From the NCBI RefSeq assembly GCF_014284335.1, contig NZ_JACOGF010000003.1, forward strand, positions 62,001 through 126,000: a DNA stretch of 64,000 bases, given 5' to 3'. The DNA comes from Undibacterium hunanense (lineage in GTDB: Bacteria; Pseudomonadota; Gammaproteobacteria; Burkholderiales; Burkholderiaceae_D). A program made the position numbers and the translations under genes. Below the pieces are notes generated by a model. The model saw only the letters and a list, made by a program, of their open reading frames with translations. It searched no databases and was not told the origin of the DNA. This document shows positions 1 to 64,000 of the stretch, piece after piece. The stretch's first letter is position 1. Each line of letters starts with the position of its first letter.

Positions 1-1359
1 CTTACGCCGGTAGCACAAAGCCTGGGTAATCGTCTGTGGATAGCGCCTAGTTGTTCATTGCTGCATGTACCAGTTGATCTGAACAGTGAACAAAAACTGG
101 ACGCCGATATTCGTTCGTGGCTGGCTTTTGCGATCCAGAAGCTCGATGAACTCAAGGTATTGGCAACGGCACTGAATCAGGGCAGCGTCGCCGTCAAAAA
201 TGAGTTGGAAGCCAACCAGGCAGCCATTACCGCACGCCGCACCTCACCAAGGGTGAACAATGCAGCCGTCAAAGCCGCGGTTGCCGCCATTACTGCAGGC
301 ATGGGGCAACGCCAGAGCACCTATGCGCAGCGCGCCAGCAAGCAAGCCACATTGCTGAAGCTGCCAGCCTATCCGACGACGACTATCGGTTCTTTCCCGC
401 AAACGGCAGAAATCCGCCATGCACGCAGTGAATTCAAGGCGGGCAGACTGGATGAAGCTGGCTATAAAGTCGCCATGCAGGCCGAGATTGCCCGCAGTGT
501 GCGCGAACAGGAGGCACTGGGCCTGGACGTGCTGGTACATGGCGAAGCCGAGCGCAATGACATGGTTGAATACTTTGGTGAGCAGCTTGATGGTTACGCC
601 TTCAGCCAGTTTGGCTGGGTACAGTCATATGGTTCACGTTGTGTGAAGCCGCCCATCCTGTTCGGTGACATCGCCCGCCCCAAAGCCATGACGGTGGAAT
701 GGAGCCGCTATGCCCAGTCGCTGACTGCAAAACCCATGAAGGGTATGCTGACTGGCCCGGTCACCATCCTTAACTGGTCTTTCGTGCGTGATGACCAGCC
801 GCGTTCGGTATCCTGTTACCAGCTTGCGCTGGCAATCCGCGAAGAAGTGCTGGACCTGGAAAAAGCAGGCGTGCGCGTGATCCAGATCGATGAGGCAGCA
901 TTGCGCGAAGGCTTGCCACTGCGTAAATCACAATGGCAGGAATACCTGGGCTGGGCAGTGGAATCTTTCCGCATCACGGCCAATGGTGCGCAGGATGAAA
1001 CGCAGATTCATACCCATATGTGCTATTCAGAATTCAATGACATCATTGAATCTATCGCAGGCATGGATGCTGACGTGATTACCATAGAAACTTCGCGCTC
1101 TGACATGGAGTTGCTGGATGCATTCGATCACTTTAACTATCCTAACGAGATCGGCCCTGGCGTCTATGACATCCATTCGCCGAATATCCCGACACAGGCA
1201 CATATCGAACAATTGATGAAGAAAGCGGCGGAACGTATCCCGGCGGAACGCCTGTGGGTCAATCCGGATTGCGGCTTGAAGACACGCGCATGGGAAGAAG
1301 TGATCCCTGCGCTGACCAATATGGTGGCGGCGGCTAAAGCCCTGCGTAATGCAGCGTAA
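1..1359 (+). CDS. metE: Cobalamin-independent methionine synthase MetE, 3' part
   Basis: This is the C-terminal ~452 residues of MetE, the cytosolic zinc enzyme that moves a methyl group from 5-methyltetrahydropteroyl-triglutamate to homocysteine. The frame is open from base 1, so the gene starts to the left of the window; the TTG at 58 is an internal codon, since the residues before it (APSCS) belong to the conserved family motif before the LLHVPVDL stretch. The catalytic barrel is visible: [10 protein letters not shown], the zinc ligands in HTHMCYSEF (His and Cys) and the late Cys in NPDCGLKTR. The family is usually about 750-760 aa, so roughly 300 N-terminal residues are outside. Two hairpins follow the stop codon. 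Confidence 0.97.
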
Positions 1360-1376
1360 AAGTGCCGTGTAGGAGT

Positions 1377-1411
1377 AAGAATTGACATATTTCGCTAATA
1401 TGTCAATTCTT
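1377..1411. repeat. Perfect 14-bp inverted repeat after metE
   Basis: Arms 1377-1390 and 1398-1411 are perfect reverse complements around a 7-nt loop (TTCGCTA). It lies 17 nt after the metE stop codon. It is AT-rich with no clear U-tract, so it may be an RNA-stabilising hairpin or part of a double terminator with the GC-rich hairpin just downstream. Confidence 0.7.
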
Positions 1412-1425
1412 CACGCACTAAAACC

Positions 1426-1457
1426 GTCCCGGAAATTTCTCCGGGACATTTCATTTT
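1426..1457 (+). terminator. Rho-independent terminator of metE
   Basis: A GC-rich stem (GTCCCGG at 1426-1432, CCGGGAC at 1441-1447) with an 8-nt loop is followed by the T-rich run ATTTCATTTT. It sits between metE and queH and should end the metE transcript. Confidence 0.75.
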
Positions 1458-1472
1458 CCGGACAGGATTTTC

Positions 1473-2168
1473 ATGATTGAGCGCCCTCCCCTGATTTTGC
1501 CAGAAGGCCGCAACAAGGTACTTTTGCATTCTTGCTGCGCACCTTGTTCAGGTGAAGTGATGGAAGCCATGCAGGCTTCCGGTATTAGCTATGCGATTTA
1601 CTTTTACAATCCCAATATTCATCCGGTGCGTGAATATGAAATCCGCAAACAGGAAAATATCCGCTTTGCCGAGCAGCATGGTATAGAGTTCATCGACGCC
1701 GACTATGATCTGGATAACTGGTTTGAGCGCGTCAAGGGTATGGAAAATTCACCCGAACGCGGCGAACGTTGCACGACCTGCTTTGACATGCGTTTTGAGC
1801 GCACTGCCCTGTATGCACATGAACATGGCTTTGACACTATCACGAGCTCGCTTGGCATTTCACGCTGGAAAGACATGAAGCAGATCAATGGCTGTGGTGA
1901 GCGTGCAGCAGCGCGTTATGATGACCTGATCTACTGGACGTATAACTGGCGCAAGGCCGGTGGCTCATCACGCATGGTAGATATCAGCAAGCGCGAGAAT
2001 TTCTATCAGCAGGAATATTGCGGCTGCGTTTACTCATTGCGCGATACCAACCGCCACCGCCGCAAAACCGGCAGAGAAAGAATACAGATGGGCGTCAAAT
2101 TCTATGGCAAGGAAGAACTGCTTTCCGGCTTGCCGGATTCTCATGTTCCTCAAGATAAGGAAACCTGA
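1473..2168 (+). CDS. queH: Epoxyqueuosine reductase QueH
   Basis: A 231-aa protein of the QueH (former DUF208) family, which reduces epoxyqueuosine to queuosine in tRNA wobble positions and is a non-homologous replacement for cobalamin-dependent QueG. The family hallmarks are visible: the N-terminal [10 protein letters not shown] motif, a YNPNIHP segment, the CTTCFDMR motif and a C-terminal YCGC pair. These cysteines are known in the family to hold an Fe-S cluster and a second metal site. Its length is normal for the family. The start ATG follows the metE terminator directly, so it has its own promoter or is read at low level from upstream. Confidence 0.94.
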
Positions 2169-2206
2169 ATAAGATAAGATAGTGCTTTTAAGGCCACGCA
2201 TTTTGC

Positions 2207-2884
2207 ATGGCAATTCAGGATACTCTATTGAAAACAAGAGCATGGATCAGGCTGCCATCGGGCAAGCATCTGGATCTGATCAACCCCGATCCCCAGGCAT
2301 GGCTGGACAGCGACTTGGCCGACAGGCTGTCCCGTACTTACCGCTGGGGTGGCGAATCTTGCTGGGCCAGGCCGCTGTCAGTCGCACAGCATAGCCTGAA
2401 TGTGCTGGCCCTGCGCAGCACCATGACGGACACGGCCTTACATGCGGGAGAAGCACTACGCGAACTCTTGCATGATGGTGAAGAAGGATTGCTGGCCTTC
2501 GATTGTATTTCACCACTCAAGGCAGTATTGGGAGCGCCGTTCAAGGAAGTCAGCGACCGGTTGACGGATGCAATTGTCAAACGCTATCAGCTACCTGTCT
2601 GGAACGATATCGACTACAAGTGGCACAAATTGGCAGATGAGCTTATAGCGGCTTCTGAAGCGGTGCATTGTGCCGGATGGCCACGCAATGAGGTGTTGGA
2701 TGTACTGGGAATCAAACTTCCGATACTCGAAGATGACCCACTGGCCAGTATCTATGATTGCCAACCATGGGAACCGTGGGCGCCAGACGTGGCCTGTGAA
2801 CGATTTTTAGTAAAAATGCTTTCGCTGAACAGTCATGCCAGTCATGCACCAGGCAGGCTTCCCATGCAATCGACACAACTCTGA
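2207..2884 (+). CDS. HD-superfamily phosphohydrolase
   Basis: A 225-aa soluble protein with the metal-binding pattern of HD-domain hydrolases: VAQHSLNV (first His), then LLHDGEEG (the HD pair), and a later Asp in the KLADELI region. The segment RTYRWGGES before the first His resembles the R..RW element of YfbR-type 5'-deoxynucleotidases, so a nucleotide or nucleoside phosphate is a likely substrate; this is inference. It follows queH after 38 nt and may be cotranscribed. The ribosome binding site is weak; the ATG at 2207 was chosen because the conserved N-terminus begins shortly after it. Confidence 0.8.
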   Translation: MAIQDTLLKTRAWIRLPSGKHLDLINPDPQAWLDSDLADRLSRTYRWGGESCWARPLSVAQHSLNVLALRSTMTDTALHAGEALRELLHDGEEGLLAFDCISPLKAVLGAPFKEVSDRLTDAIVKRYQLPVWNDIDYKWHKLADELIAASEAVHCAGWPRNEVLDVLGIKLPILEDDPLASIYDCQPWEPWAPDVACERFLVKMLSLNSHASHAPGRLPMQSTQL

Positions 2885-2923
2885 ACCCTCTGAACCGGCA
2901 GGCTGTCACTCAAGGCCTGTCGC

Positions 2924-3499
2924 TCAAGACTCACGGCTTTGCTGGTGAAGTTTCGCAATGGTTTTGGCGAGTGCCTGCGGGTTATACACGATACCGCCAA
3001 GTTGTATGGTTTTATCTGCACCAATCAGGCTACGCTTCAATTTGTTGATGAAGCTGCCGGACGCTGGCTTGTCATTTCCCGATGTATTCTTCGATGTATT
3101 CTTCGATTTGAACCAGATACCTAAATCATTACCCTCGCCTTCATTCGATGAAATATATTCAATCGCTTCCCAGGGAATAAATTCCTCGCCGTCATTCATG
3201 TGAGTGATGCCTGCTTCATCAAAAACCAGGGCTGGGCCTCTGGCCTTAAATGTTTTTACAGCCCCCTGTATCAGCGAAATACCAAAAGCCAGAGACAGTA
3301 CCAGAGCAAAGATGCCGATCACAATACCAGCCAGACCACGAAATACGGTGATGCAAAAGATGAGTGCCCAGATACCCTCAATGCACATGGCGATGCCAAA
3401 AGGGAGCGAAAAGTAGGCGCCCCAGCGGCGCCTGTATAACTCCAGCCGTTCAGTAGAGCCGGATTTTATTTCGCGATCAGTGTAATTGGGGGACTTCAT
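2924..3499 (-). CDS. Small membrane protein, STM3941-like
   Basis: A 191-aa protein with two hydrophobic segments at about residues 28-50 and 55-78, followed by a soluble domain with the pattern FDEAGITH...PWEAIEYI, which resembles the PH-like fold of STM3941-family inner-membrane proteins. No enzymatic motif is visible and the function is unknown. A short in-frame tandem duplication (KNTSKNTS, from repeated TGTATTCTTCGA on the plus strand at about 3082-3106) lies in a linker before the last 55 residues. The gene is convergent with the HD-hydrolase gene. Confidence 0.7.
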   Translation of the reverse strand: MKSPNYTDREIKSGSTERLELYRRRWGAYFSLPFGIAMCIEGIWALIFCITVFRGLAGIVIGIFALVLSLAFGISLIQGAVKTFKARGPALVFDEAGITHMNDGEEFIPWEAIEYISSNEGEGNDLGIWFKSKNTSKNTSGNDKPASGSFINKLKRSLIGADKTIQLGGIVYNPQALAKTIAKLHQQSRES

Positions 3500-3623
3500 A
3501 GTATTTTAGGAGGTTTGACGCTAACCAGTATTCTGACATATCTGCGTATCAACAAAGATCACTTGTACCATCTTTGCATGTGCGCATATAATTCGTATAT
3601 GTTTCATATATGGAGTGTGTGGT

Positions 3624-3830
3624 ATGGGTATTGTGAATATCGACGATGATTTGCATGATCAGTTGCGCAAAGCGAGCGTGGTGTCGTGCCGGTCAATTAA
3701 TGGGCAAGCAGCCTTCTGGATCAAGATTGGCATGTTATGCGAAATGCATCCGACGCAGAGTTTCAATGAGATTGTCGCTCGGGAGCTGCGAGACGCAGGC
3801 ATTGTGGCGCAAGCCGTCAGGGTGGCTTAG
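3624..3830 (+). CDS. ParD-like antitoxin-family protein
   Basis: A 68-aa protein. The N-terminus (MGIVNIDDDLHDQLRKAS, then RSINGQAAFWIKIG) looks like the ribbon-helix-helix DNA-binding part of ParD-like proteins, followed by a short helical tail. The ATG at 3624 is preferred over the GTG at 3615 because GGAG at 3612-3615 is correctly spaced for it. No ParE/RelE-type toxin is adjacent; the next gene, 2 nt after the stop codon, is methionine aminopeptidase. I recall this pairing from other proteobacteria, so it is more likely a small regulator of, or partner to, the aminopeptidase than half of a toxin-antitoxin pair. Confidence 0.7.
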   Translation: MGIVNIDDDLHDQLRKASVVSCRSINGQAAFWIKIGMLCEMHPTQSFNEIVARELRDAGIVAQAVRVA

Positions 3831-3832
3831 AC

Positions 3833-4600
3833 ATGACCAAGCGACCAGAAGAAATTGCATTGATGGCAGAGTCAGGCAAATTGCTGGCGGATGTATTTGG
3901 CTATTTGGACAAGCTGAGCCTGATCGGTATGTCAACCATGCAGGTCAATGATCTGGTCGATGGCCTGATCGTGGATGAACTGAAGGCTCGCCCGGCAAGC
4001 AAAGGGCAGTATGGATATGCCTACGCGCTGAACTCTTCCCGCAACAGTGTGGTTTGCCACGGTGTTCCATCCCCTGCTGAAATATTGCAAAGCGGAGATA
4101 TCGTTAATTTCGATATCACCCTGGAAAAAAATGGCTACATCGCTGATTCCAGCAAAACTTACCTCGTTGGTGAAGTGCTACCGCTGGCTAAACGGCTAGT
4201 GCAAGTAACCTATGAAGCCATGTGGAAAGGCATCAAGGCCGTACGTCCCGGTGCCAGGCTTGGCGATGTTGGGCATGCCATTGAGCGGCACGCACGAAAA
4301 AACGGCTATACGGTCGTAAGGGAATATTGCGGACACGGCATAGGCCGCGAAATGCATGAACCTCCCCAGGTGCTGCATTGGGGTAAGCCGAAAACAGGCC
4401 TGTTGCTGGAAGAAGGAATGGTGTTCACTATCGAACCCATGATTAATCAGGGGCGGCGTGCCGTTGAAACCGAAGACGATGGTTGGACGGTAGTCACACG
4501 TGATGGCCAACTGTCCGCACAATTCGAGCACACCGTCGCCGTGACCCGGAATGGCGTACGGGTCCTGACCTTGCGTCCTGATGAAAAGATGCCGCACTGA
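3833..4600 (+). CDS. map: Type I methionine aminopeptidase
   Basis: A 255-aa cytosolic metallo-aminopeptidase that removes the initiator methionine from new proteins. The five metal ligands of the pita-bread fold are visible in order: Asp in VNFDITL, Asp in IADSSKT, His in CGHGIGREMHEPP, Glu in FTIEPMIN and Glu in AQFEHTVAV. The substrate-side motif NSVVCHGVP is also present. Length is close to the E. coli enzyme (264 aa). The start codon lies 2 nt after the ParD-like gene, so the two are translationally coupled. This may be a second, accessory map copy, because the housekeeping copy usually sits by rpsB; the window cannot show that. Confidence 0.93.
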   Translation: MTKRPEEIALMAESGKLLADVFGYLDKLSLIGMSTMQVNDLVDGLIVDELKARPASKGQYGYAYALNSSRNSVVCHGVPSPAEILQSGDIVNFDITLEKNGYIADSSKTYLVGEVLPLAKRLVQVTYEAMWKGIKAVRPGARLGDVGHAIERHARKNGYTVVREYCGHGIGREMHEPPQVLHWGKPKTGLLLEEGMVFTIEPMINQGRRAVETEDDGWTVVTRDGQLSAQFEHTVAVTRNGVRVLTLRPDEKMPH

Positions 4601-4642
4601 ATTTGCTTCACTGAATTTACTTCACTGCGTGCCAGCGTCAGA

Positions 4643-4954
4643 TCACGCCCAGATCACCAGCGCCCTTAGCCAGCGTGGCCGCCATGTCAGCGTGAAGGCA
4701 ATGCTGACTGCGGCGACAGCCAGTGCCATCACCCATACCAGGCTGGCCATGGAAGCATGATCAACCCGCAGGCAGAGCAAAAGCGATGTCCCCAGCCCGG
4801 CTGCACCCAGCCATCTTAGCCGGTTAACCAGACGTGCCGGTTGTGGGCTGGTTCCACGCACCTGTTCCCAGTGTACTTCCATTGCCAGCGCCAGCCAGCC
4901 CATACCGGCGACATTCGCTGCCAGGGCTGCAAACAAAAGTAAAGCATTAAGCAT
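4643..4954 (-). CDS. DUF3325 membrane protein of iron-uptake operon
   Basis: A small 103-aa hydrophobic protein with about three membrane segments, recognised as DUF3325-like from its pattern (MEVHWEQV, LVNRLRWLGAAGL, FTLTWRPRW) and its place as last gene of a receptor-DUF3649-PepSY-DUF3325 operon, an arrangement common in Pseudomonas and Burkholderiales. The function is unknown. The ATG at 4954 overlaps the end of the PepSY gene by 8 nt; a longer upstream reading frame exists but would overlap far into that gene and adds a non-membrane leader, so the internal Met is preferred. Confidence 0.8.
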   Translation of the reverse strand: MLNALLLFAALAANVAGMGWLALAMEVHWEQVRGTSPQPARLVNRLRWLGAAGLGTSLLLCLRVDHASMASLVWVMALAVAAVSIAFTLTWRPRWLRALVIWA

Positions 4955-6653
4955 GGGCCGTCCCTTTGTCTTGATTTTCTGGAGTTGTCTGATTTGGTTT
5001 GCTGTCACCGGTTGCCGGATGTGCTGCACGATGCTGCAGCTTGCGTGCTGCCAGTATTGCCACGGCAGCGCTCACCAGTATGAACAGGTCGACACCGGCC
5101 ACTGGCCAGTAACCGGTGCTAAGCGTATGCACAAGGTGATCACCGGTAGTGGCCCAGTTCAACACGACGACGATGACGGCCATGGCGGCAACGGCCCAAC
5201 ACTGTTCGTGCCACGCAGGCGATGCCCCTGCCCTGGCCACTGGTACAGAGCGCCAGAACGCATGAGCCATCGCCAGCAGCCATGTACCCCAGAACAGATA
5301 TTGCTCAAGGTCTCCACGTGCGGGCCAGCCCGTTGGCAGTGCGTCTGGCAGCAAACGGTTTGCGGCCAGCATGCCCAGGGTAGCCAACAACATGCCTGTT
5401 ACCGTTGTTACCGCCAGCGCATCAACTATGCGTGCGCCCTGCCCGCCTTGCCTGGCATGTTGCAGTTTGCGTTTTTCGACAAAGAAAATGAAGCCGGTGG
5501 CGATACAGACACAACCAGACAAACCACCAAATACATACAGCCAGCGCAATAACCAGTGGCGGAAATGTTGCAGATGCAGGCCCGTAAGAAATTCGTTTAG
5601 GCTGGCTACGGCGGTTTGTGGCGGGTCTTCATGCAATACTGTGCCAGTTGCAGCCTTGAAGTGTATGCCTTCACCAGTAAGTGCAATGCGATCAGTGCCA
5701 GCGCGATAAATGCTGACATAGCCATTGCTGTCACCGACGTGCTGCACGCTGAGGAAACCGATCTCACCCGCCATCCCACGTGCGGCCCAGCGACGTTGTG
5801 CCTCCGCCATCATGGCGTCTACCGATGCCAGTGGAGCGGCGATGCCGGACCGATGCTGGGGCAAACCAGTTTCTTTTGCTTCGAGCTTTTCATGCAGCTC
5901 ATGCAAGGGTTCAAGCTGGGTATGGGTAACGGGAAAATAAATCCCGGCAAAGATAATCAGGCCGGTCAGGGCAAAGAAAAAATGAAAAGGCAGTGCCACC
6001 ACACCAGTCATATTGTGCAGGTCCAGCACGCGGCGCTGACCACGTTTGCCGGCCCTGAAGGTGAACAGCTCACGGAATATCTTGCGGTGCATGACCACAC
6101 CACTGATCAGCGCGATCAGCATGACCATGGCAGAAAATCCGACTATCCAATACCCCAAGCTGAGCCAGTTGAGGTGCAGGCTATAGTGCAGCGGATAAAA
6201 AAACTGGCTGCCTATTTTAAGGCGGTCATCAGGCAAGGCAGCGCCGTTGCGCGGGTCTATGGTACGAGAACCCCAGACTGCATCTTCCGGATCTTTGGCG
6301 TTGGGGACTTCATACCCAGAGAAAATGCCAAGCACCGGATCACGATGGGTGGTGTATGCACCCCAGCGACGTACGGTGTCGAAACGTTCGGGCATGGGGC
6401 CATTGACGCGGTCACGCATGGTGTCCACACTCGCCTGGGTAGGCTGCATGCTTTCAAACACCGGGCGCAGTACTTTGTCGAACGAGGGCATGGGCTGTGG
6501 TTCAAAACGCGATTGCGGAATCGCCCAGCGGTCTATTTCGCGGTCAAATACCGAGAGCGCACCGAAGAAAAACACCACAATCAGCACGAAGCCAAGTATC
6601 AAGCCAAGCCAGGTATGCAGCCAGGCCAGCGCAAGACGGGAATTTTGGAACAT
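4947..6653 (-). CDS. PepSY-associated membrane protein (iron-regulated)
   Basis: A 568-aa inner-membrane protein of the PepSY_TM/PiuB type. The first segment (residues ~8-35) is followed by a periplasmic PepSY-like region, a second and third segment (~165-225, with HLNWLSLGYW and HNMTGVVALPFHFFF), another periplasmic PepSY region and a fourth segment near HFRHWLLRWLYVF. Four more segments make a C-terminal extension. Conserved membrane histidines suggest metal or heme handling. Members of this family are associated with iron release from siderophores or periplasmic reduction, but the reaction for this protein is not known. It lies 15 nt after the DUF3649 gene and overlaps the DUF3325 gene. 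Confidence 0.88.
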   Translation of the reverse strand: MFQNSRLALAWLHTWLGLILGFVLIVVFFFGALSVFDREIDRWAIPQSRFEPQPMPSFDKVLRPVFESMQPTQASVDTMRDRVNGPMPERFDTVRRWGAYTTHRDPVLGIFSGYEVPNAKDPEDAVWGSRTIDPRNGAALPDDRLKIGSQFFYPLHYSLHLNWLSLGYWIVGFSAMVMLIALISGVVMHRKIFRELFTFRAGKRGQRRVLDLHNMTGVVALPFHFFFALTGLIIFAGIYFPVTHTQLEPLHELHEKLEAKETGLPQHRSGIAAPLASVDAMMAEAQRRWAARGMAGEIGFLSVQHVGDSNGYVSIYRAGTDRIALTGEGIHFKAATGTVLHEDPPQTAVASLNEFLTGLHLQHFRHWLLRWLYVFGGLSGCVCIATGFIFFVEKRKLQHARQGGQGARIVDALAVTTVTGMLLATLGMLAANRLLPDALPTGWPARGDLEQYLFWGTWLLAMAHAFWRSVPVARAGASPAWHEQCWAVAAMAVIVVVLNWATTGDHLVHTLSTGYWPVAGVDLFILVSAAVAILAARKLQHRAAHPATGDSKPNQTTPENQDKGTAHA

Positions 6654-6668
6654 GGATTTATTCTCCGT

Positions 6669-6974
6669 TCAAACCAGGATGTACTGCAGCAATGACGCAC
6701 AAGCCGCCATCAGCGCCCCGCCGCCGCCCAGCAACAGCCATACGAGCAACATATTTTTTGCTCTTTTTGCTATAAAGGCCCACAAAAAGGCTCCCAGATA
6801 CACCAGGAAAACCAGAATGCTGCTCAGATGCTCGGCATCATGAAAGGACATGCCCAACGCAAACAGTCCTGCCATCGCCAGGGTGATGAAACCCCAGGCG
6901 AAGATGTAAGCTCCCAAAATGGCGGCTGTGAGACGATGGGCCAGGGCCAGCCCGGCGGGCGCGTGGCTTGCCAT
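6669..6974 (-). CDS. DUF3649 iron-uptake membrane protein
   Basis: A 101-aa protein with three hydrophobic segments (about residues 12-37, 48-67, 72-97). The pattern GLALAHRLTAAILGAY followed by a central FHDAEHLSSILVFL motif fits DUF3649, small inner-membrane proteins that sit between TonB-dependent siderophore receptors and PepSY proteins. It is separated from the receptor stop codon by 4 nt and from the PepSY start by 15 nt, so all are one operon. No molecular function is established. Confidence 0.83.
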   Translation of the reverse strand: MASHAPAGLALAHRLTAAILGAYIFAWGFITLAMAGLFALGMSFHDAEHLSSILVFLVYLGAFLWAFIAKRAKNMLLVWLLLGGGGALMAACASLLQYILV

Positions 6975-6978
6975 GGTG

Positions 6979-9429
6979 TCAGAACTTGTAGTTCATGTTC
7001 AGATTCACGCTGCGTGGCTCACCCCAGGTGTAAGTACTATACCAGTTGAAGATGGTGTAGTACTTTTTGTCGAACAGGTTCTTGATGCCGGCGGAGGCAG
7101 ACAATTGTTTGCTGAACTCGTAGCGCGCCATCGCATCGAACAACCAGTAACTGTCTACCGTGTGACGTATGGTTTCGCCTGTAGGTTTACTGATATCGCC
7201 CCAGGTCTTGTCCTGCCAGCGAGCACCACCACCCAGCGTCAGTTCGTTCAGCTTATAACTTGTGTAGAGGCTGAACTGGTTGGATGGCGTCAGGGTGGCA
7301 ACCCGTTGCCCCTGCTGGCGAGAGATATTGTGTGAATAACCCGCATGCATCTGCCAGCCTGGTGTCAGTTGACCTGACAGCTCAAATTCATAGCCCTTGG
7401 TCTTGACCCCTTGCGCGGCGCGATAGGCAACACCACCAGACGGTGTCAGGCCGCTGGTTTCTATGGCGAAGTTATCCTGCACCAATTCAAACACTGCTGC
7501 CGAAGCGTTCAGACGGCCACCAAAGAAGGCCCCCTTGACGCCAAGTTCGTAGTTTTTACCTTCAACCGGGGCCAGGGTGCGGCCTTGTACATCCTGATTT
7601 GATTGCGGGCTGAAAATATTGGTGTAGCTGGCATAGGCAGAGTAGTTTTTGTCTATGTCGTATATCGCGCCTACATAAGGTACGAACACGCCTGATTCAT
7701 CCATGCCTTGTGTGCGGTTGACGTAACTGGACCAGCGGCCACCGGTGATCAGTTTCAGACTATCGTGCAAATCCCAGCGCACTGCCGCGTATAGACCGCG
7801 TTCACGCGTGGTTTCATCATCACCAAAACTGCGTGCAGCAGGCCACACTGGTTCCGGGACATTACCCTGCCAGTTGTAAAAGTCCGGCACGGTGGTGCTG
7901 TAGCCCGATTGTGGCATATAGCCACTATTGGTCCAGCGGGATTTGGCCATGCTGCCACCGATCACCAGTTCATGTTCGCGTCCGGCCAGGGTGAATGGAC
8001 CACTCACATAGCCATCAAGTGCGTCGCTGACGGTACGGCCAACGTATTTGCCTATCCACATGGACACGCCCTTGCCGGTTGCCGGGTTGGGGTAACCACT
8101 GGCAGCAGCACCGAGTGCCGCATCATAGCCGTTGATCTGGTGGTTGTACTGCACTCTGGCGATCCAGCCATTGGCAAATTTGTGTTCCAGCGTCGCAAAG
8201 GCGGTGCGGGTATATTGATCCCAATGGCTCCAGTTGGTGCCATTATTATGTGAGCGCGGTACGTCATTGAATTCACCTTTGGAATTCAGCAAAGGGATAC
8301 CGCCCCAGGTAGATGCCTTGGGCGTATTGTTCTGGAAATCGCTCCCCAGGGTCAACAGTGTGTTTGGTGCTATATCGGCTTCAAGGATGCCGTACAAGGT
8401 AGCAGTCGACCGTGAATAACGGTCAAGATTTGACTGGCGATCCTGATAGGCAGCGACACCGCGCACACGTACGCTGCCGCTATCATTGACCGCGCCGCCC
8501 ACGTCTACTTCGCCACGATATGTGTTCCAGGTGCCTGCCGACAATGAGGCATTGCCGCTGAAGTTGCGCGTTGGTTTTTTGCGGATCAGATTAATGGTTG
8601 CACCAGGCATACCACTGCCGGTCAGCAAACCGGTGGAACCCTTGAGCACTTCCACACGGTCATACAGTGCCATGTCACTTAGCGTGTTGCCTGCTGAATA
8701 GGATGAATTGCGTGTCATCGGAATACCATCGTACTGGAAATTCTGGATGGCGAAACCACGTGCATAGTATTCCGTACGTTCGCTGTCATAGGTGACGATG
8801 CTGATAGCCGGGGTATGCATCATTACCTGGTCGATGGAATTCAGATTAAAGTCATCCATTTCCTGGCGTGTCACTACGCTGATAGATTGCGGCGTTTCAC
8901 GCGGAGTCAGCACCATGCGTGTTGCGGTGGCGATGGTGCCAGGCGTGTAGGATGCACTGCCTTCTGTAATGCGGCCCAGCCGGTTCGCTGTCACATTGAC
9001 ATTCTGCATGGCGACCACCGGCGATGCCGGGGCGGTCGCAACACTAGTTACAGTAGCAGCCTTGATCACCAGTGCAGCCCCCTCCTGAGTGGCGGTCAAA
9101 CCACTGCCGGCCAACAGCAAATCAAGCGCTTCACGGTCATTGAAATTACCCTGAACCACTGGCGCAGTCTTGCCCGCCACCAAAGCTTGCTGCAATGACA
9201 GCTGCACGCCTGTCTGACGCGTCCATGCATTGAGCGCATCACCGAGTGGTTGTGCGGCAATATTAAATGGACGGCTTGCCGTTGCCACAGTCTGCGCACT
9301 GGCAGCCTGGGGTAAGAGAGTACTGGCAACCAGTGCAGCACAGACACTCAGCGTAGCGGAGATGGGGGCAAAACGGGGAGCAAAGCGCGGAGTAAGAGCT
9401 GCGGTCCGAAGCGGCGATAGGAGATGCAT
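6979..9429 (-). CDS. TonB-dependent siderophore receptor with STN signalling domain
   Basis: An 816-aa outer-membrane receptor. A signal peptide ends near ASAQT (about residue 46). Then comes a secretin/TonB short N-terminal (STN) domain (about 55-125: FNIAAQPLGDALNAWTRQTG, AGSGLT), a TonB box region near NVNVTANR, a plug domain (about 165-290, RETPQSISVVTRQEMDD) and a 22-strand barrel ending in a C-terminal aromatic, as in FpvA/PupB/FoxA-type receptors for ferric siderophores. STN domains normally signal to a FecR-type anti-sigma factor, but none is in the window. It heads an operon with the DUF3649, PepSY and DUF3325 genes and has a Fur-box-like sequence just upstream. The ligand is unknown; a xenosiderophore is plausible because the siderophore locus has its own receptor. 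Confidence 0.93.
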   Translation of the reverse strand: MHLLSPLRTAALTPRFAPRFAPISATLSVCAALVASTLLPQAASAQTVATASRPFNIAAQPLGDALNAWTRQTGVQLSLQQALVAGKTAPVVQGNFNDREALDLLLAGSGLTATQEGAALVIKAATVTSVATAPASPVVAMQNVNVTANRLGRITEGSASYTPGTIATATRMVLTPRETPQSISVVTRQEMDDFNLNSIDQVMMHTPAISIVTYDSERTEYYARGFAIQNFQYDGIPMTRNSSYSAGNTLSDMALYDRVEVLKGSTGLLTGSGMPGATINLIRKKPTRNFSGNASLSAGTWNTYRGEVDVGGAVNDSGSVRVRGVAAYQDRQSNLDRYSRSTATLYGILEADIAPNTLLTLGSDFQNNTPKASTWGGIPLLNSKGEFNDVPRSHNNGTNWSHWDQYTRTAFATLEHKFANGWIARVQYNHQINGYDAALGAAASGYPNPATGKGVSMWIGKYVGRTVSDALDGYVSGPFTLAGREHELVIGGSMAKSRWTNSGYMPQSGYSTTVPDFYNWQGNVPEPVWPAARSFGDDETTRERGLYAAVRWDLHDSLKLITGGRWSSYVNRTQGMDESGVFVPYVGAIYDIDKNYSAYASYTNIFSPQSNQDVQGRTLAPVEGKNYELGVKGAFFGGRLNASAAVFELVQDNFAIETSGLTPSGGVAYRAAQGVKTKGYEFELSGQLTPGWQMHAGYSHNISRQQGQRVATLTPSNQFSLYTSYKLNELTLGGGARWQDKTWGDISKPTGETIRHTVDSYWLFDAMARYEFSKQLSASAGIKNLFDKKYYTIFNWYSTYTWGEPRSVNLNMNYKF

Positions 9430-9452
9430 GGGTTATTTAATATCATCGTGAA

Positions 9453-9467
9453 TGAGAATGATTCGCA
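9453..9467 (-). promoter_or_regulatory. Fur box upstream of STN receptor
   Basis: TGAGAATGATTCGCA matches the 7-1-7 Fur consensus (TGATAAT-N-ATTATCA) at about 11 of 14 positions and begins 23 nt upstream of the receptor start codon. It points to iron repression of the 9429-4643 operon. Confidence 0.7.
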
Positions 9468-9567
9468 TTATATATTAAATGCACCAAATTGGGTAGATAT
9501 GAGTAAGGTATAAACATGGTAAATATTGTTCACGGGAATCATTTCTATTGCTGTGCCACACTGCTAC

Positions 9568-9628
9568 GCGGTGCTTACCTATGATTCACCTCTGATGGCT
9601 ACAAAAAAAGACCGAAAGTAGGCACCGC
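9568..9628. repeat. Inverted repeat in receptor-regulator intergenic region
   Basis: GCGGTGCTTAC (9568-9578) pairs with GTAGGCACCGC (9618-9628) with one G-T-type mismatch and a 39-nt loop that contains a run of seven A. It lies in the 386-nt gap (9430-9815) between the receptor and the AraC-type regulator, whose other contents are two Fur-like sites and a short hairpin. It could be an old transcript end or a regulatory hairpin. Confidence 0.4.
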
Positions 9629-9708
9629 TTCCAGGGTATGTAAAAACATGAGGCATGCATTTTGCTCATGCTATTTTATTAATCGAACATCGCTTAAATG
9701 GCTGGTAA

Positions 9709-9723
9709 TAATATTGATTCTCA
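9709..9723 (+). promoter_or_regulatory. Fur-like box upstream of AraC-type regulator
   Basis: TAATATTGATTCTCA, read on the opposite strand as TGAGAATCAATATTA, matches the Fur 7-1-7 consensus at about 11 of 14 positions. It lies about 93 nt upstream of the regulator start and suggests that the regulator is itself iron-repressed, as known for YbtA and PchR. Confidence 0.55.
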
Positions 9724-9766
9724 TTTACACTATCCATGTTGCTTGTGTGACATTCAATTTAATTTG

Positions 9767-9785
9767 ATGAGCCATGCAGGCTCAT
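9767..9785. repeat. Perfect 7-bp hairpin before AraC-type regulator
   Basis: ATGAGCC (9767-9773) and GGCTCAT (9779-9785) pair perfectly around ATGCA, 30 nt upstream of the regulator start. It could be an operator or a 5' leader hairpin; no further support is visible. Confidence 0.4.
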
Positions 9786-9815
9786 TTGTTCAACCGTATT
9801 TTGCAATGAGCGTTT

Positions 9816-10742
9816 ATGAGCGGTTTGCGACCAATGTCAACGCAGTTTGAGGAAACCCGGCACCAGATCAGTACTGGCCCCGGAGTGAAGATTTCTCACA
9901 TCGATTACACGCCGCAGCAATATCGCAGCGTCAAATCCGAATCACCGCCCTGCCTAGCACTGTGCGTATTTCTGGAAGGCAGTGGTGAATCTATACTGGC
10001 TGACCGTTCACGTATCAATTTCGCCCCGGACCAGGCTTTGCTGTTTGCTTCGCCGAGCAGCAGTTGTTCAGAAACCAATCTGCCCGGACATCAACGCCTG
10101 CGGGCGATAGAAATTCATTTCACTGCGCAGACGCTGGAGCAGATAAGAGGCATGCAAATCCAGCCCATGCTGCAACGTCTGGCAGCGAATGCCAGCCTGC
10201 GGCCGGCTGGAACAGACAGCTTTCTATACCAGTTCCCTGCTTCGGCAGCGATCCGGGCGATTGCTGAGCAGATTTTTCGCCAGCGTACGCCTGAGGGTGT
10301 GCAACAACTTTTCCTGCACAGCAAGGCGCTGGAATTATTGTCACTGATGGTCGAGGCTTTGTTGTCCATATTGTCCACACCGCAAGGTACGGATAAGCCT
10401 GCCCTGCAAAAGCGCGATCATAAAAAACTTGATCGTGCGCGAGAATGCCTGCTGGCGCGGCTGGATCACAATTGGTCACTGGCTGAACTGGCACATGCCT
10501 CCAACCTGAATGAGCGCAAGCTGAAAGAAGGCTTCAAAGCCTTGTTCGGCAATTCAGTGCATGCGTATTTGCAGGAAAAACGCATGCAGGCTGCGGCGCA
10601 TTTGCTCAGTTGCACAGAGCTCAGCATCACCGAAGTAGTGATGCAAACAGGCTATGCCAATCCCAGCCATTTTTCAAAATTGTTCAGGCGGCACTTTGGC
10701 ATGTCGCCGCGTGAATTCACGCAGTTGAAAACGTCTACCTGA
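9816..10742 (+). CDS. AraC-family regulator, YbtA/PchR-like
   Basis: A 308-aa regulator. The N-terminal ~190 residues form a sensor domain without strong motifs (a cupin-like run at SPPCLALCVFLEG). The C-terminal ~100 residues carry two helix-turn-helix motifs, the second being TEVVMQTGYANPSHFSKLFRR followed by the family signature GMSPREF. AraC-type proteins of this kind (YbtA, PchR) bind the ferric siderophore and activate synthesis and uptake genes. Its place between a receptor operon and the siderophore locus, with Fur-like sites upstream, fits that role. Start is uncertain: ATG at 9816 or 9834. It converges with the last ABC gene, with only 22 nt between stop codons. Its likely target is the direct repeat at 20659-20694. 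Confidence 0.88.
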   Translation: MSGLRPMSTQFEETRHQISTGPGVKISHIDYTPQQYRSVKSESPPCLALCVFLEGSGESILADRSRINFAPDQALLFASPSSSCSETNLPGHQRLRAIEIHFTAQTLEQIRGMQIQPMLQRLAANASLRPAGTDSFLYQFPASAAIRAIAEQIFRQRTPEGVQQLFLHSKALELLSLMVEALLSILSTPQGTDKPALQKRDHKKLDRARECLLARLDHNWSLAELAHASNLNERKLKEGFKALFGNSVHAYLQEKRMQAAAHLLSCTELSITEVVMQTGYANPSHFSKLFRRHFGMSPREFTQLKTST

Positions 10743-10764
10743 GGGTGTTTGTCACGTTGTCACT

Positions 10765-12522
10765 TCAAGCTGCCTGGCGAAAGCGCCAATGGCGGCTATT
10801 TTCCTGCTGTTCCCAAAGACGCACGTACAAGCCATCTTGCTGTATCAGGTCAGCATGTCGGCCTTGCCCGACCACAGCGCCACGATCAAGCACCAGTATC
10901 TGATCAGCATCAGCGACGGTATGCAGGCGGTGCGCAATCATCAATACGGTCTTGCCACGCACCAGTGCTGCCATGGCCTGACGTATGGCATGTTCATTAC
11001 CGGCGTCTATGGATGCCGTGGCTTCGTCCAGCAGGACGATGGGAGCATCTTTCAGTATGGCACGTGCAATCGACAGGCGTTGCCGCTCACCGCCAGACAA
11101 GCTGCCACCGCCCTCGCCTATTACGGTCATATAAGCCTGTGGCAATGCCATTATGAAATCGTGACAGCAGGCAGCACGCGTGGCCGCCTGCAATTCTGCA
11201 TACGTCGCATGTGGCCGGGCGATGCGCAAATTGCTTTCTATGGTGTCGTTAAACAGATAACTTTCTTGCAGAACAATGGCGATCCGGTCAAGCAGATCAT
11301 CCTGGTGCATGCTGCGAATATCAACACCGCCTATGAGTATTTTTCCACCTGCCACGTCATGAAAACGGGCCAGCAAATGCACGATGGTGGTTTTGCCTGC
11401 ACCGCTGGGGCCTACCAGCGCAGTCACTGTGCCGGGTCGGGCGCTAAACGAAATATTGCTCAGGGTTTGCGTACCAGCTTCCGCACTGTAATTGACATTG
11501 CAGAATTCGATATCATGACGATCTGGCACCAAAGCCAGGGCGGGTTCGGGCAAGCATTTTTCATTGAGTAAGGCGGCGATTCTTTCAAAACTTTTTTCAT
11601 AGAAAGCCAGTTGTGCCATCAACAGCGCAGATTCATTCATCATGGCGTAGAAGCGATGACTCATGACCAGGAACATGACGAGCGTGGCATGTCCCAGGTT
11701 GCCGTTGATATTCAACTGAAAAGCCCGTGCCAATACCAGTAAAAAACCGATTTCCAGCAAGATGGAAAAACCGATGGCAGCTATGCCGGCGATAATTTCC
11801 ACCCGTATGGACAATGCCCGCAGGTTTTGTAAAGCGCTCAATACCTTATCGTAACCACGCGCAGACCGGCCAAAGGCACGTATCACCTTAATACCCTGTA
11901 TGAATTCGAGCAAGCGGCTATTGGTTGCGGCTTTCTGCGTGATTTTGGCGCGACTGATCTTGTTGACGGACTCTTTTACCAGGCGAAACAGTACCAAGCC
12001 AACTGCAACACTGGCCATGGAAAGCAAGCCCAGTTGCCAGTCTATATACAGTAATAACGCCCCGGTCAGCCCGGCGATGGTTAGTCTGCCGCATAATTCA
12101 CCTGCCAGATGGGTAAAGGCTTCCTCCACATGAAGCAGGTTTTCTGTCATGACTGCTGTCAATTCGCCTGTCTGGCGGCGCGCATAAAAACCCAGTGGCA
12201 GGCGACGCAGATGGCTGGCAATTTGCAGACGTAAATCGCACATCATGCCAGTGCCGCCGACAAAGCCATCGACATTGGCTGCGACGCTGCACAATAATTG
12301 CAGCATCAGGCTGGCTGCCAGCATCAGCGTCAGTCTGATCATGAGACTCATGTCAAAATAGCCGCTGAACATGGCATTCAATGCCGCAAACAGCACGACA
12401 TAGGGCACAGTCGCAAACAGTGATTCAGCCACCCGCCAGGCAATGCTGCGGCGGAAACGGGCTGTGTTATTGGGTATGGCGTCGCTACGTACCATGCGCA
12501 TTAATCCAAATATCATCTGCAT
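10765..12522 (-). CDS. ABC transporter permease-ATPase, YbtQ-like
   Basis: A 585-aa half-transporter with a six-helix exporter-type membrane domain (about residues 20-310) fused to an ATPase domain with Walker A GPSGAGKTTIVHLL near residue 370, the signature LSGGERQRLSIARAIL, Walker B IVLLDEATASID and the switch His in MIAHRLH. Together with the preceding gene it forms a heterodimer like YbtP/YbtQ, which, despite the exporter fold, is known to import ferric yersiniabactin across the inner membrane. Its start overlaps the stop of the preceding ABC gene (ATGA). It is the last gene of the 20602-10765 operon. The opposite direction of transport cannot be excluded from sequence. Confidence 0.9.
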   Translation of the reverse strand: MQMIFGLMRMVRSDAIPNNTARFRRSIAWRVAESLFATVPYVVLFAALNAMFSGYFDMSLMIRLTLMLAASLMLQLLCSVAANVDGFVGGTGMMCDLRLQIASHLRRLPLGFYARRQTGELTAVMTENLLHVEEAFTHLAGELCGRLTIAGLTGALLLYIDWQLGLLSMASVAVGLVLFRLVKESVNKISRAKITQKAATNSRLLEFIQGIKVIRAFGRSARGYDKVLSALQNLRALSIRVEIIAGIAAIGFSILLEIGFLLVLARAFQLNINGNLGHATLVMFLVMSHRFYAMMNESALLMAQLAFYEKSFERIAALLNEKCLPEPALALVPDRHDIEFCNVNYSAEAGTQTLSNISFSARPGTVTALVGPSGAGKTTIVHLLARFHDVAGGKILIGGVDIRSMHQDDLLDRIAIVLQESYLFNDTIESNLRIARPHATYAELQAATRAACCHDFIMALPQAYMTVIGEGGGSLSGGERQRLSIARAILKDAPIVLLDEATASIDAGNEHAIRQAMAALVRGKTVLMIAHRLHTVADADQILVLDRGAVVGQGRHADLIQQDGLYVRLWEQQENSRHWRFRQAA

Positions 12523-14354
12523 CAGGCAGCTCCCTTGACGTGTTCATCGGTTGGCGTGCTCCTGATCTTCCAGGTGGCGCTATCGCTTTGCAATTGCCAT
12601 AAATGGCGATATAAAGTGCAGTCCTGCAGCAATTGCGCGTGCTTGCCGCAGGCAATGACACGACCAGTGTCAAGCACCACGATCTGATCGGCATCAATAA
12701 TGGTTGATAAGCGGTGGGCGATCACCATGACGGTTTTGTCGCGGGTCAGCACACCCAGAGCCTGCAATAATCGCGCTTCATTGACAGGGTCGGAAAATGC
12801 AGTGGCTTCATCCAGGACGATGACAGGCGAATTTTTGACCAGCGCCCTGGCAATTGATAAACGCTGCTTTTCGCCGCCAGACAGACGGGCACCACGTTCA
12901 CCCAGTACGGTTTGATAACCCTGTGGAAGACAGTTGATGAAGTCGTGCGCCTGGGCTGCAGTTGCTGCTGCGACTACCTGTTCTTCGCTGATATCTTCAC
13001 GACCAAGACGGATATTTTCCAAGACCGTGTCGTGGAACAGAAATACATCCTGCATCACATACGCAACCTGGGAATGCATGTCTGCCAGCGGTATTTCACG
13101 CACATCTGCACCACCGATTCTAACTGCTCCCTGCTGTACATCCCAAAAACGCACCAGCAACTGGGCCAGCGTGGATTTTCCCGCACCACTGGGACCAACG
13201 ATGGCGGTTAAACTGCCAGCTGGGATTTTGAAACTGATATCTTGCAAGACCGTTATTTCGCCATAAGCAAAGCTTGTACCGTCAAATTCTACGCTATTGT
13301 CTGCCGGGGTCTGCATATTTGCAGCATTGGCCGCATCAGGCAATTCAGGTGCTTCCATCAAATCCTGTACACGTCCATAACCGTCCTGTATCAACCGCAT
13401 CAGGCTGCCAAAAAATGCCAGTTGAAACAATGGCCGGGTAATGCCCAACCCCAGCAACAGGCAAAGCACAAACAGTTCAAGTGACAGGCTACCCTGTAAA
13501 TACCAGTAGCCGCCAAATGGCAATATGCAAAGCATGTTGGCACCGATGACCACGGTAAAGGCGGACCAGGCCGGTACGGTCAGTTTTACCATGCGCACGA
13601 TAACGTCAAAATAGGCGGCAACCACCTGCGGTAAGCGTACCGCGCTGGCGGCGCTTGCCGCACCCTGGCGATAAGTCTTGATCACAGCAATACCTTGCAC
13701 ATATTGCACAACCTGGCTGGCCAGGATGGCATTGACTTCGTTATATTCACGCATGACTTCCGGTACTTTTTTCCATAACAGCAGCTGTACCACGATGGCC
13801 AAAGGTACTGTCACCAGAGTCACCAGGGCCATGCGCCAGTCCAGATAAAACAGGGCAATCGCGCTGACCACAGGCAAAGTCAGGGCGGCGGCACTGTCGT
13901 TGAGGTGATGGGCGATGAACAGTTCAAGCCGGTCTACGTCATCACGCAAGACTTTATTAATGGATTCTGCGTTGCGTGCGGTGATCCAGCCCATGGGAAC
14001 ACGTCTGAGTTTATCTGCCACCGCCAGACGCAAGTCGAACAGGATGTTGAACGCCGCCAGATGCGCCAATACGCCGCCACTGACCTGTAGCAGCCAGCGC
14101 AAGCCCATCGCCAGTGCGCCCCAGCCCAATATGGACCAGAGTTCTGTCAGCGTTTTTTCCTGTTGCGGGTGTGCCAGATGCAATAGCACCAGGTAAATCA
14201 CCAGCAGCGGCGCCAGTGACAGCAGGCTGCTCATTGCACTTAACACGGTAGCCCAGATCAAGCTGGTCTTGCGTTCTCCTGCCAGTGCAAGTAATGCTCC
14301 CAGCCCGCGTTTGCGGGCAGGCATGGGCGCTCTGGTAGTTGATTGATCACTCAT
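12522..14354 (-). CDS. ABC transporter permease-ATPase, YbtP-like
   Basis: A 610-aa half-transporter: six membrane segments in about residues 25-330, then an ATPase domain with Walker A GPSGAGKSTLAQLL near residue 388, signature LSGGEKQRLSIARAL, Walker B IVLDEATAFSDP and the switch His in VIAHRLS. It pairs with the YbtQ-like protein to move a metal-siderophore complex across the inner membrane. The start is set at 14354 (MSDQSTTRAP): this ATG overlaps the stop codon of the monooxygenase gene (TAATG), and the open frame further upstream has no membrane-protein character and overlaps that gene. Confidence 0.9.
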   Translation of the reverse strand: MSDQSTTRAPMPARKRGLGALLALAGERKTSLIWATVLSAMSSLLSLAPLLVIYLVLLHLAHPQQEKTLTELWSILGWGALAMGLRWLLQVSGGVLAHLAAFNILFDLRLAVADKLRRVPMGWITARNAESINKVLRDDVDRLELFIAHHLNDSAAALTLPVVSAIALFYLDWRMALVTLVTVPLAIVVQLLLWKKVPEVMREYNEVNAILASQVVQYVQGIAVIKTYRQGAASAASAVRLPQVVAAYFDVIVRMVKLTVPAWSAFTVVIGANMLCILPFGGYWYLQGSLSLELFVLCLLLGLGITRPLFQLAFFGSLMRLIQDGYGRVQDLMEAPELPDAANAANMQTPADNSVEFDGTSFAYGEITVLQDISFKIPAGSLTAIVGPSGAGKSTLAQLLVRFWDVQQGAVRIGGADVREIPLADMHSQVAYVMQDVFLFHDTVLENIRLGREDISEEQVVAAATAAQAHDFINCLPQGYQTVLGERGARLSGGEKQRLSIARALVKNSPVIVLDEATAFSDPVNEARLLQALGVLTRDKTVMVIAHRLSTIIDADQIVVLDTGRVIACGKHAQLLQDCTLYRHLWQLQSDSATWKIRSTPTDEHVKGAA

Positions 14355-15565
14355 TATGCGGCCCGTCTGCTTGCCTGCTGTAGTTGAATATGGTCTGTCA
14401 TATGAAGTTCTTCTTGCGCGCTTTTGATAAAATAATTGAGCAGCATGGACTTGGGCATGGCGCTCATGATCCAATTGCGCAAACGGAAAGACCAGACGCT
14501 GTCCGGCAAATACAGCCTGGCAGCTTTGCGCCCGCGTAATTGCAAAGCAGCTATACCAGGACGCATGCGTTGCTGGTAGCGCAACAGGGCTGCCGGACTT
14601 GAATCGGCAGCCAGTTCCTGTGCCAGGCAATAAGCGCCAGCCAGTGCCATGCTTGCACCCTGCCCGTTTGCCAGCGTCAGACAATGCGCGGCGTCACCGA
14701 GCAGCACAACCCTGCCACGGCTCCAGTCAGGTATATGTACCTGCATCAGGGCATCCATGTAGACAGAGCTGCTGGCCGACAGTTTTGTGATTGAATCAAT
14801 CACACGTGGATGGCTGCCGGCAAATTCGCTGAGCAGGTAATCCCTGCGTGTGTGTTGCGCAGGTGCTGCATCCAGATTTGATTTCCAGATATGCAATGCA
14901 GTAACTCCCTTGCTGCCGAGCTGGTAATACATGCTCATACGGCGTGGCTCGGCGATGGCGACCATGTCTTCTTCCAGCGCGGTGCCGCCATTGATCCAGT
15001 AAGCTGCCGCCTGCATCCCCATGTGCTGGCAAAAGTCGGTATCCGGTCCAAATGCCAGTCGCCGTGTGGCTGAACGAAAGCCATCGGCACCAATCACATA
15101 GTCAAAGCGTTGCGTATTGCCATGGTTGAATTGCACATCGACACCGTGTGCATCTTGCTGCAGGGAAGAAATCCGGGTACCTGGCTGTAAATTGACTGCA
15201 TCATTCAGACTTTGGTGCAGGATATCTGCAAGGTCGCCACGCAGCACCACTTGATGGTCAAGTTGGGTCAGCAGCTTGCCATGATTGAGCTGCATGATGG
15301 TACGTCCACGGGCATCGAGATAAAGATTGCGGTCTACCGGCAAGGCGGCCTGACGCAAATCTGGCAGCAGGCCCATTTCTTCAATCACGCGACGGCCCGC
15401 ACCGGATATGCTGAGCATATAACCTTCGTCACGCAATGTGGCTGCCTGTTCGACTATCGTAACGGCATAGCCGCTACGGCTTAACCACCATGCAGCACAC
15501 AAACCACCAATGCCGGCACCGGACACCAGTATGCGTTTGCCATTTGTGTTATTCATACTGCTCAT
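14354..15565 (-). CDS. FAD-dependent monooxygenase in siderophore operon
   Basis: A 403-aa flavoprotein of the aromatic hydroxylase (PHBH/UbiH) group: dinucleotide-binding GAGIGGLCAAWWL at the N-terminus, the DG motif in VIGADGFRSATRR near residue 165, and the ribityl-binding GDAAHCLTLANGQGASMAL near residue 285. It should use NAD(P)H and O2 to hydroxylate or otherwise oxidise a small molecule. It overlaps the upstream methyltransferase-thioesterase gene (ATGA) and the downstream ABC gene (TAATG), so it belongs to the siderophore operon, but yersiniabactin synthesis needs no such enzyme. A tailoring step on the alkylphenol or a thiazoline, or intracellular breakdown of the ferric complex to release iron, are both possible. 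The start ATG 15565 is chosen by the overlap; a longer frame upstream is inside the neighbouring gene. Confidence 0.87.
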   Translation of the reverse strand: MSSMNNTNGKRILVSGAGIGGLCAAWWLSRSGYAVTIVEQAATLRDEGYMLSISGAGRRVIEEMGLLPDLRQAALPVDRNLYLDARGRTIMQLNHGKLLTQLDHQVVLRGDLADILHQSLNDAVNLQPGTRISSLQQDAHGVDVQFNHGNTQRFDYVIGADGFRSATRRLAFGPDTDFCQHMGMQAAAYWINGGTALEEDMVAIAEPRRMSMYYQLGSKGVTALHIWKSNLDAAPAQHTRRDYLLSEFAGSHPRVIDSITKLSASSSVYMDALMQVHIPDWSRGRVVLLGDAAHCLTLANGQGASMALAGAYCLAQELAADSSPAALLRYQQRMRPGIAALQLRGRKAARLYLPDSVWSFRLRNWIMSAMPKSMLLNYFIKSAQEELHMTDHIQLQQASRRAA

Positions 15566-17220
15566 GCCACACCCTCTTTGATTGTCGCGGCCTGGGTACG
15601 CAACATGGCTTGTACCTCCAGCCGGGCTTCTCGCAAAAAAAAATGTTCGGCGTCCACAGTTTTTGGCGCGATCGGTGTGGCACTGTAAGCTTGCCAGCCG
15701 CTCATGTGTGCTGGCGTCACCAGTTTGTCGCGTGTGCCTGCCAGCGTATGTACCGGGCATGGCAAACGTCGCCGGTCAAACCGCTGATAACGTGCACCGA
15801 CGGCAAAGTCTGCCTGCATGGTTTTTTGTACGGCCCGCATCATGGCTGGTGCTGCCAGCACGCCCGGTGGCGTACCACCCAATACCCTGAGCACGACTGC
15901 CAGGTCGGCATTATCAAAAGGAGCAATTTGCAATAAATTGATCAACATCGAAGACAATGGCAGATGCGGCGGATTGGTTGCCGTCAGCCATAGTGCCGCA
16001 GGTGGCCTGCCTGCCTCAGCCAATGCCAGCGCCAGCTCATATGCCAGCAAGCCACCAAGGCAATGACCAAACAGTGCAAACGGACGTTCACTGCCTATTG
16101 CCTGCAGTTGCGGCTGGATTTGTGCCATGGCCCAGGCGACCCATTGCTCCATGGTCTGCAAAGGCGCATCCATGAGAAAGCCTTCGCGACCGGGCAACTG
16201 TACCGGGCAGAATTGCATTTCATCGGACAGCGTTTGATGCCAGCCACGAAATACAGAGGCGCCCCCACCCGCAAAAGGAAACGCAAATACCGGCAAACGC
16301 GTATCACCGGTCGGGGCACCATACGGAAACACCTGTTCAACCGGTTCCGGCATGATCAAAACCGTTTGTTGAACGGCGCGGCATGTGACTGCTGGCTGCG
16401 GTAAATGCCAGTCGGGTGCATGTTGATTCACTGGCCTGCTGTCGCGTATGAAGCGCATGGCCTGATACCGCAGGTCAGCATTTGCCAATGCGGTCTGTTG
16501 CGCAGCCAGCTCTTCACCAAGTACCGTTCTCAGGAAATTTTCTTCGCTATTTCCAGCATCAGCATCTGCCGGATTTTTTTGGTACTGTTTTTGTCTGCAT
16601 GTGGCGGCAGCCAGTACGCCCGTACTCAGGTCGCGACTGGAATCCAGTTTGAAGCCGCAATTCTCAAGCTGACTGACCAGCGTGGCCCAGGTACTGTCAT
16701 CAAGCAGATCAGCAATCAGCAGGCAGGCACCGGTACGCAGGGTCTGCGCTGCGCTGCGTGCAAAGGAAGATGGTGACTGCAATTCTTGAAACAGTTCTAT
16801 CGCCAGTATTACGTCCTGGCTGGCTGTTTGCTGCGGCAGGCTGGCGGCATCGGCCACCTGCCAGCGTATTTTCAGTCTGCCGAAACGGTTACGACAAGCT
16901 TCGATCTGCTCTGCTGACAGGTCAATACCAGTCAACGCGGCAGGTTTATGCCTGTCTGCAATCGCTGCCAGCGCACCTCCACGACCGCAACCCGCGTCAA
17001 GAATGTGAAGCCCATCCAGCGGGGTATCAGCAATGATTTCCCATAGCAAACGCTCTTGCATATCGCGTGTGCTTTGGCGACTTTCAGACGTGGCATAACC
17101 GCGATTCATGAATTCAAAACGCTGCCCTGCATCCAGCGCAGTTACCAGGTCGTTCAGGCGTGCATAGACCAGACGTGTCAGCATGACGCCTTCCTGGACT
17201 TGCAGTGGGGCAGCGGTCAT
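15562..17220 (-). CDS. Methyltransferase-thioesterase fusion 1 (Cys nucleophile)
   Basis: A 552-aa two-domain protein. Residues ~20-210 are a class I SAM methyltransferase (motif I LDAGCGRGGALAAI near residue 77, then GIDLSAEQIE). Residues ~300-550 are an alpha/beta-hydrolase thioesterase of the type II/GrsT class (FPFAGGGASVFRGW, FCPVQLPGRE, GHCLGG, Asp in GTRDKLV, His in EHFFL). In the nucleophile elbow the usual GHSxG reads GHCLG, so the nucleophile would be Cys. The gene overlaps both neighbours by ATGA and sits in the uptake operon. It is a paralogue of the fusion at 42038-43744. One of the pair may N-methylate the thiazolidine, as in micacocidin/agrochelin, and one may release or edit the chain; which does what is not visible. 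Confidence 0.85.
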   Translation of the reverse strand: MTAAPLQVQEGVMLTRLVYARLNDLVTALDAGQRFEFMNRGYATSESRQSTRDMQERLLWEIIADTPLDGLHILDAGCGRGGALAAIADRHKPAALTGIDLSAEQIEACRNRFGRLKIRWQVADAASLPQQTASQDVILAIELFQELQSPSSFARSAAQTLRTGACLLIADLLDDSTWATLVSQLENCGFKLDSSRDLSTGVLAAATCRQKQYQKNPADADAGNSEENFLRTVLGEELAAQQTALANADLRYQAMRFIRDSRPVNQHAPDWHLPQPAVTCRAVQQTVLIMPEPVEQVFPYGAPTGDTRLPVFAFPFAGGGASVFRGWHQTLSDEMQFCPVQLPGREGFLMDAPLQTMEQWVAWAMAQIQPQLQAIGSERPFALFGHCLGGLLAYELALALAEAGRPPAALWLTATNPPHLPLSSMLINLLQIAPFDNADLAVVLRVLGGTPPGVLAAPAMMRAVQKTMQADFAVGARYQRFDRRRLPCPVHTLAGTRDKLVTPAHMSGWQAYSATPIAPKTVDAEHFFLREARLEVQAMLRTQAATIKEGVA

Positions 17221-18551
17221 GAACCCGCCTCGGCCAGCATGTTATTTACTGTATTTTCTTCGGCCTGCCCATCACCGGTGATGGTGTTTGATACCGATGC
17301 AGTTTCTGCTGTGGCACCAGCCGCTGCCCTTGCATACATGCGGGGTGCCAGCAACAAGCCCGTGAATGCGAGGCCGCTGGTAATCATGAAGGTGACACCA
17401 TAGCCAAGTCTGGACGTGACCACACCTGCACTCAGTCCGAATACCAGTGCGCAAAAAGCGTCGGTACACTGCAACAAAGAATAGTCGGTACCTGCCTGTG
17501 CCGGTGATGCCCAGTCCATCATGATGGTGTACAAGACGACAAAGCCCAACGACATTGTGGTGCAGAACAACAAAAACACAGCAGCCAACAAAGGTTTGGC
17601 GTGCCAACCCAAAGTTTCTATCAACAGGTAGGTGAGTTGCAACACCAGATAGGCAATCAGACTGGCTTTCAGCATGCTTAAACGCTGATAACGTTTCAGC
17701 AGAACACCACCCAGCAAGGCGCCGACGACACCGGCAACGGCAACACCGGCACCGGACAGTATGCCGATTTCCACTACTGCAAATCCACGGTCCACCAGAT
17801 AAGTCAGCATGATGGCACTGAACCAGCGCAGCGATGCCTGGCAACTGATGATGGTTGCCATGCCCCAGCGTATGGATGGTCTGCGCCAGGCGGCTTTCAA
17901 ACTTGGTGTTGTGGCAGTCATCGTGGTGACCGGCACTACTGGTACTACTGGCATCACGCGTCGGCGGCGCAACCACAATGCGGGTAAGCCGCACAGTGCA
18001 ACCAATACTGCCAGTGCACGTATGCCGGTTTCCCAGCCCAGGTAGCCCACTGCCGTAACCAGTAAGCCGCCACCAAGTATGTAACCGAGGTAGCTGCCGC
18101 CTATCTGCATGCTGTTGCCAAGTCCGCGCTGTGAGACGGGCAGTGCCTGCACCGCCATGCCATCGGTGACGATGTCTTGCGTCACCGATGCAACCATCAG
18201 CACCAGTAGCAAGAGCATAATGGCTGACAATGCTGATTCCAGTGGCAATAAGGTCAGAATCAGCACACCAATCAACAAGAACAACTGAAAATTGCCTGCC
18301 CAGCACAGGCTTTGTTCAGGCTGGCCGGCAGTCAGGCGATCTATTCTTGACGCCCATAAAAACTTCAGGGCACTCGGTAAAAATAGCAATGACAGCAGAC
18401 CTATCTTGTCCAGCCCTATGCCGCGTGCACGCAATAATACCGGCAGACCTTCGTGCACCAGTCCACTCAACAAACCCTGGGTGGCATATAGCCCACCCAA
18501 TACCGTAAGCAGGCTGCCGGCAGCCATTGGCGTACCAATTTTTTTCATCAT
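17217..18551 (-). CDS. MFS siderophore transporter, RhtX/FptX/YbtX type
   Basis: A 444-aa inner-membrane protein with about 12 hydrophobic segments of the major facilitator type. The N-terminal pattern (GGLYATQGLLSGLVHEGLPVLLRARG, read here in part, and SALKFLWASRIDRL) is that of the RhtX/FptX family, which imports ferric rhizobactin 1021 or ferric pyochelin as a single protein; YbtX in yersiniabactin clusters is related. It overlaps the receptor gene upstream and the fusion gene downstream by ATGA. With the ABC pair in the same operon, the cell has two possible inner-membrane routes for the metal complex. Confidence 0.88.
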   Translation of the reverse strand: MMKKIGTPMAAGSLLTVLGGLYATQGLLSGLVHEGLPVLLRARGIGLDKIGLLSLLFLPSALKFLWASRIDRLTAGQPEQSLCWAGNFQLFLLIGVLILTLLPLESALSAIMLLLLVLMVASVTQDIVTDGMAVQALPVSQRGLGNSMQIGGSYLGYILGGGLLVTAVGYLGWETGIRALAVLVALCGLPALWLRRRRVMPVVPVVPVTTMTATTPSLKAAWRRPSIRWGMATIISCQASLRWFSAIMLTYLVDRGFAVVEIGILSGAGVAVAGVVGALLGGVLLKRYQRLSMLKASLIAYLVLQLTYLLIETLGWHAKPLLAAVFLLFCTTMSLGFVVLYTIMMDWASPAQAGTDYSLLQCTDAFCALVFGLSAGVVTSRLGYGVTFMITSGLAFTGLLLAPRMYARAAAGATAETASVSNTITGDGQAEENTVNNMLAEAGS

Positions 18552-20602
18552 AATTGCGCTTGCAGACGTAAGCCGACTGTGCGTCCACGATTATATTGTC
18601 CGAAATCACCGAGTGGCCCGAAAGAAAATGCATAGTTAGGCACGATGCGGTCGCCTACATTGTCAACATACGCAGTCAGGCTGAGGCGCTTGCTGACTTC
18701 CCACTGAATAGAGGTGTCAAGCAAGGTGTAGGTCGGCTGGCTTAAGGTATTGGCAGTATCGAACCACAGATCACCGGAATAAGTCAGGCTGGTATTCCAG
18801 CGCAACAAGCCTGCACCAGCCATCTGGAAACGCAATTCAGTCCCGGCCCGCAGGCTCAGTGGGACGACATAGGGAACGCGTTTGCCGTTCAAATCGATGT
18901 TGCCGGCTGGCGCATGGAAGTTTTCTATCGTGCTATGCGTCCAGCTGGCACCACCGCGCAGGCTGAAGTCCTGCGTAGCAGCAAAGGCAGCATTGATTTC
19001 CAGCCCATTCGCTTTGGCATCACCGACGTTTGCCAGCATCTGGAAAGGGCCTGATTGCACAGGTGCCTGGAGATCACGTGTTTTGCTGTGGAAGACTGTG
19101 CCATCCAGTTGCAGGCGATGGCCCATCAGATCGGCCTTGAAGCCTGCTTCCAGGTTGCGTATGGTTTCTGCGTCATACGGGATGCCACCTGCAGTGTTCT
19201 CTGCCACACGGTTATAACCACCCGCTTTATAACCTTCACTGACCAGGCCATACACGCGCCATTCTGGCGTCAATTGATATCCCAGTGCCAGTTTGGGGCT
19301 GACATGGCTGAAACGCTTGTCTGCCGCGAAAGACAATGCCGCAGCACCAGTACGTTTATAGTCAATATCAGCTTTGTCTACGCTATAACGCAGGCCTCCT
19401 GTCAGGTCCAGGCGTTCATCCAGATGCCAGACAGCTTCACCGAAGATGGCTGTGGATGTAATGGTTGAGGCACTTTTGCTCGGACCCGGGAACAGGAAGG
19501 CTGGCACGGTTGGCACGGCCACACCGCGCAGGCGTTCAAAATCCTGCTTTTCATAATACAGGCCGAACACACCATCCACTGCACGCTTGCCACCGCTGGT
19601 TGCCAGACGCAATTCCTGGTAGTAGGTTTTTTGGTTTTCCGGATCTGAATTACCGGTGGTGATGACACGTTCGAACTTTCTGTCCTGGTAGGAGCTACTG
19701 GATGTCAGCTTCCAGTCGTTCATGAAATAATCGACACCCAGTCCGACCTGGCTGACCGTACGGGTCAGCGCCGGTTCAGCGAAATCAAACGGTGTACTGG
19801 CTATGGCACGACGGTATTTCAGTGGGAAGGACTGGAAATATTCATCATGTGCGCTATAGCGGTCTCGGCTGACGGTCAGCATGGCATCCAGGTTGCCGCC
19901 CATAGGTGCCCAGCGCAAACGTGCACGGCCCAATGCCTCGCGGCTGGAACCCAGATCATCTGCGCCAGTGGCGGCGCGCAAACGACCAGGATATTCATCG
20001 GCATAGACATTGATATCACCATACAGACTGTCTTTGACCAAAGCCCCGCTGGCCATGACATCAAGGCGACGCGTCATATTACTGACATCCAGGGTCATTT
20101 GCGCCTTGCTGGTGTTATTTGGCTTGCTGGTGACAATATTGATCACGCCCCCCTGTGCTGAACGACCATACAGACTACCTTGTGGCCCTTTCAACAATTC
20201 GATTTGTGCGACGCCAGTCAATGGCTGGGCAAAGTAAGTCATATCCTGCGGTATGCCGTCGACATACACGGTCACGGCAGGATTGTAAAAATCAATCGCG
20301 GGCGCACCACGCATGCTGAACAGGGAATACACACGTGTACTGCGTGGCATGACGGTCAACTCGGGGAATATTTTTCCCAGTTCATCGGTACGCACGACAC
20401 CAGCGGCATTCAGGCGCGCCGCTGTCGCCACAGAACTGGCAACATCCGGGGTCAGCCCGGTGGCATCAAGTTTGGTGGAAGTCACCACCAGTTCTGGCAA
20501 GACATAATCTTCACGCTGCTGCGCTTCTGCTCCGGCCACCATACCACTTGCACCCAGCGCACCGCTGGCCAGTAAAACACCCCGCAAATAACTCAACTTC
20601 AT
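18548..20602 (-). CDS. TonB-dependent receptor, FyuA-like
   Basis: A 684-aa outer-membrane receptor, close to the 673 aa of FyuA. A signal peptide ends near EAQQR (residue ~28), followed by the TonB box in LPELVVTST, a plug with VRTDELGKIFPEL and GPQGSLYGRSAQGGVINI, and a barrel ending in a C-terminal strand LRLQAQL. It has no STN extension, unlike the other receptor in this window. As first gene of the leftward siderophore operon it should take up the ferric form of the product made by the divergent operon. AGGAG lies 7 nt before the ATG. Its promoter region holds a direct repeat and a Fur box shared with the synthetase operon. Confidence 0.92.
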   Translation of the reverse strand: MKLSYLRGVLLASGALGASGMVAGAEAQQREDYVLPELVVTSTKLDATGLTPDVASSVATAARLNAAGVVRTDELGKIFPELTVMPRSTRVYSLFSMRGAPAIDFYNPAVTVYVDGIPQDMTYFAQPLTGVAQIELLKGPQGSLYGRSAQGGVINIVTSKPNNTSKAQMTLDVSNMTRRLDVMASGALVKDSLYGDINVYADEYPGRLRAATGADDLGSSREALGRARLRWAPMGGNLDAMLTVSRDRYSAHDEYFQSFPLKYRRAIASTPFDFAEPALTRTVSQVGLGVDYFMNDWKLTSSSSYQDRKFERVITTGNSDPENQKTYYQELRLATSGGKRAVDGVFGLYYEKQDFERLRGVAVPTVPAFLFPGPSKSASTITSTAIFGEAVWHLDERLDLTGGLRYSVDKADIDYKRTGAAALSFAADKRFSHVSPKLALGYQLTPEWRVYGLVSEGYKAGGYNRVAENTAGGIPYDAETIRNLEAGFKADLMGHRLQLDGTVFHSKTRDLQAPVQSGPFQMLANVGDAKANGLEINAAFAATQDFSLRGGASWTHSTIENFHAPAGNIDLNGKRVPYVVPLSLRAGTELRFQMAGAGLLRWNTSLTYSGDLWFDTANTLSQPTYTLLDTSIQWEVSKRLSLTAYVDNVGDRIVPNYAFSFGPLGDFGQYNRGRTVGLRLQAQL

Positions 20603-20658
20603 TATTTCACTCCTCTTTTATCAGTGGCTGCAGTATCCACGTCAATTTCGAGACGCAC

Positions 20659-20694
20659 TACCGTGATCAGTGCCGAAAATATCGTGATCAGTAC
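20659..20694. promoter_or_regulatory. 15-bp direct repeat, 21-bp spacing: candidate AraC-type operator
   Basis: TACCGTGATCAGTGC (20659-20673) and TATCGTGATCAGTAC (20680-20694) are the same 15-mer with two differences, spaced exactly 21 bp start to start, i.e. two helical turns. Paired direct half-sites at this spacing are typical of AraC-family activators. The second copy ends 6 bp before a -35-like element for the synthetase operon. The likely binder is the YbtA/PchR-like regulator at 9816-10742. Confidence 0.65.
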
Positions 20695-20700
20695 TTTTAA

Positions 20701-20729
20701 TTGATAATCATTCGCATTTGGAAGATATT
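20701..20729 (+). promoter_or_regulatory. Putative promoter of synthetase operon
   Basis: TTGATA (20701-20706), 17-bp spacer, GATATT (20724-20729): a moderate sigma-70 match, as expected for an activated promoter, overlapping the Fur box and following the AraC-type direct repeat. The synthetase start codon is 83 nt further on. Confidence 0.5.
20702..20716. promoter_or_regulatory. Fur box in divergent siderophore promoter
   Basis: TGATAATCATTCGCA matches the Fur 7-1-7 consensus at about 12 of 14 positions. It lies between the FyuA-like receptor and the first synthetase and overlaps the putative -35, so iron-bound Fur should repress at least the rightward operon. Confidence 0.75.
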
Positions 20730-20811
20730 CATATGCTAATGCGGAAAGCCTATAAGCCTTCAAGCGAAACAGACGCGTTTCCACCAATGCCAACCGATAT
20801 TGAGGTAAGAG

Positions 20812-23800
20812 ATGATCCCTGCACCTGCCATTTCCCTGCGCCAGCACGCCACCCTGGTTGACTGGATAGAACACCATGCAAAACACCGGCCTGACGCCGA
20901 AGCGCTGTGCTTTATCGGCCAACGTAACGATGTCAATGGTGCCACTAATGACTTGCGCCTGACTTATGCTGACTTGTCTGAACGTGTAAGGTGTTGTGCA
21001 GCCAGTCTGCAAAGGCATGCCAGACCGGGCGACAGTGCGCTGATACTTTTTCCGTCGGGAATAGATTATGTAGTCGCCCTGCTGGCCTGTTTTTATGCCG
21101 GAGTGACCGGAGTACCAGTCAATTTACCAGGTGCCGCGAGGGTGAAGCGCGTGTTGCCAAAGCTGGGCGACATCACGCGCGATTGCCGACCTGCTTTACT
21201 CATCAGTAACAGCCAGGTTGCGGCGGCCAGTGGCAGCGATCTGCAAGTTTTTGCGGATGAACATGAACTGCGTTTGCTGCAACTCGAAGACATGCAGGAG
21301 GACGACTCACAACGCTGGCAACGTCCGCAACTGGATGGTGCCGCACTGGCCTTCCTGCAATATACATCAGGGTCAACCGGACAGCCCAAAGGGGTAATCA
21401 ACCGCCATGGTCCCTTATTGCACAATCTGGAATTTTTGGGCCGACTGACGGCAGTCAATACCCGGACGGCCAGTGACACGGTCATTGCCAGTTGGTTACC
21501 TTTATTCCATGATCTTGGCTTGATCATGGGTATTTTACTGCCGCTGGCGTATGGCGGACGTGCTGTTTACATGGCACCCATGGCCTTTGCGGCCGATCCT
21601 TTGCGCTGGCTGGAACTGGCTACGCGGGAACGGGCGACCGCCCTGCCCTGTCCGTCATTTGCCTTGCGCCTGTGCGCTGATGAAGCAAGAACGGCACCGC
21701 AACGAATGCTTGCGATCGACCTGAAACAGGTCACTTGTCTGATGCCGGCCGCAGAGCCGGTATTGCCTGCACAGGTGGAAAGTTTTTATGCCATTTTTGG
21801 GGCGCATGGCTTGCAGCGCGATGCCATCAAGCCTGCCTATGGTCTGGCTGAAGCGACCTTGCTGGTGTCCGCCCACGTCGATCGTCACAATCCCTATTTT
21901 ATTGATGTGGACAAGGCGAAACTGGAACGTGGTCATGCGGTCGTCAGCGCTGTTCATGACGAACATATAGCTGCCGGCTTGCGTCGCTATACCAGCAACG
22001 GTAATGATTTCGGTGGCCAGGATGTCCGCATTGTTGATGCCGAAAGCCATGTTGACCTGGGTGAGGATCAGGTTGGTGAAATATGGATCAACGGTCCAGC
22101 CGTTGCTGGCGGTTACTGGAACAAGCCGGAATTGAATCGCGATATTTTTGCTGCCTGTATTGCCAGCATCAACATCAATGAAGAAGATTGCAAGCCTTAT
22201 TTGCGCACTGGCGATATGGGTTTCATGCATCAGGGGCACTTGTTTGTCACCGGCCGACTGAAAGACATGCTGCTGTTTCGCGGGCAGTGCCATTACCCGA
22301 ATGATATTGAAGCCACCAGTGGCCGCAGCCATGAAGCAGCCGTGCCAGAAAGTGGTGCTGCATTCTCGGTTACCCCGGGTGATGAGGATGCAGAATGTCT
22401 GGTCATCGTGCAGGAAATTCTGAAGCAGACTGGTGTCGATTACCAGCACATCGTCAACACCATACGTGCATCGGTGGCAGAAGAACATCAACTTAGTAGC
22501 CATGCCATCGTGTTGATACGTAAAGGCACTTTGCCACGTACCACCAGTGGTAAAGTGCGACGTGCCGCAGTGCGTCAGGCTTATCTCGATGGCAGCCTGC
22601 CAGTCCTGCATCAGCATGTACTCGACACGCAGCAAGCACAACAGATATCCCGGGACATAAGCTTGCTGGATACCTTGCGTCCGCTGTCATTGGCCCAGCG
22701 TCATCTACATTTGCGAACCTGGCTGGCAAATGAAACTGCTGCCATACTGGGGACGGTTGCTGCAAGAGCAATTCATCCTGAAGCCAGTCTGTTTAATTAT
22801 GGACTGGATTCGATGTCGGCGGCACGCCTGGTAAGCACGGCAGCCAATGCTTGCGGCCTGACACTGCCTGACAGTCTTATATTCGATCACCCCAGCCTGA
22901 TGCAACTGGCAGCCTGGTTACAGATTGCCATGCTTGATCAGGCAGGTTTGCCACCTGCTGCCGACGCAATATCTTCAAGTCATTCCGCCTCAATCCATTC
23001 AACGTCAGCGCCTGATGCTGACAAGGGCGTGGCGGCACCAGTTTCTACAGACAGGGAAGCGATCGCCGTCATCGGCATGGCATTTCGCCTGCCGGGTCAG
23101 GATGGGCAAGACGCCAGCGACGACGCTGCATTCTGGGACATGCTGGAACAAGGTGGCTGCGCCATCCGCCCTGCACCGTCAGAACGTTTTCGTACCCGTG
23201 AAGACATCCCTGGTTTTGGCGCTTACCTGAATCATGTTGATCAGTTTGACGCGGCTTTTTTTGGTATGTCACCACGTGAAGCGATGAATACTGATCCCCA
23301 GCAACGCTTGCTGCTGGAAGTCGCCTGGCATGCACTGGAAGACGCGGGCCAGCGTCCTGCGGCGTTGCGCGGTAGTGATACCGGCGTATTTGTCGGTATA
23401 GGTACCGGTGACTATGGCCATTTACCCTTCATCAGCGGTGAGCCCTCGCACTTTGATGCCTATTGGGGTACTGGCACCTCGTTTGCGGCAGCCTGTGGTC
23501 GCCTGTCTTTCAGCTTCGGCTGGGAAGGCCCATCGATGGCGGTTGATACGGCCTGTTCGGCTTCACATAGCGCATTGCATTTGGCAGTGCAGAGTCTGCG
23601 TGCGCGTGAATCTGGTTTGTCACTGGCTGCTGGCGTCAAACTGCAGTTATTGCCTGAGGTTGACCTGGTATTACACAAGGCTGGCATGCTGGCAGCAGAT
23701 GGCCGTTGCAAAACACTGGATGCCCGTGCCGATGGTTATGTTCGCGGGGAAGGTTGTGTGGTACTGGTGCTGAAACGTCTGTCGGATGCGCTGGCCGATG

Positions 23801-26800
23801 GCGATGCGGTGCGTGCCGTTATTCGTGATACGACCGTGCGCCAGGACGGTGCCGGTAGCAGCCTGTCGGCACCGAATGGCGCTGCCCAGCAACGCCTGCT
23901 GACACTGGCACTGAAAAAAGCCGGACTGACACCAGCCGACATTGACTATATAGAATTGCATGGCACCGGTACCCGTCTGGGTGATCCGATTGAATATCAA
24001 TCCGTTGCCGATGTTTTTCGTGGCCGTGCCATTGATGATCCTTTGTGGCTGGGCTCGGTCAAAACCAATATCGGCCATCTGGAAGCGGCCGCCGGTGCCG
24101 CTGGTCTGGTCAAAACCATACTTGCGATCGAACATGGCAAGTTACCCCCTGCGGTTGAGCTGCATGAAGTCAATCCGCTGATTGATCTGGACATCATCCC
24201 GGCGCGCGTGCCTGCACAAACAATCAATTGGCCCATGCGCCAGGCTTTGCGACGTGCTGGCGTGACCTCTTATGGTTTCGCCGGAACTATCGCTCATGTC
24301 TTGCTGGAACAGGCGCCAGTATTGGCTGCGGTTACAACATCATCTGTTATATCAGAACCAACACAAATAACGACACCACAGCTTTTCCTGCTGTCGGCTC
24401 GATCAGCAGAATCATTGCGCATGCTGGCATCCAGCCACGTAGCAAATTTGCCTGCCTGCGACGACTTGCCGGCATTGGCACGCGGCATGGCACGTCAGCG
24501 TGAACACCATGGCATGCGTGTAGCCGTACTGGCATCCAGCCGCGAAGAGCTGGCTACTGGTCTGCAGCAGTTATCAGCCTCCAGACATGCCGTAACTGAA
24601 GCCGCACGCAATCCACGCATAGGATTTTTATTTACAGGACAGGGTTCGCAATACAGCGGCATGGCACGTGATCTGTATGCGCAGCAGCCTGATTTCCGTC
24701 AGGCGCTGGATGCCGCAGATGCTGCCATGGCACGAGATCTCGGCATGTCTGTCGTCGCTCTGATGCATGATGACTCGTACAATGAACGTTTGCAGCAAAC
24801 CGCATTTGCCCAACCGGCACTGTTTGCACTGGGCTATGCGCTGGCAAAAATGTGGCAGGCTTTTGGTGTACAGCCGGATATCATACTGGGACATTCCATC
24901 GGTGAATTTGCAGGCATGGTCATCGCTGGTGCCCTGACACTGGAGCAAGCAGCAAGCCTGATCATCAGGCGTGGCGCATTGATGCAGGCCCTGCCGTCTG
25001 GTGGCGCGATGCTGGCCGCACGTGCGACGCCAGAACAGGCGCTGGCAGTGCTGGCTGAATTGAAGGCCGTGAAGACAGGCCAGGCTGACGACATTGCGAT
25101 AGCTGCCTTTAATGGCCCGCAGGACGTGGTGTTTTCTGGTTCTGCCGCAGCAATAGACGCCGTGCAGGCTTTGCTGACGGCACGACAATTGCATGCCCGC
25201 GCCTTGCAGGTATCGCACGCTTTCCATTCCCCTTTGCTGGACCCCATGCTCAGTGCCTGGGAAAGTGCATGTGCAAAACAATTGATGCAGGTGCCACGCA
25301 TTGCAGTCTGCTCCAGTCTGACTGCTGAACTGCTGGAGCAGGCACCCGATGCAGCTTACTGGAGAAATCACGCACGCCAGCCGGTTCGATTTGATGATGC
25401 CCTGAAACGTGTGGCCAGTGCCTGTGACATTCTGCTGGAGATAGGCCCGAATGCCATCCTGAGTGCAGTATCGCAACGTAATCAGGCAGCCCAGCAATGG
25501 CCGCAGGCAGTCACTTGCCTGGCAAGCTTGCGCCGTGGCGGTAGTGATCTTGTCGCTATCGGGGATGCCTGTGCTGCCCTCTACATCGCTGGGCAGGACT
25601 TTGACTGGGCGCATGTGTTTTCCGGCAAACTGCCATCGCCACGCAGTTTGCCGCGTTATCCGTTTGAACGTCAGAGTTACTGGCTGGATTATGACGACGA
25701 TGCGCCGCATCAGTCTTTGCAAATGCAACCACAGCCAGAACGTGCAGCAGCACGACCAGTCGATTTGTATACCATGCAGTGGGAACATTTCACGCTGACC
25801 GAAAATGCTACCCATGCTCCGCGCTATTTTCTGCTGGGTGGCAACATCGCAGATACATCCACTTTTGCCGCAGAACTGCAAGCAACTGGTGCCGATATCT
25901 ATTTGCTGACAGCGGGCGAATGGCCAGTGGCGGCAACGCAGTTGCAAGACACAGACGTGGTGATTTATCTGGATGGCTGGCGAACTCAAACTGCTCATGC
26001 AGCACTGTCAGCAGATCAATCAGGCTGGCAATTGACAGAATTCGTCAAGGTCCTGCAAAGTCTGGAAAAGAAACCGCGTATCCTGCTGCCGACCAAGGCA
26101 GGTCAGGCGATTGCAGGTACCCCGGGCGACCCTTCGCAGGCGACTTTGTGGGGTGCTGCGCGGGCACTGGCGCTTGAATATGCTGGCCCACGCTGGTTGA
26201 TGGCCGACAGCGATGTTGGCCTTACACCGCTGGTATCCGCACTGCCTGCCCTGCTCACTCTATTTGGCAGTGAAGAAGCTGTGGCCTTGCGTGAAGGACG
26301 ATGGCTGCACCCGCGTCTTGACCGGGTCAGTGCACCGTCGTCTGAAAAAAACAGCCTGCCAGTGTTGAAACAGGATGGCATCTATCTGGTCGCAGGTGCG
26401 TATGGTGCCCTGGGGCGCCATGCCACCGATTGGCTGGCGACACGTGGCGCACGTCACCTGGTATTGCTGGCGCGCCATGCTGCGCCATCTGGCTGGCAAG
26501 CAAGGCTGGCATTGCTGAAAGCCCAGGGGATACGCATAACGCATATCGCTGCCGATGTGGCTGACGCTGATGACATGGCAAGGGTATTTGTCCGCATCAG
26601 CAGCATGGAGCACGATACGGGCCACAAACTGGCTGGCGTTTTTCATTGCGCCGGTACCAGCCGTTTCAACGACCTGGCGACGATCACAAGTGAAGACTAC
26701 AGCACAGTCAGCCGGGCAAAAATACAGGGCGCATGGCTGTTACACGAACATACAGTTTCCCGTGCACTGGATTATTTTGTTTGTTTCACCTCGATTTCTG

Positions 26801-29800
26801 GTATCTGGGGTTCACGCCTGCAAATTCCTTATGGCGCTGCGAATGCCTTCCAGGATGCGCTGGCGCGCCTGCGTCATCATCAGGGCCTGCCTGCGCTGGC
26901 GATTGCCTGGGGACCATGGGGAGGCGGTGCCGGCATGTCAGAAGTAGATGAAGACTTATTGCAGTTACTGCGTGCCGCCGGCATACGGCGACTGGCACCG
27001 GCACGTTATCTCGCCACGCTGGATCACCTGCTGGGTGGTGTTTTGGATGGCGAAAAAAACATAACAGACGATGGCACTTGTGTCGCCGTTGATGTCGACT
27101 GGCAGCAATTCGTACCTCTATATGCACTGTATAACCCGGCCAATACTTTCCAGCGGTGTTTGACAGCCAGTCAGGCCAGTGCAATGGCGGTGTCAGCTAC
27201 CACGGATACACCGAGTGCCCTGCATGCCCTGGATGAACAGGCCCGACAAACAGCCGTGCATGTCTTTGTGATTGCTGAACTGGCCCGCACCCTGCGTGTC
27301 ACTCCTGCACAGTTGACACCGGATATACAGTTACTGAAACTGGGCATGGATTCAATACTGGTCATGGATTTTTCGCGTCGCTGTGAAGCCGGTCTGGGTG
27401 TCAAATGCGAATTAAAAGCCATCTTTGAACGCAACACGCCACAAGGCCTGACCGATTACCTGCTGGAACAATTGAGCAGGCAAGTGCCTGATAGTCACAA
27501 TCAGCTTGCCGCTGAACAGATCATTGCCGATCCGGCCAATGCTAACGCCCCCTTCCCGCTGACCGAGTTGCAACATGCATACTGGATAGGCCGCCACAGT
27601 CACTATGGACTGGGAGGTGTGGCTTGTCATGCATATCTGGAGGCCGACGCACCGGATGGACTGGACCTGGCATTGCTGGAACGTTGCTGGAATATGCTGG
27701 TTGCCCGTCATGGCGCGTTGCGCCTGGTCATCGGTGAAGATGGTCAGCAACGTGTATTGCCACATGTTCCAGCCTATGCCGTGCACACGGCGGATCTGCG
27801 TGACGCGACACAAACTGCAGTTGATACGCATTGTACAGAATGGCGTGAAACCATGTCGCATCAGGTGATGGATGCCGCACAATGGCCCTTGTTTGACCTG
27901 CGTGCCAGCCGCCTACCTGGCGGTGCAGTCAGGCTGCATATCGGTATCGACATGCTGATCAATGATGCCACCAGCGGCCAGATCATCTGGGAAGAGCTGG
28001 CTGCGCTCTACCAGGCCAAAGCTGACTTGCAGCTTGCTGGATTATTACCTTTCCAGATTTCCTTCCGTGATTATGTATTGGCAAAATACACGCACAGCAC
28101 TCAGCGCCGTGCCGAACGTGAATCCGCCAGAAAATTTTGGCTGGAACGCATCCCTGCCCTGCCATCTGCACCTCAACTGCCATTGCGGGCCGAGGCATTG
28201 CGTCAGACCAGCCCGGTCTTCTCACGCCGGCAGCAACAACTGGCGGCGCCGCTATGGCAGAGCCTGCGTGAACAGGCGGCGCAAGCTGGTTGTACCCCGG
28301 CTTCTTTGCTGATCGCTGTTTTTGCTGAAGTACTGGCAGCATGGAGCGCAGAACCGCAATTTACGCTGAACCTGACTATTTTTGATCGCTTGCCATGGCA
28401 TGCCGATGTGCCGCGCCTGCTGGGTGACTTTACTGCTGTCACTTTGTTGCCTCTGGATTGCAGTGACGCGCTGCCATTCGGACAGCGCGCCGCTGCTGTC
28501 AACGGGACTGTGCTTGAACATTTACAGCATCGTGCTTTCAGTGCCGTTGATGTGATGCGTGAATGGAATCGCGGGCGCGAACGTCAGGACGCAATTGCCA
28601 TGCCAGTCGTCTTCACCAGCCAGTTGAGTATGAGCGATCCGACAAAAGGTGCGGCACCGGACAGTGCGCTTGGCACCGTGGTCTATGGCATCAGTCAGAC
28701 CCCGCAAGTATGGCTCGATCATCAGGCATGTGAACTGGATGGCGCGCTGATGTATAACTGGGATGCTGTCGATGCCCTGTTTCAGCCTGGGACGCTGGAT
28801 GCCATGTTCAATGCATATCATGCCATACTGGAAAAGCTGGCGACTCAGCCGCAAGCCTGGCAACAGGCATTGCCAAATTTACTTCCCCCGGCACAGCAGG
28901 CAATTCGTGCGCAAGTCAATGCCAGCGCAGCAACCATACCCGAACATTGCCTTGATCAACTGTTCTTTGAACAGGCTCACCATACTCCCCGTGCTATCGC
29001 CCTGATCGCTCATGAGCAGCAATGGTCTTATGCAGAATTGGCAGACTGGTCATTGCGCCTGACGCAGGCTTTGTTACAGCATGACGTAAAACGTAGCGAC
29101 CGCATTGCCATCGTAATGCGCAAGGGGCCTGAACAGGTAGCTGCCTGCCTGGGTATCCTGGCTGCTGCCTGCGTATATGTACCAGTCGATGCCGATGTGC
29201 CAGCGGCGCGCCTGCAGGCAATTCTTGACGGTAGCCATATAAAGCTGGTGTTGACGCAAACAGATTGCCTGCCCATAGTTCAGGAAATGTGTGCCGGTCG
29301 CGATGTGGCAGTGCTGGATGCCAGCTATGCTGCAGCACAGGTGTGGCCTGTCAATGTGCCGCAAGTCGAACGCGCGGTAACAGATCATGCCTATGTGATT
29401 TATACATCAGGTTCTACAGGTATCCCGAAAGGAGTATTGATTGATCATCGCGGTGCTGCGAATACGGTGCTGGATATCAATCGCCGCTTTGACATAGTCC
29501 ATACTGACCGCGTGCTGGGGCTGTCTTCACTGTATTTCGATTTATCCGTATATGACCTGTTCGGTATATTTGCAGTTGGTGCCGCGCTGGTGTTGCCTGC
29601 GGCAAGCGGCACACGCGATCCTGCACATTGGCTGGATTTGCTGTTGCGTCATCGTATCACTGTCTGGAATTCGGTACCGGCTTTGCTTGAGCTCTTGCTG
29701 GATGAAGCCGATGCTGCCGGTACATCACTGGTTGGTCTGCGCCAGGTATTCTTGAGTGGTGACTGGATAGCACTGGGTCTGCCAGCACGATTGCGCGCCC

Positions 29801-32800
29801 AGGCACCACAGGCCAGACTGGTTGCGATGGGCGGTGCGACCGAGGCATCGATCTGGTCCAACTGGTTTATCGTACCGGAAGCCTTGCCAGCGCAATGGCG
29901 TTCCATTCCTTATGGTTATCCGCTTGCCAATCAGCATTATCGCGTACTGGATACGCGCTTGCGCGATTGTCCTGACCATGTCAGCGGTGACTTGTATATC
30001 GGTGGCATTGGCCTGGCTGTCGCATATGAAAATGACCCGGACAGGACGGATGCCAGCTTCATTATCCACCCTGTGCATGGTGAGCGTCTGTACCGTACCG
30101 GTGACCTGGCACGTTATTGGGGTGATGGTACGTTGGAATTTTTAGGGCGGCGTGATTTCCAGGTAAAAATCGCTGGCAATCGCATAGAGTTGGGAGAGAT
30201 TGAAAGTGCCCTGCTAAGTCACCCGGGCGTGCGTGAGGCTGTTGCCGATGCAGTCGGGCCCGCACGTGGCAACAAACGACTGGCGGCCTGGGTAGTGCCG
30301 GACACGGCAGATACCAGTTTATACGATGCTTTTGATGGCAACCCTGCTTTGCATGCTCAGCGCTGGGATGCTGTCATGCAGGCAGCACGCAAGACTTTTG
30401 AACAGGCGTCAGCTTTATCTGCTGCACAACAATTACAGCAAGGGCAGCAATCACAAGAACTGGAGCAATTCTGGGCCCTGATGGACCATGCCGGTCAGTG
30501 CATGATGCGCGATACCTTGCTGGCAGCCGGTCTGAAATTTGGACTGACATCAGACCTGACATCTGGCGACGCAGATACGGATCACATTATGCGTATGCTC
30601 GCACCAGCACCCGATTTGCTCGTGCTGGCACAGCGCTGGTTAAGCACTCTGGATTTCAATGTACCTTACGATAGTGAAGCTGCATGGAATAAGCTGACAC
30701 CGGCTGCGCTGGATTTTGGTTTGTCACGTACTGTCCTGCAACGTCTGCGTTCAGGTGCTGGCCAAAGGCTGGAAGTATTGCGCGGTCATTCCAGCGCGCT
30801 GGAAGTGTTTTATGGTGCAGATGATACGCTGGCACCAGAACAGATGACGCGCATGAACCCCTTGTCCGGCCTTTGCATAAGCGCGCTGGCTGCAGCCATA
30901 CGCAAGCTTGCACAACATCAGGGGCATGCTGTACGAATATTGGAAATTGGTGCACGCAGTGGCGCTGCAACACGAGATTTATTGGCGCAATTAAGTGATT
31001 GCCCCATCAACTATACGTTGACCGACCCTGCGCGCAGCCTGGTCGAGCAGGCTGAACAGGCATTTTCTGCACAAGATGCCAATCCTTTGCATACCATCCA
31101 TTGCCGTGTATTCGAGCATGAACGGGCAGCAGCAACGCAGGGCATGCCGGAATATGAATTCGATGTGGTCATCGCATTCAATGCCCTGCATCGTAGCCGC
31201 AATATACCTGTCTTGCTACGCCGTCTGCGCAGTTTGCTGAATGCAGGTGGCCTCTTGCTGGCGCCGGAAATCACGCGCAACAGCGATTTTCAGTTGGCGA
31301 CCGTAGCCTTGCTGGAAGGTGGTTATACGCAATTCGAAGACTGCCGCCAGGTAAATGGCCTGGCGCTCTTGCCGGAAGATGCATGGCGGCTTGAATTGAT
31401 GCAGGCAGGCTTTGCAGCAACAGCCACGTCGGGCATTGGCGCCGACGCAGGCATGCATTTGCTGGCAGCGCGCCAGACCGACACAGTGCTGCGGTTTGCG
31501 CCACGCCGGCTGATTGAACATCTGGCGACCTTATTGCCAGCGTATATGGTACCGCAGACTATTGTTGAACTTGATGCGCTGCCGCTGTCTGCCACCGGCA
31601 AGGTCATGCGCCAGCAACTGCCACGTCCAGAAATGGGAAGCACACGCCGTATTGCCCGCAATACAAACAGTGACACGTCACCGCCAGCAAACGATCTGCT
31701 CAGGATATGGCAGGAATTGCTGGGTGTTGCAGACCTGCATGGTGATGATGATTTCTTTGATCTTGGTGGCGACAGCCTGATCGCGGTACGCCTGATAGAA
31801 CGGGTACGCCATGGCATGAATGCACATGTTGCCTTGTCTGACCTGTTCGATGCGTCCAGTCTGTCTGCCTTTGCAGAAAGAGTAGCAAATGCAGCACCGT
31901 ATGAAGATAATCTGCCGCCCTTGTTGACTGATCCGGCTGCACGCTATGCGCCCTTCCCATTGACTGATGTACAGCAGGCCTATTGGATAGGACGGGATGA
32001 AAGTTTTGAACTCGGTGGTGTCTCCACACATCTGTATGCAGAAATTGAGGTGGAACAGCTTGCCCTGGCTGACCTGGAACGTGGCTGGCAACAGGTAGTG
32101 GCGCGCCACGACATGCTGCGTGCGGTGATTAATGCCGATGGCACACAGCAGGTAGTACAGGATTTGCCGGTTTATTCTATTGTCAGCCACGATTTACGCC
32201 AGGCCAATGCGGTCGAGGTGTCTGAATGGCTGGAAATCGCACGTCTTGAACTGTCGCATGAAGTATTCGATACCGCGCGCTGGCCCTTGTTTACCGTGCG
32301 TGCCGCACAGATGACGGATAGCCGGGTGCGCTTGTTTGTCAGCCTTGACAATCTGGTGTGTGACGGACGTTCCATGCGTACGCTGCTGGCAGAATGGGCG
32401 CAATTTGCACGCGATCCTGGTTTGCAATTGCCACCGTTGACAGCAAGCTTCCGTGACTACGTCATGCTGACGCAGCAAATCGAGCTGCTACCGTCTTATC
32501 AGCGGTCGCTGGCCTATTGGCATGACAAGTTGAGCACCCTGGCCCCTGCCCCAGCTTTGCCACTGACACAGTACCAACGCGAAGATGTGTCGCCACCCCG
32601 TTTTACACGACGTGAAGCAAGCCTGACGCCGCAAGCCACTCAGGGCTTGCAGGCGCAGGCGGCAGCACATGGTGTCACAGTCAATGCCATATTGCTGGCC
32701 GCATACGGTGAAGTACTGGCGAACTGGTCAGCAATACAGCGCTTCACGCTGAACCTGACACTGTTCAACCGTCCACCGGTACATGAAGAAATCGATGCAT

Positions 32801-33687
32801 TGGTCGGTGATTTCACGTCGCTGGTATTGCTCGGCTTTGACGCAGGTGTGACCGCCAGTTTTGCTGAGAGGGCATTTTCCATGCAGCGGCAGATATGGGC
32901 TGATCTGGAACACATGCAGGTATCTGCCGTGCGCGTATTGCGCGAAACGGCCCGCCGTAACCGTCGCCTGAATCAGGTCGCCATGCCGGTAGTGTTCACC
33001 AGTGGGCTGGGGCTGAATTTGGCCAGCGACGGCGCGGCAGAGCTTGACTGGCTCGGTGAATTTGTTTATGGCATCAGTCAGACGCCACAGGTCTGGATCG
33101 ACCAGCAGGTAGTCGAACGCGATGGCGCCATGGTATTCAATTGGGATTCGGTTGATGCACTGTTCCCCGACGGCTTGCTGGACGACATGTTCCAGGCATA
33201 TCACAAGCTGCTGCTGAATCTGGCACAGCATAGTGATGCATGGCAAAGCAATGTCGTCATGCCAGAAAACCGCTGGTCTGCTGCACCTGTCACAGCTGCC
33301 ACAGCGGCTACCAGCATTTCAACTACAGCATCACCAGATACAGCACCCGTCATTGATGACCAATTATTGCGAGCAGTCAGCAGCCACCTTGCTGCCTTGC
33401 TTGGTCATGATGAACTCGCACCACAGACCAACTTCTTTGAACTGGGTGCGACATCGCTGGACTTGATACGACTACGTCAACAATTGCAGGCAGAGACAGG
33501 CTTGGCACTGAGTATTACCGAAGTATTCCAGCACACCAGCATTGCTTCTCTGGCGGCCCATTTACGCAGTCTGGATCAATCACTGCCTTCGGAAGATGCA
33601 TCCAACGACGAAGCGGGACAAGCCCGCAAGCGTCAACGCCTGGAGAATGAGCGCCGTCGCAAGCGCAGCCAGCAATCAAGGGCCTGA
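20812..33687 (+). CDS. Hybrid PKS-NRPS siderophore synthetase 1 (FAAL to bis-thiazoline)
   Basis: A 4291-aa assembly-line protein. Domains by approximate residues: fatty acyl-AMP ligase 1-600 (YTSGSTGQPKG, PAYGLAEATLL); ACP 620-700 (Ser in GLDSM, 665); KS 750-1167 (Cys915, His1050, His1089); malonyl-type AT 1270-1590 (Ser in GHSIGE, HAFHS motif); KR 1855-2035 (Tyr in IPYGAANAF); ACP 2140-2220 (Ser2181); Cy1 2245-2670 (Asp2380, Asp2385, Ser2388); A 2720-3600, with my manual specificity reading D-L-Y-N-L-S-M-I, close to cysteine; PCP (Ser3655); Cy2 3712-4130 (Asp3846, Asp3851, Ser3854); PCP (Ser4215). A methyltransferase-like region (about 3170-3560) interrupts the A domain, as in HMWP2/PchE where it acts as an epimerase. 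Its SAM motif reads GARSG. There is no DH. As in MicC of micacocidin, the FAAL loads a fatty acid and the PKS module probably extends it iteratively to a 6-alkylsalicylate, after which two cysteines are cyclised. The C-terminus is a basic tail. GAGGT lies 5 nt before the ATG. Confidence 0.93.
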   Translation: MIPAPAISLRQHATLVDWIEHHAKHRPDAEALCFIGQRNDVNGATNDLRLTYADLSERVRCCAASLQRHARPGDSALILFPSGIDYVVALLACFYAGVTGVPVNLPGAARVKRVLPKLGDITRDCRPALLISNSQVAAASGSDLQVFADEHELRLLQLEDMQEDDSQRWQRPQLDGAALAFLQYTSGSTGQPKGVINRHGPLLHNLEFLGRLTAVNTRTASDTVIASWLPLFHDLGLIMGILLPLAYGGRAVYMAPMAFAADPLRWLELATRERATALPCPSFALRLCADEARTAPQRMLAIDLKQVTCLMPAAEPVLPAQVESFYAIFGAHGLQRDAIKPAYGLAEATLLVSAHVDRHNPYFIDVDKAKLERGHAVVSAVHDEHIAAGLRRYTSNGNDFGGQDVRIVDAESHVDLGEDQVGEIWINGPAVAGGYWNKPELNRDIFAACIASININEEDCKPYLRTGDMGFMHQGHLFVTGRLKDMLLFRGQCHYPNDIEATSGRSHEAAVPESGAAFSVTPGDEDAECLVIVQEILKQTGVDYQHIVNTIRASVAEEHQLSSHAIVLIRKGTLPRTTSGKVRRAAVRQAYLDGSLPVLHQHVLDTQQAQQISRDISLLDTLRPLSLAQRHLHLRTWLANETAAILGTVAARAIHPEASLFNYGLDSMSAARLVSTAANACGLTLPDSLIFDHPSLMQLAAWLQIAMLDQAGLPPAADAISSSHSASIHSTSAPDADKGVAAPVSTDREAIAVIGMAFRLPGQDGQDASDDAAFWDMLEQGGCAIRPAPSERFRTREDIPGFGAYLNHVDQFDAAFFGMSPREAMNTDPQQRLLLEVAWHALEDAGQRPAALRGSDTGVFVGIGTGDYGHLPFISGEPSHFDAYWGTGTSFAAACGRLSFSFGWEGPSMAVDTACSASHSALHLAVQSLRARESGLSLAAGVKLQLLPEVDLVLHKAGMLAADGRCKTLDARADGYVRGEGCVVLVLKRLSDALADGDAVRAVIRDTTVRQDGAGSSLSAPNGAAQQRLLTLALKKAGLTPADIDYIELHGTGTRLGDPIEYQSVADVFRGRAIDDPLWLGSVKTNIGHLEAAAGAAGLVKTILAIEHGKLPPAVELHEVNPLIDLDIIPARVPAQTINWPMRQALRRAGVTSYGFAGTIAHVLLEQAPVLAAVTTSSVISEPTQITTPQLFLLSARSAESLRMLASSHVANLPACDDLPALARGMARQREHHGMRVAVLASSREELATGLQQLSASRHAVTEAARNPRIGFLFTGQGSQYSGMARDLYAQQPDFRQALDAADAAMARDLGMSVVALMHDDSYNERLQQTAFAQPALFALGYALAKMWQAFGVQPDIILGHSIGEFAGMVIAGALTLEQAASLIIRRGALMQALPSGGAMLAARATPEQALAVLAELKAVKTGQADDIAIAAFNGPQDVVFSGSAAAIDAVQALLTARQLHARALQVSHAFHSPLLDPMLSAWESACAKQLMQVPRIAVCSSLTAELLEQAPDAAYWRNHARQPVRFDDALKRVASACDILLEIGPNAILSAVSQRNQAAQQWPQAVTCLASLRRGGSDLVAIGDACAALYIAGQDFDWAHVFSGKLPSPRSLPRYPFERQSYWLDYDDDAPHQSLQMQPQPERAAARPVDLYTMQWEHFTLTENATHAPRYFLLGGNIADTSTFAAELQATGADIYLLTAGEWPVAATQLQDTDVVIYLDGWRTQTAHAALSADQSGWQLTEFVKVLQSLEKKPRILLPTKAGQAIAGTPGDPSQATLWGAARALALEYAGPRWLMADSDVGLTPLVSALPALLTLFGSEEAVALREGRWLHPRLDRVSAPSSEKNSLPVLKQDGIYLVAGAYGALGRHATDWLATRGARHLVLLARHAAPSGWQARLALLKAQGIRITHIAADVADADDMARVFVRISSMEHDTGHKLAGVFHCAGTSRFNDLATITSEDYSTVSRAKIQGAWLLHEHTVSRALDYFVCFTSISGIWGSRLQIPYGAANAFQDALARLRHHQGLPALAIAWGPWGGGAGMSEVDEDLLQLLRAAGIRRLAPARYLATLDHLLGGVLDGEKNITDDGTCVAVDVDWQQFVPLYALYNPANTFQRCLTASQASAMAVSATTDTPSALHALDEQARQTAVHVFVIAELARTLRVTPAQLTPDIQLLKLGMDSILVMDFSRRCEAGLGVKCELKAIFERNTPQGLTDYLLEQLSRQVPDSHNQLAAEQIIADPANANAPFPLTELQHAYWIGRHSHYGLGGVACHAYLEADAPDGLDLALLERCWNMLVARHGALRLVIGEDGQQRVLPHVPAYAVHTADLRDATQTAVDTHCTEWRETMSHQVMDAAQWPLFDLRASRLPGGAVRLHIGIDMLINDATSGQIIWEELAALYQAKADLQLAGLLPFQISFRDYVLAKYTHSTQRRAERESARKFWLERIPALPSAPQLPLRAEALRQTSPVFSRRQQQLAAPLWQSLREQAAQAGCTPASLLIAVFAEVLAAWSAEPQFTLNLTIFDRLPWHADVPRLLGDFTAVTLLPLDCSDALPFGQRAAAVNGTVLEHLQHRAFSAVDVMREWNRGRERQDAIAMPVVFTSQLSMSDPTKGAAPDSALGTVVYGISQTPQVWLDHQACELDGALMYNWDAVDALFQPGTLDAMFNAYHAILEKLATQPQAWQQALPNLLPPAQQAIRAQVNASAATIPEHCLDQLFFEQAHHTPRAIALIAHEQQWSYAELADWSLRLTQALLQHDVKRSDRIAIVMRKGPEQVAACLGILAAACVYVPVDADVPAARLQAILDGSHIKLVLTQTDCLPIVQEMCAGRDVAVLDASYAAAQVWPVNVPQVERAVTDHAYVIYTSGSTGIPKGVLIDHRGAANTVLDINRRFDIVHTDRVLGLSSLYFDLSVYDLFGIFAVGAALVLPAASGTRDPAHWLDLLLRHRITVWNSVPALLELLLDEADAAGTSLVGLRQVFLSGDWIALGLPARLRAQAPQARLVAMGGATEASIWSNWFIVPEALPAQWRSIPYGYPLANQHYRVLDTRLRDCPDHVSGDLYIGGIGLAVAYENDPDRTDASFIIHPVHGERLYRTGDLARYWGDGTLEFLGRRDFQVKIAGNRIELGEIESALLSHPGVREAVADAVGPARGNKRLAAWVVPDTADTSLYDAFDGNPALHAQRWDAVMQAARKTFEQASALSAAQQLQQGQQSQELEQFWALMDHAGQCMMRDTLLAAGLKFGLTSDLTSGDADTDHIMRMLAPAPDLLVLAQRWLSTLDFNVPYDSEAAWNKLTPAALDFGLSRTVLQRLRSGAGQRLEVLRGHSSALEVFYGADDTLAPEQMTRMNPLSGLCISALAAAIRKLAQHQGHAVRILEIGARSGAATRDLLAQLSDCPINYTLTDPARSLVEQAEQAFSAQDANPLHTIHCRVFEHERAAATQGMPEYEFDVVIAFNALHRSRNIPVLLRRLRSLLNAGGLLLAPEITRNSDFQLATVALLEGGYTQFEDCRQVNGLALLPEDAWRLELMQAGFAATATSGIGADAGMHLLAARQTDTVLRFAPRRLIEHLATLLPAYMVPQTIVELDALPLSATGKVMRQQLPRPEMGSTRRIARNTNSDTSPPANDLLRIWQELLGVADLHGDDDFFDLGGDSLIAVRLIERVRHGMNAHVALSDLFDASSLSAFAERVANAAPYEDNLPPLLTDPAARYAPFPLTDVQQAYWIGRDESFELGGVSTHLYAEIEVEQLALADLERGWQQVVARHDMLRAVINADGTQQVVQDLPVYSIVSHDLRQANAVEVSEWLEIARLELSHEVFDTARWPLFTVRAAQMTDSRVRLFVSLDNLVCDGRSMRTLLAEWAQFARDPGLQLPPLTASFRDYVMLTQQIELLPSYQRSLAYWHDKLSTLAPAPALPLTQYQREDVSPPRFTRREASLTPQATQGLQAQAAAHGVTVNAILLAAYGEVLANWSAIQRFTLNLTLFNRPPVHEEIDALVGDFTSLVLLGFDAGVTASFAERAFSMQRQIWADLEHMQVSAVRVLRETARRNRRLNQVAMPVVFTSGLGLNLASDGAAELDWLGEFVYGISQTPQVWIDQQVVERDGAMVFNWDSVDALFPDGLLDDMFQAYHKLLLNLAQHSDAWQSNVVMPENRWSAAPVTAATAATSISTTASPDTAPVIDDQLLRAVSSHLAALLGHDELAPQTNFFELGATSLDLIRLRQQLQAETGLALSITEVFQHTSIASLAAHLRSLDQSLPSEDASNDEAGQARKRQRLENERRRKRSQQSRA

Positions 33688-33772
33688 CATAGCCAATATT
33701 TGCAGTGGGGCTGCAGTGGTATTCAGTGGTATCGCGCCCCACTACCAACAGACAATGAACTCAAGGAATATG

Positions 33773-36700
33773 ATGAATACAAGCAATCACAACAAACCGG
33801 CGTCCGTACCAGACTATGGCGACACCATGCCTGTCGCCATCATCGGCGCTGGTTGCCGCATGCCACGTGCTGACGATATCTTCGAATATTGGCGCAGACT
33901 GGCAGATGGCGAGGAATTAATCGATTTTTTTGATGCAGAACAATTGACTGCAGCCGGCGTTGACCCTGCCCTGTTGCAGCGCCCGGGTTATGTACCCGCT
34001 GCTGCGGTGGTGGCAAATGCCGACCGCTTTGACTGGGGTTTCTTTGGCTATTCGCGTCATGAAGCAGAATCCATTGATCCGCAGCAAAGGCTGTTTCTGA
34101 TGTGTGCCTGGGAAGCGCTGGAAATGGCCGGGCATACACCTGCCGAACTGGCAGCCAGAGGAGATGAATTGAAGATAGGCGTGATCGGCGCCTGCAAGAT
34201 GAGTAGCTATCCCGCAGCTACTTTCGACAAAATGGAAGAAATCGCCTCACCATCCACCTTCGCCCGCCTGATCGGCAATGACAAGGATTATCTTGCCACA
34301 CGCGTGTCCTACAAGCTGGGTTTGACCGGCCCCAGCATGACGGTGCAGACAGCCTGCTCCAGTTCCCTGGTGGCGATACATCTGGCTTGTGAACAGATCG
34401 CCAGCGGTGAATGCGATATGGTATTGGCGGGCGGTGCCGGTATCGGCTTTCCGCAAGAATCCGGTTATGTACACCGCGAAGGCATGATTTTTTCCCACGA
34501 TGGCCATTGTCGCCCCTTTGATGCAGATGCCGGTGGCACCACGATAGGCAATGGTGTTGCGGTGGTGTTGTTGAAATCGCTGGAGCGTGCTCTGGCCGAT
34601 GGCGACCCGGTGCTGGCGATCGTACGTGGTTCTGCCGTCAATAATGATGGTGCCGGCAAGGCTGGTTTCACCGCACCATCGCCAGAAGGCCAGGCACGCG
34701 TCATCAGTGAGGCCCTGGTCATGGCCGAGATAGATCCAGCCAGCATAGGCCTGGTCGAAGCGCACGGCACGGCAACTCCTCTGGGCGACCCTATCGAGGT
34801 GGAAGCCCTGACCCGAGCCTGGCGCCGGCACACCGGGGCAAGCCAGTATTGCGCCCTGGGTTCAGTCAAATCCAATCTGGGTCATCTGGATACGGCAGCA
34901 GGTGTAGCCAGTTTTGTCAAGGCGGCCATGGCACTGCACTTTGGCCAGGTGCCGCCCAGCCTGCATTATGAACAGGCCAATCCTGCCATTGATTTTGAAA
35001 ACAGCCCTTTCTTTGTTCCGCAAATGCTATTGCCATGGCCCCTCAACGAAGGCCCACGCCGCGCAGCAGTCAGTGCTTTTGCCATAGGCGGTACCAATTG
35101 TCATGCAATACTGGAACAGGCTCCACTACGTGCTGCACTGACACCGGCGAATGGAACACCGGTATTGTTGTTGCTCAGTGCCCGCAGTGAAGCAGCTTTG
35201 AAGACGCTGGCGCAGCGTCATGCATGGCGTCTGTGTGAATGGACTGCCGATCAGTCACTGGCAGATTATTGCGCCACCGGCGTCCATCATCGCAGTGTGT
35301 ATCCTTATCGTCTGGCTTTGCTGGCCGATGGTGCAGATGACCTCATCAGCCTGCTGTATGCCTTTATTGATGGCGATGGAGCCAAAACGAAAAAGCTGCA
35401 AAGCAATCAGATCCAGGCCTGGGTAGCCAATGCGCTGACACCTGGAGTTGACAACCAGGTCTTGTCTGATTTTGTCGCAGTACAGGCAATTGCCGAACGG
35501 CCTGCATGGGATCAGCATCCTGTTTCTGCCATTCGCCCGGTTGCACGCGCCCTGTTACCGACTTGTCCTTTTGAAGGGGAGCGTTGCTGGTACACAAAAC
35601 CGGGGGCTGCATCAGTGGCCAACTCAGTTACCACCTCAGTCAACACCCCGGTCGCCACCAGCGATGATGGACATCCGGCATGGCATGCCATGCGTAATGC
35701 TGGCCATCATAGCGCTGCGATGCTGGCTGCCGACCTGGATTTGTCGGCCCTGCCTCGCGAAAATGAAGGGGTTGATGCGCTGCATGCCGCCTATGTTGGC
35801 CAGGCATTTGCCACACTGCGTGTGTTTGAAAGCAATGACAACGATAAATGGATGGATGTGGATGCTTGCCTGCAGGCAGCCGGAGCGCCAGCGCGTTACC
35901 GGCAATTGTTTACACGCCTGCTGCGTGACCATGCCGATGCTGGTTTGCTGCAAAAACGTGGCGAAGGAGAACAAACAAGTTTTCGTCACTTGCGTACAGA
36001 CATACGACCTGACCCCGGCCCGTGGCTGGTGTTGATGCGTGAACTGGGTTATCAGCAACTGGCTGATCTGGTCGAACGCACAGGCCCACGTCTGGCCGAT
36101 ATGCTGGCCGAAAAAGTGGATGCGGTCAGCATTGTTTTTCCCGGTGCGGCTACTGATGATGTCGAACATATGTACCAGGACCAACCGTATTCGGTGTACC
36201 TGAACCGCATTGCTGCGGCGACAGTCGCCGGCCTGGCGAAAGCACATGACCGCCCATTGCGGATACTGGAAGTGGGTGGAGGAACTGGTGGAACGACCCG
36301 CGACATCCTTGCGCAATTACCTGCCGGTGCCTGCGAGCTTTACACTTTCACCGATCTGGGTATCTTGTTCCTGCAAAAGGCACGCAAGAAATTTGCGGCC
36401 TACCCTTTCATGCAATATCAAAGTTTTGACATGAATGGGGCAGCTATTGCCCAGGGGCTGGCGGCTGGTGGATATGACCTGATTGTCGCCGCCAATGTTT
36501 TGCACAATGCTCCTGATTTACGCATCATGCTGGCTAATCTGGCCACGGCACTGGCACCAGACGGCGTGCTGATGATGCGTGAAATAACGACACCGAAAAA
36601 ATTGTTCGACTTTGTCTTTGGCCCTCTGGTACCAGCCTTAAGCGACAGCGATCAGCGTGACGGCGAATTGTTCGCCAGCCGCCTGCGCTGGCAGCAGGCA

Positions 36701-39700
36701 CTGACAGATGCCGGTTTTGCCCAGGTCGACGCCATGCCCGGAGAAGGCTTGCCTGCCCACGCACTGGGTGAACAGATTTTGGTGGCCCGCTGGCCTGGTA
36801 CAGGTACACATGCGGTCGCGACAAGCATTGCAGATAATTCGCTCATCCCGATTAGTCCAGCTAGTACAGTGATAACTGCGGATACGGCACATGTGCTAGA
36901 GATACAGCAGCCAACTGTCGGTAATATCATCACAGCCATACTCGCCTGGCTGTCAAAGTTAACACCTTCAACACCCGCCACACGCTGCCAGCTGGAGCAA
37001 CTGCGCTGGCACCTTGATATCAGCAATGCACCTGCCCCTTTGCAATTAACACTGACTTGCAGCGGTGACAGTCTGCGGGCCGTAGTTAAGGATGAACGCG
37101 GCATTTCGCAAACTTTGCTGACTGCGACAGTGTCACACCCCCGGGGATTGCGCAGGCATGACAAACAAGGTGTTGAGGCCATACATTTTGATCCTTCCGG
37201 CCACAGCCTGCTTGATCGGGTCATCAAGGCTTTAAGTGATGATACATCCCTGTTTACTGGCATAGGCAGCCTGTACTGGCCTGTTTCTTCAGAAACCCTG
37301 CAAAGCCTGCGTTTATACATTACTGAACATGGGGCTGTGGTGACTGACGCCACGGGTCAGGTACAACTTGATCTGCGTGGTTTGACTATATTGCGCCACC
37401 CTGCCTGTCTGCCATCCTTGTGGAACAACGAAGGTGACGCCGAACTGTTTGACTGGCAGTGGCAACCAGTATCTGTGACCAGTCAGTTGCTGCCATTACC
37501 TCGGCGTGTGCTGTATATCAGTGATGAAAATCAGTCAGAGTTCAGGCAGGTATTAAATAAATCGGGTGTTGAGTGCAGCCTGCTCTCTATGGACAAACTT
37601 GCACAGGATAAAGACGCACTGTTAACGCATCTGGGTACAGATGTGTCAGGTCTGGATACACCATTTGATGCAGTCGTATATAAAGCACCACCCGTCAATG
37701 ATCTCGACGATGCCGTCTCTTTATTTGAAACCGCAGGCGTGACGCCGTTGGTGAATTTGATGTCTGCACTGGCAGTACTGCCCGGCGTGCCAGCTTTATT
37801 CGTCATCAGCCCACATGCCTATGCAGTGACAGACACGGATCAATGTACCGCCTGGCCAGCCGCAGGCATTAGTGGATTATTGGCAGTTGCAAGACAGGAA
37901 ATGCCTGGTCTGCATTGCGTGCAACTCGATACTGGCGACGCCAGCGTACAAGAACAGGTACAGACGCTGTTGCAGTTATGCCGGGATGGACAGTCAAGCC
38001 AGGCACCGGTACTGACTTTGCGGGAGGGAGGCTTGTATCGTCAACAATTGACGCCATCACGCTTGCCAGCAGCAGCTACCCTGCCACAGGGACGCCATGT
38101 CCTGATCGGAGGTTTGTGTGAACTAGGGCTGGAACTCGCAAAGTGGCTGGTTGCCAGCGGCGCACGTGATCTGCTCTGGCTGACACGTCGTCTGCCGGAC
38201 GCCAAAGAAAAACAGGCTCTGGATATCTTGCGTGTTCAGGGTATCACGGTAGAGATTGATGCCCATGCGGATGTCACAGATGTAAAAGCATTTACGGTTG
38301 CACTGCAAAGACTGAAGGATGGTCCATCACTGGGCATTGTGTTTCATCTCGCAGGTGTCGTGAATGATGCGCCTCTGAGCGCCATACGACCGCAAGACTG
38401 GGAAGTCAGTCTGTCGACCAAATTGCGCGCGGCTTTGCGTCTGCACACACTGGAAGCGCAGTTGCAGCCAGCGCTGACAGTGTATTTTTCTTCCGCTGCC
38501 AGTGCATTTGGTCCGGTCGGACAGGGAAGCCATGCGCTGGCCAATGCCATGCTGGAGGGTTTGGCCACATATCGCAGCCGTGCCGGTTATGACACACTGG
38601 CGCTAGCCTGGGGTTTTTGGCGAGAGATAGAAAGCGAGACACGTCAGGGTTTGGCTGCTTATCTGGCCGAACGTGGCATGCTGGGGATGTCCAGCGCACA
38701 GGGATGGGCATTGCTCGCAGCAGCCATGGGCGGCAATGCTTCGGTTTACCTGCCCTGCCATGTTGACTGGAAACGCTTTTCAGCGCAGGCAACGCCTGCA
38801 CAGCAAGCACGTTTTGGCGCTTGCTGGAAAGATGTTGTACCGCTCGCCGCAAGTATGCAAAAGCAGGCTGTGGCTGACAATTCCGGCATGACCCTGCCCC
38901 AGCAATTACGTCTGCATATTGCCGGCTTGCTTGGTTGCCCTGTCGATCAGGTGAATGAAGACAGCAAGCTGGTGCAGATGGGTCTGGATTCATTACTGAT
39001 GCTGGATCTGGCAGAGCAGTTAAAACAAAAATATGGTGTGACCTTGTCTGCCGAGATGCTGTTCAGGGCTGACACGCCAAAAACACTGGCAGCCGCGCTG
39101 CAATTGCAGATGGATGGGCTGGCAGATCCGGTAACAGCCTTGTTGCAGGCAGAAGCGGCATCCGCCTTGCCGGCAGCACACCGTTATTTGCGCAGTCGTT
39201 TGGGCAGTTTGCTGCAATGTGCTGAAGCAGACGTGAATGCAGACACCAAACTGGTAGAGCTGGGCCTGGATTCCTTGCTGTTCCTGGAGTTGAGCGAAAC
39301 CATACAGCAGGAACTGGGATTCAAACTGTCTGCTGAAGTTGCATTTCAAGGTGGTAGCCTGGCGGCACTGGCAACGGTATTGGTGCAAGCACTTCATCCA
39401 CAACTGGCCGCCGAAACAAAAACACCTTCCATATCAGGTTTGCGCCAGGCACTGCTGGAACTGGAACAGCGCGAAGGTGGCTGGCTGGCCGGTAATGGCG
39501 ATGTGTTGCCACGTTCAGACAATAAATTGCAAGCGCTGACAGGCTTGCGCAAGCTGCGCTGGCAGTTGCGCAGCAATGATTTGCCGCAGCAGTTGTATGT
39601 GGAATTTGATAAACCAGGCCATTTTGATCTGGATATTTTTGAACGTGCATGGCAATTGCTGCTGGAACGACATGCTGCGCTACGCAGCACAATTGACGCA

Positions 39701-40888
39701 CAGGCAGATTTACATATCATGGATAAGGCAAGCCACTATCCAATCCAGTCGATTGATCTGCGTGGTCTGTCGATCCAGCAAAGGAATGATGCGCTGGCTG
39801 CTCTGCGGGAAGAAATGACGCTGGCAAAAACTGATCTTCAGCAGTGGCCGCATTTCGATTGGCGCGCCAGCAGGATTTATCTGGAAAATCAGGATATCTT
39901 GCGCATACATCTGCGTATTGACACAACATTGACGGATATAGAGAGTTTTCGCATTATGTTGCGCGAATTGCATTTGTGGGTGCTTGATCCGCAACGCCGT
40001 TTACCTGCCTTGCAATTTGGTGCGCATGACTATTACGCGTGTGAACAGGCCTTGACTACGACCTCTGTTTATAAAAAACAGTCAGAGACATATGGCAAGC
40101 AACTGGCGCAATTACCGCCGCCCCCGCCTTTGACAGCATCAGCCAAAAACGAAATATCCGGAATATCTGGTGGTCACACGGCGGTATGGCGCGATGCCCT
40201 GCCACGCACAAACTGGCTGGCATTGAAAGCGACCGCCACACAAGCAGGTTTGACCGGCACCGCTGTCATGCTGGCGGCGTATGCCACAGCTATTGCAGCA
40301 TGCTCGGAACGAGCTGACTTCAGCCTGCGACTTGATTACCCGGACCGCAAGCCCTTGCACGCACAGATAGGTAACGTCATGCTGGATGCCAGTGACTGTG
40401 CCGTAATTGGTTGCCGTATTGATGCTGGCAGCTTTATGGCATTGGCCCAGGCGTGTGGCGAGGCTATCCGGCAAAGACTGGCTGCCGATCTGCTGGATGG
40501 TGCTGGCGTGCTGGCGGCGTATTGTTCTGCTGGTGTAGCAGGTACAAAACGTGTAGATGGTCCGCCATTGCCGCCTGTCGCCATGACCAGTCTTTTGGGT
40601 GTACGCACCACCTATGCAATTCCAGAAACCTCCGATCCCTTGCTGGGGATGCCAGCCTATGAGATTGCGACACAGCCAGGCACTGCGCTACATTTCCAGG
40701 TACTGGAGGAAGAAAGTGCACTGCTGTATAACATTGATCTGCGTACAGATTTGTTAGCCAGGGAACTGGGCGATACGCTGATGCGTTATTTGGCCACTAC
40801 CCTGCAGGTTTTGGCTAGCTCCCAGGCAGCCTGGAATACCGCGCCCAAAAACTTGCTGCAACCAGTCAAAGAGGCGGTACATGGCTGA
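33773..40888 (+). CDS. AT-less PKS / terminal Cy-like synthetase 2
   Basis: A 2371-aa protein that extends the chain from synthetase 1. Domains by approximate residue: KS 19-440 (Cys195 in TACSSS, His331, His371); a short linker with a post-AT-like PTCPFEGERCWY but no acyltransferase; C-methyltransferase 640-1010 (LEVGGGTGGTT); structural and catalytic KR halves, the latter at 1440-1620; two tandem ACPs (Ser1740, Ser1834); and a C-terminal Cy-like domain 1890-2371. The KR has His1587 where the catalytic Tyr belongs and a broken NADPH motif (IGGLCELG). The Cy-like domain keeps DTTLTDIES (Asp2050, Asp2055, Ser2058) but lacks the FPLT..Q.AYW and QTPQVWLD motifs seen in Cy1 and Cy2 of synthetase 1. 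No PCP or thioesterase follows. HMWP1 of yersiniabactin has KS-AT-MT-KR-ACP-Cy-MT-PCP-TE by contrast. The start at 33773 is chosen for AAGGA at 33763-33767; ATG at 33770 and 33755 are alternatives. It lies 85 nt after synthetase 1 and overlaps the reductase gene by 8 nt. Confidence 0.9.
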   Translation: MNTSNHNKPASVPDYGDTMPVAIIGAGCRMPRADDIFEYWRRLADGEELIDFFDAEQLTAAGVDPALLQRPGYVPAAAVVANADRFDWGFFGYSRHEAESIDPQQRLFLMCAWEALEMAGHTPAELAARGDELKIGVIGACKMSSYPAATFDKMEEIASPSTFARLIGNDKDYLATRVSYKLGLTGPSMTVQTACSSSLVAIHLACEQIASGECDMVLAGGAGIGFPQESGYVHREGMIFSHDGHCRPFDADAGGTTIGNGVAVVLLKSLERALADGDPVLAIVRGSAVNNDGAGKAGFTAPSPEGQARVISEALVMAEIDPASIGLVEAHGTATPLGDPIEVEALTRAWRRHTGASQYCALGSVKSNLGHLDTAAGVASFVKAAMALHFGQVPPSLHYEQANPAIDFENSPFFVPQMLLPWPLNEGPRRAAVSAFAIGGTNCHAILEQAPLRAALTPANGTPVLLLLSARSEAALKTLAQRHAWRLCEWTADQSLADYCATGVHHRSVYPYRLALLADGADDLISLLYAFIDGDGAKTKKLQSNQIQAWVANALTPGVDNQVLSDFVAVQAIAERPAWDQHPVSAIRPVARALLPTCPFEGERCWYTKPGAASVANSVTTSVNTPVATSDDGHPAWHAMRNAGHHSAAMLAADLDLSALPRENEGVDALHAAYVGQAFATLRVFESNDNDKWMDVDACLQAAGAPARYRQLFTRLLRDHADAGLLQKRGEGEQTSFRHLRTDIRPDPGPWLVLMRELGYQQLADLVERTGPRLADMLAEKVDAVSIVFPGAATDDVEHMYQDQPYSVYLNRIAAATVAGLAKAHDRPLRILEVGGGTGGTTRDILAQLPAGACELYTFTDLGILFLQKARKKFAAYPFMQYQSFDMNGAAIAQGLAAGGYDLIVAANVLHNAPDLRIMLANLATALAPDGVLMMREITTPKKLFDFVFGPLVPALSDSDQRDGELFASRLRWQQALTDAGFAQVDAMPGEGLPAHALGEQILVARWPGTGTHAVATSIADNSLIPISPASTVITADTAHVLEIQQPTVGNIITAILAWLSKLTPSTPATRCQLEQLRWHLDISNAPAPLQLTLTCSGDSLRAVVKDERGISQTLLTATVSHPRGLRRHDKQGVEAIHFDPSGHSLLDRVIKALSDDTSLFTGIGSLYWPVSSETLQSLRLYITEHGAVVTDATGQVQLDLRGLTILRHPACLPSLWNNEGDAELFDWQWQPVSVTSQLLPLPRRVLYISDENQSEFRQVLNKSGVECSLLSMDKLAQDKDALLTHLGTDVSGLDTPFDAVVYKAPPVNDLDDAVSLFETAGVTPLVNLMSALAVLPGVPALFVISPHAYAVTDTDQCTAWPAAGISGLLAVARQEMPGLHCVQLDTGDASVQEQVQTLLQLCRDGQSSQAPVLTLREGGLYRQQLTPSRLPAAATLPQGRHVLIGGLCELGLELAKWLVASGARDLLWLTRRLPDAKEKQALDILRVQGITVEIDAHADVTDVKAFTVALQRLKDGPSLGIVFHLAGVVNDAPLSAIRPQDWEVSLSTKLRAALRLHTLEAQLQPALTVYFSSAASAFGPVGQGSHALANAMLEGLATYRSRAGYDTLALAWGFWREIESETRQGLAAYLAERGMLGMSSAQGWALLAAAMGGNASVYLPCHVDWKRFSAQATPAQQARFGACWKDVVPLAASMQKQAVADNSGMTLPQQLRLHIAGLLGCPVDQVNEDSKLVQMGLDSLLMLDLAEQLKQKYGVTLSAEMLFRADTPKTLAAALQLQMDGLADPVTALLQAEAASALPAAHRYLRSRLGSLLQCAEADVNADTKLVELGLDSLLFLELSETIQQELGFKLSAEVAFQGGSLAALATVLVQALHPQLAAETKTPSISGLRQALLELEQREGGWLAGNGDVLPRSDNKLQALTGLRKLRWQLRSNDLPQQLYVEFDKPGHFDLDIFERAWQLLLERHAALRSTIDAQADLHIMDKASHYPIQSIDLRGLSIQQRNDALAALREEMTLAKTDLQQWPHFDWRASRIYLENQDILRIHLRIDTTLTDIESFRIMLRELHLWVLDPQRRLPALQFGAHDYYACEQALTTTSVYKKQSETYGKQLAQLPPPPPLTASAKNEISGISGGHTAVWRDALPRTNWLALKATATQAGLTGTAVMLAAYATAIAACSERADFSLRLDYPDRKPLHAQIGNVMLDASDCAVIGCRIDAGSFMALAQACGEAIRQRLAADLLDGAGVLAAYCSAGVAGTKRVDGPPLPPVAMTSLLGVRTTYAIPETSDPLLGMPAYEIATQPGTALHFQVLEEESALLYNIDLRTDLLARELGDTLMRYLATTLQVLASSQAAWNTAPKNLLQPVKEAVHG

Positions 40889-42041
40889 TATTCTGAATGT
40901 GGTTGTCTGTGGTACCCGTTTTGGTGAACATTATCTGGCGGCACTTAACTGCGCTGAACATCTGTGGTCTGCCCGGCCTGCGCATTTGCCACGCTATCGC
41001 CTGGCAGGCATCGTGGCACGTGGCAGTGCCCGTTCGCTGGCACTGGCTGAAAAACTGGCAGTACCCTTGTACACCGATGTCGCCCATCTGCCGGACGATA
41101 TTGATATTGCCTGTGTCGTTGTGCGCAGTGCGATTGTTGGTGGGGACGGTTCGGCGCTGGCGCGCAGTCTGCTGACAAAAGGTATTCATGTGCTGCAGGA
41201 GCATCCGGTGCATCCGACCGACATCTTGCGCCTGCGTGCCTTGGCGGCACAACATGGAAAATGCTATCACGTCAATACTTTTTATCCGCATCTGCCTGCC
41301 GGTCAGCGTTTCATTGATTATGCAAGACAGAGTGCCAGGCAACGGCCACCAGCTTTCGTAGAAATAACGACGAGTTTGCAACTGCTGTATTCCAGCCTGG
41401 ACATTGTTTGCCGCGCGCTGGGTAAGGCTACCCCTTTTGCATGCTCGCAACCCCTGGCCCTGCATGCTGAGCTTGCTGAATGGCTTGCTGACTATACATC
41501 GCCCTGGCCCTTCCGTGCTGTACAGGGCTTGATAGGTGGCGTGCCATTTTCATTGAATCTGCAAACCTGGTTGGATCCGGACGACCCCGATCACCATAGC
41601 CTGGTAATGCACCGTATTGCTATCGGTGGCCCTGAAGGCAATGTCTTGCTGGCCAATAGTTATGGACCTGTCGTCTGGAGTCATCCCATCTATGCGCCAG
41701 ACTATGAGCGCGATGACGCCCAGTCATCTTATCTGCTGGCACCAGATCACTTCGCGGAAAGCCGTTTCAACCGGCAACCGACAGCTACGATATTTGGCAA
41801 GCAGCATGGGCCCAGTCTGACTGAAGCAGCAACACATGATTTTTCGCTGGCAATTCATGCCGCGCTTGACGAATTGATGCAGGAAGACGCGCCGGTTCAC
41901 CAAGAGCATTGGTGGCAAGCGCATGGCGATGCCTGGCTGGGCATCATGCGTGCTGTCGGTCCAGCGCAACTGACTAGCCGGCCACCGCCAGCGCCCCCTT
42001 ATCCCGACCCGCTTGCCTATGCAAAGGAGTGCCAGACATGA
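40881..42041 (+). CDS. Thiazolinyl imide reductase
   Basis: A 386-aa NADPH-dependent enzyme of the YbtU/Irp3/PchG family, related to Gfo/Idh oxidoreductases. It reduces the second thiazoline ring to a thiazolidine while the chain is bound to the carrier protein. The N-terminal nucleotide-binding motif VVVCGTRFGEHYLAAL, the middle EHPVHP segment and the NTFYPHLPAG stretch are family features. It overlaps the end of synthetase 2 by 8 nt (ATGGCTGA) and the next gene by ATGA, so it is tightly coupled to the assembly line. Its presence supports a thiazoline-thiazolidine product, as in yersiniabactin, pyochelin, micacocidin and agrochelin. Confidence 0.93.
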   Translation: MADILNVVVCGTRFGEHYLAALNCAEHLWSARPAHLPRYRLAGIVARGSARSLALAEKLAVPLYTDVAHLPDDIDIACVVVRSAIVGGDGSALARSLLTKGIHVLQEHPVHPTDILRLRALAAQHGKCYHVNTFYPHLPAGQRFIDYARQSARQRPPAFVEITTSLQLLYSSLDIVCRALGKATPFACSQPLALHAELAEWLADYTSPWPFRAVQGLIGGVPFSLNLQTWLDPDDPDHHSLVMHRIAIGGPEGNVLLANSYGPVVWSHPIYAPDYERDDAQSSYLLAPDHFAESRFNRQPTATIFGKQHGPSLTEAATHDFSLAIHAALDELMQEDAPVHQEHWWQAHGDAWLGIMRAVGPAQLTSRPPPAPPYPDPLAYAKECQT

Positions 42042-43744
42042 ATCAAGCTGCAATGTCACCTCAAGTTTCATCGTCCGCTACACTGGATCGTAACCGTCAG
42101 GCTTACGCAGGCTTGGCCGAGGTGCTGGAAAATGCCGGTTTGGCAGAACATGCGCTGTACCTGAACTGGGGTTACGCTCCACAAACTGGTTTGCCTGATT
42201 GGGCATCAAACGTACTCCCGCCGGGAGAAACCGGCATGGCCCAGGCTCGCCTGATACTGGAAGTGCTGGGAGACACACCGCTGACGGGAAAACGTGTGCT
42301 GGATGTGGGTTGTGGTCGTGGTGGTGCGCTGGCCTTGCTTGCACGCTTATATCCTGACAGCAATCTGGCAGGTGCAGACCTGAGTGCTGCCAATATTGCG
42401 TATTGCCGCAAGCGCCACCAGCATGCCCGTTTGCGCTTCCAGGTTGCCGATGCCTGTCGCCTGCCCTACCCGGACCAGAGTGTGGATGTGTTGTTGAATC
42501 TGGAGTCATCCGGTGCCTATCCGGATTTGCCGGCATTTTTTGCGCATGCTTATCGTGTATTGAAACCTGGCGGGCGCTTTTGCTATGCAGACGTAGTGGC
42601 AGCCGATGCGCTGGACGCTGTACGCCAGGCGCTGCAACAAACAGGTTTCGTACTGGAGCGTCAACGCTCTGTTAGCAGGCAAGTGTGTGCTGCCAGAACA
42701 GCCAGCCCTGCAGGTCTGTGGACTCGCCTGGACAATGCCCTGAATGCACTCAACAAACCAGGTTTGCGTGCAGAACTGGAACGCTATCTGGCCCAGCCTG
42801 AATCCGGATTGTTCCATGCATTGCAGGATGGGCGTGCTGACTACCATATCTTTCATTTGCGGCGTGACTACACCAACGCAGGCAAGGTCAGTAAGGACAT
42901 TGCCGCGCAACTGTTGGAACGTTCTGCCAGGCTTGATCAACTGGAAAATCCGGCAACGCTTGCCGCGTCGGCGTCGGCATGGTTTCCATTTTCCACCCCT
43001 GATGCCAGCCGTGGGTGTAATGTGTTTGCCTTGCCCTATGCTGGTGGTGGTGCATCGGTATATCGTCAATGGCAATTACCGCCGCGTGATGCGGGACCAG
43101 CCTGGCGCGTATGTCCATTGCAACTGCCCGGGCGTGAAAGCCGCCTCACAGAAGCTGCCATCAATGACATGGAGGTCATGGTGGACCAGATTGTCGCAGC
43201 GATTGCACCTTACACTCATCTGCCCTGGGCCTTGATGGGATGCAGCCTGGGTTGCAAGATCGCGTATGAAGTGGCGCGCCGTTTTGAACTTATGGGGCGC
43301 AAGCCGGCATTGCTGTTTCTTATGGCCTGCCCTGCCCCCAGTCTGCCATTGAAACGTCGCGTATCGACTTATAACGACCATGATTTCGCCGGTGAGGTAA
43401 GGCATCTGGGCGGTACGCCACCAGAGATCATGGCCGATGCTGAAATGATGCGTACCATCATGCCGATATTGCGTAACGATAGTGCACTGGCGGAAGGCTA
43501 TACCGCGCTTGCAGATAGCAAGATTAATGTCCCCATGCTGATGGTGGCCGCCAGCGATGATCATCTGGTCACGGTGGAAGAAGCACGCCGCTGGGGACGC
43601 CATGCCGGTGCCGGTTTTGACTGGCGCATGGTGGACGGAGGACATTTTTTCCTGCGCCAGCGCCGGCAGGAATTGCTGGGCTGGCTACACGATGCACTCA
43701 GGGCCAGTGAACACAAAATGGGAGAAGTATTATTGTGTCAATAG
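42038..43744 (+). CDS. Methyltransferase-thioesterase fusion 2 (Ser nucleophile)
   Basis: A 568-aa two-domain protein. Residues ~45-230 form a SAM methyltransferase (LDVGCGRGGALALLARL, GADLSAANI, LKPGGRFCYADVV). Residues ~320-560 form a type II-like thioesterase (FALPYAGGGASVYRQW, CPLQLPGRES, GCSLGC, His in DGGHFFL). The nucleophile is Ser here, while the paralogue at 15562-17220 has Cys. The ATG at 42038 has AAAGGAG 8 nt upstream and overlaps the reductase stop; the GTG at 42029 is less likely. Because synthetase 2 has no thioesterase, this is the best candidate for chain release, and its methyltransferase for N-methylation of the thiazolidine formed by the preceding gene. These roles are inferred from position. 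Confidence 0.88.
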   Translation: MNQAAMSPQVSSSATLDRNRQAYAGLAEVLENAGLAEHALYLNWGYAPQTGLPDWASNVLPPGETGMAQARLILEVLGDTPLTGKRVLDVGCGRGGALALLARLYPDSNLAGADLSAANIAYCRKRHQHARLRFQVADACRLPYPDQSVDVLLNLESSGAYPDLPAFFAHAYRVLKPGGRFCYADVVAADALDAVRQALQQTGFVLERQRSVSRQVCAARTASPAGLWTRLDNALNALNKPGLRAELERYLAQPESGLFHALQDGRADYHIFHLRRDYTNAGKVSKDIAAQLLERSARLDQLENPATLAASASAWFPFSTPDASRGCNVFALPYAGGGASVYRQWQLPPRDAGPAWRVCPLQLPGRESRLTEAAINDMEVMVDQIVAAIAPYTHLPWALMGCSLGCKIAYEVARRFELMGRKPALLFLMACPAPSLPLKRRVSTYNDHDFAGEVRHLGGTPPEIMADAEMMRTIMPILRNDSALAEGYTALADSKINVPMLMVAASDDHLVTVEEARRWGRHAGAGFDWRMVDGGHFFLRQRRQELLGWLHDALRASEHKMGEVLLCQ

Positions 43745-44439
43745 CAGTTTGGCCAATGGAAAAAGTCGCCGGCTCCCTGGCTTTGGATAAAAACGAGATC
43801 ATGGTGATATTGGCGAAACGCGACATGGCCAGTATCATTCCCCTGCACTTGCTGAATGACAGGGAAATGGCCAGATACCAGGCCTTCGTTTTTGTAGCTG
43901 ACCGCCAGCGTTATCTGGTTGCCCATGGCTTGAAACGGCAAGTGCTGGCGCAGTTGACAGGCAAGTCTCCCGCAGCATTGCAGTTTCATGCGGGGCCGGC
44001 AGGTAAGCCCTATTTGGCCGACGTTAACCTGCATTTTAATTTATCACATAGTGGTGACTGGATTGCACTTGCTTTCTGTGTAAGACATCCGCTTGGTATT
44101 GACGTTGAACAGCCAAGAAACATCTGTTATGACAGCCTGTGGAAGCAGATTGCACATCCACAAGATCAGATATCCTTACAGGAATACACTGAAGAGAAAA
44201 CTGAGGAACAAGGTTTCCTGGCGACGTGGAGCATGAAGGAAGCAGTAGCAAAATGCACGGGTCTGGGCTTGTCCATGGATTTTCCTTCCCTGCGCCTTAC
44301 CCCTGATGGGAGCGGCAAGCATGTCTGTGTTAACCGGGATGGTGCCTGGTACATCAGGCATTTCATTCATGAAGATATGCACATGGCTGTTGCCAGTAGC
44401 GATGCAGACTTGCGGCTTCGGCTTGTGCAACTGACTTGA
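43735..44439 (+). CDS. 4'-phosphopantetheinyl transferase, Sfp type
   Basis: A 234-aa enzyme that attaches the phosphopantetheine arm of coenzyme A to carrier-protein serines, here the six carriers of the two synthetases. Motifs are visible in order: GKPYLADVNLHFNLSHSGDW, GIDVEQPR (metal-binding Asp and Glu) and WSMKEAVAKCTGLGL. The GTG at 43735 overlaps the end of the fusion gene and has GGAGA upstream; an ATG at 43756 would give a slightly shorter protein. It is the last gene of the rightward operon and converges with the cytochrome gene 56 nt further on. Confidence 0.92.
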   Translation: MSIAVWPMEKVAGSLALDKNEIMVILAKRDMASIIPLHLLNDREMARYQAFVFVADRQRYLVAHGLKRQVLAQLTGKSPAALQFHAGPAGKPYLADVNLHFNLSHSGDWIALAFCVRHPLGIDVEQPRNICYDSLWKQIAHPQDQISLQEYTEEKTEEQGFLATWSMKEAVAKCTGLGLSMDFPSLRLTPDGSGKHVCVNRDGAWYIRHFIHEDMHMAVASSDADLRLRLVQLT

Positions 44440-44495
44440 TGGTGCAATCGGTTCTTTGTCTTGTGCTTCTGCACTTCTGCACTTCATTACCTGAA

Positions 44496-45884
44496 TCACT
44501 GCCAGGTGCGCAATACCCTGAATACACCGTGATAAACGTCAACAGCAAGCAATTGTCCGGCATGGCTGCCATGATGCAGATCAGGACGAAAGCTGATTTT
44601 TCCAAAATCTGGAACCGGAAAATCCCTGAGGTTTTCCAGTTGTTGCAAGAGATCGGCACGCCCCAACTGGCGACCACAGCGCTTGAGCGCTTCAACCAGT
44701 ACCAGGCCGGACGCATAGGCAGCATCGCCGTAGGCGGTAGCCAGGTCAAATGAGCTGCTTCTTGTACGCCATGGCAACAGCAGGCGTAACCGCCCTGCCT
44801 GCGCAGGTGTCAGACGCAAGCTTGCTGGGCCTAAATGTATGGCGCTGGCATATATCAGGCCGTTGCCACCGGCTTCAAGCAAGTCAGGTAAATGGGTAGC
44901 ACTACCAAGAAAAATCACCACTTCACCCTGTATGGATTTCCTGGCTGGCCTGGCTGGCCAGACCTGCTCGCGCAGGGATTGGTGGAGCAAACCAGCCTGT
45001 TCCCGCAATTCCGCCAGCAATAACTGTAAAGCAGGATCATGGCCGGCGTCATAGTCGGCGCCATATATCAACTTAATTTGTTGTGCTGCTTTTCCACCAG
45101 GATAATCCAGTGCGACCTGAGTAAGTAAAGCCCTGGCTTGCTCGCGCATGGAAGCCAGCAGATGAAAACTACCTGGCGAAACGGTATCGGAAAAATTGAC
45201 CGTACCAGGCAGAGGCAAAGGGCCGATGACTGGTGTGCCACTGCCTGCATTTGTGGTGTAGCGTGCGTTATTGGTATTGTTTGACAGATCAGTCTTGTGG
45301 GTAGCCTGAAGGTTGGCAACTTCGACCAACACTTCGCCTGGCGGCGGATTGATGAGCAACTGTAGCTGGCGCCCATACACGACCTGATCAAATGCCGTGT
45401 TCAAACCTGCCTGTATGGCAGTACCGTAGGCAGTGGGCGGCAACATGACACCAATGCGCAGCACCGATTCACTCACACCAGGCGTGTCCTTACCGATCAC
45501 ATTCAGATAGGCAAGCAAATCATCGAGGCTTGCTGCATCAAACTGGTAACGTGGCATGAGCGGATGCAGGACTTGTCCATTACTGCCCACTCCCTCAAGC
45601 ATGGCGCGTAGTATAGGCAACCGGTCTGACCTGCCAGCTATGGCTGGCGCGCGCAAGCCTCCTTCTTCACGGCCTTCACCAAGACTGCCGTGGCAGCGTA
45701 TGCATGCTGCTTGCCCATTCCAGCCGTTTCGATACAAGGCTTGCCCGCGTTGCCAGGCTTGATCATCGGCGGCTGTGGCAAGGTCTGCACACAGTAACCA
45801 TGAGAGCCATGATAGCCACAATACACTTTTGAAAAAGGCAACCCAGGGTTTTGTCGCTATTGTGTTCGCTATCTTGCTGGTCAT
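44496..45884 (-). CDS. Cytochrome c / periplasmic ligand-binding fusion
   Basis: A 462-aa exported protein: signal peptide ending near LATAAD (residue ~40), a mono-heme cytochrome c domain at ~42-135 with CIRCH at 61-65 and a possible distal Met in HPLMPRYQ, then a type 1 periplasmic binding-protein domain (~140-460, starting LRIGVMLPPTAYGTAIQAGL). The binding domain resembles amino-acid/branched-chain ABC solute-binding proteins, but no ABC permease is nearby. It is the last gene of the multicopper oxidase operon and overlaps the Sco gene by ATGA, so an electron-carrying or redox-sensing role beside the oxidase is likely. Confidence 0.82.
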   Translation of the reverse strand: MTSKIANTIATKPWVAFFKSVLWLSWLSWLLCADLATAADDQAWQRGQALYRNGWNGQAACIRCHGSLGEGREEGGLRAPAIAGRSDRLPILRAMLEGVGSNGQVLHPLMPRYQFDAASLDDLLAYLNVIGKDTPGVSESVLRIGVMLPPTAYGTAIQAGLNTAFDQVVYGRQLQLLINPPPGEVLVEVANLQATHKTDLSNNTNNARYTTNAGSGTPVIGPLPLPGTVNFSDTVSPGSFHLLASMREQARALLTQVALDYPGGKAAQQIKLIYGADYDAGHDPALQLLLAELREQAGLLHQSLREQVWPARPARKSIQGEVVIFLGSATHLPDLLEAGGNGLIYASAIHLGPASLRLTPAQAGRLRLLLPWRTRSSSFDLATAYGDAAYASGLVLVEALKRCGRQLGRADLLQQLENLRDFPVPDFGKISFRPDLHHGSHAGQLLAVDVYHGVFRVLRTWQ

Positions 45885-46960
45885 CGTGCTGGCAGCAGCT
45901 TCCCTACCGCTACGGCAATGTCTTCCGGTCTGGCGGTTGCATGCAACTTCTTCCAGTCGCCAGTCTGCATATTACCTGCCAATAAAACGGCGCTATGGGC
46001 GTCTTTGTCAACGCCACTACCACCCAGTTTCTGCGCAACTGTGGCAATATTTTCCGCACTGCCAGTCAGGAACAGCCAGCCCGGACGCACCTGGAACTTG
46101 CTGGCAAATTCTTTCAGCACTTTTGGTGTGTCGGTTTCAGGATCGACGGTAATGCTGACCATTTGAACGCGAGAATCCAGCAAGGGCTGCACTTTGGCCA
46201 GATTGGCGGTCATGGGGGAACAAATGCCTGGACAAGAGGTAAAGATGAAATTGATCAGCACCACTTTGTCTTTCATGACGTCATCAAAAAAATGCACGGT
46301 TTTTCCATCTTGCGTTTGCAGAGGCACATTGGGAAAATATCGCCCATTAGCTGTCTGCAAAGCAGGGTCAGGTCCGGCCACTTGTTCAACGGTGTTCAAG
46401 ATGAGTTTTGCATCAGGCAGGCTGGCCAATTGCTGCCAGGCGTTCTTTTTCTCATTGATGACCAGGACCAGGCCGCTATGATTGCTTTTGTCGCCCACGC
46501 CGGCATTCAGGGACCGTAATAACTTGTCGATCACTGTTTTGTTCCCCGTCAAAAACTGCCAGCCAGGGCCTACTTCAAACTGTTGCGCAAAAGCTTTCAG
46601 GCGCGCAGGTTGATCGGTGTTGGGGTCAATGCTGACTGAAATGAAAACCACGTCGCGTCCGACCCGGGTCCCCAGGTCACGCTGAACCTGGCGCAGGGTC
46701 GCCGTTTGTGTGGGGCAAATCATGGTGCAGGATGTAAAGATGAAATTGACCACGGCAGTCTTGCCCTGCACAAGATCACGATAGAAGGATAAATTCTTGC
46801 CATCCTGATTGATCAGTTGGGCGTCAGGTATGGGACGCATTGCTGCCTGCGCAGATGATGATGCAAACGACAGCAACAGCCAAAGGCTGTAACATGCTAT
46901 GAATCTCAATGCTTGGTTTATCATGCCTGGGAGGTCTTTCATCATTTGCTTCATATTCAT
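45881..46960 (-). CDS. Tandem Sco/SenC copper chaperone
   Basis: A 359-aa exported protein with a signal peptide (to about SAQA, residue 39) and two consecutive Sco1/SenC thioredoxin-fold domains. Each has a CxxxC copper site (CTMIC near residue 78, CPGIC near 245) and the downstream His (NHSGLVL near 160, AHSAVLL near 324). Sco proteins deliver copper to, or reduce, cuproenzymes. The usual protein has one domain, so this is a duplication-fusion. It lies in an operon with a multicopper oxidase, whose copper sites it probably loads. A 17-nt gap separates it from the propeller gene. Confidence 0.9.
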   Translation of the reverse strand: MNMKQMMKDLPGMINQALRFIACYSLWLLLSFASSSAQAAMRPIPDAQLINQDGKNLSFYRDLVQGKTAVVNFIFTSCTMICPTQTATLRQVQRDLGTRVGRDVVFISVSIDPNTDQPARLKAFAQQFEVGPGWQFLTGNKTVIDKLLRSLNAGVGDKSNHSGLVLVINEKKNAWQQLASLPDAKLILNTVEQVAGPDPALQTANGRYFPNVPLQTQDGKTVHFFDDVMKDKVVLINFIFTSCPGICSPMTANLAKVQPLLDSRVQMVSITVDPETDTPKVLKEFASKFQVRPGWLFLTGSAENIATVAQKLGGSGVDKDAHSAVLLAGNMQTGDWKKLHATARPEDIAVAVGKLLPAR

Positions 46961-46977
46961 CCCGATTTTGGAGAAAA

Positions 46978-48939
46978 CTATTTCACAGTCAACACCAGTT
47001 GCGCTGTCTGATTCCAGCTCATGCCCAGCGATGTTGCCTGAAAATAGACGTAATAATGCCCACTCCCGGGCGGCGTAAACGTAATGCCATAGTCACCGTT
47101 TTTTTGTTCATGCGCATCCAGTTGAAGTTGCTGGTTGTTTGTCGTGTTAAAAAGTAAGACTTGTAAATCAGAGACTCCAGACATGATTTGTCCACTGACA
47201 GCATCGCGGATAGCGAATTGCAGATTCTGGTTAATTCCCTTGATCAGAGCAGGCGCAGTGCCAGTCAGTGTCACAGCGTAGCTGGCCGACAATGGTTTGG
47301 CCGGATCAGCTTGCACAGTAACTGGAAAACAGTGCAGCATCTTGGGAGAGTCGAGGTAAAACACCAGTTGGTAATTGCCAGCCTTTGGCAAGCGGGCGCT
47401 GGCCTGATACTGGCCGGGCTGCCGCTCTTGCAAGCTATGGTCCAGCACCAGCACGGCGCGTGGTTCGTGACCGTAGTTGCGAAAGCTGCCAGCAGGTGCA
47501 CTCATGCCTTCCTGGTAGTAATAGATGGTGCGGTCAGCGGGATTTGCCAGCAAGGCGGCTGCGCCGTTGGGTACTATTACCGTAGTGTCTGCCAGGCTGC
47601 GGGTGTTGCTGCCCTTGTGGAACGCTTTTTGTCCATTGCTGACGGATGCCAGTGCCAGTGCTTGCCCGGTTTGTATGGCATGCGCTATCGCATCAAGTGG
47701 CACCAGTTGCACGATTTCACTATGACGCCGCCGTATGTAAGCCAACCGGTCAGAAAATGTGACCTGATCCGGCCCATGCGTGATGTCAGCACCTCGTACG
47801 ATCTGGTTGGTGGCTGCATCCAGCAAATCAAGCTGGTTTTTTTGTGGGTTGAGAATAAAACCATAGCGCCCGTCGGGGGCGAAACGGATAGTGGAGATAC
47901 CTGGCAAGGTCTTGATGCTTGCGGCCTGTTTTCCTGCGGCATCAAAGGCAATAATCTGACCATCACCTTCGTGGGCAACATATAGTAATTGTGCTTTGGA
48001 TGACCATGCCATGGCCACGGGATGAATGCCGCCAGCAAGGTCAGCGGTTTTCCTGAGATTGCTCGCGTCAATCAGGCTGACGCTGTTGTTAGCGGCGTTG
48101 CTGACAAATGCACTTTTGCCGTCATCACTGAAGGCGATAGTGTGGCGCCCCTGCCCGGTTTTGATAGTCGCCAGCAGTTGACCATTTGATGCGGCCAGCA
48201 CTGTGACGCCTTCGTCGGTTAATACCCATATTTGTTGCGCTCCGGGGCGCAAGACAATCTGTCCCGGATGACCAGGAACGGACACATTAGTTCTGACTTG
48301 CCAGATGCGAGTATCCACCAGTGCCACTTCATCTACTTGCGGCTGACTGACCCACAAGTTTTGCTCCGGTGTCAGCAACCAATCCTGCGCTACCCCATGC
48401 AGTATCACCATGGTCAACAGTTTTGAACCACCAAAACCGGTTTGTGGATTGATGACGGAAATGGAGTTATCTTCATTCATTGCCAGCACATAATAAGCAT
48501 TCAGGCTTAGTGCTGGCGCATGCAGCAAATCACCACCAATGAAGGTGGCGACCTTGCGACGGCAAGCCTGTTCGCTATTTTCGTCCACCTTGGTTTGCCC
48601 GTCGACCCAGGCTATTGGTCGTGCATTGCGGATGGGGTTGGAACTTGCCGCATCACGCAGGTTCAAGGTGAAGCGTGCTTCTTCACCTTCTTGCATTGAT
48701 TGCGAAACTTCGAGTTGCAGAGCCACGCCATCTTTGATGATTTGCCCAGACGGGGTAGCCGCCCTGGCGATAGCCTGCCTGGGCGCTGCTGTCTCTGCTA
48801 CGGGGGCTGAGGCTGAGGTTGAAGCTGCCTTAACCTCTACTCCAGCAATCAAAAAAACCACTCCAAACACGAACCCCGACAGCCGCTGCAAGCAGCGCAA
48901 GCCGACATTGGAAACGGTCTTTTGATTTGCATATACCAT
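46978..48939 (-). CDS. Exported YVTN-type beta-propeller protein
   Basis: A 653-aa exported protein with an N-terminal hydrophobic segment (residues ~18-38). Residues ~140-470 show repeated beta-propeller blades of the YncE/YVTN kind (GRHTIAFSDDGKSAFVSNAA, NSVSLIDASNLR, RFAPDGRYGF), and the C-terminal ~170 residues look like two Ig-like or FixG-type beta domains. No catalytic motif is visible. Its start codon overlaps the oxidase stop codon (TAATG), so it is translationally coupled to the oxidase and probably forms a complex with it or with its substrate. Confidence 0.78.
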   Translation of the reverse strand: MVYANQKTVSNVGLRCLQRLSGFVFGVVFLIAGVEVKAASTSASAPVAETAAPRQAIARAATPSGQIIKDGVALQLEVSQSMQEGEEARFTLNLRDAASSNPIRNARPIAWVDGQTKVDENSEQACRRKVATFIGGDLLHAPALSLNAYYVLAMNEDNSISVINPQTGFGGSKLLTMVILHGVAQDWLLTPEQNLWVSQPQVDEVALVDTRIWQVRTNVSVPGHPGQIVLRPGAQQIWVLTDEGVTVLAASNGQLLATIKTGQGRHTIAFSDDGKSAFVSNAANNSVSLIDASNLRKTADLAGGIHPVAMAWSSKAQLLYVAHEGDGQIIAFDAAGKQAASIKTLPGISTIRFAPDGRYGFILNPQKNQLDLLDAATNQIVRGADITHGPDQVTFSDRLAYIRRRHSEIVQLVPLDAIAHAIQTGQALALASVSNGQKAFHKGSNTRSLADTTVIVPNGAAALLANPADRTIYYYQEGMSAPAGSFRNYGHEPRAVLVLDHSLQERQPGQYQASARLPKAGNYQLVFYLDSPKMLHCFPVTVQADPAKPLSASYAVTLTGTAPALIKGINQNLQFAIRDAVSGQIMSGVSDLQVLLFNTTNNQQLQLDAHEQKNGDYGITFTPPGSGHYYVYFQATSLGMSWNQTAQLVLTVK

Positions 48940-51900
48940 TAACGCGTCCTTCGTCTGCTCAGTTGTTCAGGCACTATCCGCTTTGCTGGCGCGGATGTGT
49001 TTGGTACTGCTGGTTCTACAAATGCATTTTGCATGAGCCCTGCGGTTTTAACCAAGTCAACTGGCTGATGTTGTGCGAGCCCACCAAAGTTTGAACGCAC
49101 CTCCAGGATCTGAGGCATCTGTGCAGTAGCACTGTATTGCCAGCGTCCGCTTTGATCAACTTTGACTGTTGCGATCTCTTTGCCGTCGGTCACGATAGTT
49201 ACAAATTCAGCGAATGACCATTGCACATTGCCAGGGCGGGCAGTAACACGGCCTGCCAGTTCCAGCTTGTCACCATTGGCCAGGACCTCATCTATAACGA
49301 CGGTATCCGAAAAATCGACAGGCTCGCGTTGCGCAATACGGTTAACCCGCAGTACGCCCCAGCCACCCGTCGAATACTGTGCATTGGGCCAACTACGGTA
49401 TAAATAGTCGCCTGGCACAGCGAAGTTGCCACCGGCTTTGTCAACGACGACATCGAAGTGTGATGATGTCCCATATCCCGAAGTGGTGCCAGTCGCTGGT
49501 GACGCCGGGTTGCTGCCTATCTTGCTTGACTGGTTGATATAAGGGACGAATTGCCATTGATGCCCGGTCAGCTCGAAGACATTGAGCGCATCTGCATTAC
49601 CCGGCGGGCCAAGCAGGCGGAAGCGTACCGGCGTACCCGCATTGGCGCTGAAAACCGGCGTTTGCGGGTCTCTGCCTATGAGTGTATTTGATACTTCGGC
49701 AGTGGTATTGGTGCTTGGCAGCACACCATTGATATTGGTGCCGATATTGTTCAGATCAGCGGCCTTCAGGTTGCTCCAGTCAGGTATGGACAAATTGTTT
49801 TGCTTGAACCCTGGATTAAGCAGTGCACCAAACCTGTAGAAGAAAGGTTCGGTACGATAGTTGACTGCCATCAATGGCATACCCGCGCCATATAGTGAAT
49901 TACCCCCTAACTGCATGGCGATGTCGGTTTGCATGAACACCGCAAAATCACGGAAAGGCTTGCCATTGGCTGGCACCACAGTGGCAGAAACATGGGTACC
50001 TGTGTCGTCTTGCCATTGCGAACCCAGCGGCTCTATGATCATGCCGCCAAACAAGCCGTGGTAAGCCTGCATCAGCATATCGGCAGGCGTCAGGTTCAGG
50101 GCACCAAATTCTATTGGGGTGGCCCTGGTGACTCCGTTTTCATTTTTCAGGTTACCGGCATACCAGGTATAGGTAACGGAAGGCGGTGTGCCAGTACAAG
50201 GTGCCGGGTTGCAGGCCGCCACAGTCTGCACTGGGTTATTACCTACATTCATGCCATCACTGTGACTGATATCCATCGCCAGCAATTGCGGATGCAAACC
50301 AGCCTGGCTGGATGGCAGCAGTTTGATGTTGGCATAGGCATCGGTAAAACCATTGGTGGGGCGCGCTGCTGACTCACCCGTGGTAAACACTGACGCCTTG
50401 GCATGGACACGATTGCTCAATTGCAGCTGGATCACGTCGCCAGCGGCAGCCCGCAAGGTCAGTGGCTCTGGCTTGAGGCCAGCTTTCAGTGTGCCATTCG
50501 GGTTCAGATCCTGGTCTTGCACGTAGATGATGGCATTCGGGTCGCTCAGGCTTTGTGTGGAAAATTGTGCGTTCCCAAGATTAGCCCCACGGCTGTTGTA
50601 CAGCAGTGTGCCATTTGGGCCCAGCAATTGTTGTATTGTGGTTGCAGATACCTTGAACTGACGCAGGCAGGGCTGACGCAAACTGCAATCCGTGCTGAGC
50701 CTTGGCATGGTGGTCGGCACGGGTTGGATGTTTTGGTTGCCGGGCAAGGGAGCCAGCCAGGACACTTGCTGGTTATAGCTGCGCATCAGGTTCCATGCGC
50801 CGCTAAGCAAGCCATCATACGCACTGCCGGGGTTGACCAGATAATCCAGGTTCTGGGCTTTGCCAGTTTGCGGGACAGTAAACAATGCTTCGAAATGCTC
50901 AGATAAGCCCATAGTCTGGCTGCCACGGTAACCCGAGTCAGGGTTAAAGGGTTCGAACAGCCATTTATTGCCATTGACAGTAAGGTTATGGTTGCCGACC
51001 AGAGCACCATCGATCAGGCGCAATTGCACAGGGTCATTCTCATAGACATGCAAGAGCGGTGTGTAAGGATCGGTTTTTCCCATTTGTGCGCTGATGGCCT
51101 GTACAGGGAAGATAAAACAAGGATTGTCAGCACTCCTGACGCATTTGGGATTGATGGCTGACCCACCCGCAGGCTGCACATTCAACTGTACATCATTGCG
51201 TGGAATGGAGCTGAATGCCATAGCCGAATCGGTAGCAGGACCAGTGGGACTAGTAGCTCCAGCAGGTGAAGCAACCCGCAATGCCAATGACTCATTGCGG
51301 TAATTGAGTACCGACACACCGACACCAAAACCGGCAATGATGCTGGGCGTAGTGGTGGGTGGTACAGGTGGGTTCACTGGATTGCTGATGGCCACCGGCA
51401 GGCAACCATTGCAGTTGATACCGTTAAGCGGATCGGCCCAGCCTGTATAAGTGCCTTTCGCGTTTGGTTTGCAACCGCTATATTTGGGCTCTTGCCCAGG
51501 ATAACAATCGAAACTGGTGCGGCTACCTGGCAGATAGGCAAATTGTGAGTCGGCAACGGCGAGAGCAAATTCACGGTATGCCTTGCCCTGGCGTGGCAAT
51601 ATGTTGGCGGCATAACTGGTAGGGCCACCATCATTGCGTGTGCCCATCCTGGTTTTGCCATCAGCCGTGGTCCAGCTTGAACCTGTCGGCTCTACCACCA
51701 GCCCGGCATACAGCCCCACCATCTGGTGTGTCGATGGACCAAAATGATCATGGGTAAATACTGTCAGCAGGGTACGGTCTGCTTGCTGTTTGTCCAGTAC
51801 AGGATCAACCCACCAGCGTTGCACCGTAGCCTGCGCGCCCAGCCATTGCATGCTGCCTGGTGTTGGGCCATTGCCAAATGCAGGTATGGTTTTAGGGCTC

Positions 51901-54368
51901 AATTTTACTTGCTTGCCATTCACTGCTATGCCACCTGCCCGGTTGATGCCGTCAATACGACTACGCACTTCATCCGGGCTGAAGGTGCCATCTTCATAAT
52001 TGAAGCCATTGGCTGCGCCATCAGAAGCAAGTACGTCAAATTTAACCAGATGGATATGCTGACCTATGATATCGGTAGGTGTGCGCACCTCAAAATCATC
52101 AAGCTCGTAATAACTGGGTACCAGATTGGCATGCCAGTACTCAACCAGGTCGTTGCTGTTGGCGCGGAAGAACAATGGTTCTGGTGGCTTTTCACCGCTG
52201 AGTATGGGTGTGACATCCTGCCACAGTGCAAGGATGCGTTGTTGCGGGAAATGCCAGCCCTTTTTATTGAGTACCACGTCAGTCTGCATCGCCGCACCCT
52301 TGTAGATGCGTAACGGTGGCGTGTCCACTGCGCCTCTGGCGGGGTTGGCAAAGGGGGCGCCAGGCGCACGCTTCAAGCCATTCATGGCAAATTGTGCGGG
52401 GCTGCCATCGGGTAATCTGGTGGCAACTGACTTTTGTTCATGCATGCTCATCGCCGCCTGTTCTGTCGCGGTGCCCTGCTCTGGCAATTCTATGGCCTTG
52501 ATGCTACTCATTTCCTTGGTGAAGTCAGTCGGCGTGTACTTATCGACAGAAATCGTGCCACCGGCAATCAAGTGACGTGGCAAGCCGCCATTCAGGGCCA
52601 CACCATTTTCCACCGCAAAATCATTCGGCGGGTGTGGCGCCCGGTGCCCGGCGATGCCCGGTACAAAAAATGGATAGCCAGGGTTGCCTGCACCAGTAAC
52701 CCTGACTTGGCCCTTGTCGATATGCACTGCCGCTGGCAATGGTGCCATGGCGCGAGTTGGCAAGGGCACTACACCAGGGATAGGTGTACCAGCCACAATC
52801 TCGCCATCAGGCAGCGCCCGTGAACCTGGTCTTGGCTTGCCATCACTACCAAGGGGCGTACCTAACTCAAGCACATCATGCACGCGGAACAAGGCCCACA
52901 TGCCACTGGCAAAATGAGGATAGAAATGGCAATGGAAGATAGAGTCACCTGGCGTCAGATTGCGGTTGCCACTACCCTCGTACACCAGATCCATGGTGTA
53001 GGATGAACCTGGGCCTATGGTCTGGCTGTCGAGATAACTGCTGGTGTCGCTATCAGATGTATACAGCCACTGATGCGCATGATGATGATGCACGTGGAAG
53101 ATACCCTGCCCCGCATGCAAGACACGGAACCGGGCACGGTCGCCCTGGTAAGTATGATACACATTGGATGGATCATCCGGGTACAAAGCCACGCTGGCTT
53201 TTGGCGGCGTGCAAGGTTTGGGGGAACATATCAGGTTGGCTGGATTATCGACCACCATGGCAGGGTCACCACCGGCCCAGGAACTGAGGAAAAACTCTTC
53301 AAACTTGCATTCAGGGCAATCAGCAGTTGGTCCGACCTTGAGCCGGTTAGCGAGAATTTCGGCAGAAATACCTGCCGATCCATAATTGATGGAAAACGCA
53401 TCACTGGCACCATTCAAGACTCCGTTCAACGGATCATTGACGTTATTCATTTGCGGAAATGCCTGCACCAGCGTGAACGACTCATGATACATCACTGTCA
53501 CTTCACGGTACGGTGATTCTGGATTCGGGTAAGAAGGATTGCGTGTGCCACTAACGGTGAAGGGGCCGTGGTTGGGTCCGGTGATGATGGCCGTCAGATC
53601 GCTATGGACAATATTATTTCTTGCATCCAGCATTTTCAACACGGGCTTACTGCTGCCAGACACGAGCGCATCATAATTAATCACCGGGTAAGCCGTTGTT
53701 CCTGCAATCGATGCCTGTTGCATTTCAGCCTGTGTGACCTGGCTGCGATACCATTCTGACCCGCGCGGCTGCACATTGACTGAACCGAACAAACCATATG
53801 TCAGTTGTTCCTGCCCGGCCATGCTGTACAGCAAGAAACTACCTTCCTCTTCCGCAAACAGGCGATAGCTGATTGCTTTGCCTGGCGCGATGATGCCGCT
53901 ATTATTGCCGCCAGGAGATACAGGATTATTGCCAACAAAGCTGCCATCATCGGCGATGGATTGCACCAACTCCATGCCAGCCACATGAACTGACGCATTT
54001 CGCGTAAGCGGCTGGTCGGGGTTGGCATTGGGTAGCCTGAGCCAGTTCTGGAAATTAACCACCAGACAGTCGCCCACATTTGCCCGCAAGACCATGGGGC
54101 GCGGGCGTTTGCCGGGCCGCAATTGCGCATTGCCCGGCCCTGCTGAACCGCCATTGATGGCAACTACATCGCCTCTCAACGCATACACCATGCCCGCTGG
54201 TTGCGACGTCCCGAGACGGTTAATCATCATGGCCTGGTCAATGGCGACCACATCGGCAGTAATTGTGCGTTCGCAACGCCCGCTGCTCAAGTTACTCACT
54301 GGTGCAGCCTGAGCCTGGGTGCCAAGCATCAATGCCAGGGTGCAGCCAATCAAAGGGAAGATTTTCAT
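48939..54368 (-). CDS. Giant multicopper oxidase, MofA/MnxG-like
   Basis: A 1809-aa exported oxidase with a clear signal peptide (ending TQAQAAP, residue ~22). Several cupredoxin domains are spread over the length. Copper motifs are visible: HVAGMEL early, FHVHHHHAHQW near residue 423, HCHFYPHFASGMW near 477 (type 1/type 3 cluster), HIHLVKFD near 770, FTHDHFGPSTHQM near 872 and ISHSDGMNV near 1370. The size and motif layout resemble MofA of Leptothrix and MnxG-type Mn(II) oxidases more than ordinary laccases (about 500 aa). A Sco protein in the same operon supports copper loading. The substrate is inferred; Mn(II) is the leading candidate, Fe(II) or an organic compound are alternatives. It is the first gene of a four-gene operon. 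Confidence 0.88.
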   Translation of the reverse strand: MKIFPLIGCTLALMLGTQAQAAPVSNLSSGRCERTITADVVAIDQAMMINRLGTSQPAGMVYALRGDVVAINGGSAGPGNAQLRPGKRPRPMVLRANVGDCLVVNFQNWLRLPNANPDQPLTRNASVHVAGMELVQSIADDGSFVGNNPVSPGGNNSGIIAPGKAISYRLFAEEEGSFLLYSMAGQEQLTYGLFGSVNVQPRGSEWYRSQVTQAEMQQASIAGTTAYPVINYDALVSGSSKPVLKMLDARNNIVHSDLTAIITGPNHGPFTVSGTRNPSYPNPESPYREVTVMYHESFTLVQAFPQMNNVNDPLNGVLNGASDAFSINYGSAGISAEILANRLKVGPTADCPECKFEEFFLSSWAGGDPAMVVDNPANLICSPKPCTPPKASVALYPDDPSNVYHTYQGDRARFRVLHAGQGIFHVHHHHAHQWLYTSDSDTSSYLDSQTIGPGSSYTMDLVYEGSGNRNLTPGDSIFHCHFYPHFASGMWALFRVHDVLELGTPLGSDGKPRPGSRALPDGEIVAGTPIPGVVPLPTRAMAPLPAAVHIDKGQVRVTGAGNPGYPFFVPGIAGHRAPHPPNDFAVENGVALNGGLPRHLIAGGTISVDKYTPTDFTKEMSSIKAIELPEQGTATEQAAMSMHEQKSVATRLPDGSPAQFAMNGLKRAPGAPFANPARGAVDTPPLRIYKGAAMQTDVVLNKKGWHFPQQRILALWQDVTPILSGEKPPEPLFFRANSNDLVEYWHANLVPSYYELDDFEVRTPTDIIGQHIHLVKFDVLASDGAANGFNYEDGTFSPDEVRSRIDGINRAGGIAVNGKQVKLSPKTIPAFGNGPTPGSMQWLGAQATVQRWWVDPVLDKQQADRTLLTVFTHDHFGPSTHQMVGLYAGLVVEPTGSSWTTADGKTRMGTRNDGGPTSYAANILPRQGKAYREFALAVADSQFAYLPGSRTSFDCYPGQEPKYSGCKPNAKGTYTGWADPLNGINCNGCLPVAISNPVNPPVPPTTTPSIIAGFGVGVSVLNYRNESLALRVASPAGATSPTGPATDSAMAFSSIPRNDVQLNVQPAGGSAINPKCVRSADNPCFIFPVQAISAQMGKTDPYTPLLHVYENDPVQLRLIDGALVGNHNLTVNGNKWLFEPFNPDSGYRGSQTMGLSEHFEALFTVPQTGKAQNLDYLVNPGSAYDGLLSGAWNLMRSYNQQVSWLAPLPGNQNIQPVPTTMPRLSTDCSLRQPCLRQFKVSATTIQQLLGPNGTLLYNSRGANLGNAQFSTQSLSDPNAIIYVQDQDLNPNGTLKAGLKPEPLTLRAAAGDVIQLQLSNRVHAKASVFTTGESAARPTNGFTDAYANIKLLPSSQAGLHPQLLAMDISHSDGMNVGNNPVQTVAACNPAPCTGTPPSVTYTWYAGNLKNENGVTRATPIEFGALNLTPADMLMQAYHGLFGGMIIEPLGSQWQDDTGTHVSATVVPANGKPFRDFAVFMQTDIAMQLGGNSLYGAGMPLMAVNYRTEPFFYRFGALLNPGFKQNNLSIPDWSNLKAADLNNIGTNINGVLPSTNTTAEVSNTLIGRDPQTPVFSANAGTPVRFRLLGPPGNADALNVFELTGHQWQFVPYINQSSKIGSNPASPATGTTSGYGTSSHFDVVVDKAGGNFAVPGDYLYRSWPNAQYSTGGWGVLRVNRIAQREPVDFSDTVVIDEVLANGDKLELAGRVTARPGNVQWSFAEFVTIVTDGKEIATVKVDQSGRWQYSATAQMPQILEVRSNFGGLAQHQPVDLVKTAGLMQNAFVEPAVPNTSAPAKRIVPEQLSRRRTR

Positions 54369-54480
54369 ACCTGTTCCATATCAAGAAAAAGTGATGTCTC
54401 AAGCCCGGCTCGGGCAGGTCAAGGCTGCTGGCGATTTATTTGATGGCGTTGCGCGCTAATTAATAACTTATAAGTAAGTT

Positions 54481-54620
54481 GGCTACATAAGTTGGCTACA
54501 TAAGTTGGCTACATAAGTTGGCTACATAAGTTGGCTACATAAGTTGGCTACATAAGTTGGCTACATAAGTTGACTACATAAGTTGACTACATAAGCTGGC
54601 TACAAAGTTGGCTAAATAAC
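54481..54620. repeat. 13-bp tandem repeat, about 10.5 copies
   Basis: GGCTACATAAGTT is repeated without gaps: seven perfect copies (54481-54571), two with GG to GA and one of them also with T to C (54572-54597), then a 12-bp copy and a partial one. It lies 113 nt upstream of the oxidase start codon, in the 566-nt gap 54369-54934 between that gene and the divergent hydrolase. The rest of the gap shows only an AT-rich stretch with an ACTTATAAGT palindrome at about 54467-54476. Confidence 0.92.
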
Positions 54621-54934
54621 TATACTCCAGATCACCAAGATTTGCCAATAAAAGAAGAATTTTTGATAATTTTTAAGTTAATAGCATTTGTGAATGCGAC
54701 ATTTATGGCATTCGTCAGACAAGGCGTAACCAGCTTTTATCGTGACTCCGGCAACACCATGCTTCAGATGAAACAGATATCCGTCAGATCCTGCAAGGGA
54801 AGCAGGTGGAACTTCGTCACTCTTTTGATGACAAACACAGGCTCCGAATTGTCATCGGACGGCATTCACTCGCTTGTGGCTACCGATCACACTTGCCGTA
54901 CACCAGGATATCTCACCAAGTCAGGATGAAAATC

Positions 54935-56398
54935 ATGCGTCAACAATTTTTGGGTGCAGTTGTTTTTGCCATCATATCGATGACGGTACATGCGCAGACA
55001 CCGAATCCTGTTATCAGCCAGGCAGATCAGGTAGATGCCTACCTGCGCGATAAAATGACGAAGACACGCATGCCCGGAATGCAGCTTGCGGTAGTGAAGG
55101 ATGGACAAATCGTTCTCTCGCGTCACTATGGAACTGCAAGTGTCGAATTTGGCGTACCCGTTGAAGACGACACCGTTTTTGCAATCAATTCAATTACCAA
55201 GGCCTTCACCGGGGTAGCCGCGATGCGTCTGGTTGAAGAGGGAAAGCTGGATATTGGCAAACCAGTCGGCAGTTATCTGGCCGATCTTCCGGAAACATGG
55301 CGGGGCGTGACAATACGTCAGCTACTTAGCCATATGTCTGGCCTGCCCGATGTCATGGGTGCACCAACGGTTGAAACAGACGCGAAGGCGGCATGGACCT
55401 GGGTACAGACACGCCCTGTCCGCTTTGCGCCGGGAGAGCGCTTCGATTATTGCCAGACCAATTACACGCTGGTTCAGCAAGTCATCAACCAGATCGAAGG
55501 GCGTCCACTGGATGCACCGCTGGCAACTGCGCAAATCAGTGTCGCCAACATGAAACACACAGCGTATGGCGACACTTACGATGTCATCCCCAGGCGGGCA
55601 CCGACTTATCGCTGGACATCACCCAGCCAGTCTCAATCGTGGACCGAAGCTGCAACTGTTTTGCGTGCAACCTCGGAACGCTTCCTGCCATTCCGGCGAG
55701 CTTCTTCCGGACTGAACAGCACCGCCAGCGACATGGCGCACTGGATCATTTCTCTTCAGAGTGGAAAAATCCTGAGCAAGGAAAGTCTTGCCAGTTTATG
55801 GACGCCTGCGACTTTCAATAATGGCGACAAAGGGCAATGGAGCACGGGCTGGCAGATACAGCAACGTGGAACGCATCGCGCTGTAGGCATGACAGGAGGC
55901 GGACGTGCCGCCTTTGCCATTTATCCCGATGACGGCGTTGCCGTCGTTATCCTCACCAATCTTACCGGCACCTTTCCAGAAGATTTTATCGACAAGGTCG
56001 CGGCTATCTATGCACCTGATTTGCCGTTATCCGGCATTGCAGCGCTGCGCATCGCCCTGGATCAGCGTGGCTACCATCATGCCAGCATGGTCGCTGCCGA
56101 ACTGGATGCTAAAGACCCGGGCACCAGGTGGCCAGAACTGGAAATGAATGACTGGGGATATCGCCTGATGGCCACCAATCGGCGCACCGAGGCACTGGCC
56201 ATTTTTCAACTCAATGCCACAAAGCATCCCGACAGCAGCAATGCCGAAGACAGCCTGGCGCACGCGTATCTGGTCAATGACAATAATGCGGCCGCAATCA
56301 CCCATTACCGCCGGGCACTGGTGCTTGATCCAGGCAACACGTCTGCGCAAAGAAATCTGGCAAAGCTTTTGCAAGGACCAAATGCACCGCATTCGTGA
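54935..56398 (+). CDS. Serine hydrolase, beta-lactamase fold, with TPR-like tail
   Basis: A 487-aa exported protein (signal peptide to about VHAQ). Residues ~25-350 form a class C beta-lactamase-related domain: nucleophile in SITK (SxxK) near residue 88, the Tyr motif region YCQTNYTLV near 170 and a late MTGGGRAAF in place of the KTG-type box. The C-terminal ~110 residues contain TPR-like helices (RRTEALAIFQLNATKHPD, AAAITHYRRALVLDPGN). Such proteins are peptidases or esterases; the substrate is unknown. ATG 54935 has AGGA 8 nt upstream; ATG 54926 would add three residues. The longer open frame to 54806 adds a non-signal leader and is not used. Confidence 0.84.
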   Translation: MRQQFLGAVVFAIISMTVHAQTPNPVISQADQVDAYLRDKMTKTRMPGMQLAVVKDGQIVLSRHYGTASVEFGVPVEDDTVFAINSITKAFTGVAAMRLVEEGKLDIGKPVGSYLADLPETWRGVTIRQLLSHMSGLPDVMGAPTVETDAKAAWTWVQTRPVRFAPGERFDYCQTNYTLVQQVINQIEGRPLDAPLATAQISVANMKHTAYGDTYDVIPRRAPTYRWTSPSQSQSWTEAATVLRATSERFLPFRRASSGLNSTASDMAHWIISLQSGKILSKESLASLWTPATFNNGDKGQWSTGWQIQQRGTHRAVGMTGGGRAAFAIYPDDGVAVVILTNLTGTFPEDFIDKVAAIYAPDLPLSGIAALRIALDQRGYHHASMVAAELDAKDPGTRWPELEMNDWGYRLMATNRRTEALAIFQLNATKHPDSSNAEDSLAHAYLVNDNNAAAITHYRRALVLDPGNTSAQRNLAKLLQGPNAPHS

Positions 56399-56445
56399 TC
56401 TACACAAGCTGACAATATCTTGTACTGCCTGATCCGGGTGCGGAC

Positions 56446-56729
56446 TAGGGCGTGTTGACCTATCTTTTAGGCAAAGCATTTCACCTAGGCGGCCCCCACC
56501 ATACCGCGGGCTGGCAAGGCGTGTGGTGCAGTCAGGGCTGGTGCCCCTGACAAGACGCGCAACGCTGTCCAGCACGCGCTATGGCGGAAACCCGGAGGGA
56601 ATGGGTCCGAAACCTCGCCTGGCGTTGTTGTGCGTCGCTCACTTGAATTATCGAGCAGCGCTCCGCACGCCTAGCCAGACAAGGTTTCAAACCCATTTGC
56701 TTGCCTAAAAGATAGGTCAACACGCCCTA
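56446..56729. mobile_element. MITE-like element with perfect 29-bp terminal inverted repeats
   Basis: The 29-mer at 56446-56474 (TAGGGCGTGTTGACCTATCT...) is the exact reverse complement of 56701-56729. The outermost TA on both sides may be a target duplication, as for Tc1/mariner or IS630-type elements. The 284-bp element has no transposase frame; its interior carries a second imperfect inverted repeat (about 56604-56625 against 56669-56695), so the RNA would fold strongly. It lies 47 nt after the hydrolase stop and reaches into the stop codon of the convergent gene. Confidence 0.85.
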
Positions 56730-57338
56730 AGACAAAACCCCTGCAGCAAATTGTTTTCCGTCAAAATGAATTGTTTGTTGTGGATTGCTTGTCATGTCAA
56801 CTTTCAGCACTGCGGATACATTGGCGATGACCGTGCTGCCGCTTGACGATCCTTCATACAAGAAAATCGACAGGGTCTCCGTTACGTCAAACTGGATGGT
56901 AGTATTGGTTTCAGCCGCAATGACACATGTTGGTTGCGCATGATAGCTGCTGCCGTTTGCCGTGACCGATTGCAAAACGCCAAAAACAATCCGGCATCCA
57001 TCGACATTTTTTATACCATATACACCAGGCGGAGCAGTTGGTTCTGGCGTGCCAAAAGTATTGTATTGAAATGGATAATTCATACCCAGGCTGGCCGGGA
57101 ACTCTGAAGAATATGCAGTGATAGGAGCATTGATATTGAGCGGATCAGGCGAGCCAAATAATCCGGTAGATGAATTCCATGTGACGAAATTCTGTTCGAA
57201 TGGCGCAAAGGAGACCCATATAAGGGCCTCATCCGCCTTGGTAACTGCCCCCTTGACGATTGCCACCCGATAGCCTTGCTGATTCAAACTTGCGGTATCT
57301 GCTTTGGTTAATTGAAGCGTAAGTGCAAAGTCGGTCAT
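56727..57338 (-). CDS. Unrecognised protein, C-terminus altered by MITE
   Basis: A 203-aa protein that I do not recognise. It has no signal peptide, no membrane segment and no catalytic motif; it is rich in Thr, Ser and Asn with alternating hydrophobic residues, so a beta-rich fold is likely. A Pro/Gly-rich middle (GTPEPTAPPGVYGIKN) separates two halves. Four cysteines are absent or isolated, so no metal site is evident. The stop codon TAG at 56727-56729 is formed by the TA and first G of the MITE end, which suggests that insertion replaced the original C-terminus. A good promoter lies upstream. Confidence 0.6.
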   Translation of the reverse strand: MTDFALTLQLTKADTASLNQQGYRVAIVKGAVTKADEALIWVSFAPFEQNFVTWNSSTGLFGSPDPLNINAPITAYSSEFPASLGMNYPFQYNTFGTPEPTAPPGVYGIKNVDGCRIVFGVLQSVTANGSSYHAQPTCVIAAETNTTIQFDVTETLSIFLYEGSSSGSTVIANVSAVLKVDMTSNPQQTIHFDGKQFAAGVLS

Positions 57339-57408
57339 GGCAAATCCTTGTCGTTGAATGGCGGAAATTGGTGGAGACAGGCTCAGATATATTGTTTGAG
57401 CAGCACAG

Positions 57409-57438
57409 ACAATACGAGGTATTTTGCATATTTGTCAA
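57409..57438 (-). promoter_or_regulatory. Sigma-70-like promoter of the 57338 gene
   Basis: On the minus strand TTGACA (57438-57433), 18-bp spacer, TATTGT (57414-57409). The -35 is a perfect match and the -10 matches at 4 of 6. The leader to the ATG at 57338 is about 65 nt. The remainder of 57339-57636 shows nothing further that I can assign. Confidence 0.55.
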
Positions 57439-57636
57439 GCATTGCAATATTGAGCCCCCTTGCCTTATATGCTTGTGCCAAACGCCAGGGCATACCGATT
57501 TTACTTACCCCGCTCTATCAACAACATGCCATCACAATAAATGGCATATTGACCACATTTGTCTTTTATGAAACACTGAGACTATCATCAGGCACATGAA
57601 GAACTACTTCCTGAATCCACCTTACATTTCCTGCAC

Positions 57637-58734
57637 ATGGCACATTTGCTTCCTGTCGCGCTACCAAAACAAGTTTTACGCAAAACCTGTGTATCCAGCA
57701 TCATCTTGCGTGGGTTGAATAATCCACGCGGCATCAAAGTGAAACCGGATGGCCGCTTGCTGTTGGTGGAGGCAGGCACTGGGTACATTAATGAGGCAGA
57801 ACAGGCTTTTTCTGGTCGCCTATTGCAGTTCAGATGCGACGCTACCGGTGTATATGGGCAAATGGAAGTCGTGGCTGCCGGTTTTCGATCCATGAACATG
57901 CAGGCGCGCATGTGCCGGGATGAAATTTTTGGCCTGGCTGATGTAGCCTATGGTGGCGGGCGTTGGTTGCTGAGTCAGACGGATTATGTATCTGGTTCCC
58001 GTATTATGGATTTATCAGCTTTGCCGCCCCAAACCCTGTTCCACAGTCGCGGCAATTTAAATAGCCTGTGTTACCACCCGAAAAGACAAAGCTGGCTGAC
58101 GGTCAAGCCGGATACGAATCAGGCCATAGAATTTGTCGCGAGCAAGCCAGAAGCATTAGTCGGGGTGCTGCCAGATTTGACCGGCGGCCAGCATGCGGTG
58201 CCGGTGACCGTGATCCTGGATCAAAGCTGGCCACAAAGTAATGGCAGCCAGCCGGTATTGATTTCATTGTTCTCGGGCGAGTTGCAGGGTGATGCCGACA
58301 AACTTGGCATACATTTTGAAAAAGGTGTCAGCAAGGTCGTCAGGCTGGATCTGGATACTGGCGAGGTCAGTCCTGTGATTGAGGGGCTGACCCTGGCAAC
58401 GGGCATGGCGTTTACCGATCAGGGACAATTGCTGGTGCTGGAACTATGTGAAGACTTCTTGCAGCCTATGCCTGTAGCGGAAGTGCCGCAAATACCCTGG
58501 CACGGAGGTTTTAAACGTTATTCAGGACGCCTGCTTTGTTTTGATCTGGCCAGACAAACCGTGCATAGTCTGGCCGAACATCTGGATACACCATCGAATT
58601 TATGCGTGGTTGGCAACAGTGTATTTATCAGCGAAGGCATGGGCTTGCCTGGTCGCCCCATAGCCAATGCCAGTGGAGAAACCGTGGCATTGGAGGGCTA
58701 TGTGCGCAAATTAATCCTTCCAGAAAACCCGTAG
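57637..58734 (+). CDS. SMP-30/NHL-type beta-propeller, ScyD/ScyE-like
   Basis: A 365-aa protein of the six-bladed propeller class: LNNPRGIKVKPDGRLLLVEAGTG near the start (read here in part as the first blade), GLADVAYGGGRWLLSQ, GLTLATGMAFTDQGQLLVLE and a last blade near LDTPSNLCVVGNSVFISEG. The first-blade pattern is like ScyD/ScyE proteins of cyanobacterial scytonemin clusters and like SMP-30/gluconolactonases. There is no obvious signal peptide, so it appears cytosolic. It converges with the ebo-type operon with only 3 nt between stop codons. Confidence 0.72.
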   Translation: MAHLLPVALPKQVLRKTCVSSIILRGLNNPRGIKVKPDGRLLLVEAGTGYINEAEQAFSGRLLQFRCDATGVYGQMEVVAAGFRSMNMQARMCRDEIFGLADVAYGGGRWLLSQTDYVSGSRIMDLSALPPQTLFHSRGNLNSLCYHPKRQSWLTVKPDTNQAIEFVASKPEALVGVLPDLTGGQHAVPVTVILDQSWPQSNGSQPVLISLFSGELQGDADKLGIHFEKGVSKVVRLDLDTGEVSPVIEGLTLATGMAFTDQGQLLVLELCEDFLQPMPVAEVPQIPWHGGFKRYSGRLLCFDLARQTVHSLAEHLDTPSNLCVVGNSVFISEGMGLPGRPIANASGETVALEGYVRKLILPENP

Positions 58735-58737
58735 ACT

Positions 58738-59172
58738 TCAGGCAGCTTGCAAACTCGCTGTTAACTGAGCCAGTTTATCCGGGAATGGTGCCTGTGCTAC
58801 CCACTCTGCCGGATCGCCTTCTTTTTGCCAGGCGAAACCTACCACCGCCATGACATCACCGGTTTTACTGAGCAAGGGAATGGCGATTGCTGCCTGCGCG
58901 CCTACGGCTTTGGCACCGGGGCGTATATTGCCGCTTTTATCGTCTTGCAGATTACAGGTCTGCACCGGTTCTTTGCTTAATTGTGCAGCGCCGGCCATGC
59001 CTTTGCCATGGCTGACATGCGCCACGATGGCGAGTACCGGTTCTGGTATGCGCAAGGCGGCGCTCAGGTACAGGTCTTCACCACGCTGTATATGGATGGT
59101 GCCTGCTGCTGCATCCAGCCTGGCTATATTATCTTCCAGCCATTGCTGGTGTTCGGCATTTTTTTCGTACAT
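58738..59172 (-). CDS. GAF-domain protein at end of ebo operon
   Basis: A 144-aa protein consisting of a single GAF domain: an N-terminal helix, AALRIPEPVLAIVAHVSHGKGMAG, a central NLQDDKSG segment and AIAIPLLSKTGDVMAVVGFAW. GAF domains bind small molecules or dimerise; here there is no output domain. It starts 16 nt after the eboA stop codon, so it is cotranscribed with the ebo-type genes. It may sense or carry a small ligand of that pathway. Confidence 0.8.
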   Translation of the reverse strand: MYEKNAEHQQWLEDNIARLDAAAGTIHIQRGEDLYLSAALRIPEPVLAIVAHVSHGKGMAGAAQLSKEPVQTCNLQDDKSGNIRPGAKAVGAQAAIAIPLLSKTGDVMAVVGFAWQKEGDPAEWVAQAPFPDKLAQLTASLQAA

Positions 59173-59188
59173 GGTGCTCTCCTGTTGA

Positions 59189-60100
59189 TCAGTGTTGGGT
59201 TTGTTCCAGCAATTGTTGCCAGCTGATATCTGCTGCCCGTTCTGTCAGTTGCTGTTGCTCACAGATGACGCGCAGACTGCTGTCATGTTTTGGCAAACTC
59301 TTGGCGATGGCCAGTCGTTCTGCATCCCTGCCCTGCTCCAGCACGCGCAGCAATTCAGATTTGCCTGTTATGTCTGCATAAGTTGCATACGGCGTCACGC
59401 AACGCCATAACTCGGGGCTGATGACACGACCTGCGGCCCAGCGTTCATGTACCAGATCGATCAGAATATGAGCCAGGGCAGGATTATTCCTTTGCTCCAG
59501 TCCTTGTATGGGCCATAGCGGGCTGTCGAGAAAAAAGCATTTAACCACCATCTGGTTCCAGGCAGCTTCATCAAATGTCTGCATGGGATAAGGATTACGG
59601 TGCGCCATCGCTTCAAAGATGGGACGCATGCTGGAACGTATGGCTTCGCGGGCACGGTGTTCTATCGCAATGGCCGCTGGGTATAAGGGAAAACCGGAAT
59701 ACAGGGCGATCAGTTCATTGATTTCAGCACTGTCGGCAATGCTGTCAAGCTGGCTTGCAAATTGTGCTTCATCACCAGCATAACTGGCGAGTATGAAAGC
59801 CACCCTGGCAGCAATATCGACGCTCCAGGTTGAAGGGTCAAAACCAGGGCGCAGCAAATTCGCGGCCAGCAGTTCATCATCACTCAAATTCAAATCCAGC
59901 TTACCCAGTTTACGCGAAGCCATACCCATGGCACGATAGACATCACATTCCTGTTTTGCCGTGCTGATTTTCTGGCATTGCAGCCTGAACCACAGCAAGG
60001 CTTCTGGTGTACTGCGTGCAGCTATCCAGATATCCAGTTGCGACAATGCTGCAGCGGTGGGGGTCAATGCCTGCATTTCTTCTATCGACGGATGTCTCAT
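59189..60100 (-). CDS. eboA: EboA-like protein
   Basis: A 303-aa helical cytosolic protein recognised as EboA-like from its overall pattern (ARSTPEALLWFRLQCQKI, AARVAFILAS, CFFLDSPLWPIQGLEQRNNPALA, LVHERWAAGR) and its linkage to the other ebo genes. The biochemical role of EboA is unknown. In cyanobacteria the ebo operon is needed to export the scytonemin monomer to the periplasm, and related genes occur in Bacteroidetes and Pseudomonas. The gene is 57 nt after eboC. Confidence 0.82.
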   Translation of the reverse strand: MRHPSIEEMQALTPTAAALSQLDIWIAARSTPEALLWFRLQCQKISTAKQECDVYRAMGMASRKLGKLDLNLSDDELLAANLLRPGFDPSTWSVDIAARVAFILASYAGDEAQFASQLDSIADSAEINELIALYSGFPLYPAAIAIEHRAREAIRSSMRPIFEAMAHRNPYPMQTFDEAAWNQMVVKCFFLDSPLWPIQGLEQRNNPALAHILIDLVHERWAAGRVISPELWRCVTPYATYADITGKSELLRVLEQGRDAERLAIAKSLPKHDSSLRVICEQQQLTERAADISWQQLLEQTQH

Positions 60101-60157
60101 GATGGCTGTCCTATACTTCCATAGAGTGAATCAAAATAATTAATCCAGGCAGCAGTC

Positions 60158-61141
60158 TCAGGTTCCGGGAATGACACGTTGCAAAACCCTGGTCATGACA
60201 AAGGCGCACAGGCAAAACGCCACGGCGGCGACACCGCCACCGGCGATGGCGATCACCAGTGCATCCAGCAGGGACGTTGCAGCAATCAGTTGCGCCACGG
60301 CCTTTGGCACCGAACCAGCGATGTGGCGGGTAATCAGTAAACGCACGGCGATAACGTCAGCGACAATCAACGCCAACAGCATCAGCAACGCCAGGCCACC
60401 ATCGGCCCAACTGGTGACTGAACGGCTGCCATACAAGAGTACAGGCAGGGCCAGTATCAGCAAGGGCCACAGGCTGCCCAGGCGATTCAGGCTTTCCTGT
60501 TTTGCTGCATAAGTCAGGCCAACCACATGTGCCCAGATAGCCAGGGCTGCCAGCACAAATGTTGTATTTACCAACACGGTACTGGTCAAAGGCAGGTTGC
60601 TGCCAGCCTGGAACAGGTTTTCATCTGCCATATTGCCGGTGATGACCATGGCACTGGCTGCTGCCGCAAAATAAACAAGTGCACGGCACAGGCCCATGAT
60701 CAGCGGGCTTAAGGGATTACCCTTGTGCCAGACGTTGTACAGCAGGATGGTTGCGGCCAGCGCGCAGCCACAGACAATGGCCCAGGTGCCGTAATAACTG
60801 AGGATGGCGATACCGGCAAGCTGTAAAACAAAACCGATAGAAAACACGGCACGGGCACTGATTTGCCCTGAAGGTATTGGACGCCCAGGTCTTTCGCGGG
60901 CATCGATTTCCCTGTCAAAGGCGTCGTTCAGGTACATGCCTGCACAATAAAAGGCCGAGATTGCCAGCATCACCAATAAGGTATGCAATATGGACAAAGG
61001 CCGGCCAGTGATGCTGCTGGCGACAATCGCCCCTGCCAGCACATTGGTCCATACCGTCGGCAGATTGGATACCCTGCCCAGGCGCAAATAAATACCCATG
61101 CGGCTGTTGTTGATGACTATCGTGTTCATGTTCGTATTCAT
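60158..61141 (-). CDS. eboC: UbiA-family prenyltransferase EboC
   Basis: A 327-aa inner-membrane protein with about eight to nine hydrophobic segments. The first UbiA active-site motif is clear (NDAFDREIDARERPGRPIPSG, read here in two overlapping parts as NDAFDREID and ERPGRPIPSG). The second Asp-rich motif is replaced by YAAKQESLNRLG, as is common in EboC-type members. It should join a polyprenyl chain to a small acceptor, perhaps the cyclitol-like product of EboD. It overlaps eboE by ATGA. Confidence 0.86.
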   Translation of the reverse strand: MNTNMNTIVINNSRMGIYLRLGRVSNLPTVWTNVLAGAIVASSITGRPLSILHTLLVMLAISAFYCAGMYLNDAFDREIDARERPGRPIPSGQISARAVFSIGFVLQLAGIAILSYYGTWAIVCGCALAATILLYNVWHKGNPLSPLIMGLCRALVYFAAAASAMVITGNMADENLFQAGSNLPLTSTVLVNTTFVLAALAIWAHVVGLTYAAKQESLNRLGSLWPLLILALPVLLYGSRSVTSWADGGLALLMLLALIVADVIAVRLLITRHIAGSVPKAVAQLIAATSLLDALVIAIAGGGVAAVAFCLCAFVMTRVLQRVIPGT

Positions 61142-62394
61142 GTCAGCAGTTCTTTCATGATAAAACCCAGTTCACGTGCGATCGCATGGGCTTTGGATTC
61201 GTTCTTTAAATGGGCTGGCAAAACATCCCAGGTATAGGTTTCCACTTCCAGATGGCTGGAAAAGCCCTGTTTGCGCAAGGCTTGCAAGGTCGCCAGCAAA
61301 TCTGCCCGGGTCGATCCTAGCTCTGAATCCAGTTTTGGCTCCCGTTTTGAATCCGTTTTTGATCCCGTTTGACCATCACTGTCCCAGAATATCGGTACAT
61401 GGCAATGGATACGCCATTCACCATCTGCCTTGCCTGCCTGATATGCAGCCATAGCCGCAGGCAGATCGGTATAGCGTTGCAGATTGCGGTGCTTCTGGAC
61501 GACAACCTGATGCAGGTACACGCCATCATCAAAACGCTGCAGTTCAGCGAGCATACCCGCGTGCATGACGGGTATGCGCAAGGCGCAGGACAATTGAATC
61601 TTGGGTATGCGTATGCCAAAGGCACTCAATTTCTGTAGCGCCTTCACCGGGTCTTCAAATTCGACTGCGGCATGGCACACGTCATAGCAAACACCCAGAT
61701 GACGACGCATCATATGACTGGCTTCTGCTTCGGTACTGATACATAAATCTGCCAGCTTGACTATGCTGTCGGTAGCCCATAGCTGGTCACAAAAAAAAGC
61801 TGTGGTTTCAGCCAGAGTTTCCAGGAAACAGCAGGGTTCCGGCTCCAGTGCCAGGGCGATATATTTACCGGTGTCTTGTTCCAGTTGTGCCAGCATGGCC
61901 ACTGCGGCTATCAGTTGCTCGACAATCTGTGTCTGAGCATCAGCCGTGCGTGCTTCAGATTTGTAGGCACCGGGCACTGTAGAAATACTGCCATCCATGC
62001 CTTCCGGTAAAAGCGCGGCCAGAATATAGGCACACTGCCTGGTGTAACGCAGACGCTCGCCGTCGCGCCAATCGGGCAAATAGACTTGCTCTTTCACCCT
62101 GACCGTATGAAAAGGTCCGTAAGGAAACGCATTGATGGTGAAAACGTAAGCTCCCAGGCGCGCCAGTTGTGCTTTAAATTCATCCAGCCTGGCTGGTAAG
62201 ATGAGACTATCCGCCGCTTGCGCAGACAGCCGCAAGCCTATGCCAAAAGCCTGGTCATTACTGAGTTCCAGTTTTTTTCTGATCACAGGAATGGTTTCAT
62301 CGAGACTGGATGAAACCTCATCCCAGCTTTCGCCTGCATGGATATTCGTGCAGTAGGTCAGATGCACGTTATGCGATGGCAAGGATAATTGCAT
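61138..62394 (-). CDS. eboE: EboE-like TIM-barrel protein (xylose isomerase-like)
   Basis: A 418-aa cytosolic TIM-barrel protein of the AP-endonuclease 2/sugar isomerase type, recognised as EboE-like: VHLTYCTNIHAGESW at the N-terminus, ALEPEPCCFLET and HLGVCYDVCHAAVEFEDP with metal-ligand-type Glu, Asp and His, then HCHVPIFW and HLEVETYTWDVLP. The reaction is unknown. The start at 62394 (MQLSLPSHN) is chosen because it falls 13 nt after the eboD stop codon and directly before the conserved part. A charged low-complexity insert (about residues 358-377, GSKTDSKREPKLDSELGS) comes from imperfect DNA repeats at 61318-61371. Confidence 0.84.
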   Translation of the reverse strand: MQLSLPSHNVHLTYCTNIHAGESWDEVSSSLDETIPVIRKKLELSNDQAFGIGLRLSAQAADSLILPARLDEFKAQLARLGAYVFTINAFPYGPFHTVRVKEQVYLPDWRDGERLRYTRQCAYILAALLPEGMDGSISTVPGAYKSEARTADAQTQIVEQLIAAVAMLAQLEQDTGKYIALALEPEPCCFLETLAETTAFFCDQLWATDSIVKLADLCISTEAEASHMMRRHLGVCYDVCHAAVEFEDPVKALQKLSAFGIRIPKIQLSCALRIPVMHAGMLAELQRFDDGVYLHQVVVQKHRNLQRYTDLPAAMAAYQAGKADGEWRIHCHVPIFWDSDGQTGSKTDSKREPKLDSELGSTRADLLATLQALRKQGFSSHLEVETYTWDVLPAHLKNESKAHAIARELGFIMKELLT

Positions 62395-62407
62395 ATCGGC
62401 CTCTGGC

Positions 62408-63703
62408 TCAGACAGCGAGAACAGTTTGTAACTTGCTGGCTGAGCTGCTTGCTGAACCGGTCGCCAGGTGCGCCGCCAAATCTGCATGCAGGTTTTGTAA
62501 CCAGTCTATCGCGGCACGCACCAGTTCCGCATCCATTTCATGCACTTCCACACCACTACCTATGGCGGCCAGCAAGGTGATGGTCAATTCTCCACCCAGG
62601 TGTTCCCGGAATTCTTTCAAGCCTTGCAGTACCAGCAATTCACCCTGCCCATCCTGCGCCAGCAATTGTGGATGCCACAAGTCAAAACCCAGTTGTGTCA
62701 GCAAACGGTAGATGCGTGCGTCTTCGCCTGCCGGCAGCAAACCTGCCAGGCAGGAATAACGGGCATCCAGTGCCAGACCAATGGCAACTGCTTCACCGTG
62801 GGACAAGGCATGCACAGTCAGGCGTTCGAGCTTGTGCGCGACCCAGTGACCGTAATCCAGCGGCCTGGCAGAACCGCTTTCAAAGGGATCCCCACCATGA
62901 GCAATCTGGTGCATGTGCAGGCTGGCTGAACGGGCAATCACGGTATTAAGGATATGGCTATCAAACGCAGCCAATGCAGGTAACTGTTTTTCCATCATCA
63001 GGAAAAATGCATGGTCACGTATCAATGCCACCTTGACGGCTTCTGCCAGTCCTGCCCGTTTTTCACGCACAGGCAAAATATCGATGAAACATGCATCATT
63101 GACGACGGCCCAGGGTGGCGCAAAGGTGCCGATCAGATTCTTCTGCCCCTGCCAGTTGACGGCGTTTTTAACACCGACACCACTATCGTCCTGTGCCAAC
63201 ACTGTTGTAGGGAAACGTATATGCCGTACACCCCGATGGAAAATCGCAGATGCGTAACCCACGGCATCCAGCACGGCACCGCCGCCGATGGCGACGGAAT
63301 AAGAATGCCTGTCTATCGCCCGTTCTGACAAAGCCTGCAGCAGTCTTTCCACCAATGCCGGGTCATTCTTGCAGGCTTCACCGCCGGGCATCATGAAGAT
63401 GTCACCAATCAGTTCCATAGCTTCGTGATGAAAACGCAGATAAGCATGGATTTGCTCCACCAGACCGGGCATGGCTTTAGCTACCCCTTCGTCGAGGAAA
63501 ATCGCAAGACGGTGGCGACGCTGGGGTTCGCGCAAACTCAGCACGGCACGAAAATCAGGATTAGCGATATCAAAGGCATCACGGGTGGATACCACAGGAA
63601 ACGAGTAATCGACGCGCACATGTTGCTGTTGCCAGGCACCACGCAAGGTGGCTGGTGCCGTCACATCCAGATCGGGTAGTCTGTTCAGTTCAGCCAATTT
63701 CAC
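62408..63703 (-). CDS. eboD: 3-dehydroquinate synthase-like EboD
   Basis: A 431-aa sugar-phosphate cyclase of the 3-dehydroquinate/2-epi-5-epi-valiolone synthase superfamily. Visible features: NAD-binding GGGAVLDAVGY, the HIRFPTTVLAQDDSGVGVKN stretch, metal ligands Glu in GLAEAVKVAL, His in LSHGEAVAIG and His in DYGHWVAH. Within ebo operons this protein is thought to make a cyclitol-type precursor. It is the first gene of the operon. The start is a GTG at 63703 with GAGAGGAC on the minus strand just upstream (63710-63717); the longer frame to 63919 runs through the promoter and is rejected. Confidence 0.86.
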   Translation of the reverse strand: MKLAELNRLPDLDVTAPATLRGAWQQQHVRVDYSFPVVSTRDAFDIANPDFRAVLSLREPQRRHRLAIFLDEGVAKAMPGLVEQIHAYLRFHHEAMELIGDIFMMPGGEACKNDPALVERLLQALSERAIDRHSYSVAIGGGAVLDAVGYASAIFHRGVRHIRFPTTVLAQDDSGVGVKNAVNWQGQKNLIGTFAPPWAVVNDACFIDILPVREKRAGLAEAVKVALIRDHAFFLMMEKQLPALAAFDSHILNTVIARSASLHMHQIAHGGDPFESGSARPLDYGHWVAHKLERLTVHALSHGEAVAIGLALDARYSCLAGLLPAGEDARIYRLLTQLGFDLWHPQLLAQDGQGELLVLQGLKEFREHLGGELTITLLAAIGSGVEVHEMDAELVRAAIDWLQNLHADLAAHLATGSASSSASKLQTVLAV

Positions 63704-63773
63704 GATAAGTCCTCTCCATGGATCACCATTTCCAGTTTTCTGTCGTGCCTGCACATTTCTTTGTGCCCGATAC

Positions 63774-63788
63774 TGAAAATGATTATAA
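63774..63788 (-). promoter_or_regulatory. Fur-like box over ebo promoter
   Basis: TGAAAATGATTATAA matches the Fur 7-1-7 consensus at about 12 of 14 positions and covers the -10 element of the putative ebo promoter, so iron repression of the ebo-type operon is possible. The AT-rich context raises the chance of a random match. Confidence 0.5.
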
Positions 63789-63811
63789 AACTGATATGCA
63801 TTTATTTGCAA
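63782..63811 (-). promoter_or_regulatory. Sigma-70-like promoter of ebo operon
   Basis: On the minus strand TTGCAA (63811-63806), 18-bp spacer, TATAAT (63787-63782): a perfect -10 and a fair -35, about 79 nt before the eboD GTG. Confidence 0.6.
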
Positions 63812-63823
63812 ATTTATAAATTG

Positions 63824-63847
63824 CCCGGACGAAAAAGTATGTCCGGG
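63824..63847 (-). terminator. Hairpin after the right-edge gene
   Basis: CCCGGAC (63824-63830) pairs with GTCCGGG (63841-63847) around GAAAAAGTAT; on the minus strand it is followed by CAATTTATAAATTT. It lies 22 nt after the stop of the right-edge gene and upstream of the ebo promoter, so it separates the two units. Confidence 0.65.
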
Positions 63848-63869
63848 GAATACCTCACCATCACTATTT

Positions 63870-64000
63870 TTAATAAGGGAACGGTAGTTGGAAGCTCGGT
63901 CCGGCTGTCGTGCCATCATTCAAGCCAGACGGCGTTTCCATCAATTGCTGTGCTGCCAGTTGTAGCGAGAACATCAAGCCCACTGCCTGTCCCAGTTTTT
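63870..64000 (-). CDS. Partial unknown protein (C-terminus only)
   Basis: The minus-strand frame is open from the window edge to a TAA at 63870-63872 and gives 42 codons: an amphipathic Gln/Ala-rich helix (AVGLMFSLQLAAQQLMETP) and a tail ending PSFQLPFPY. The following hairpin supports a real gene end. I do not recognise the family from this fragment. Confidence 0.5.
   Translation of the reverse strand, partial: KLGQAVGLMFSLQLAAQQLMETPSGLNDGTTAGPSFQLPFPY

Follow-up and report, generated by a model that had tools for sequence, protein, structure and literature searches.

The locus analysed here encodes two large synthetases, the second of which contains a polyketide synthase (PKS) module with a KS, two ACPs and no acyltransferase (AT), raising the question of how this module is supplied with malonate. 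We favour, with a probability of about two in three, the reading that synthetase 2 is a MicG-type module of a massiliachelin-like line that has lost its own AT and would receive malonate in trans from the AT of synthetase 1. The preliminary description had seen in it a trans-AT module inside an otherwise cis-AT locus, to be loaded either by the AT of synthetase 1 or by the host FabD.

Synthetase 2 lies on the forward strand at positions 33773–40888 of the window (the whole 64-kb stretch of DNA analysed); the open frame ends at 40888 and encodes 2371 residues when read from 33773, in the order KS, KS–AT linker, post-AT motif, C-methyltransferase (MT), KR, ACP, ACP and a C-terminal Cy-type condensation domain. 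The KS (33815–34972; residues 15–400, Pfam match 20–400) has its active-site TACSSS at residue 193. Its flank, the KS–AT linker (34979–35377; residues 403–535), was delimited from PF16197, PF22621, alignment and a model; Pfam places a KS C-terminal extension at 403–486 and a CurL-type linker at 465–528, and a RhiE-type linker model (PF22336) matched under its cut-off. The post-AT motif LLPTCPFEGERCW (35552–35590; residues 594–606) is followed by the MT (36173–36952; residues 801–1060, Pfam match about 810–940) and the KR (38078–38692; residues 1436–1640, Pfam match 1440–1618). ACP 1 (38873–39127; residues 1701–1785) and ACP 2 (39155–39412; residues 1795–1880) carry GLDSL at 1737 and 1831, respectively, and the Cy-type domain (39548–40837; residues 1926–2355) has DTTLTDIES at 2050, with a partial Pfam Condensation match of 41 bits against a cut-off of 30.6. 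The MT between linker and KR and the terminal Cy-type domain were both absent from the preliminary description.

Pfam found no Acyl_transf_1 in synthetase 2 in the same run that matched residues 1272–1582 of synthetase 1, and a motif scan of synthetase 2 found no GHSxG. A custom AT profile built from relatives of synthetase 2, run with filters off and E up to 10, matched nothing between its KS and MT, and the KS-to-MT stretch searched alone with the AT profile gave −1.2 bits. Together, the Pfam and profile searches led us to reject an AT hidden in residues 440–640, the region for which a domain search had been proposed. The preliminary account of a KS module without an AT, a linker ending in a post-AT-like motif and two tandem ACPs therefore holds in all three respects, the last through two PP-binding stretches that both carry GLDSL. 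It had also named a frameshift or assembly error as a way in which an AT might have been concealed; this is very unlikely, because the AT-less layout is common to 33 distinct proteins among the best 120 of 2056 homologues.

These homologues were obtained with residues 380–1000 of synthetase 2 as the query. The best 120 of the 2056 were examined together with synthetases 1 and 2, giving 122 sequences, of which 109 contain a single KS, a single KR and an MT at the expected position; the remaining 13 were excluded (P0033, P0041, P0053, P0076, P0079, P0084, P0090, P0091, P0112, P0118, P0119, P0120 and synthetase 1). The 109 comprise 34 AT-less rows, 74 with a cis AT and one that is unclear (P0038). 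Since P0001 is synthetase 2 itself, the 34 rows represent 33 distinct AT-less proteins, namely synthetase 2 and 32 others. Within the same best 120, the KS-to-MT spacing is 352–417 residues in the 33 distinct AT-less proteins (median 378), compared with a median of 666 (range 298–700) in the 74 cis-AT proteins. An alignment of synthetase 2 with 12 AT-less relatives shows that all of them lack the AT core at the corresponding position but retain the KS–AT linker; ten have a recognisable post-AT tail, which varies to, for example, GQRC (P0011 and P0012) or LFDKERCW (P0034), whereas in P0029 and P0049 this tail is poor. The KS, MT, ACP and Cy motifs of synthetase 2 are conserved across 21 aligned sequences. 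The AT-less layout is thus a conserved architecture, common in the MicG family, to which published siderophore lines belong, and the lack of an AT is a trait of the family rather than an artefact. Three proteins of the MicG clade, P0030–P0032, keep an AT.

Twin ACPs are frequent in the family, occurring in 18 of the 33 distinct AT-less proteins versus one of the 74 with an AT (best 120 of 2056). The sole case among the 74 is P0030, which has an AT plus two ACPs, and 15 of the 33 AT-less proteins have a single ACP; given this exception and the single ACP in nearly half of the AT-less proteins, twin ACPs are not cleanly tied to AT loss and were rejected as a sign of it.

Upstream on the same strand, synthetase 1 (MicC-type; 20812–33687) reads FAAL-ACP-KS-AT-KR-ACP-Cy-A(MT)-PCP-Cy-PCP. 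Its AT (24577–25611), the proposed donor to synthetase 2, has GHSIG at residue 1360 and HAFH at 1469; we take HAFH in these ATs to be a mark of malonyl specificity. Downstream, also on the forward strand, are a thiazolinyl imide reductase (40881–42041; TIGR01761, 458 bits against a cut-off of 188.8), a methyltransferase-thioesterase (MT-TE) protein (42029–43744) with no PP-binding match in Pfam and a thioesterase motif GCSLG, and a phosphopantetheinyl transferase (43735–44439). The strand opposite to the synthetases carries a TonB-dependent receptor gene (18548–20602) as well as genes for MFS and ABC transporters. No third NRPS gene was found within 10001–56000. A second MT-TE protein is encoded on the reverse strand at 15562–17220, its thioesterase motif GHCLG having Cys in place of the expected nucleophile Ser.

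With a KS, linker and MT without an AT, then KR, ACPs and Cy, preceded by a FAAL-ACP-KS-AT-KR-ACP-Cy-A-PCP-Cy-PCP partner and adjoined by a thiazolinyl imide reductase, synthetase 2 is by its domain order a MicG-type partner of the massiliachelin, micacocidin and agrochelin lines, and hence of a known kind. The locus product is probably a massiliachelin-type iron-scavenging molecule. The massiliachelin locus of Massilia sp. NR 4-1 is of the micacocidin type, retaining micC and micG but lacking micH (PMC6604713), and resembles the present one in its two large synthetases and thiazolinyl imide reductase; here, too, the region read holds no third NRPS gene. Massiliachelin carries a dimethylated β-hydroxy acid unit such as synthetase 2 would add (PMC6604713). 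The homologous synthetase 2 of G621 is likewise AT-less but is fused with the reductase in one open frame of 2743 residues (L108 7333–15561). Provided that the massiliachelin strain, like G621, has a synthetase 2 without an AT, loading of such modules evidently takes place in vivo.

For micacocidin, made by MicC and MicG of Ralstonia solanacearum, the comparison is with P0006 of R. pseudosolanacearum (2380 residues), which from its size and species is probably MicG; it is AT-less, has two ACPs and a Cy, and shares 60% identity with synthetase 2 over residues 380–1000. In the micacocidin line, a further thiazoline is due to MicH (PMC6604713), for which no gene was found within 10001–56000 here. 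For agrochelin II, the comparison is made through the Stappia loci L005 (G681) and L006 rather than the published agrochelin strain: in both, synthetase 2 lacks an AT and carries two ACPs; its partner is of the MicC type in G681 and, within the reach of the locus, in L006 as well; and the Stappia proteins form a separate AT-less branch in the trees. No statement that MicG is without an AT was found in the literature searched, a search outside which the figures of PMC6604713 lay.

HMWP1 shares with synthetase 2 the order KS-(AT)-MT-KR-ACP-Cy and the KS group, but not the gap between KS and MT. In HMWP1, the Cy is followed by MT-PCP-TE in the same chain, whereas synthetase 2 ends after the Cy and the MT-TE is a separate gene. 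The cis AT that the preliminary description ascribed to HMWP1 at this place is indeed retained there by HMWP1-type relatives, the 74 cis-AT rows (best 120 of 2056), which include P0030–P0032 of the MicG clade.

A whole-genome search gave three AT matches: synthetase 1, FabD and an MdcH-like protein, the latter two encoded on contigs other than that of the synthetase locus. FabD scores 344 bits with TIGR00128 (cut-off 260.9) and its gene neighbours fabG- and fabH-like genes; the MdcH-like protein scores 242 bits, under its cut-off of 297.9, and adjoins MdcB (312 bits, cut-off 282.35). The only match in the 64-kb window is the AT of synthetase 1, so that the window indeed contains no free AT gene, as first described, and no separate AT of the kind that trans-AT PKSs have inside or close to their clusters was found. 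A free AT dedicated to the module and encoded outside the window was also rejected, the other two matches being FabD and the MdcH-like protein. These results support the view that either the AT of synthetase 1 or FabD must do the loading.

Homologous loci bear on the choice between these donors; 1984 genomes were used, most of those sampled giving no match to an MT profile derived from AT-less proteins. Each of the 16 distinct AT-less loci inspected has an AT on the same strand as the MT, 9.5–10.7 kb upstream of it (G000, G668, which is the same plasmid as W01, G620, G554, G621, G178, G487, G515, G680, G681, G682, G683, W02, W03, the Enterovirga locus G1057 or L017, and G1464), a set that leaves out many AT-less proteins, e.g. 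P0006, P0010, P0012 and P0024. For 13 of the 16 (G668 via W01), the domain order of each of the two synthetases was read, and in all 13 the partner AT resides in a FAAL/KS/AT/Cy/A synthetase and keeps GHS[IV]G and HAFH. In G487, G515 and G682, AT absence in synthetase 2 rests on a PF00698 search (for G682 also on L006). In W01, the AT-bearing partner is split over two frames, and in W02 a chance GHSEG occurs inside the MT. Conversely, a cis AT directly precedes the MT in 13 of 13 HMWP1-type loci inspected (G235, L008–L016, L018, L019 and G1636), in L016 across a frame break. The partner is on record in 11 of these 13, L010 and L018 beginning too late to show it; it shows Cy, A and PCP, with a KS or AT in none, and for L008, L014 and L019, where the partner start is cut off, the whole-genome search found no second AT on the contig. 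Weaker MT matches (E 1e-50 to 1e-58; G411, G648, G751, G798, G876, G881, G1072, G1081, G1508, G1516 and G1701) were not counted, nor were loci L020–L082, the KSs of which entered the 162-row tree described below. Because the MT profile came from AT-less proteins and the loci share descent, these counts are not independent trials; the co-occurrence may reflect inheritance rather than repeated dependence, and if the partners of P0030–P0032 also bear an AT the complementarity would not be strict. In plasmid pUKW01 of Undibacterium sp. KW1 (L083 6899–26657), synthetase 1 is broken in two between its KS and its AT, and the break in synthetase 2 falls inside the Cy.

The comparison across loci favours, without proving, the AT of synthetase 1 over FabD as the donor. 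A less likely but real rival is that FabD loads the twin ACPs in trans and the AT of synthetase 1 is confined to its own module. The genome has a clear fabD gene beside fabG- and fabH-like neighbours, and there are precedents: FabD is reported as the trans-AT of the AT-less PKS of barnesin (PMC13096860), and a Streptomyces malonyl-CoA:ACP transacylase restored an AT-null erythromycin module (PMC6164871). Free-standing AT frames of about 310–430 residues, shown to be FabD only here, occur in every whole genome inspected, and frames of FabD size are thus present in cis-AT genomes too, yet a partner AT accompanies all 16 AT-less loci. Were FabD sufficient, AT-less modules would be expected in lines without any AT, and there are none among the loci inspected. 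Loading by both enzymes with little specificity is less probable still; malonyl ATs can act on foreign ACPs (PMC6164871), but dual loading alone leaves the partner AT in every inspected AT-less locus unexplained. That the module is dead or bypassed and its missing AT the decay of an unused module is highly improbable, since although no malonate donor is fused to synthetase 2 and its terminal Cy is not followed by a PCP among the genes read, the motifs of its KS, MT, ACPs and Cy are present and conserved, and massiliachelin contains the unit that it would add (PMC6604713).

The resemblance of synthetase 2 to trans-AT PKSs lies in the kept KS flank together with the junction motif LPTxPFxxxxxW, which is described for trans-AT lines (PMC6941969). 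A predicted fold of the KS plus flank (mean pLDDT 79.3) gave as best matches KS2 of OzmN and KS1 of OzmQ from the trans-AT oxazolomycin system and KS12 of bacillaene, all AT-less KSs, as would be expected of any AT-less module whatever its ancestry; the top PDB match, 7zma, was discarded because it led only through the summing of two KS domains. In a KS tree of 56 rows, the MicG and HMWP1 KSs form one group (support 100/99) apart from 12 presumed trans-AT KSs and two oxazolomycin KSs, a small sample in which the 12 come from five proteins and are so labelled as no AT follows them. A larger, quicker tree of 162 rows again separates the MicG and HMWP1 KSs from these 12. Despite these fold matches, descent from a trans-AT line was rejected, since the KS of synthetase 2 clusters with HMWP1 and apart from the trans-AT clades in this small sample. 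The initial impression of an odd trans-AT module in a cis-AT locus gives way to that of an HMWP1 relative with a layout common in the MicG family.

In a tree of KS, MT and KR with 71 rows (33 AT-less, one unclear and every second of the 74 cis-AT proteins, from the best 120 of 2056), the AT-less proteins group with P0030, P0032 and P0038 in a single larger clade, which requires two changes in AT content. The best trees agree on two changes, and a single change suffices in 20% of the bootstrap trees of the 56-row KS tree. By its KS, MT and KR, synthetase 2 belongs to the same clade as the Ralstonia and Stappia proteins.

Vestiges of an AT are seen in Haematospirillum sp. G683 (L007) and its relative G1464, where a partial AT without GHSxG precedes the MT and the partner AT is intact. 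On PF00698, the partial ATs cover positions 3–119 and 3–120 and score 34 and 32.8 bits against a cut-off of 32.7. P0038 resembles them in its truncated AT without GHSxG. For the yersiniabactin AT, a Ser-to-Ala change in the GHSxG motif made transacylation undetectable (PMC4186864). In the Enterovirga protein (G1057), KS and MT are far apart, and the stretch between them gives no AT score. The KS grouping with HMWP1 and the vestigial ATs make AT loss the likely direction, and from these comparisons synthetase 2 has most likely lost an AT of its own.

Under the proposed mechanism, the AT of synthetase 1 would load its own ACP in an iterative aryl-forming module, the aryl unit being built from three malonyl-CoA in the published proposal (PMC10291242). 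It would also load the twin ACPs of synthetase 2 with malonate for one more unit, and one AT would thereby serve both subunits. The KS of synthetase 2 would then extend the thiazoline-bearing chain by this malonyl unit, its MT would dimethylate and its KR reduce the keto group, and the separate MT-TE protein may methylate the product, release it or both. Beyond this locus, we lean towards regarding MicG-type lines as a stable natural case of AT sharing between subunits, with about four malonyl units per product, in which cis ATs would decay once a partner is present and the truncated AT without the active-site motif (Haematospirillum-type) would be a surviving intermediate. The analysis adds to what was known of these lines a test of AT absence across the family, the pattern of one AT per line in the inspected loci and the vestigial ATs. 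The gap in the massiliachelin and micacocidin pathways, namely the loader of the second module, can now be addressed by a simple experiment in vitro. AT sharing, should it be confirmed, would provide a model from nature for the way in which embedded ATs turn trans-acting and AT-less modules arise, and would be useful for polyketide synthase engineering.

Some further features of the locus may be mentioned. The Cy of synthetase 2 (39548–40888, forward strand) is conserved and keeps DxxxxDxxS, although no PCP was found after it within 10001–56000. An ORF of 1809 residues on the reverse strand (48939–54368) gave only a weak multicopper oxidase match and is adjoined by SCO1-like and β-propeller-like genes. 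The KR of synthetase 2 (38078–38692, forward strand) has His in place of the expected catalytic Tyr; by pattern, this His occurs in 65 of the 74 cis-AT and 28 of the 34 AT-less rows (best 120 of 2056), with Tyr once and the rest unparsed, and the same replacement is remarked upon for HMWP1, MicC and AgrA in PMC12997852.
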